Positions 1 through 25,670 of a DNA stretch of 25,670 nt are shown here, one piece after another. Under the pieces are notes generated by a model. It was not told the origin of the DNA. It saw nothing but the letters and a program-made list of their open reading frames with translations, and ran no database searches. Positions within the stretch are counted from its first letter, which is position 1, and the number at the start of each line of letters is the position of its first letter. The DNA is taken from positions 1 through 25,670 of the IMG/VR virus record IMGVR_UViG_3300027631_000120; one strand, given 5' to 3'. This DNA comes from a virus. The position numbers and the translations under genes are program-made.

Positions 1-358
1 TTGTTATACCTACAGTGACCGTTTGACTTGTGCCTGTGAAGTTTGTTTGAAAATATGCAGTGGCGTCGCGCAAAAAATGAAAACTTTGATTTTCACCACT
101 ATTCGTAATAGTTTGTGTAACGGTATTTGCACTAACCGCAACTGCGCCAATTTGCACGTTGGTTAATATTGCGGTTGTACTTGCTGCGGCAGCGCCACCA
201 TCTTGTGAAGAAAAATCAACAATAACACTGCGAAATGTTCTGCTGGTTGTTTCGGGAATATTCACGGTTATTGCGGTAAATGTTCGCAATGTTGCAGATG
301 CCACTGATGCAGTATTTAATGGAAACGCATATTCAATTGTTTTCGTTCGTAATGCCAT
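1..358 (-). CDS. Virion-type protein of unknown function, 3' end missing
   Basis: Reading the minus strand from ATG at 356-358 gives an open frame of 119 codons that leaves the window at its left edge, so the C-terminus is not seen. The product starts MALRTKTIEYAF and is rich in Thr, Ala, Val and Ser with alternating hydrophobic residues, as in beta-rich phage structural proteins. No catalytic motif, signal peptide or membrane segment is visible. The start is supported by a weak CGGA about 10 nt upstream and by a 15-nt gap after the preceding 58-aa gene, which implies co-transcription with it and with the 229-aa fibre gene. I do not recognise the family. A virion or adsorption-apparatus role is inferred only from composition and position. 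Confidence 0.7.
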   Translation of the reverse strand, partial: MALRTKTIEYAFPLNTASVASATLRTFTAITVNIPETTSRTFRSVIVDFSSQDGGAAAASTTAILTNVQIGAVAVSANTVTQTITNSGENQSFHFLRDATAYFQTNFTGTSQTVTVGIT

Positions 359-373
359 AGATAAATTCCGATA

Positions 374-550
374 TTATAAGGTATCTCTTCGTACTACTCT
401 AATAATGAATTGTGGAACTTCTGTATCCTCGTAGGTAACAATAATTTTCCATAATTCATCTTCTATATAATCTCTAAACAGTATTGGTGTTGCCGGTGTC
501 AACATTGCTTCATCTACCAACTCCCCAATTTTTTGTGCAAGTAAGCTCAT
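374..550 (-). CDS. Small protein of unknown function (58 aa)
   Basis: A 58-codon frame begins MSLLAQKIGELVDEAM and ends RVVRRDTL before a TAA stop. AGGA lies about 8 nt upstream of the ATG, a normal Shine-Dalgarno placement. The gap from the upstream 229-aa fibre gene is 12 nt and to the downstream partial gene 15 nt, so it sits inside a compact operon. The N-terminal 18 residues look like an amphipathic helix; the rest is mixed with acidic and basic clusters (DYIEDELW, RVVRRD). I recognise no domain. It could be a small virion or assembly factor, but only its operon position suggests this. Confidence 0.6.
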   Translation of the reverse strand: MSLLAQKIGELVDEAMLTPATPILFRDYIEDELWKIIVTYEDTEVPQFIIRVVRRDTL

Positions 551-562
551 ATATGTGTCCTA

Positions 563-1252
563 TTAATTAGTATCCACCCACAAGTCATTGACGGCTGGAC
601 TTGCAGGAGCAGTTGTTCCAACGGTAAGTTTTAATGTTGACGGGCTGAAATGTGTTAACGCTCCAGTAAACGACCCCGTAAACGAACCAGTAAACGGTGC
701 GGTCAACGAAGTAAATTGTTGACTACTAGAAATAAGGCCTTTTGGAAGTATAGATGCAGTAATATATAATTGTCCGCTACCTTCATCCTGCACCACCACA
801 CGGGCGCCGAGCGGATTGGGTGTATTACTTAATGAAGTATTAATTGTACCATTCGTTATATCAATATTGTTTTGTACTATCATCGAATCAACAAATATTG
901 TATCTGCTATAACAGACGTAGCCGCATAAACTACCGATGCGGAAACTAACGATGCGGAAACTTCTCCACTAACAATTATGTACCCAGTAGATATGTCCGC
1001 GGGAACTATCGTATTCCCTTCAATTCCGGCAAGAATTTCATTAACGTCATACGTTGTCAAGTTGTTAGCCCAACTACTGGTTCCAAATAAAGACCCCGTT
1101 AATCCAGACGGTCCAAAATTGGCATTTCCAGATATTGTCAATGACCCCGATAGTATGGTACTTCCCGTGACAATTAATGAACCGGAAACAATGGCGCTTC
1201 CCGTGACTTCTAATCTATTGAAACTGCCGGTATCGGTGTAAAATATTGCCAT
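563..1252 (-). CDS. Short tail-fibre-like protein (229 aa)
   Basis: The protein is built from short Gly/Ser/Thr-rich beta repeats: the N-terminal 50 residues contain SGSLIVTGSTILSGSLTISG, followed by SLFGTSSWANN and, near residue 190, TGSFTGSFTGAL. The C-terminus is PAVNDLWVDTN, a short ending often seen in phage fibre and virion proteins. These repeats also occur in the 1817-, 795- and 738-aa fibre proteins of this window, so they share a repeat pool. The likely role is a fibre or appendage subunit at the tail tip; no enzymatic residues are evident. Start choice: first ATG, with a weak GAGAAA upstream and a TATTTATA box 31 nt before it. It is the first gene of the leftmost operon. Confidence 0.8.
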   Translation of the reverse strand: MAIFYTDTGSFNRLEVTGSAIVSGSLIVTGSTILSGSLTISGNANFGPSGLTGSLFGTSSWANNLTTYDVNEILAGIEGNTIVPADISTGYIIVSGEVSASLVSASVVYAATSVIADTIFVDSMIVQNNIDITNGTINTSLSNTPNPLGARVVVQDEGSGQLYITASILPKGLISSSQQFTSLTAPFTGSFTGSFTGALTHFSPSTLKLTVGTTAPASPAVNDLWVDTN

Positions 1253-1283
1253 AAACAGTTTTCTCGTTAAATGAGTATCATTC

Positions 1284-1291
1284 TATAAATA
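1284..1291 (-). promoter_or_regulatory. Putative late promoter box (TATTTATA) for the 229-aa fibre operon
   Basis: The coding strand reads CCCTC-TATTTATA-GAATG, 31 nt before the ATG of the 229-aa gene and 10 nt after the end of the broken small gene at 1302-1455. The same octamer precedes four other genes here, plus one single-base variant. Assignment as a promoter is inferred from recurrence and placement. Confidence 0.5.
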
Positions 1292-1301
1292 GAGGGGTGG
1301 A

Positions 1302-1455
1302 TTACGGTGGAGATGTTTTACGGATACGGGTGACAAGAGGATAATTGTTAATATTACCGGTATCTCCGTTATCAATAATATACATCCAATATAATAATCC
1401 CTCGGCTTTGCCCCCAAAAATATATTGGGGAGTTCGGATTAAAAGTAATATTCAT
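1302..1455 (-). pseudogene. Small gene split by a one-base frameshift (about 50 codons)
   Basis: The ATG at 1453-1455 overlaps the TAA stop of the 1817-aa gene as TAATG, the same coupling used at 8024 and 9114. In the plain frame it stops after 27 codons (TGA at 1372-1374). Removing one base from the T5G5 run at 1411-1420 fuses the start to a second open frame ending in TAA at 1302-1304. That gives a 50-residue product beginning MNITFNPNSPIYFGGKAEG, followed by GLLYWMYIIDNGDTG and ending TRIRKTSPP, which looks like ordinary coding sequence. Without the shift this second frame has no upstream ATG or GTG. The options are a decayed gene, a homopolymer error in the sequence or assembly, or a programmed +1 shift. 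I do not recognise the family. It fills most of the gap between the two fibre genes. Confidence 0.5.
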
Positions 1456-4400
1456 TAGGTTTCACCATATGCGGTGGCAATCCAATACGTTGTTCCTGCT
1501 AATCCGGTATTACTATTTGCGTTGATGATAAAACTACCTGCCACCTTACTTTCAATAGTAAATGACCGCGCATCTTCACCTGTTACGACGACTGCGTAAT
1601 TGGTATTTGGAAATGCGGTTCCAAAGGTTACGGTAATTTTTTTAGGATTACCGGTGAACGAAGTATTCGCAACATTTCCAACTTTTGTAGTTAAACCAGA
1701 ACCACCTACGCTTGGTGCGTATGATGCAGACACTGCAAAACTTGATGTTGTGGCAAACGAACTACTAATTGCGTTATTTGCCCAACTAGATGTTCCAAAT
1801 AACGACCCCGTAAATATTCCAGTAAATGAACCTGTGAACGAACCCGTATTAATTTGAGATGAACTACTAACAATCCCCGATGGAATATTACTTAGTCCAG
1901 TATACGATACTTGTGCAGAACTACTAACTACTCCTTCTGTATTTAATTCTTTCTTCACACCATCCAAGAAATGCACCGACCCCGTATCAAGTGTAATTGT
2001 GCCCGTGGACGTTATCGTACCACCAGTTAATCCATCTCCTGCGATGAGTGAGGTTATACCTCCGCCGGGGGCACTTGGGGCATAAGATGCAGATATTGCA
2101 AAACTTGCAGTAGCCGGTGTAAAGGTAATAGAATCCGCAGCACTTGATGTTGTGGAAAAAGATGCACTAACTGCGTTTAATACATACGAAGCAGTAGGAA
2201 TAGTGGTTGGTTGATTTTGTATTGAGTTATAATTAATTTGTGTTGAAGATGATACCAATCCGGTTGGAAGTATAGTTGGGGCGTATGAAGCAGATATAGT
2301 AAAACTAGACGTTCCAATAAACTCACCCGTAAATGACCCCGTAAACGACCCAGTATTGATTTGGACGGACGATGATACGATTCCAAGGGGTAACCCTGTT
2401 GGATTTATATACGAGGATGATATTGCATTACTTGCCCAACTAGACGTTCCAAATAAACTTCCGGTAATTGATGGTGCCAATAATCGTGACGCAGTAACAT
2501 CTCCAACTAAGTTTGTAGTACCCGATACAATTAATCCACTTCCTGTAACAAACAATGACCCCGTAACATCTAATCCATTTGGAAAATTAATATATCCAGT
2601 AAAAGACGATGCCGTTGCCGCAGTTGTTGCAAATGACGCGGAAGTTGCAACGGAGGAGGTTCCGAACACTGAACCTGTGAATACTCCGATGAATGAACCA
2701 GTAAACGATCCTGTGTTAATTTGTCTGGATGATGACACCGTTCCCGCAGGTAAACCAGAAGGAATTACATATGATGAGCTAACTGCATTTGATGCAGTTC
2801 CCGTTAATGGTCCAATGAATAATGAGGCTGATACTGTTGTTGCAAGTATTGATCCCGTAACAATTAATCCTGCAGGAAATGATATTGATCCCGTAAAATA
2901 TGATGCGGTTGCCGCCGTGGTGGCGAAGGATGCGGTCGCTGGTATGAATGTAATGGAGTTTGCAGCACTTGCCGTAGTTGCATTATTTGCCCAACTTGCG
3001 GTTCCAAACATTGTTCCAACGTTTGTGATATTACTACCACCCAATGATAAGTCACCACTCATAGCTCGTGTACCATTCACCAACAAATATTGTGTATGGT
3101 CGTCGGCACTTAATCCTAACAAATTTCCGTGAACAGAGGAAGCATTTACACCTGCTGCTCTAAATCCAATAACTGGACGGATATCTTGTATTTGTGTAAT
3201 ATTAGCAGAACCAGACTGTACGTAAATTGCCGCCAACGCAACAACACCATCATTGAAATAACTTGGAATGCTTGGTAAGTTTGCATTTTCTGCGGCGACT
3301 AAACTTGAATATTCATTAGAGTTAATAACAAGGAAATATTTTTCGTCTATTCCTTCACCTACACCATATAACGTATGTTTGGTGTATGCAGATGCGGATA
3401 ATGGAGCTAATACACTTGCGGAAGCATACAGATTGTTTGGAACAATAGACGAGGTATATCGTGCCCATGTTGATGCACTTGGGTAATATTGAGTAAGATT
3501 TATAGATGATGTGCCAGAAGGAGTAAACTTATTTTCTGAGAAAAAGTATGTTCCTGCTGTTACATCTAATTTAAATGGTGTGACATCTTCTGTAACTGTA
3601 GACCCCGCTGCATATACTGGTCCCAATGCTTCTCTATTAAACGTAGAGAGTTTGTTGGACATATGTTCGCCATTATATGGCGTTTGGTCAATCAGTTCTA
3701 TGGTTGTATTATTTGTTACCACTCTGCCCAAAATAATGTTAGTTTCATTATTTGGAATAGAACCTGCGGCAGTTAATACTTCTGCGGAGGTTAAATAAAT
3801 GTAATTATTGGAATTTGCGGTTAATGTAAGATTGCCATTTACCCAATCTATTCTTTTGTATACGGTAGCATCAATCGCATCTTGTACATATCCGAACCCA
3901 GACGCAACGGTAATATTAAATCCACTTCCAGTAGTAATAACGCCACCTTCCATAACTCCCATAGGAGAACCCTTAAAAATAAGAGTAGTTGCATCAGTAT
4001 GAGTACCGTCTGCAAACGTTACGGACAACTTACGTGTTACGTTATTCTCACCATCAACATCGTCTAAGAAATTCCAATAGAAATCGGGACTATTATTATT
4101 AATTTTTGAGTGGTTAGAAACGCCTTGAAAACGACCTCTTGTGGAACTATTCAATACATCAAAGTCATATACATTTGATTCATGAATCATACTACCAACA
4201 ATTCTAAAGTCAGGCGCAGGAGATGCAGCAGGAACTCTTACGCCATAATCCCACCTCTGCATATCCAATCCTGCTGCTTCTAACGATGCACCTTGTTCTA
4301 TTTTAATTGCAGTAGATCCTGCGGTATTATCTCCTTTAAATAATCCTGTATACAAACTTACACTGGAACTTGGTCCCACTGCGTAGTTACCTATACCAGA

Positions 4401-6908
4401 ACTATTGGATGGGAATAAGTAATAATTTTCTACGTTAGCCAATGAAGTAAAGTTGTTACTAGACGAAACATATACGCCGTAACTAAACGACCCGTTAATA
4501 TCTACGTATTCTCCATAGAAAGTTGAATTAGCAGTATCTGCACATACTTTAATTCCATAGTCATAATCGTATATGGAAATTTTATGTATTTGTGCAAAGT
4601 CACTACCAACAGTTTGTCCTACGTCTGGTGCGGATACAGCAGAATATCCAGCAACGTTATTACCTTTTAATGTTAAAAATGAAACTTCGTTCGTAGGTCC
4701 AAGAATAAGTTGGTCAAATGTTCCACTCCCAGATGGAATAATAACTGTTGTTTGAATATCCGACCCAAGAATAGCAATATATGGTTTTCCACGTAAATCT
4801 ATTTGCTTTTCTGTGAATTGTCCCGGTCCTACGTCAATAACATATCGGTTATTTTCTGCGGAATCTGTGATATATGCCACCGATGCACTAATAGACGTAA
4901 AATCTCCACCCTTTTTTGCAACAGAAATTCTTCGTGGGTCTTGGTTTACTTCATAAAGTGGAGCATCTTTTGCAATAAGAGTTTTTAAGAATGTATCAGT
5001 TCCAGATACTTTTCCTAATGACCCCGTATGTTGAATGTCTACGTCAGTTGTACAATTTTCAAAGTTTAATGCAATTGCGTCAATATTTGGAGCAGACCCA
5101 GTTTGTGGTGCCCAAATACCTTTTATCCACCGTTGAAAATTAACGCCGGTTAAACGAAGTTGTCCACCGTTATATACTTTAAATCCAGTTCCTCTTGCCG
5201 TTCCCGTAGACCGCGTTAACAAACACCCGTTAACAATGAACGTACATCCGGGTGCATCGGCAAGTGCAAATATTTGATTATCGTCTGTTCCGGCAACACC
5301 GCCATTTGTTGAGGTAACGTTACGAAGTTGCATTCGTCCAATACCACCGTCAGAACCAGACGTAACATAAAATCCAACATCAAACGACTTGTTTCCTTCG
5401 GTAAATCCACCGTATTTAACATTAGAACATTGTAAGATACAATTGCCACCACTTCCACTTCCAATAACTTTGGCGTTTGTATAGTTTGTTCCAAATCGTA
5501 CATTTTCTACATATGCAATTGCATTGGTTTGTGGTGTTGTTGGCGACGAATATACAACGGCAGAAACGTTTGGTGCAGTAGACCCTTGTATTTGCATGTC
5601 AATAACCATTGTTTGGTCAGCCATAACAAATATACTAGCACTTGGATTGGATGCAGAAACTATCGTGGAGATGGACGAATCGCCCTTAATCGCAATATAT
5701 GGTTTAAGAGTAATCGTATCTTCTATGTACACGCCCGGATATACTCGTACCGTATACGTGTTTGCAACAGATGCATCAACAATACTATCTACTGCTGCTT
5801 TAATTGAATTATAATTGGTATCACTTCCAACCAATCCTACCGTTACTAAATTATCTATAAACGTAGGGGGAGCATAACTCGCAGAGGTTGCATATGATGC
5901 GGACGTAATACTGCCACTAAAACTTCCAGTATTAATTTGTTGAGAACTTGATACCAGCGTAGGTTTATTTGCAATATTAGTAAACTCTACAAATGATGCA
6001 GTTGCTATTGTAGTAGGTTTATTTTGTATACCAGTATAATCAACTTGTGTAGAACTACTAATTACCGATTTAACATTTAATACGGAGACTGACCCCGTAA
6101 TAAAGTGTGCCGAACCTGTATCAAGCGTTATGGTTCCCGTAGCAGTAATCGTACCACCGGTTAATCCATCTCCTGCGGTTAGTGAGGTTATACCACTACC
6201 GGCACTTGGAGCATATGAAGCGGATAATGCAAAACTTGCACTTGTTGCAAATGATGCAGTTGCGGGAATAAATGTTATGGAGGTTGCTGCGGAGGAGGTA
6301 GTTGCAAATGATGCGGTTGATGGTGTAAATGTTATGGAGGTTGCTGCACTAGCAGTTGTTGCAAAAGAACTGCTTATTGCGTTAGATGCCCAACTAGACG
6401 TTCCAATTAAAGTTCCAGTGAATGACCCACTAAACGAGCCTGTATTAATTTGAACCGAGCTACTCACTGTGCCGGTTGGTAACCCAGTGGGTAATACATA
6501 AGACGATGTAGTTGCCACACTACTCGTACCTAACAACGACCCTGTAATACCGCCAGAACTCATTCGTAACGACCCTGTAATGAACACACTACCACTAATA
6601 TCTAAGTCTGCCGTAGGATTTGCTTTATCTATACCAACTCGGCTTCCGGTAACTACCAATGTATTTTTATTAAAACTTCCCATGACGATTCTATCATCAC
6701 TAAATACTTCAAGAATGGGTAATCCTGAAATATCATTTACACTCATGAGTGAACCGGATAGTTGGTCTGTTATACCAAACAACGACCCAGAATTACCATA
6801 AAACGCAATACTTCCCGACGCTTCTACTTGCAGTCGGATAGTATTTGCGGCAGACCCACTAAATTGTATGGACGCACTTCCAGGTGTTATTAGAATATTA
6901 TTTGGCAC
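1455..6908 (-). CDS. Giant modular tail fibre / adhesin with two beta-helix regions (1817 aa)
   Basis: This is the largest gene here and probably a receptor-binding fibre. Domain order: an N-terminal head with VGIDKANPTADLDISGS near residue 95; an adhesin cassette region (about 120-345) with INTGSFSGSFTG, GTSSWASNAISSSFA and GDGLTGGTIT; a first right-handed beta-helix-like region (about 345-650; YTVRVYPGVYIEDTI); a second (about 655-955) opening with the pectinesterase-like VAKKGGDFTSI; a linker; the fibre motif DDHTQYLLVNGTRAMSGDL (about 1265-1290); further cassettes (about 1300-1735); and a C-terminal domain containing VVVTGEDARSFTIESK and YWIATAYGE. No pectinase catalytic residues could be assigned, so depolymerase activity is unproven. 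The start is GTG: GAGGA lies 7 nt upstream and an in-frame TGA lies 12 nt upstream, so no longer start exists. Confidence 0.88.
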   Translation of the reverse strand: MPNNILITPGSASIQFSGSAANTIRLQVEASGSIAFYGNSGSLFGITDQLSGSLMSVNDISGLPILEVFSDDRIVMGSFNKNTLVVTGSRVGIDKANPTADLDISGSVFITGSLRMSSGGITGSLLGTSSVATTSSYVLPTGLPTGTVSSSVQINTGSFSGSFTGTLIGTSSWASNAISSSFATTASAATSITFTPSTASFATTSSAATSITFIPATASFATSASFALSASYAPSAGSGITSLTAGDGLTGGTITATGTITLDTGSAHFITGSVSVLNVKSVISSSTQVDYTGIQNKPTTIATASFVEFTNIANKPTLVSSSQQINTGSFSGSITSASYATSASYAPPTFIDNLVTVGLVGSDTNYNSIKAAVDSIVDASVANTYTVRVYPGVYIEDTITLKPYIAIKGDSSISTIVSASNPSASIFVMADQTMVIDMQIQGSTAPNVSAVVYSSPTTPQTNAIAYVENVRFGTNYTNAKVIGSGSGGNCILQCSNVKYGGFTEGNKSFDVGFYVTSGSDGGIGRMQLRNVTSTNGGVAGTDDNQIFALADAPGCTFIVNGCLLTRSTGTARGTGFKVYNGGQLRLTGVNFQRWIKGIWAPQTGSAPNIDAIALNFENCTTDVDIQHTGSLGKVSGTDTFLKTLIAKDAPLYEVNQDPRRISVAKKGGDFTSISASVAYITDSAENNRYVIDVGPGQFTEKQIDLRGKPYIAILGSDIQTTVIIPSGSGTFDQLILGPTNEVSFLTLKGNNVAGYSAVSAPDVGQTVGSDFAQIHKISIYDYDYGIKVCADTANSTFYGEYVDINGSFSYGVYVSSSNNFTSLANVENYYLFPSNSSGIGNYAVGPSSSVSLYTGLFKGDNTAGSTAIKIEQGASLEAAGLDMQRWDYGVRVPAASPAPDFRIVGSMIHESNVYDFDVLNSSTRGRFQGVSNHSKINNNSPDFYWNFLDDVDGENNVTRKLSVTFADGTHTDATTLIFKGSPMGVMEGGVITTGSGFNITVASGFGYVQDAIDATVYKRIDWVNGNLTLTANSNNYIYLTSAEVLTAAGSIPNNETNIILGRVVTNNTTIELIDQTPYNGEHMSNKLSTFNREALGPVYAAGSTVTEDVTPFKLDVTAGTYFFSENKFTPSGTSSINLTQYYPSASTWARYTSSIVPNNLYASASVLAPLSASAYTKHTLYGVGEGIDEKYFLVINSNEYSSLVAAENANLPSIPSYFNDGVVALAAIYVQSGSANITQIQDIRPVIGFRAAGVNASSVHGNLLGLSADDHTQYLLVNGTRAMSGDLSLGGSNITNVGTMFGTASWANNATTASAANSITFIPATASFATTAATASYFTGSISFPAGLIVTGSILATTVSASLFIGPLTGTASNAVSSSYVIPSGLPAGTVSSSRQINTGSFTGSFIGVFTGSVFGTSSVATSASFATTAATASSFTGYINFPNGLDVTGSLFVTGSGLIVSGTTNLVGDVTASRLLAPSITGSLFGTSSWASNAISSSYINPTGLPLGIVSSSVQINTGSFTGSFTGEFIGTSSFTISASYAPTILPTGLVSSSTQINYNSIQNQPTTIPTASYVLNAVSASFSTTSSAADSITFTPATASFAISASYAPSAPGGGITSLIAGDGLTGGTITSTGTITLDTGSVHFLDGVKKELNTEGVVSSSAQVSYTGLSNIPSGIVSSSSQINTGSFTGSFTGIFTGSLFGTSSWANNAISSSFATTSSFAVSASYAPSVGGSGLTTKVGNVANTSFTGNPKKITVTFGTAFPNTNYAVVVTGEDARSFTIESKVAGSFIINANSNTGLAGTTYWIATAYGET
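1710..3010 (-). repeat. C-terminal array of degenerate adhesin cassettes in the giant fibre gene
   Basis: About five imperfect copies of a cassette are seen, with the pattern [LP]-x-G-x-VSSS-x-QINTGSFTGSFTG followed by GTSSWA-NAISSSFATT and SITF-PATASFA. Copies are centred near 1760, 2330, 2640, 2740 and 2950. They vary in length and order, which suggests duplication and recombination, not simple tandem slippage. Confidence 0.75.
6200..6545 (-). repeat. N-terminal adhesin cassette array in the giant fibre gene
   Basis: This stretch encodes GTSSV, GLPTGTVSSSVQINTGSF, GTSSWASNAISSSFA and then SITF(T/I)P-ATASFAT twice in succession. It is the same cassette type as the array at 1710-3010, separated from it by about 1000 residues of beta-helix and linker. 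At 6250-6350 the DNA shows two close near-identical units (GATGCAGTTG/GATGCGGTTG followed by AAATGTTATGGAGGTTGCTGC). Confidence 0.7.
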
Positions 6909-6962
6909 TAGTAGTCCTCATGTAAGTCATGTATATACATATCATGTAATCAGTAAACCCGT

Positions 6963-8024
6963 TCATCTTATAGTGATAGGAGATGTACCCGTTGAACTTA
7001 ATTGAATATTGGAATTACCAATATTTCCAAGTTGTATTCCATTTGGTGAGTTTGATACTCTTAATGGCCCCGCATACCACGGAGCCGTTCGTGTATTTCC
7101 ATCAAAATCATCACTAAAAGAACCTGTATCGGATGCACTTAAATCTACTCCACTTTTTTGTGCCACAGGGTCCATCCAATCTAAATGATAATCTCCAATA
7201 GAACTGTTAGCAAAAATTACTGTTTGGTTTGTTATTGCATTTGTTCCAAATGCGGTACCATCGGTTGATATATTATTTGTACTTTTTACTAAATCAAGTC
7301 CCCCATTAGGTGCTGACCCACCGGATATCTCGTATGCTTTGCCAGCAACATTATGTATATTTAACGATATACAATTTCTAAGTATTATTCCGTTTGTACT
7401 ATTACTAGAAAATTGCCATCCTTTTTTTCCTCCCCCAAAAATTGCTACACAATTATCGTATTGAACATTTGCATTATCGTGTCTATACACACCGGTTATA
7501 ATACTTGCGGCAATATTACCCCCATTTATCATTATTCCAACACAATTCTGTAATCTTATGTTTCCTCCTCCTTGAAAAAACCAACATGCCCCGGCATTAT
7601 TAATAAGACCAGACCTTGCTACACAGTTTCTAAACGTAGTATTACTTGTTGGGAAAAAATTAGATGTGTTTGGTTGATCAGAAGTCATTTCTACCTGAAT
7701 ATCATATACTTGTATGTTTTGAACCGCACTCGTTCGTAATCCAGAAACACCACCAGTAGTAACTCGTAATAAATACCGAGAACCATCGGTTGTCATGGGA
7801 ATTGTTGCTTTTGCCGACGAATGGGCACGAATAATAATATAATTATTTACACCCGTTGTCCATCCCGATACTGTTACGGCAGTTGTATCTATAAACGGAT
7901 AACATTCGGCAACTTCAATCTCGTCAAGAGCTACCAAGTCTCGTTGTTGTGCAGCTTCCCACGCAGATAATGATGTATAATCACCACCACTTGCTTTAAT
8001 CGTATGTACAACTGTTGTTGCCAT
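6963..8024 (-). CDS. Right-handed beta-helix virion/appendage protein (353 aa)
   Basis: The N-terminus (HTIKASGGDYTSLSAWEAAQ) is typical of right-handed parallel beta-helix proteins of phages and bacteria. The middle carries repeated Asn/Cys rungs: TTFRNCVA, IRLQNCVGI, VQYDNCVAI and ILRNCISLN at roughly 22-40-residue spacing, consistent with stacked coils. Near residue 310 the string DFDGNTRTAPWYAGP resembles the C-terminal cap common in this fold. A short Ser/Thr-rich tail follows (GNIGNSNIQLSSTG). The likely role is a host-surface glycan binder or spike subunit; lyase activity cannot be deduced because no catalytic set is evident. Its ATG overlaps the stop of the preceding 131-aa gene by one base (TAATG), implying translational coupling. 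Confidence 0.82.
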   Translation of the reverse strand: MATTVVHTIKASGGDYTSLSAWEAAQQRDLVALDEIEVAECYPFIDTTAVTVSGWTTGVNNYIIIRAHSSAKATIPMTTDGSRYLLRVTTGGVSGLRTSAVQNIQVYDIQVEMTSDQPNTSNFFPTSNTTFRNCVARSGLINNAGACWFFQGGGNIRLQNCVGIMINGGNIAASIITGVYRHDNANVQYDNCVAIFGGGKKGWQFSSNSTNGIILRNCISLNIHNVAGKAYEISGGSAPNGGLDLVKSTNNISTDGTAFGTNAITNQTVIFANSSIGDYHLDWMDPVAQKSGVDLSASDTGSFSDDFDGNTRTAPWYAGPLRVSNSPNGIQLGNIGNSNIQLSSTGTSPITIR

Positions 8025-8419
8025 TAGTTAGTACCTGTTATTTTGTTTATAAACATAGGTTCTACTATATTCCAATCTAATGTGAGTTGCCCTGTTGTAG
8101 TTAATTCACTTAACTGTTCAATTGATAACTGTGTTATATCAAACTTCCATAATCGTTGTAGTAATATTTCGGTTCCTTCCATGTCCTGTTTTGGTTGGGT
8201 GTATTGAGATGTTAAATATAATACGGTTTCTGCATCAACATTTAATAATTTAACTAACCAAAATTTTGGATTGGTTGCGGTATTTGGATGTTCTTGAGTT
8301 CCCCACGGATGATTGTCGGGCATCATTACAATTACATCACCTTGTTTATAACAATCACGTTCACTAATGAGTATATCTTCGTGAGTATTATCTTGATTAA
8401 ATATTAAACATTCTGCCAT
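8024..8419 (-). CDS. Small protein of unknown function with a GDVIVMMPDNHPWG motif (131 aa)
   Basis: The protein begins MAECLIFNQDN and contains CYKQGDVIVMMPDNHPWG near residues 23-40, then FWLVKLLNVDAETV and a Leu/Gln-rich C-terminal half (ILLQRLWKFDITQLSIEQL). The motif gives the impression of a compact beta domain. I recognise it only as a small protein that accompanies phage adsorption genes, with no established function that I can name. It lies 5 nt after the third LamG-like gene and overlaps the start of the beta-helix gene by one base, so it is translated with the surface-protein block. It could be a linker or chaperone for its neighbours, but that is a guess from position. Confidence 0.72.
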   Translation of the reverse strand: MAECLIFNQDNTHEDILISERDCYKQGDVIVMMPDNHPWGTQEHPNTATNPKFWLVKLLNVDAETVLYLTSQYTQPKQDMEGTEILLQRLWKFDITQLSIEQLSELTTTGQLTLDWNIVEPMFINKITGTN

Positions 8420-8424
8420 ATAAA

Positions 8425-9114
8425 TTATACCCCGAATCTTGAGCGTTGTGCGTTAAAGTTTTGAAGGATTTCGGTTGCGGATAACGATTTATTATAAACT
8501 TGTGCAATTGCTATAGAGCCGTTGAACCCCCAGCCACTTAACAATTGATTACTATTGGCCAGTCCCCCAATTAACAATGGTTGTATGTTAGTAATGTTCT
8601 GTGCCGCACTAGTGATTTGTGTTTGGTAAACTCCGTCAACATATACCGTATCAGATGTGCTAGTATGCACCATAACCGCACAATGCCAACGACCGTCTGT
8701 CCACGCACTGGTTGTTGCTACTTCTCTATTAGTGACTCCATCAAACGAACTCATATATAGATTAGTAGCACTCATAACTAGTACAGATTGTATAAAGCTA
8801 GGTGACGCTGCTCGGAATCCAATCAATCCAGTTGTTTGTGAAACGGAAGTTTTAAACCAACACACATATGTTAAATTTCCAGTACCAACCGTAGGTGTGT
8901 AATTTGTTAATATAAAATCATCTGTGCCATCAAACACAATAGTACCAGCCCTGTCTCCGCTAAAGGTAGGTCCGTTTGTTAATGCCCCTATTATATTATT
9001 TCCACTTAAATCAGTCCACGCGGTTCCTGTTGTTGGATATGATTTAATGTTTGCCGCATCTAATAATAATACCAATCCATCCTCTGATAAATTTGGGCCA
9101 CCACTAACACTCAT
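8425..9114 (-). CDS. LamG/ConA-like lectin-fold virion protein, copy 3 (229 aa)
   Basis: The sequence shows the concanavalin A-like jelly-roll pattern (LamG type): LSEDGLVLLLDAANIKSY near the N-terminus, WTDLSGNN, IVFDGTDDFI, YVCWFKTS, WHCAVMVHTSTSDTVYVDGV, then LLIGG and a C-terminus of AQVYNKSLSATEILQNFNAQ ending RSRFGV. The fold usually binds carbohydrate, so a host-surface binding or decoration role is likely, though no ligand residues can be assigned. It is the most divergent of three paralogues; its N-terminus lacks the PKIVTDG seen in the other two. Its ATG overlaps the stop of the 86-aa gene (TAATG), indicating coupled translation. Confidence 0.85.
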   Translation of the reverse strand: MSVSGGPNLSEDGLVLLLDAANIKSYPTTGTAWTDLSGNNIIGALTNGPTFSGDRAGTIVFDGTDDFILTNYTPTVGTGNLTYVCWFKTSVSQTTGLIGFRAASPSFIQSVLVMSATNLYMSSFDGVTNREVATTSAWTDGRWHCAVMVHTSTSDTVYVDGVYQTQITSAAQNITNIQPLLIGGLANSNQLLSGWGFNGSIAIAQVYNKSLSATEILQNFNAQRSRFGV

Positions 9115-9374
9115 TATATTATCTCGGGTTCAGGGGATACCCATTCCGATGTTTCTAATATACTTAGCATTTCTTCATAGGTATAATAGATACTTTTTGT
9201 TGTTAGATTTTCCACACAACTTGGCACAGTATCATCCCATTTTACAAATGTTTTTGTATTATCAACAGATTTTCGTAATGTATCTGCTGATGTTTCTAAT
9301 ACTTGTGTAAAATCTATTAATGGTATTTCTGATACATCAAATATTACAAATTGTCTATGTTCGTAAGTATGCAT
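9114..9374 (-). CDS. Small protein of unknown function inserted between LamG-like genes (86 aa)
   Basis: The protein starts MHTYEHRQFVIFDVSEI and contains DFTQVLETSADTLRKSVD, TKTFVKWDD, LTTKSIYYTYEEMLSIL and a C-terminus SEWVSPEPEII. It appears to be a compact alpha/beta protein with no signal peptide or membrane segment. The phrase 'VLETSADTLRKSVD-TKTFVKWD' seems to me to belong to a small protein recurring in the fibre regions of environmental T4-like phages, but I know of no function. It begins 3 nt after the second LamG-like gene and overlaps the start of the third, so it may serve one or both lectin-like proteins. Confidence 0.72.
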   Translation of the reverse strand: MHTYEHRQFVIFDVSEIPLIDFTQVLETSADTLRKSVDNTKTFVKWDDTVPSCVENLTTKSIYYTYEEMLSILETSEWVSPEPEII

Positions 9375-9377
9375 GAT

Positions 9378-10088
9378 TTATACCCCAAATCTGCCGCGAG
9401 TGGCGTTAAAGTTTTGAAGGATTTCGTTGGGAGATAGAATTCTGTTATACATGGAAACATTTGCCATAGAAGCAGCAATTATTCCCCAAAAAGTATCCAA
9501 TGAATCAATCAGTCGTATTGGTTGCGAACTTATTGTAATTGTAGAGGGCACTGTTGCCGAGGCAGTAAATACTCCGTTTTGATATATTTTTACATCAGCA
9601 CTACTAGCACCGATATCAACTGTTAATACTGCATGGTGCCATGTATTATCTGCTACTAAATTACCAACTGCCGATGCGGAATTTGAACTACCTTTTGCGG
9701 TAACAAACACCGTGGTCCCACCAGTAAGCCCAAATACATATCCGTTAAACGAACCAATCACATCTGCTTTTCCAAAAAGAATAGATGATATTGAGCCACC
9801 TTGGTTGGTACCCACCCCGTTTCTTTTAAACCACAACAGTACGGTAGTTTTACTTCCTCTTAACGTAGCAGAATCTGCAATTTCTGCATAATTATTTGTT
9901 CCATCAAATACAATAGTTCCGTTATTTGCTGCACTAAAGGAGGGAGTATTTACCAAGGTACAGTTAAAATTATTTCCGCTCAAATCACTCCACGTTGCAC
10001 CAGAACCACCATATGACCGCCGATTTGCCGCATCTAAATATAATACTAATCCATCGGTGACTATTTTTGGAGAATGAATAAATGCCAT
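9378..10088 (-). CDS. LamG/ConA-like lectin-fold virion protein, copy 2 (236 aa)
   Basis: The protein opens with PKIVTDGLVLYLDAANRRSY and continues with GSGATWSDLSGNN, IVFDGTNNYAEI, TVLLWFKRNG, WHHAVLTVDIG, VKIYQNGVF and a C-terminus of NRILSPNEILQNFNATRGRFGV type. These are the strands and turns of a laminin-G-like jelly roll. Its N-terminal 40 residues are close to those of the next copy at 10092-10790, pointing to a recent duplication, while the centres differ. The likely role is glycan binding on the virion surface. It starts 3 nt after the previous gene and ends 3 nt before the 86-aa gene. No enzymatic motif is visible. Confidence 0.87.
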   Translation of the reverse strand: MAFIHSPKIVTDGLVLYLDAANRRSYGGSGATWSDLSGNNFNCTLVNTPSFSAANNGTIVFDGTNNYAEIADSATLRGSKTTVLLWFKRNGVGTNQGGSISSILFGKADVIGSFNGYVFGLTGGTTVFVTAKGSSNSASAVGNLVADNTWHHAVLTVDIGASSADVKIYQNGVFTASATVPSTITISSQPIRLIDSLDTFWGIIAASMANVSMYNRILSPNEILQNFNATRGRFGV

Positions 10089-10091
10089 ATA

Positions 10092-10790
10092 TTATATTCC
10101 AAATCGGTTACGAGTGGCGTTAAAATTTTGAAGAACTTCGTTGGAAGAAAGTGCTTTATTGTATATTTGAACATTTGCAATTTTTCCATTAAATGCTCTG
10201 GTAAAATCTGCGCGGTTTCCTATATTAAAATTTTCACTTAAAAAAGAAATAGGTTGTGGGACCGCGTCTGACGTTACTATACTACCATTTTTATATAAAA
10301 TTGCCGTCGTTGATGTGTGAGTCAATGTTAAATTTGTCCAAGTATTTAGTGATATTATATTTGATATTTGTAATTGGTCCGTTGGTTGATTTCCATTTAC
10401 TAAATATGTAACTCCATTTACAATAGGACCTGCATTATCAAGTAGTAAAGCAAATCCAGCTCCCCCCGAGACTGTCCATTTATTTACAATTCTACCAATA
10501 TTACTTCCACCAAACCCAACTGGATTAATCCACGCATTAATAGTTAATGCGGTTGTTAAATTTAACGTGGACGAATTTCCACAATTTACATTATCATTTG
10601 AGCCATCAAATACAATACTTCCTCCGTTTCCACTATCAAATGTTGGACTATTTTCCAAGGTTCCACTACTATTATTTCCACTTAAATCATTCCATGTTGC
10701 ACCACTACCCGCATAAGATTTACGATTTGCCGCATCTAATGCAAGGACCAATCCATCGGTGACTATTTTGGGACTATATGATGTAGACAT
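10092..10790 (-). CDS. LamG/ConA-like lectin-fold virion protein, copy 1 (232 aa)
   Basis: The architecture matches the next two LamG-like genes: PKIVTDGLVLALDAANRKSY, GSGATWNDLSGNN, IVFDGSNDNVNCG, LTINAWINPVGF, WTNLTLTHTSTTAILYKNG, NIGNRADF and a C-terminal KALSSNEVLQNFNATRNRFG. The strand pattern W-NLTLTH / ILYKNG is the usual LamG signature. Function is inferred as a carbohydrate-binding virion decoration or adhesin. It is the first of the three paralogues in transcription order, one nt after the stop of the 210-aa jelly-roll gene. A region rich in AT codons (TTT, AAT, ATA) contrasts with the C-ending codons frequent in the capsid gene. Confidence 0.87.
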   Translation of the reverse strand: MSTSYSPKIVTDGLVLALDAANRKSYAGSGATWNDLSGNNSSGTLENSPTFDSGNGGSIVFDGSNDNVNCGNSSTLNLTTALTINAWINPVGFGGSNIGRIVNKWTVSGGAGFALLLDNAGPIVNGVTYLVNGNQPTDQLQISNIISLNTWTNLTLTHTSTTAILYKNGSIVTSDAVPQPISFLSENFNIGNRADFTRAFNGKIANVQIYNKALSSNEVLQNFNATRNRFGI

Positions 10791-10791
10791 A

Positions 10792-11424
10792 TTATTGACT
10801 TCCTACGATAAGTTTTCCAACAGGAGTTTGTGAAACAATACATAATGATTTTGCATTCGTGGTGGGTATATCTGCTGCAATAAAGTTATCCATTCGGGTA
10901 CCGCGTATATTAGTCCAGTTATAATACATTCCGGGTTGACCCGTGGGATATGTGGTATCTGTTCTACTATCCACCAATCTTCCATTTTGATATACAGACA
11001 ATCTACTTCCTGACACTGATAATTTGAAAGTATCTCCCGTCACTCCCCCCAAGTTTGGTCCGCCAAGTGAAGTTATTGTACTTCCTGACAATTTTGATAA
11101 TGTGCGACCACCAAATGTTAGCCCGTCAATATGTAAGACATACCCCGTTTTAGTTACGGGGTCAAGACGAACTGCGGGACCGGCTAAATCGGAGGTTTGT
11201 ATGGCTGTATATGTTATTTGTGATTCGTGGTTGGGAGAGAAGGTTGCCACCGAAGGTTTTACTGCATTTGCACTTGGTTCACTATTGCCACCATATACCT
11301 GTTGACTAAATACTCGTAGCGATGTACCTGTTACCGTATCATAATTACTTCCTAACACACCGTCTGCTCTATTAAAATCATCAATAAATACATTGGCAGA
11401 TGCCATACTTGCGGATACTGGCAT
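10792..11424 (-). CDS. ConA-like jelly-roll virion protein (210 aa)
   Basis: Near residue 13 the motif FIDDFNRADGVLGSNYDTV marks a family of beta-jelly-roll proteins found in phages and bacteria. It is followed by TYTAIQTSDLAGPAVRLD, GYVLHIDGL and FKLSVSGSRLSVYQNGRLVDS, the alternating strands of a lectin-like or glucanase-like sandwich, and by MYYNWTNIRGTRMDNF. The last 30 residues form a small extra segment (LCIVSQTPVGKLIVGSQ). It differs from the three LamG-like genes that follow but probably shares their general fold and surface role. It starts one nt after the 738-aa fibre gene stop, so it belongs to the same translational unit. No catalytic residues were identified. Confidence 0.78.
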   Translation of the reverse strand: MPVSASMASANVFIDDFNRADGVLGSNYDTVTGTSLRVFSQQVYGGNSEPSANAVKPSVATFSPNHESQITYTAIQTSDLAGPAVRLDPVTKTGYVLHIDGLTFGGRTLSKLSGSTITSLGGPNLGGVTGDTFKLSVSGSRLSVYQNGRLVDSRTDTTYPTGQPGMYYNWTNIRGTRMDNFIAADIPTTNAKSLCIVSQTPVGKLIVGSQ

Positions 11425-11425
11425 A

Positions 11426-13642
11426 TTACTCCACCGTTATTAATGGAGCAACGTCTTTACGAGTTGCTTGTACATAGTAGAAACAATTGATTGACGTATC
11501 TAATAAATTACTCGTATTGATTGTCACTGAATTATTTTCAATAGATTTTATGTATAGTTTTTGATGTTTTCCGATTGGCGTTAGTTGTACCGTAATACTA
11601 TCTGCATCAACCAACCATTCCCATTCTTCCGGTAGTGTAATAACATTTGCATTAGTTAGTTTACCCCGAACATATACACCATGTTCTTTTCCTTCCAATA
11701 CACCGTAAATAAGTTTCTTGCCCAACAATACTTGATGGTCAATTTTGAAACTCTTGGTGGTTGCTTGTAATCCACCCGCAATAGTTACAGGACCGGTTAC
11801 ATTGATTCCATTACTGCCGGTTACTGTTAACGAGCCAGTAATAACTGCTGCACCAACATATGGGAATGTAGTATTTGGTGCATAGGATGCCGATGTTGCA
11901 AAACTTGCTGTGGTTGCAAATGATGCGGACGCCGGTGTAAAGGTAATTGATGTTGCTGCGCTTGCGGTTGTTGCAAATGACGAACTTGCAATTGGATTGG
12001 AAGAACTAATGTTGGTAGTCCATATGGTTTTAACCCTGTTACTAGACGATCCAATATCCACGGTGTTATTTGCATCGGGTAGGAACGCACGGGTTCCATC
12101 TATGTACCACGCACTACCTTGGTTAACATAGAAGGTTATAGTAGATGCAACTGTGGTTCCAATTTTAAAATCTTGAGTACTAGGAGCGTAGTGTATAAAT
12201 GCAACACCATCAGCAAACTTTAATGAGGGATTGGTTACCGTATTATTGATGAGAACGTCACCATTTCTAACCGCAACGGAACCAGTTACGGTAAGTGATC
12301 CTGTTATAATTGCACTCCCCGTGAATGGGAATATAGGTGTTGATGCTGCATTTAAAGCATAACTTGCGGTGATTGCATTATTAGCCCAACTTCCGGTGCC
12401 AAGTAAAGTACCAGTAAATGATCCACTAAATGAACCAGTGTTAATTTGGGTAGACGAAGAAACTAATCCACTTGGTTTATTAGTTAATGCATCCCACGTA
12501 CTTGCTGCTCCAGAAACATAACTTGCCGTCATTGCAAACGATGCGGTTAAGTTATTAATTATGTTAGGCAGTGTTGCTATACTACCAGAAATATTTAATG
12601 ATCCTGTTAAGGTATGATTATTATTTGCTTCAAGAGTTAATTTTCTAGATAATTCTACATCACTACCACCAGCAAAGAACATAATATGATTATCGGGTGT
12701 TGCATTTCCGATATGCAACATACTGCCGGTGGAATACAAATATGCATCATTGGGACCGCCAATTAATCCAGTAAATTGACTACTGTTAATACCCATGTTA
12801 ATATAATTGGCTGTTTCCGTTCCATTGTCGGCAGTTGCCACGATGTCAGAGGATGCATCTGTGCCGTTAGAATCATTTTTTAAATTAATTTGTGCATATG
12901 AGTTCGTACTAGCCCGTGCATTAATTACATTAAATGATTCTGGAATTGCTTGTACGGCAAGTGCTTCTGGTGCGCCTGATGCGGGGGTAGATGTATTAAT
13001 GCCCACAAATCCTTGTGTGTCAATGAATACACGCGCATTACTGATTGCGCTACCTGCGCCACTGAATAATATAATTCTGCGGTCAACCGAGGTATTTCCA
13101 ATTAGTAAATCACCATCTCCTGCCATATACAAATAGGCATCGTCTGCTCCACCAATAGAATCGCCGCTGCCGGCATATCCCGTCCCATTAATACCCATGT
13201 TAATATAACCAAATAATTCCGTGCCAGAATCCGTGGTGGCAACGATGTCAGAAGATGCACTTGGACCCGTACTGAAGTTCTTAACATTTATTTGGAAATA
13301 GTTGTCGGTGGTGCCGTGTACCGAGACTGCATTGTAAGAATCGGTAACTCCTGCAAATACACCGAATCTATCGGGTGCTTCGGGAGTGTGTTGTGTAGTT
13401 GCTCCTAGTAATAAACTTGAGCCGGTTTGAAATAATAAACTGGATGAGAGCGTTGATGCGCCCGTCCAAAGAGGAATATAATTTTCAGTACCGCCCGTTA
13501 CTTTATTTGTAATTGATGCAGTTCCAAATAACGATCCACTAAACCCAGAAGCGTTTATTGTACCGGTAGCAGTCAACGAACCGGTAAGTTGTGTGCTTCC
13601 TGATACTATTAGTCCTTTGCGTGCAACGAATTCATTAGCCAT
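11426..13642 (-). CDS. Tail-fibre-like structural protein with internal duplication (738 aa)
   Basis: The N-terminus MANEFVARKGLIVSG is shared with the 795-aa fibre and is a good candidate for a common attachment element. Residues about 98-209 and 233-340 are two copies of one module, each with SSDIVAT-(D/N)-GTE, YINMGIN, DAYLY and IGN. GTGSWANNAITASYA and SITFTPASASFATTASFA cassettes follow. The last 111 residues (from TTKSFKIDHQVLLGKKL) contain GVYVRGKL, LPEEWEWLVD, SITVQLTPIG and NCFYYVQATRKDV, a C-terminal domain I associate with phage fibre and structural proteins. Start choice rests on the conserved N-terminus, because no Shine-Dalgarno is seen close to the ATG; two hairpins occupy the leader. 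The protein probably forms a fibre or collar appendage. Confidence 0.85.
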   Translation of the reverse strand: MANEFVARKGLIVSGSTQLTGSLTATGTINASGFSGSLFGTASITNKVTGGTENYIPLWTGASTLSSSLLFQTGSSLLLGATTQHTPEAPDRFGVFAGVTDSYNAVSVHGTTDNYFQINVKNFSTGPSASSDIVATTDSGTELFGYINMGINGTGYAGSGDSIGGADDAYLYMAGDGDLLIGNTSVDRRIILFSGAGSAISNARVFIDTQGFVGINTSTPASGAPEALAVQAIPESFNVINARASTNSYAQINLKNDSNGTDASSDIVATADNGTETANYINMGINSSQFTGLIGGPNDAYLYSTGSMLHIGNATPDNHIMFFAGGSDVELSRKLTLEANNNHTLTGSLNISGSIATLPNIINNLTASFAMTASYVSGAASTWDALTNKPSGLVSSSTQINTGSFSGSFTGTLLGTGSWANNAITASYALNAASTPIFPFTGSAIITGSLTVTGSVAVRNGDVLINNTVTNPSLKFADGVAFIHYAPSTQDFKIGTTVASTITFYVNQGSAWYIDGTRAFLPDANNTVDIGSSSNRVKTIWTTNISSSNPIASSSFATTASAATSITFTPASASFATTASFATSASYAPNTTFPYVGAAVITGSLTVTGSNGINVTGPVTIAGGLQATTKSFKIDHQVLLGKKLIYGVLEGKEHGVYVRGKLTNANVITLPEEWEWLVDADSITVQLTPIGKHQKLYIKSIENNSVTINTSNLLDTSINCFYYVQATRKDVAPLITVE
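12620..13351 (-). repeat. Duplicated module inside the 738-aa fibre gene
   Basis: Two successive protein modules of about 110 residues align by eye: first copy roughly 13351-13016, second roughly 12946-12620. Shared landmarks in order are (Y/F)QI(N)-K-(N/D), SSDIVAT, GTE, YINMGIN, DAYLY, IGN and (I/M)-F-(S/A)G. The linker between them includes VGINTSTP. Confidence 0.7.
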
Positions 13643-13655
13643 GTTATAAACGTAA

Positions 13656-13691
13656 AAGTGTCCAGTGGAGAAAAAACTCCTCTGGACACTT
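13656..13691 (-). terminator. Long hairpin downstream of the 795-aa fibre gene
   Basis: AAGTGTCCAG at 13656-13665 pairs with CTGGACACTT at 13682-13691. An inner GGAG/CTCC stem closes a loop of six T on the transcript, with one T-T mismatch between the stems. On the coding strand the stem is followed by TTTTACG, a short U tract. It lies only 13 nt before the ATG of the 738-aa gene, so it may terminate the upstream transcript or control that gene's leader. Confidence 0.55.
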
Positions 13692-13736
13692 GGGGATGTA
13701 TCTATCTGTTTTAAATTTTTAGATAATTACATCCCC
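13692..13736 (-). other. Second, adjacent hairpin in the same spacer
   Basis: GGGGATGTA at 13692-13700 pairs with TACATCCCC at 13728-13736, extended inward by TATCT/AGATA across a small internal loop. It abuts the hairpin at 13656-13691 with no spacer, so the two make a tandem structured element. The spacer 13643-13773 contains no gene that I can see. Confidence 0.5.
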
Positions 13737-13773
13737 TTCAATATCCAGGGAGTTTACAAATATAACTAGTTGT

Positions 13774-16161
13774 TTAGAGTGCCTGGATTGATGTTTTAAC
13801 GGTCCATGTTCCGGACGGAACACTGAATTTCAATCTGACGTTATTCAAACTGGTGTCTACCACGAAGTTTGCTCCCGTAGTAGTTCCAATATCATTAGTC
13901 GACGTATCGGTGAATTCTATACTACCACCGTTCCATATAGACATAACTGTTCCGGTACGAAGATTACTGCCGTCTGATATTACGTAATTGAAGTGTGCCG
14001 CCACATAACTTCCCGTAGCAATGGTTGCAACAACTTGATTTGTTACTGGTCCAATAATTCCAGTTGCAAGACTTGCAGTATGAAGTATTGTTGCTGCGGT
14101 AAATCCATTCGTAAACGTTAGTTGATCAGTTGTAGTTGAACCTTGTGATGTAACTTCTTGGAGAGTAATATTACGTGTTCCACCAAGTGTTACACCAGTT
14201 CCATTAATTGTAATGTTATTGGATGTAACGTTACCGCCAACGACACTGAAGTTTGTACTGTTGAATGATGCAACACCTTTTGCTGATGTGGTTGCATTAC
14301 TACCACTGATTGTTATAGTTTGACCACTGACGGTTGCTTCTACACCATTGGTGCCAGCAACAGTTAGTCCCTGCGTTTTAAGATTGACAGTATTCTGACC
14401 ACCTTGTGATCCCGTGATACTTAATGTACTAACTACTCCGCTAAGATTACTACCATCGCCGTAGAATCCTACGGATGATGTAATTCCCCCAGTGACATAT
14501 AATCCTGCTTCAATGAACGTCTGCTTAGTGGCAAAGTCAATGTAAATAGAACTAGATGCGGCATTTGTATCAATATGATCATCGCCAGTTGCAACAGGAA
14601 TACGTCCTGATATTAGTCCAACTTCACTGCCCAACGCGCCAGTATTCTTCGGACCAGCAATAATAATTGCACTATTATAATCCGAGCCACTGAGATTTTC
14701 ATAGATAAAGTGATGTGCTAAACTATCCCATAGAATAGATGCAGTTGTTGGTGAAGATGATCCCGAGTCAATGATTGATAATCCACCAAACCGTAGTAGA
14801 TCATTTGTATTAACAATAATCTTATTATCGGAAACATTTAGTTGCGAAGATGTGATATATTGAACAGAGGTTGATACTGCGGTAAGTAAGCCAGTAACGG
14901 TCAAACTACCAGAAATATTCACATCTTTTGCAATTCCAACACCACCTTGTACAATTAATGCACCATCAATAAAACTAGTACTATTTGTGGTATTACTGAT
15001 CGTTTGTACACCCGTAAAGGTGTTAGACCCCGTGGTTGCGATAGTAGCAATACCCGTCGTTTGACGAACGTCTACTTGACCAGAACTACTAATAACATTT
15101 TCTGTATTAAGTTTGTCTTTTACTCGTGAATCTAAGTAGTAAAGTTGTGTTCCTTCTGGAAGATTCGTTGTTGTTGCCGAACCAAGATATGAACCACTAT
15201 GAACATCTGCAGAATTTAGTACGGTGGTAATTTGTGCAGAACTACTAACTACGCTATCGGTATTTAACTTGGCCTTAACACCGGCAGTAAAATGCGCAGA
15301 ACCCGTATCAACCGCTGTTGTTACTGCCGTACTGCCATTAAACGAGGTACCCGTTAAACCATTTCCAAGTGTTAATGCGTTAGTTGTATTTGCGGTTACT
15401 GTGGTTGATCCGCCAAGAGATACGGCTTGATCATTAATGGTAATACTACTATTTACCAATTCACCGGAGAGTACGCCAGTACCGGAATTATAGGTTAGAT
15501 TAATACCTGCCGCACCGGTAGTATCACTTACACTAATAGTTCCCCGTGATCCAGAAATAAAATGCGTAGAACCAGTGTCAAGACTTAATGTTCTTGTTGT
15601 AGTAATATCACCACCGCCGGTCAACCCAGCGCCAGTACTAATTGATACTGTACTATGATCAATGTGTTCGTTTGCTACGAAATTTGTTGTTGCGTCATGA
15701 TCAATTTGCGTAGACGATGATATTAAACCAAATACACCAATTGTAACCTTATTATCGGTTACTGTTGCCGTTACGTTATTACTACCTGAGAACGTTAACG
15801 TATCTGTCGTAAGATTTACTGTGTCTGTTCCCGCAGTTGCTCCGGCAATTGACAGGGTTGATGCAACACCGGTTAGTTGACTACCATCGCCTTTAAACGA
15901 TCCAGTAAACGATCCAGTAAATGGTGCGGACAGATCGGTGAATTGCGCCGAAGAAGAAACGACTGCAGGCTTATTAAGAACATTATTCCATTGAACACTG
16001 TCTGCTGCAATGTCAGTTAGATACTGTCCGCTGCCTCTAAAATTAACTGCTTTAACATCACCGGAGGCAGTTATATCACCAAAAATTGCAGAAGAACCGG
16101 TGACCTTTACACCGTTCTCCAGTACTATTAGTCCCTTACGGGCAATAAATTCGTTCGCCAT
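13774..16161 (-). CDS. Tail-fibre-like structural protein (795 aa)
   Basis: The protein starts MANEFIARKGLIV, the same element as in the 738-aa fibre. Beta-repeat modules follow: SAPFTGSFTGSFKGDGSQL (about 78-95), GAGLTGGGDITTTRTLSLDTGS (about 176-196 in two parts), AKLNTDSVVSSSAQ, YYLDSRVKDKLNTENVISSS and GGVGIAKDVNISGSLTV. The final 85 residues, with RTGTVMSIWNGGSIEFTD and LNNVRLKFSVPSG, match the end of the 235-aa protein encoded just upstream. It is probably a fibre or whisker subunit. GTGGAG lies about 7 nt before the ATG, and a TATTTATA box lies 26 nt before it, so it appears to head its own transcript, closed by the hairpins at 13656-13736. Confidence 0.85.
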   Translation of the reverse strand: MANEFIARKGLIVLENGVKVTGSSAIFGDITASGDVKAVNFRGSGQYLTDIAADSVQWNNVLNKPAVVSSSAQFTDLSAPFTGSFTGSFKGDGSQLTGVASTLSIAGATAGTDTVNLTTDTLTFSGSNNVTATVTDNKVTIGVFGLISSSTQIDHDATTNFVANEHIDHSTVSISTGAGLTGGGDITTTRTLSLDTGSTHFISGSRGTISVSDTTGAAGINLTYNSGTGVLSGELVNSSITINDQAVSLGGSTTVTANTTNALTLGNGLTGTSFNGSTAVTTAVDTGSAHFTAGVKAKLNTDSVVSSSAQITTVLNSADVHSGSYLGSATTTNLPEGTQLYYLDSRVKDKLNTENVISSSGQVDVRQTTGIATIATTGSNTFTGVQTISNTTNSTSFIDGALIVQGGVGIAKDVNISGSLTVTGLLTAVSTSVQYITSSQLNVSDNKIIVNTNDLLRFGGLSIIDSGSSSPTTASILWDSLAHHFIYENLSGSDYNSAIIIAGPKNTGALGSEVGLISGRIPVATGDDHIDTNAASSSIYIDFATKQTFIEAGLYVTGGITSSVGFYGDGSNLSGVVSTLSITGSQGGQNTVNLKTQGLTVAGTNGVEATVSGQTITISGSNATTSAKGVASFNSTNFSVVGGNVTSNNITINGTGVTLGGTRNITLQEVTSQGSTTTDQLTFTNGFTAATILHTASLATGIIGPVTNQVVATIATGSYVAAHFNYVISDGSNLRTGTVMSIWNGGSIEFTDTSTNDIGTTTGANFVVDTSLNNVRLKFSVPSGTWTVKTSIQAL

Positions 16162-16187
16162 GCAGTGTCTCCACTATAGGATTCCTA

Positions 16188-16195
16188 TATAAATA
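16188..16195 (-). promoter_or_regulatory. Putative late promoter box (TATTTATA) for the 795-aa fibre gene
   Basis: The coding strand reads CAAAC-TATTTATA-TAGGA, 26 nt before the ATG. The spacing equals that for the 116-aa and tail tube genes. It follows an AT-rich hairpin at 16230-16258. Confidence 0.5.
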
Positions 16196-16229
16196 GTTTG
16201 ATAAGATTATAAAAATTATGTGTACGTAA

Positions 16230-16258
16230 TAATTGAGATATTTTTCATTTCTCAATTA
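16230..16258 (-). terminator. AT-rich hairpin at the end of the 235-aa gene
   Basis: TAATTGAGA at 16230-16238 pairs with TCTCAATTA at 16250-16258, a perfect 9-bp stem with an 11-nt loop that includes the gene's TAA stop. It is AT-rich and lacks a continuous U tract, so it is a weak terminator candidate. Its place just before a promoter-like box supports the call. Confidence 0.35.
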
Positions 16259-16963
16259 TAAGAGGTTTGGAAACAGTTTAAATAAACACTGTATAGTCCA
16301 TGGGCTTGACTCAGATCCAGAACTTACTGCTCGTAATCGCACTTCGTTATTTACTTTAGCAAAATTAAATGATAGATTGCTAGTATTTCCAACATCAGTA
16401 TTAGATATATCGGTGTACGTTACTACACTTCCACTCCAAGAACCCATGACAATTCCAGTTCGCACACTTTGTAAATTTTGTGCTACATATTCAACGGCGG
16501 CACCGGAAAATTGATCAATGAAAATAGAAGGATTTATAATTCGTGTTTCGTTGTATACACCCGTAACAACAGATGCACTCATGTATACATACGATGTTTC
16601 TGAACTTATTCGTATTTGTGGAACTTGTATCAGTAACGGTTGTATTTGCGAACCACTGATATTTTGTACTACTTGTTGCGAACTGGAGACTAGTCCGTCT
16701 GGTTTGTTTGCTACACCATTCCAGGTAGCTACTACGCCACTGACATACGATGCAGTTGCAGCCATTAATGCATAATCGGCCACACTATAGTAGTTGTTTT
16801 CATTGTCCACTACGACCTGTGGGTTTGTTACGTTTACGCTGTAAGTATCCCCAGCGTTTACAATTACGCCGTAGGTATCTCCGGTATTTACAACTACACC
16901 GTAGGTATCTCCGGTATTTACAACTACAGTAATATCCGGAAATTCAGTTATTATATTACTCAT
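16256..16963 (-). CDS. Virion structural protein with N-terminal tandem repeats (235 aa)
   Basis: Residues 13-42 are three tandem decapeptides, VVVNTGDTYG, VVVNTGDTYG and VIVNAGDTYS, encoded by a 30-bp DNA repeat. The centre has the fibre-type string NKPDGLVSSSQQV. The C-terminal 85 residues (VRTGIVMGSWSGSVVTYTD, NNEVRLRAVSSG) resemble the end of the 795-aa fibre, so the two probably share a trimerisation or attachment domain. It starts 3 nt after the 116-aa gene, forming a pair with it. It is likely a small fibre, whisker or connector; no enzymatic features are seen. The repeat count could vary between related phages, changing shaft length. Confidence 0.75.
   Translation of the reverse strand: MSNIITEFPDITVVVNTGDTYGVVVNTGDTYGVIVNAGDTYSVNVTNPQVVVDNENNYYSVADYALMAATASYVSGVVATWNGVANKPDGLVSSSQQVVQNISGSQIQPLLIQVPQIRISSETSYVYMSASVVTGVYNETRIINPSIFIDQFSGAAVEYVAQNLQSVRTGIVMGSWSGSVVTYTDISNTDVGNTSNLSFNFAKVNNEVRLRAVSSGSESSPWTIQCLFKLFPNLL
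16841..16930 (-). repeat. Three tandem 30-bp repeats
   Basis: Units are 16841-16870, 16871-16900 and 16901-16930. The second and third differ only at their last few bases; the first is more diverged. The period is a multiple of three, and the array encodes the decapeptide repeat of the 235-aa protein. Confidence 0.9.
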
Positions 16964-16966
16964 TTA

Positions 16967-17317
16967 TTATCTCGTCACCGTTGGTCTTACGGTAAATCCA
17001 CCCTCCAATACACGACGGACAATTGGTGCACTGGAACCACTGCTAATGTTTACATCATAAACATATTTTCGTTGAGTTAAATTTACAGTATCGGCTTGAC
17101 TCAATTTAATAAATATACTTCCCGACGAATACGGTAGTATTTTTTCAAATGACAACGTTGCAGCAATTTCATCCGTTGTATAATTTTCTCGCAATTGGCC
17201 GGTGAACGTGTAATCTGTTATATTAATGGGTGTGTTGTTTACACTTCTGTTTAACAACTGTACCATTATTTTGAATGTTTCCCCTTGACCAACTTGGAAA
17301 TCCGTAATATCTGCCAT
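16967..17317 (-). CDS. Small virion protein, Ig/BppU-like beta sandwich (116 aa)
   Basis: The pattern is DFQVGQGETFKIMVQLLNR at residues 5-23, then PINITDYTFTGQLRENY, GSIFIKLSQADT, RKYVYDVNIS and a C-terminal RRVLEGGFTVRPTVTR. This alternation, ending in '(V/L)-LEG-x-x-TV-P-VTR', is typical of small phage baseplate or fibre-associated domains resembling the N-terminal domain of BppU-type baseplate proteins. It likely acts as a connector for appendages. GAGA lies about 6 nt before the ATG, and a TATTTATA box lies 26 nt before it, directly after the tail tube terminator, so it begins a new transcript with the 235-aa gene. The family assignment is by pattern only. Confidence 0.72.
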   Translation of the reverse strand: MADITDFQVGQGETFKIMVQLLNRSVNNTPINITDYTFTGQLRENYTTDEIAATLSFEKILPYSSGSIFIKLSQADTVNLTQRKYVYDVNISSGSSAPIVRRVLEGGFTVRPTVTR

Positions 17318-17343
17318 AGTATTCTCATTACAAAGGACTCTGA

Positions 17344-17351
17344 TATAAATA
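17344..17351 (-). promoter_or_regulatory. Putative late promoter box (TATTTATA) for the 116-aa and 235-aa genes
   Basis: The coding strand reads TTTGA-TATTTATA-TCAGA, 26 nt before the ATG and about 22 nt after the U tract of the terminator at 17374-17410. Confidence 0.55.
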
Positions 17352-17373
17352 TCAAAACATGTCTTAATAGTAC

Positions 17374-17410
17374 AAAAAAAACTCCCGCAGGTTAATGCGG
17401 GAGTTTTTTT
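17374..17410 (-). terminator. Intrinsic terminator after the tail tube gene
   Basis: ACTCCCGCA at 17381-17389 pairs with TGCGGGAGT at 17396-17404 around a 6-nt loop. The coding strand ends in eight T. Seven T on the other side make it potentially bidirectional, though no plus-strand gene is seen nearby. It starts 16 nt after the tail tube stop. Confidence 0.92.
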
Positions 17411-17425
17411 ACTACCAGTAAAAAA

Positions 17426-17914
17426 TTAGTAGTTGAGTACGCAATAGTCGGGTTGAATCGTTAATGTAAATGTCATTACATCATCAGTTGACCAATCCAT
17501 TTCACCAAATGAAACTTCGGTAATTTGTGCACCCTTGATAATCCATTCTTCAACTTTATCGCCCACTGGGCCAAGAATGTTAAGAGTTAAATCTTTCTTG
17601 TAGAATTCAAGATATCCATCGCGACCGGTAACCGATTCATGATGAAGTCTTACCCATTCCATAACAGCTTGTGCGCCAGATGGAACAATTGGGTCATAAA
17701 GTTCTAACTGCATGGAACCCCATGTAGTCTTGCCTTTGACGTATCGTTGTACATTGATATGGTCAATTGGCTTTGAATCTTGTTTGATCGACGGACGTGC
17801 AACTTTTTTCACAATATATGAAGGAATTCCATCCATGTAAAGGATGAAACGATTCTTCATCTTTGGTTCAAATGCTGTGAAGAACAGCTCTTGCTCTTGT
17901 ACTAGGTTTGCCAT
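17426..17914 (-). CDS. 19: Tail tube protein (T4 gp19-like)
   Basis: At 162 aa the protein is nearly the same length as T4 gp19 (163 aa). It shows the family pattern: FEPKMKNRFILYMDGIPSY near residues 15-33, VARPSIKQD, the basic RYVKGKTTWGSMQLELYDPI, a helix with QAVMEWVRLHHE, EEWIIKGAQITEVSFGEMDW and a C-terminal MTFTLTIQPDYCVLNY. It forms the inner tube of the contractile tail through which DNA passes. It directly follows the sheath gene, as in T4. The start is backed by CGGAG about 8 nt upstream. It has its own promoter-like box and a strong terminator, which fits the high copy number needed. Confidence 0.95.
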   Translation of the reverse strand: MANLVQEQELFFTAFEPKMKNRFILYMDGIPSYIVKKVARPSIKQDSKPIDHINVQRYVKGKTTWGSMQLELYDPIVPSGAQAVMEWVRLHHESVTGRDGYLEFYKKDLTLNILGPVGDKVEEWIIKGAQITEVSFGEMDWSTDDVMTFTLTIQPDYCVLNY

Positions 17915-17940
17915 GTATAATCTCCGAAAGGATTTCTAAC

Positions 17941-17948
17941 TATAAATA
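17941..17948 (-). promoter_or_regulatory. Putative late promoter box (TATTTATA) for the tail tube gene
   Basis: The coding strand reads AACAA-TATTTATA-GTTAG, 26 nt before the ATG and 18 nt after the GC-rich hairpin at 17967-17991. Confidence 0.55.
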
Positions 17949-17966
17949 TTGTTAATGTAGATTTTA

Positions 17967-17991
17967 TGGAGGGGGTTATTCACCCCCTCCA
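17967..17991 (-). terminator. GC-rich hairpin after the tail sheath gene
   Basis: TGGAGGGGGT at 17967-17976 pairs perfectly with ACCCCCTCCA at 17982-17991 around a 5-nt loop, 8 nt after the sheath stop. The transcript then reads ATAAAATCT, with no U tract. It may be a weak terminator, a 3'-end stabiliser or a processing boundary between the sheath and tube messages. Confidence 0.6.
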
Positions 17992-17999
17992 CTCAACCT

Positions 18000-20360
18000 T
18001 TACGCTGTTGGGAACGTTGCACCCGTTGGGAGAACGTTGAAGTCAAGGATAATGAATTCAGCCGTTCTGGTGGGTTGCAGATAGAGTTGTCCATACAGGA
18101 TATTTCTATCAATGACATCCGGTGTGTTATTGGTTTCATCCATGACCACACGGAATGCATACAACCCAGAACGTTCTTGGACACTTGCCAAGTACGGATT
18201 GACGATGTTCAAGAAACGATTACGAGTTGCTTCCACGTTTTGTTCAAACACAAGGTAACGGGAAACACTTGCAATGTATTTCTTCACGGCAATTAACAAA
18301 CGACGAACGTTGACACGATCAAGTGCTGATGCACGGCGTTGTAGAGTCTTCTGACCCCAGACACAGATACCTTGGCCTGGGAATTGTGCAATTGGGTTAA
18401 CCTTACCTTCGTACAAGGTATCCCGACTTGCTTGTGGGAGACGAGCCTTAACACCTACTGCACTTGCAATGCCACCACGATTTAATCCAGCAGGTGCAAA
18501 CCATTCTGCTGCAACATTGTCGTTGTAAGCATAAATTTCTGGCAGAATTACCGAGGGCGGTACCCAGAGTAACTTGTTGGTATTAGTGTCAATGACTCTC
18601 AACCACGGATAGTACGTTGCTGCATAGTTACTATCAATTTCACCTGCCTTACCAGTGGCAGTTGCTAAGGTAGCATTTAATTCAGTGGTATCCATGATAT
18701 AGAAACAATCACCACGGTCTTCACACAATGTCAAGGCCTCTGTTGCAATATATGAATGATGTTGATAAATAACACCAGGAAGAATCAAGAGATTGAAGTC
18801 CCATTGATCTTGGTTACTAAGAGCTTGCAATGCTTTCTTGTAAGCCTTTGAACCTGCCGTTGCAGCATTTTGAAGATTAAATCCTTGTGAGTTTGTTGCA
18901 ACAATGTCACCGCCCATCTTAATATCACGAGCAGGATTCATACCATCAAATCCACCTTGGAATGGTACCGAGAACTTACGGTATGCTAAACTATCGTTAT
19001 CCAATGAAATTGATGCAGAGAATTGTAGTGAAGAACCACTTGGAACTTCAACCAACGTTTCTAATGTAAACGAAGAATTTGTAACTGATACCGCATTTTC
19101 TGGATCTGATATTGGTCCGAGATATGATGGATTGGTTCCTTCGTTATCGGCAAAGTCCCATCCATAATAGTAACGCTTGTCAACGGATTGGGTTGTATAT
19201 CCTTCAATCGTGCCATCTCTCCAACGTGAAGTAACAAACAATGGAGTTACTAGTTGATTAGCAGTAACTTTTACGGTTGATTCTATTGCACCAAATCCAA
19301 ATGGAAGTGCAGATGTCGGAATTACCGAGTCACTTAGTTCTACATACACGTACTGTGATGTATTTGGGAAATCACCTTGGTAATAACGTTCAGCTGTATT
19401 TGGGTCGTCGTACGGAGCACTATTACCGAGTACCCGTGCAATGAACTGTGGACTATCTGGGTCTAACGTGAGGTTCTCATATTGTTCTAATACTTCAATG
19501 CGTGAATCCGTGTCATCATAACGACGGATTAACATAGAGAATGTTCCCCACGGATTATTTTCTACGTCATCGCTCTTCTTCATGTTCAAGAAGGAAACTT
19601 TAACTTCTGTATTTGCAAAGTTACCATCACTGAATGTATGGAGTTTGAACAAGTCAATCTTAGTTCCTGCAATTGTTTGTGATTGAATCCACGGCGTATG
19701 AGCGTTGGAGAACCCAACGTCCGTGAAATTTACTGCTGCACTTGATGTTTCTGCATGCACTGTAACTTGTGATGCCAAACCAGATGCCGTTGCCGCAGTC
19801 ACTGCTTCGGGAAAGATTGAATAGATAAATGAATTCTTTGTGGTTACTGGACTAGATCCCAACAAATCGCCAAAGTATGCAGTTGATGTTTCATCTGTAG
19901 TTAGTCCACTTTGACTAATTGCAGTACCGCCGTCAGCAATGATGTTAATAGAAAAACTAGTTCCTGTTCCACCAGCAGCAATTGAATTAATCGTATTTCC
20001 TACACTACTTGGATGTACGACTGCAAACAATTTCTTACCACTTGATCCAGAAACATAAATTAATCCTGGAACGGTGGTGTCGTTATCATATCCTTCGGTT
20101 CCAAGAACACGAACGATGGTTGCTACGCCTGACTCGCGTAGATAATTCTTAACTGTTAACCCAGTGTAGTGATTCGCATCGGCTTCACCAAAAAGGGTAA
20201 CATATTCCTGCGGACTTCTTACAATTGTTGGGATGAATGCTGGACCTTTTGGTGTCGGTCCAATAAATGCTCCCCCAATTTCACTGATACCCTGTGTTAA
20301 GAAACTTAAGTCTCTTTCTCGTGTGAACACGCCAGGAGAAACAATTCTCTCATTTGCCAT
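18000..20360 (-). CDS. 18: Tail sheath protein (T4 gp18-like)
   Basis: The N-terminus MANERIVSPGVFTRERDLSF is the classic opening of contractile sheath proteins, followed by IGGAFIGPTPKGPAF and an early domain with GEADANHYTGL and VRVLGTEGYD. The C-terminal region, about residues 640-786, holds FPGQGICVWGQKTL, VNVRRLLIAVKKYIA, NRFLNIVNPYLASVQ and TAEFIILDFNVLPTG, the conserved sheath core that contacts the tube and neighbouring subunits. At 786 aa it is about 125 residues longer than T4 gp18 (659), the extra length probably lying in the variable outer domains. GGAGG 6 nt before the ATG supports the start. It follows the coiled-coil gene by 23 nt and precedes the tube gene, matching T4 order. 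Confidence 0.96.
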   Translation of the reverse strand: MANERIVSPGVFTRERDLSFLTQGISEIGGAFIGPTPKGPAFIPTIVRSPQEYVTLFGEADANHYTGLTVKNYLRESGVATIVRVLGTEGYDNDTTVPGLIYVSGSSGKKLFAVVHPSSVGNTINSIAAGGTGTSFSINIIADGGTAISQSGLTTDETSTAYFGDLLGSSPVTTKNSFIYSIFPEAVTAATASGLASQVTVHAETSSAAVNFTDVGFSNAHTPWIQSQTIAGTKIDLFKLHTFSDGNFANTEVKVSFLNMKKSDDVENNPWGTFSMLIRRYDDTDSRIEVLEQYENLTLDPDSPQFIARVLGNSAPYDDPNTAERYYQGDFPNTSQYVYVELSDSVIPTSALPFGFGAIESTVKVTANQLVTPLFVTSRWRDGTIEGYTTQSVDKRYYYGWDFADNEGTNPSYLGPISDPENAVSVTNSSFTLETLVEVPSGSSLQFSASISLDNDSLAYRKFSVPFQGGFDGMNPARDIKMGGDIVATNSQGFNLQNAATAGSKAYKKALQALSNQDQWDFNLLILPGVIYQHHSYIATEALTLCEDRGDCFYIMDTTELNATLATATGKAGEIDSNYAATYYPWLRVIDTNTNKLLWVPPSVILPEIYAYNDNVAAEWFAPAGLNRGGIASAVGVKARLPQASRDTLYEGKVNPIAQFPGQGICVWGQKTLQRRASALDRVNVRRLLIAVKKYIASVSRYLVFEQNVEATRNRFLNIVNPYLASVQERSGLYAFRVVMDETNNTPDVIDRNILYGQLYLQPTRTAEFIILDFNVLPTGATFPTA

Positions 20361-20383
20361 ACGAATCCTCCAAATGGGTTATA

Positions 20384-20644
20384 TTATTCTGATATTTCAC
20401 CAGTTTCTATGTTTATAGTACCGGTTCCATAGGTTTGCTGCAATTGTTCAAATAAAACCCTTTCTTTTTCTTGAAACTCTGCAAAGTTCTTTTCTTGAAT
20501 TAATAATTGTGAAGTTACATCTTCCATTTGACGTTCTAATGTCTTTTTACCTAGATGTAATTCGCCTATTGATGTTAAAATTATAAATAAAGATTCTTTA
20601 AGAGTTTGAATCTGTGTAAATTCTTCATCGGTAACCTTTTTCAT
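20384..20644 (-). CDS. Small coiled-coil protein of unknown function (86 aa)
   Basis: Almost the whole chain is predicted helical by eye: heptad-like hydrophobics run from residue 10 to 70 (IQTLKESLFIILTSIGEL, LERQMEDVTSQLLIQ, FQEKERVLFEQLQQ). A short ending TYGTGTINIETGEISE follows. I believe this helix plus 'YG-G-(I/L)-(N/D)-IETGE' tail recurs between tail genes of T4-like environmental phages, but no function is known to me. Its place between the gp15-like and sheath genes suggests a tail assembly factor or minor virion component. AGAGAG lies about 7 nt before the ATG. A variant promoter box sits 31 nt upstream, so it may lead the sheath transcript. Confidence 0.8.
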   Translation of the reverse strand: MKKVTDEEFTQIQTLKESLFIILTSIGELHLGKKTLERQMEDVTSQLLIQEKNFAEFQEKERVLFEQLQQTYGTGTINIETGEISE

Positions 20645-20675
20645 ATAAATCTCTCTTGTAAAGTAGTATACATAT

Positions 20676-20683
20676 CATAAATA
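20676..20683 (-). promoter_or_regulatory. Variant late promoter box (TATTTATG) upstream of the coiled-coil and sheath genes
   Basis: The coding strand reads TATA-TATTTATG-ATATG, 31 nt before the ATG. It differs from the recurrent octamer at the last base. The flanks are themselves very AT-rich, which weakens the call. Confidence 0.38.
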
Positions 20684-20707
20684 TATAAAAAATACTCAAA
20701 ACATCAT

Positions 20708-21502
20708 TTATTTATTGTTTGGACTTACCAAAAATTCCGTATCAAATACTACTTTTTTGGGTGAATATGCCAAACGACTTGTAAGTTGACGACTGCCATT
20801 TTTATCCAATGCACTTTGTGGTAAAATATATGCTTTAATGTCTATAGTGAATTTACTGCGTACTAGTCTTGATTCACTTGCAGGTAAATCTGTCATTTGT
20901 TCAAATTGACCGATTTTTGCTTTAAATTTAAAGTTATTATCCTCTCCCCAATATTCATTACTTTCAAATGAGATATTTTCCGTAATACCGTTCATTTGCG
21001 CAACAAATTCCGTCCAAATTAAACCCTCGTACGAAATATCATAATAATCGGGTACAAGTGTTACTTGATATCGTTCACTTGGTCGTACTCCATTCAGAGC
21101 AGCAAATCTATCATAAATATTTCGTGAATTCCACCCCGTCTTAAACAAATAATTTTGATATTTGTTTGTAGGATTATTAATAACATTTTCTTTCATACTA
21201 GTACGACGAATCATCATGATAGGTAATTGAATCATACCATTCTTATCACGAATACTTCCATCAAGTTGCGCACTTTTCCAACGTTCGGGGTTTCCGTACA
21301 TTACAGGCACTTGAATTTGTTTTCCGTGCTGTGTTACCACCGGTTTTATTTTTGTTTGTAGATACTTTAAGATTGCAGTGTCAATAGTTTCTAAACCAAC
21401 CGAAACTGGAGTACTGTTACCCTCTGTTGAAGTAGTATCATATCCCCTATTTTCTTTTCTTGATATAAATGCGCTGTTTCTATCAAATATCGGATTCGTC
21501 AT
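20708..21502 (-). CDS. 15: Tail sheath stabiliser / tail completion protein (T4 gp15-like)
   Basis: The pattern GKQIQVPVMYGNPERWKSA near residues 60-78, then IQLPIMMIRRTSM, YQVTLVPDYYDISYEGLIWTEFVAQMNGI, SFESNEYWG, and a late beta strand FTIDIKAYILPQ corresponds to the T4 gp15 layout ('VPITYA..E', 'LP.I', 'IFT.Y..D...', closing 'G..YP'). T4 gp15 (272 aa) caps the tail, stabilises the contracted sheath and joins the tail to the neck; length here is 264 aa. It follows the gp14-like gene with an ATGA overlap and uses GAGGA inside that gene as ribosome site. Order after 13 and 14 supports the call. Similarity is by pattern, so moderate confidence. Confidence 0.78.
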   Translation of the reverse strand: MTNPIFDRNSAFISRKENRGYDTTSTEGNSTPVSVGLETIDTAILKYLQTKIKPVVTQHGKQIQVPVMYGNPERWKSAQLDGSIRDKNGMIQLPIMMIRRTSMKENVINNPTNKYQNYLFKTGWNSRNIYDRFAALNGVRPSERYQVTLVPDYYDISYEGLIWTEFVAQMNGITENISFESNEYWGEDNNFKFKAKIGQFEQMTDLPASESRLVRSKFTIDIKAYILPQSALDKNGSRQLTSRLAYSPKKVVFDTEFLVSPNNK

Positions 21503-21960
21503 GTATGAGTTTCCTCTATATTAAAGGTACTTCTACGTGTCAAGTGGCACTGACACAATATTGTTTGATTATATTCGGGTCTAGATGCAATTAACTGAGC
21601 TTCGTTTACGTTATTAATACTATAAAAATTATTATTGTACTTAACTACGTCACCAACTTCTGGATATACTTCTACATCTTCCAAAAGTTTTCTAACGAAC
21701 CTAAATTCTACATCGGTTTGGTTCACGTCATACCCAAATCCATCTTCCGTTTCTGCAACCTTCTTTGGATATTTAACTAATGCATTTAAACTGATTCCAC
21801 GATACGTTGGTTTTTCCGTGGCTTCCCCATAAATATTTACTTTTACTATATCTGCTATAATTTTATACAGTATGACTTCAATATCAACTAAATCAACAAT
21901 AATTTCTCGGTTGATGTGTTGAAAAAAATCAAAATCTCTGGTGGAAACGAAAATTGGCAT
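21499..21960 (-). CDS. 14: Neck protein (T4 gp14-like)
   Basis: Key strings are DIEVILYKIIADIVKVNIYGEA near residues 26-47 (in two stretches), YRGISLNALV, ETEDGFGYDVNQTDVEFRFV and VYPEVGDVVKYNNNFYSINNV. The 'YGE', 'NQ-(V/I)-F-F' and 'PEVGD-(I/V)-(W/Y)' elements match what I recall of T4 gp14 and its marine relatives. That family forms the neck with gp13, closing the filled head and receiving the tail. At 153 aa it is much shorter than T4 gp14 (256 aa), apparently lacking a C-terminal part. It sits 9 nt after the gp13-like gene and overlaps the gp15-like start by 4 nt. Confidence 0.72.
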   Translation of the reverse strand: MPIFVSTRDFDFFQHINREIIVDLVDIEVILYKIIADIVKVNIYGEATEKPTYRGISLNALVKYPKKVAETEDGFGYDVNQTDVEFRFVRKLLEDVEVYPEVGDVVKYNNNFYSINNVNEAQLIASRPEYNQTILCQCHLTRRSTFNIEETHT

Positions 21961-21969
21961 GCCCTATCT

Positions 21970-23136
21970 CTATAAGATGTATATTGGAACAGGAATGTGC
22001 TTGAATATTTGATTCATTGCTTCCGTATTTTCCAATTGTTTTTTCAGTTGTGCTTGATATCCGGTTTGTTCCAATGTTTCACGAATTTCATCAAGCAATC
22101 CCTTCTTCTCTTGCTCGGCCTCTCTGCGAAGAAGTTCTCCATCCAATTTAATTGTTGCATCGGGGATTGGAATGTGTTCATATTTTGACCGAACCAATCC
22201 TAATAGTTCCTTTGCTAACGCCAAAGTATACCGATAAATCCACAAACGTCCCATCTGATTAATATTCTTGTATTGAATATTATTATATGGGATATTAGAA
22301 AAATCAGACACTAAACTATTCTCAGATCCAGACTGTAGTAGTGCTGATCCAGACGACTTATCATCCACCACCATGTAATCAAACCAAATTGTTGCCTCTT
22401 TAGTAAAAATTGGTGTAAACCGTACCACGTTATTGGATATACTAAAACTATATTGACTCTTACGAATCATATCATTTATTTCAATTGCTTGAATACGGAG
22501 TAAATCTTCATATGCCGGCATCATGACGAACGTGACCGGTGGAGAATATCCATCAAATCCAAATTCACTCATCAAATTAGTTAATCCAAGACCCGTCGTT
22601 GCAAATGGATCATAATACCGTGCAATTGCCGGTGGCATGTAATGATATACCCGACGAATTTCTATTGCCTTACCGGATTCGCTCACATCTGCCCATAAGG
22701 TTTTTAAATCATACGCTTGTTGATATGCAGCTATATTAATATGTCCCTTTTTCATCGTAACATTACCACCACTTTCTGCTTCTGTGCCATAATGAGCAGA
22801 TAGTTTTATAAGTTGTGGTATTGGACTTGAAACAATATTTCGTTGCGTTATATTTGTACTGGTACTCATGCCCTGTACTGCCAGCATGTATTCTCTTGCG
22901 TTAAATTGATTGACCTGATTACTATACGTGGTAATTGCCTCTTCTAAACACGCATATATCTGTTTATGGGTCAATTCTACGTCTACAACAGGAAATCCCA
23001 ACCGACGAGCTACGAATGTTGCAACGTCAGGTGCTTCTTGTTGAAACTGAATATCCGTATCATAAAATCCAAATGGGGTTAATCCATTTGGATTAATCGT
23101 TATTTCTTCAAATACAATAGGTTCACGATTCTGCAT
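21970..23136 (-). CDS. 13: Neck / head-completion protein (T4 gp13-like)
   Basis: The strongest evidence is the C-terminal third: LWIYRYTLALAKELLGLVRSKY near residues 297-318 (in two stretches), then IPIPDATIKLDGELLRREA and a charged helix EQEKKGLLDEIRETLEQ. This 'RYTLA-AKE-LG-(I/V)R-KY...LDG..L..EA..E' block is a hallmark of gp13-type neck proteins in T4-like phages. Upstream portions (FVARRLGFPVVDVELTHKQIY; ALLQ...SDFSNIPYNN) are alpha/beta. At 388 aa it is longer than T4 gp13 (309). It probably forms the ring between portal and tail. GAGG sits about 8 nt before the ATG. Its own promoter-like box follows the capsid terminator, so it heads the neck operon 13-14-15. Confidence 0.78.
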   Translation of the reverse strand: MQNREPIVFEEITINPNGLTPFGFYDTDIQFQQEAPDVATFVARRLGFPVVDVELTHKQIYACLEEAITTYSNQVNQFNAREYMLAVQGMSTSTNITQRNIVSSPIPQLIKLSAHYGTEAESGGNVTMKKGHINIAAYQQAYDLKTLWADVSESGKAIEIRRVYHYMPPAIARYYDPFATTGLGLTNLMSEFGFDGYSPPVTFVMMPAYEDLLRIQAIEINDMIRKSQYSFSISNNVVRFTPIFTKEATIWFDYMVVDDKSSGSALLQSGSENSLVSDFSNIPYNNIQYKNINQMGRLWIYRYTLALAKELLGLVRSKYEHIPIPDATIKLDGELLRREAEQEKKGLLDEIRETLEQTGYQAQLKKQLENTEAMNQIFKHIPVPIYIL

Positions 23137-23159
23137 ACACGCCCTCTATTAAAGACACA

Positions 23160-23167
23160 TATAAATA
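23160..23167 (-). promoter_or_regulatory. Putative late promoter box (TATTTATA) for the neck operon
   Basis: The coding strand reads TTTGA-TATTTATA-TGTGT, 23 nt before the ATG of the gp13-like gene and 16 nt after the U tract of the capsid terminator. The five bases before the box are the same as at 17344-17351. Confidence 0.55.
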
Positions 23168-23183
23168 TCAAATTAAATGGTGT

Positions 23184-23214
23184 AAAAATAAAAAGGGTGA
23201 CCCGAAGGTCACCC
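23184..23214 (-). terminator. Intrinsic terminator with UUCG tetraloop after the capsid gene
   Basis: On the coding strand GGGTGACC pairs with GGTCACCC around TTCG, closed by a C-G pair (the extra-stable cUUCGg loop), and is followed by TTTTTATTTTT. It begins 28 nt after the capsid stop codon. This is a textbook strong rho-independent terminator. Confidence 0.95.
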
Positions 23215-23242
23215 AATTTATTTAATACGTTACTAAACCATC

Positions 23243-24853
23243 TTAGACAAGAGCAAGCTTGTCGATGTAGATCTTGCCGAAGAATTCTGGACGTACGATC
23301 TTCTTGGCGTAACGTGTCATCACGCCACGGCGTGGTGTGAAGTTCTGTGGATCGTACACGAGTGGTGTCATGATCAATGGAATGTATGGTGCGTACACTG
23401 CACCCGTTTCCAAGAACTGTGAACCACGGAAACCCATGAGCATTACGTTTTCTGTCATGTATGGGTTCTTGTATACTGTGAAGCGGTTCTGGAAAGAACC
23501 GATCTTCGTGATACCGGCTGCAAATTCCATCTTGTCGCCGTCCGTTCCGGCTGCAAAGCCAGGGATGGTTTCAAGAACTGTTGCAACGGTTGGTGATACG
23601 ACTGCAAAGTTAGCACCGCCACGCATTGTGAGTTGGTGAATACGATTGCTGACCTTTTGCATCTTCTGACCAAGCGTTTGGTACCAAGTCATGTTGGTCC
23701 ATGCCGTACCTGCAAACGATGCTTGTGCAAAGTTTGTACCATTCCACGTTGAACCAATTTCTGCTGACCAGAAGTCAACCGTTGGTGCTGCATTGATCAA
23801 CATGTCAAGGATTTCAAGGTCAATTTCCATTGCCACATAGTCACTCAACATTGCCGTCAATTCTGCTTCGGCGTCTACTGAATGGTATGCGTTCAAGTCT
23901 TGTGCAAGTTCTGGTGACCATACTGCCTTCAACTTACGTGTCTTGGCAACGATGGTTTCACTCTTGAGTTCCAAATCAATTTCTGGAATGTTGAGGTCCG
24001 TACCAGCATCAATACCTGTTGAAGTACCCGAGCCCCGAAGTGGGTTACGATCTTCAAAGTCACCACGTGCAGTGTCAACTGGTTGCTTACTGAATTCAAC
24101 ACTCGTGAGTGTCTTACCAACAAGCGTAGTGGTGTTGATGATGAACGTGATGTTTGTTCCATCATACTTCGTGAATTCTGGAAGAACAAGCGTACCGAAA
24201 TTTACACCAGATCCACTTGGAACGAATGAACGTACTGCCGTGAAGTCTGGGTTTGCAAATGCAGTCTTTGGCACCACGTATTTTGCAAGACTTGCCGTTG
24301 CAATGTATGTATCATTGTAATTAACGTCGGCAAATGATGCGGATGCAGCTACGATGCTTACTGTGTCTGATGTTGCATTGTTGATTGTGTATCCGAAACG
24401 ACCGGCGCCATATAGACCACCCGTGTTACTGTTACCGAAACCGCCCCATGTTGAGGATGCTGCGGCACCATATAACGACTCGTTAGCAATTTGTCCGTTA
24501 CGTGTGTTTCCATACTTGAAATCCATATAGAACACAAGTCCTGCTGGAAGGTTCATTGGTTGAACTGAAACGAAGTTCTTTGCTGCAATTGAACCGAAGA
24601 CCTTACGAACTAATGGAAGAGCAACACCTGCCCATTGTTCGCCACTTGCACCAGCTTGGTTGGTCTTAGTGTTTTCTTGGAGAAGTTGTGTTGCTTGGTT
24701 TTCAAGCATAACTGCCATACCCTGCTTTTCATATCCCTTCAAGCCTTCTAGGAGGCCTGAACGTTCCCACTTTCCTGACAACTTGCGGGTTTGTTCAATA
24801 ACGTGCTTGTGTGCCGTTCCCGCTTCATTGATAAATTCTGATACATCTGACAT
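23243..24853 (-). CDS. 23: Major capsid protein (T4 gp23-like)
   Basis: The 536-aa product is close to the T4 gp23 precursor (521 aa). Residues 75-115 carry GVALPLVRKVFGSIAAKNFV and the diagnostic SVQPMNLPAGLVFYMDFKYG. Near residue 305 KLKAVWSPELAQDLNAYH and ELTAMLSDYVAMEIDLEIL form the conserved central core. The end has GFRGSQFLETGAVYAPYIPL, FTPRRGVMTRYAKK and VRPEFFGKIYIDKLALV. It builds the icosahedral shell. A leader of about 60 residues ending LLQE fits the (L/I)-x-E sites cut by T4-type prohead protease, so maturation after Glu60 is plausible but inferred. AGGAGA lies 9 nt before the ATG. It follows the scaffold gene by 21 nt and ends at a strong terminator. C-ending codons are frequent, consistent with high expression. 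Confidence 0.96.
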   Translation of the reverse strand: MSDVSEFINEAGTAHKHVIEQTRKLSGKWERSGLLEGLKGYEKQGMAVMLENQATQLLQENTKTNQAGASGEQWAGVALPLVRKVFGSIAAKNFVSVQPMNLPAGLVFYMDFKYGNTRNGQIANESLYGAAASSTWGGFGNSNTGGLYGAGRFGYTINNATSDTVSIVAASASFADVNYNDTYIATASLAKYVVPKTAFANPDFTAVRSFVPSGSGVNFGTLVLPEFTKYDGTNITFIINTTTLVGKTLTSVEFSKQPVDTARGDFEDRNPLRGSGTSTGIDAGTDLNIPEIDLELKSETIVAKTRKLKAVWSPELAQDLNAYHSVDAEAELTAMLSDYVAMEIDLEILDMLINAAPTVDFWSAEIGSTWNGTNFAQASFAGTAWTNMTWYQTLGQKMQKVSNRIHQLTMRGGANFAVVSPTVATVLETIPGFAAGTDGDKMEFAAGITKIGSFQNRFTVYKNPYMTENVMLMGFRGSQFLETGAVYAPYIPLIMTPLVYDPQNFTPRRGVMTRYAKKIVRPEFFGKIYIDKLALV

Positions 24854-24874
24854 AATGGTAAATCTCCTATATTA

Positions 24875-25670
24875 TTAGATAATTCCTGCGAGTTCTTGTA
24901 AACGACGAGCTACCGTATTTTCAACGATAACTTCCTTTTTTGGAGCCGTACTTGGTGTTGCCTTGGATGCTAATCCTTCGGCAACGACTTTCTTACGGGA
25001 TGCGTTGAAAGTCTTAGCTGCTGTTGAAAGATTTTCAACAAGTGCCGCATAAACGAGTTTCACTTCACGAACGTTTGTTGCACGATCAAACGATTCAATA
25101 ATACGAACCTTCTGTTCGTTCGCCAAACCTTCCTTACGGAAGATCTTGTTTGTAAAGAGTAACTTTGAGTTTAATAAGTTAACTTCTTGTAGGCGTTCAC
25201 GCAAGGTATTAATTACCGAACGATGTTGTGCCAATTCTTTCTTGAGTTCTGCAAGTTTAGCAGCCATTACTTTTGATTTGTCCATGCCATTAGCATGTCC
25301 CATTTGAGGAGAAGGTTGTTCACCTTCTGCATCGGCTTCAAGTTCTGCAAGAATTGCTTCAAGATCAAGTTCTTCTAGTCCTTCTAATCCTTCTTCGCCT
25401 TCTTCCGCACCCATTTCTTCTTCGGCAACGGGAGATTTGGCAGACTTCATTTCTGTATCAGCTACTGGCGCCGTAGGAGCTTCCTCGGTTTCTTCGCCTT
25501 CTTCTTCACCTTCACCGTGTTCTTCTTCTGCAAGACGAGCAATATCTTCTTCCAATTCTTTGATTACTTCGTCTAAGTCAAAATCACTTTCTGACCAATC
25601 ATCATACCAATCAGTTGAACTGTCGGTGTGTGCTTCTGGTCCGTGACCAACGTCTGACGTATCGAATGCA
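24875..25670 (-). CDS. 22: Prohead core scaffold protein (T4 gp22-like), 5' end missing
   Basis: The frame is open to the right edge, giving 264 visible residues. The TTG at 25553-25555 is an internal Leu, not a start: upstream codons continue the same protein (DWYDDWSESDFDLDEVIKEL). The first 130 visible residues are extremely acidic (EEEHGEGEEEGEETEE; LEGLEELDLEAILAELEAD). Then comes a helical C-terminal half with LNSKLLFTNKIF, KVRIIESFDRATNVREVKLVY and a final VARRLQELAGII. The 'LLFTNK...IIE-FDRA--VREVKLVY' block is characteristic of gp22-type scaffolds of T4-like phages. It assembles the core around which gp23 polymerises and is normally digested by the prohead protease; several L-x-E sites are present. 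It lies immediately upstream of the capsid gene, as in T4. Confidence 0.9.
   Translation of the reverse strand, partial: AFDTSDVGHGPEAHTDSSTDWYDDWSESDFDLDEVIKELEEDIARLAEEEHGEGEEEGEETEEAPTAPVADTEMKSAKSPVAEEEMGAEEGEEGLEGLEELDLEAILAELEADAEGEQPSPQMGHANGMDKSKVMAAKLAELKKELAQHRSVINTLRERLQEVNLLNSKLLFTNKIFRKEGLANEQKVRIIESFDRATNVREVKLVYAALVENLSTAAKTFNASRKKVVAEGLASKATPSTAPKKEVIVENTVARRLQELAGII

Follow-up and report, generated by a model that had tools for sequence, protein, structure and literature searches.

A probable modular adhesin locus in a T4-like phage: LamG genes with conserved ends and, in related phages, replaced centres

Host-recognition genes differ strongly among phages that infect uncultured aquatic bacteria, and how a single genome changes such parts while still assembling virions is mostly unexplained. 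The stretch analyzed here (the window), about 25.7 kb of viral DNA comprising positions 1-25,670 of IMGVR_UViG_3300027631_000120, contains three neighbouring genes for small lectin-fold (LamG) proteins. Judged by its sequence, the window is a fragment of a T4-like tailed phage (myophage), because its tail sheath gene (18000..20360) matches T4-like phages (tblastn: Microcystis phage Mel-JY01, 46%; Flavobacterium immuto phages, 40%). All features located in this report are on the minus strand. The LamG array is placed downstream of tail genes and of a gene matching phrog_3304 ("L-shaped tail fiber protein assembly").

LG1 (10092..10790, 232 aa), LG2 (9378..10088, 236 aa), and LG3 (8425..9114, 229 aa) are standalone LamG (ConA-like) proteins, and each exceeds the curated Pfam cut-off of 27.6 bits for Laminin_G_3 (PF13385), with 80.4 bits (E = 2.1e-22), 66.2 bits (E = 4.7e-18), and 57.2 bits (E = 2.9e-15), respectively. 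When LG1 was searched against its own genome, LG2 (42% identity, E = 1.4e-43) and LG3 (38%, E = 3.5e-29) matched far beyond chance; in a three-way alignment they are 45% and 39% identical to LG1. The shared N-terminal motif (DGLVL-LDAAN--SY), W-DLSGNN turn, and C-terminal motif (LQNFNA-R-RFG) that had been read from the sequence initially were found in all three ORFs. The initial annotation called these three consecutive ConA-fold genes. They are three LamG paralogues on the same strand, but not an unbroken series: an 86-aa ORF (9114-9374) separates copies 2 and 3.

The LamG fold read from the sequence is supported by the Laminin_G_3 matches and, for LG1, by an AF2 model (pLDDT 93) with a two-sheet ConA-like jelly roll. 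The model aligns with AbnA (5ho2) over 196 residues (VIA Z 23.4, rmsd 2.3) and with 5hon, AbnA domain 4 solved with arabinotriose (VIA Z 22.8), and PDB matches of the family profile include pentraxins and sialidase domains. The arabinotriose-complexed match gives a lead, and a lead only, that LG1 may bind carbohydrate. Structural matches of LG1 also take in clostridial neurotoxin binding domains, through their jelly-roll part (a sub-cut-off match in Pfam, 22.5 bits vs. a cut-off of 23.8); this is a fold in common only, with no sign of a toxin here. The window proteins share fold and sequence family with Laminin_G_3, AbnA domain 4, and pentraxin-type domains. Unlike these, each phage LamG unit is a standalone single-domain protein that has a conserved N-end of its own and a C-end containing RF (R[FY] within the last 8 residues in 468 of 486 standalone LamG ORFs).

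The 210-aa gene upstream of LG1 (10792..11424) had been described as a fourth jelly-roll protein, which we could not confirm: it had no Pfam match at E 0.1, a weak match to PHROGs phrog_2804 (virion structural protein, E = 3e-4), and one match among PDB sequences, to an unrelated transporter protein (E = 0.11). Its profile matches in five loci, the window included, and a direct scan of viral_contigs confirmed no relative. Further upstream, the C-terminus of a 738-aa protein (11426..13642) matches two PHROGs of unknown function, phrog_28536 and phrog_17490; from the repeats of this protein we read it as fibre-like. Downstream of LG3, a 131-aa ORF (8024..8419) had no Pfam or PHROGs match and no pattern match in viral_contigs. 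Scans of viral_contigs using both array-flanking genes (8024..8419 and 10792..11424) confirmed no relatives of the window's lineage.

LamG arrays are common in viral contigs. The copy-number comparison proposed in the initial annotation gave 1 to 11 LamG genes per untruncated array, with a mode of 3, and the order LamG-LamG-86aa-LamG occurs in 16 of 155 runs. Among phage records, only 11 of 50,697 match LG1 at E 1e-5, and two contigs with a 75% identical sheath (L009, L046) have no LamG ORF in the stretch examined, which extends past the sheath-array distance of the window. The early observation that ends are conserved while centres diverge holds widely. Among 336 distinct standalone LamG sequences, including the window's three, amino acid identity between loci (5% sample of between-locus pairs) is 0.475 for the first 65 residues, 0.176 for the centre, and 0.481 for the last 34 residues. 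For copies of the same array, the excess of codon identity over codon-usage expectation is larger at the ends than in the centre for 71 of 97 loci (mean difference 0.055, CI 0.036-0.074). The excess at the ends is modest, and between-locus N-ends also show it to some degree (0.059).

In the window, the conserved ends that may serve as recombination arms are 10596..10790 (N-end, codons 1-65) and 10092..10196 (C-end, residues 199-232) for LG1, 9894..10088 and 9378..9482 for LG2, and 8920..9114 and 8425..8529 for LG3. The LG1 N-end has exact 20-nt runs in common with the N-ends of LG2 (reached by 5 of 100 synonymous shuffles) and LG3 (0 of 100), and the C-ends of LG2 and LG3 share an exact 24-nt run (0 of 100), the longest between any window copies. 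Codon identity among the copies is 0.59-0.67 in the N-ends vs. 0.36-0.38 in the centres, the latter calculated on 14-16 residues.

Replacement of centres was examined in 19 LamG pairs, distinct and non-identical, that occupy orthologous positions and have both gene ends in aligned DNA of at least 88% identity; all of these sequences are metagenome assemblies. Centre DNA identity was 0.39-0.48 in eight pairs, 0.80 in one, and at least 0.94 in ten. The eight replaced pairs come from six contig pairs (11 contigs, whose names carry 11 different sample numbers; about four lineages); five of them represent one lineage (L094/L097/L102/L104/L105), and some of the ten kept pairs reuse one contig (L155, L253). 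Just 2 of the 19 fall in a strict automatic class (centre <70%, both ends >85%), since the replaced pairs have end identities of 0.49-0.96. Identity in the replaced pairs is about 1.0 before the gene (seven of eight) and in the first 30 nt, drops to about 0.2-0.5 after codon 70 in five pairs and after about codon 90 in one, drops earlier in L186/L187 and L165/L190, and is back to 0.83-1.0 in the last 30 nt of all eight. Breaks between these near-identical phages are thus mostly inside the conserved LamG ends, for the N-end in or just after the part corresponding to 10596..10790 of LG1. As a control, only 1 of 19 non-LamG genes in the same six contig pairs has a 150-nt stretch below 0.6 (0.59), with a median identity of 0.993; 8 of 11 LamG pairs are replaced there, the contig pairs having been chosen for replacement. 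A shared centre can also lie amid different DNA. In five gene pairs (L107/L182, L116/L117, L119/L123, L149/L301, and L268/L273) the centres are 75-95% identical, while both 300-nt flanks are 0.22-0.41 identical in ungapped comparison. Conserved blocks flanking an exchanged segment, as in gp38, were found between related phages that are near-identical to each other and not in the window itself, for which no near-identical relative was found.

Targets of diversity-generating retroelements undergo point changes at fixed sites, and their length does not change. Diversity of this kind was rejected for the LamG genes because the replaced genes in related phages differ in length (e.g., 717 vs. 681 nt) and centre DNA identity is about 40%. 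No reverse transcriptase (PF00078) match was present within the window, which is a fragment.

The ORF between LG2 and LG3 (mid86, 9114..9374) encodes a conserved 86-aa companion and ends in a stop codon that shares 1 base with the LG3 start codon. It had been missed in the first reading. Relatives were found in 72 loci in IMG/VR (identity up to 78%), and of 60 distinct relatives, 51 have a LamG gene immediately upstream (three more are at locus edges and six are without one), compared to 9 of 193 small ORFs in the control. Family members also directly follow a LamG gene in Synechococcus phage S-SKS1 and in Flavobacterium immuto phages, and the single locus from the genome_contigs scan is a Bacteroidetes MAG contig in which a two-LamG protein immediately precedes the 86-aa gene. 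When 80 members were compared against Pfam and PHROGs, no family was matched by more than one member and none was named chaperone. The AF2 model (pLDDT 88) had no Foldseek match at E 0.001 and a best VIA Z of 4.5; absent PDB matches are no proof of a new fold. Like the genes of tail-fibre assembly chaperones, mid86 is directly downstream of what is probably an adhesin gene, and it belongs to no known chaperone family in Pfam or PHROGs. An identical 86-aa protein occurs in L098 and L295, where the LamG centres on both sides are unrelated (0.28, 0.30). Position beside the 86-aa gene was predicted by 5-NN from LamG ends (0.663 and 0.589 vs. about 0.495 permuted) but not from centres (0.500). The signal of the ends weakens with divergence and at the 60% limit is 0.402, under the permuted mean, so a universal position address in the ends was rejected in favor of linkage.

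How the three window copies originated was considered separately. Copies within one locus are barely more alike (mean identity 0.375) than copies from different loci (0.352), and no within-locus pair is closer than 0.59 (exact duplicates merged beforehand). Recent tandem duplication was rejected as a general account on this comparison, and the sequences do not show the amplification suggested earlier as a recent event. There is a small real excess of nearest neighbours in the same locus (17 of 298, against a mean of 2.4 and a maximum of 8 over 200 permutations). It is unlikely, in our estimate, that the three genes were acquired ready-made from different sources and have similar ends by family membership only. 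In the large alignment the closest sequences of LG1, LG2, and LG3 are all in other phages (45.9-49.3%), as that account would have it, and in a smaller alignment the same is true of LG1 and LG3, while LG2 is closest to LG1 (41%). Against it, the exact end runs exceed synonymous shuffles, and codon identity is higher in the N-ends than in the centres. The phylogeny proposed as a check on separate acquisition did not reject one clade of three (p-AU 0.85; LG1+LG2 SH-aLRT 90, unstarred); with 44 of 76 inner branches open, it does not distinguish one origin from separate origins.

The LamG genes could also be old duplicated lectins whose ends are structural core or virion contact and whose centres drift by positively selected point mutation, with no cassette exchange. 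The C-end holds the last strand and C-terminal helix in the LG1 model, so structural constraint is plausible, and within-locus copies are weakly more alike than those between loci. Gradual divergence should leave intermediates, but centre identity is bimodal, with one intermediate among the 19 pairs beside other genes at near identity; we consider this account decidedly unlikely, and as the only process it is already hard to hold. Repeated LamG ends might instead have led the assembler to join centres of different strains. The replacement loci are all metagenome contigs with such repeats, and two pairs with differing N-ends are close to a contig start (L115, L257). This would be a very unlikely source of the pattern: in L186/L187 and others the flanks are near identical on both sides of a different centre, so two assembly switches would be needed; the replaced genes keep an open frame and a normal length; the same arrays turn up in separate contigs (L099/L100/L101, at identical gene coordinates); L102 and L110 are 100% identical over 3293 nt; and exact runs between window copies are short. 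Lastly, LamG proteins might decorate the capsid or bind environmental polysaccharide and have no part in host receptor choice. Some PHROGs matches (phrog_8510), annotated as virion structural protein, do belong to the head and packaging category. This reading appears improbable: in 94 of 118 LamG ORFs with at least 400 aa (not deduplicated), no more than 15 aa separate the end of the LamG domain from the C-terminus, and the window array follows tail genes and the phrog_3304-matching gene. The C-terminal position, and an S-PM2 LamG homologue that one record calls "virion structural protein" (two others have "hypothetical protein"), make the suggested link to host recognition probable.

We therefore regard it as probable that this is a modular adhesin locus in which conserved ends act as recombination arms and centres are exchanged, much as in T-even gp38. 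It lies among the late structural genes of a T4-like myophage and encodes three small LamG proteins along with a conserved 86-aa partner. In loci of this class, LamG gene ends keep their place in the genome, and the centre, which is most of the domain, is swapped wholesale, as seen in related phages. The likely route is homologous recombination in the ends (about codons 1-65 and the final 25-35 codons), given that most breaks between near-identical phages are located there. For the same reason, virion anchoring is not the sole possible explanation of end conservation. The window's own three genes may have arisen by such exchange. The LamG proteins are presumably carried on the virion and bind host glycans, so that centre replacement may alter host choice, and the 86-aa protein may help assemble or cap them. 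More tentatively, the 86-aa protein could be a constant adaptor or chaperone that recognizes LamG ends, allowing newly arrived centres to be assembled at once, with three LamG proteins forming a mixed multi-headed tip of several simultaneous specificities and the multi-LamG proteins of S-SKS1 and S-PM2 representing a fused form; we regard this as possible rather than likely.

Adhesin swapping in T-even gp38/gp37 by recombination between conserved motifs was reportedly described by Tetart, Desplats and Krisch in 1998. The LamG loci resemble that system, in which conserved-motif recombination exchanges variable receptor-binding segments in the tail-fibre region. Unlike gp38, the unit is an entire LamG jelly roll; the genes are separate and in tandem, each with a conserved block at either end, and an 86-aa partner accompanies them. 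No gp38-named family is among the Pfam and PHROGs matches in the window. Several LamG domains also occur in Synechococcus phages S-PM2 and S-SKS1 and in Flavobacterium immuto phages; in S-SKS1 and S-PM2 the units are fused in long proteins, whereas in the window they are separate genes. In marine phages, lectin-like, carbohydrate-binding, and tail-fibre genes are among the commonest identifiable genes in variable metaviromic islands, according to the available part of that report, which does not describe LamG arrays, breaks in gene ends, or a companion protein (Mizuno, 2014; PMC3909814). In Alteromonas phages, the accessible portion of a published account indicates that a tail fibre and its cognate chaperone pass between phages as one recognition module (PMC10579305). 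The LamG loci are similar in having an adhesin-type gene plus a partner gene; unlike the chaperone as presented in that portion, the 86-aa protein has no matching family or clear fold match and can be constant while LamG centres differ. Among the literature matches listed (open-licence papers, mostly titles and opening abstract lines), tandem LamG arrays and the 86-aa family are not described. For proteomics of immuto phages, the word immuto is absent from the 10 papers listed of 147.

This class of LamG locus has a readable plan of conserved ends, exchangeable centres, and a conserved partner. The 86-aa family is widespread, has no Pfam or PHROGs entry, and occurs in cultured Synechococcus and Flavobacterium phages, so it is testable there. 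The plan also provides a way of finding probable adhesin cassettes in metagenomes. Comparison with related phages suggests that this common arrangement allows phages to trade probable cell-binding parts as cassettes.

The window is a virus record of 25,670 bases whose minus strand encodes T4-like myophage late genes. The best matches to its tail sheath come from Microcystis phage Mel-JY01 (46%), from an uncultured phage (41%), and from the Flavobacterium immuto phages (40% over 79%). The three LamG paralogues claimed in the initial annotation, LG1 (10092-10790), LG2 (9378-10088), and LG3 (8425-9114), are all present as minus-strand ORFs above the Laminin_G_3 cut-off, and the motifs it named are common to all three. 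LG2 and LG3 matched LG1 in a search of the window's own genome (42%, E = 1.4e-43, and 38%, E = 3.5e-29). The genes had been called consecutive, but an 86-aa minus-strand ORF, mid86 (9114-9374), intervenes between LG2 and LG3, with a one-base overlap of its stop codon and the LG3 start codon. The putative fourth jelly roll upstream (10792-11424) has a single weak PHROGs match (E = 3e-4). Neither Pfam nor PHROGs gave a match for the 131-aa ORF directly after LG3 (8024-8419), nor did its pattern match any of the viral contigs scanned. Elsewhere, 16967-17317 encodes a 116-aa protein matching "L-shaped tail fiber protein assembly" (phrog_3304, E = 2.6e-15), and 1455-6908 encodes a fibre-like protein of 1817 aa with many TGSLFGTSSWA-type repeats and profile relatives in 119 of the loci fetched. 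Over positions 1-699 (699 nt), the window and IMG/VR contig 3300024346_000008 (L091/L168) are 96.4% identical; the rest of the window's 25 longest DNA matches have about 64-78% identity. This contrast appears to mark a mosaic boundary near a fibre-like gene.

The expected LamG fold was borne out by an AlphaFold2 model of LG1 (mean pLDDT 93, pTM 0.91); LG2 and LG3 were among the 78 further sequences in the underlying alignment. In a second structure comparison, its best matches were arabinanase AbnA structures, including 5ho2 (Z 23.4, rmsd 2.3, 196 residues) and 5hon, AbnA domain 4 with arabinotriose (Z 22.8). Next came clostridial binding domains, through their jelly-roll parts (Z about 21-22), and the LamG sequence profile matched pentraxins and sialidase domains. 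In LG1, the conserved C-end (roughly the last 34 codons) takes in the final strand (201-210) and the helix that follows (216-230).

Closely related phages can differ in the centres of their LamG genes. In several contig pairs, non-LamG DNA of the common span aligned throughout and LamG DNA only partly, as in L186/L187 (97.5% identity; aligned coverage 0.58 for LamG, 1.00 for other DNA) and L094/L102 (93.0%; 0.32 and 1.00). LamG genes with start and stop both inside aligned DNA of 88% or more were compared; the 220 pairs, mostly identical or repeated and all from metagenome assemblies, reduced to 19 distinct non-identical pairs. Centre identity was 0.39-0.48 in eight, 0.80 in one, and 0.94 or more in ten. 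In the eight replaced pairs, identity is high ahead of the gene and across its initial part, and is lost past about codon 70 in five, past about codon 90 in one, and sooner in L186/L187 and L165/L190; in all eight it is back in the last 30-60 nt. The 3' flank is highly identical in six of the eight; in L256/L273 and L165/L190 it drops in ungapped comparison, and the gapped match of L165/L190 continues downstream at 93.7%. Genes 1 and 3 are replaced and gene 2 is kept in L097/L102. Two adjacent centres are replaced in L094/L105, and between them the start of the second gene has 0.93-1.0 identity over its first 180 nt, except for the last stretch of these (0.73). Among 19 non-LamG control genes of the six contig pairs with swaps, median identity was 0.993 and one had a 150-nt window below 0.6 (0.59), a stricter criterion than the mean applied to LamG centres; 8 of 11 LamG pairs in the same contigs were replaced. 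The six pairs comprise 11 contigs with 11 different sample numbers, which we read as denoting data sets. A single lineage supplies five of the eight replaced pairs, which makes about four independent lineages in all.

Centres also recur in other surroundings. Twenty-six pairs, many from related arrays, share a centre and differ in ends or flanks; in five (L107/L182, L116/L117, L119/L123, L149/L301, L268/L273), the centre is 75-95% identical and both 300-nt flanks are at 0.22-0.41 (ungapped). The opposite mosaic occurs in L257/L259 and L105/L115 (centres 97-100% identical, N-ends 77-83%), as if exchange also took place within the N-end (roughly the first 65 codons), although the genes of L257 and L115 are near the start of their contigs, which makes assembly noise possible.

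Exchange signs within arrays are concentrated in the ends. Scored at matched amino acids, neighbouring copies exceeded the codon identity expected from codon usage by 0.117 in the N-end, 0.034 in the centre, and 0.077 in the C-end; the corresponding values for copies of different loci were 0.059, 0.028, and 0.001. The ends showed a larger excess than the centre in 71 of 97 loci (mean difference 0.055, CI 0.036-0.074). Two adjacent copies in L098 have codon identities of 0.90 (N), 0.96 (C), and 0.46 (centre); for the window's copies the values are 0.59-0.67, 0.41-0.74, and 0.36-0.38. The window's copies have exact runs of 20, 20, and 24 nt in common, all within ends, reached in 5, 0, and 0 of 100 synonymous shuffles. 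None of the relatives fetched is near-identical to the window's array, so the history of that array rests on this sequence signature. The side of mid86 on which a LamG gene lies was predicted by nearest neighbours in the N-end (0.663) and C-end (0.589; permuted about 0.495) and not by those in the centre (0.500). In related lineages, it is the ends that stay with the locus; the centres do not. A universal position address in the ends is not supported, as the N-end value drops when close companions are left out, to 0.650, 0.558, and 0.402 at 80, 70, and 60% limits.

LamG arrays are widespread among viral contigs. Scanning with the three-gene alignment gave at least 494 confirmed relatives, from which 80 loci were taken, and all loci fetched by six scans hold 697 LamG ORFs in 243 loci. 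The 143 arrays not reaching a locus edge contain 1 (43), 2 (33), 3 (55), 4 (3), 5 (3), 6 (4), 10 (1), or 11 (1) genes. Of 311 gaps between adjacent LamG genes, 223 measure -20 to 12 nt and 49 measure 220-330 nt, the latter corresponding to the length of the small gene. Among 155 untruncated runs, grouped otherwise than the 143 arrays, 16 have the window's order, LamG-LamG-mid86-LamG. The way in which loci were fetched biases these counts, and where loci of one contig overlap, they were removed only in part. Very long arrays (10 to 13 LamG ORFs per locus) occur in L131, L164, and L096, with a single mid86 gene in L131 and L096 and none in L164. Among named phages, LG1 matches at E 1e-5 are rare (11 of 50,697 records). 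S-PM2 and S-SKS1 (L323, L324) have several LamG domains per protein (1058 and 960 aa), possibly a fused form of the separate-gene arrays. Of 80 loci fetched by tail sheath, 8 have a LamG ORF, but most of the 80 end before the array would begin; L009 and L046 (75% sheath identity) are long enough and have no LamG ORF there.

The mid86 gene is a conserved partner of these arrays. Relatives were found in at least 72 loci with identity up to 78%, compared with a maximum of about 44-49% for LG1 relatives. Among 60 distinct relatives (only loci fetched by mid86 alone), a LamG gene lies directly upstream in 51, three are at a locus edge, and six are without one; 30 have a LamG gene downstream. As a control, LamG lay upstream of 9 of the 193 remaining ORFs on the plus strand of these loci with a length of 70-130 aa; these were called mechanically, and not all are genes. 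Among cultured phages, S-SKS1 and immuto likewise have a family member after a LamG protein, as does a contig of a Bacteroidetes MAG. L098 and L295 encode 100% identical mid86 proteins beside unrelated LamG centres (0.28 upstream, 0.30 downstream); several further 100% matches were one contig fetched twice and were excluded. Across 80 members, no Pfam or PHROGs family matched more than one, and a confident model (pLDDT 88) had no clear match in PDB. An assembly role for mid86 is possible.

These loci combine LamG-fold proteins, arrays, and a conserved partner with centre replacement whose breaks fall mostly in the ends, among related phages only. The LamG proteins probably sit on the virion, as suggested by one S-PM2 record naming a virion structural protein, by LamG at the C-terminus in 94 of 118 long ORFs, and by the surroundings of the array. 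T-even phages swap gp38, and by analogy the LamG locus plan may work in a similar way. It also fits the variable islands in which marine phages are reported to carry lectin-like genes (PMC3909814). The fold family suggests that the LamG proteins may bind glycans, and replacement of their centres may affect host range.
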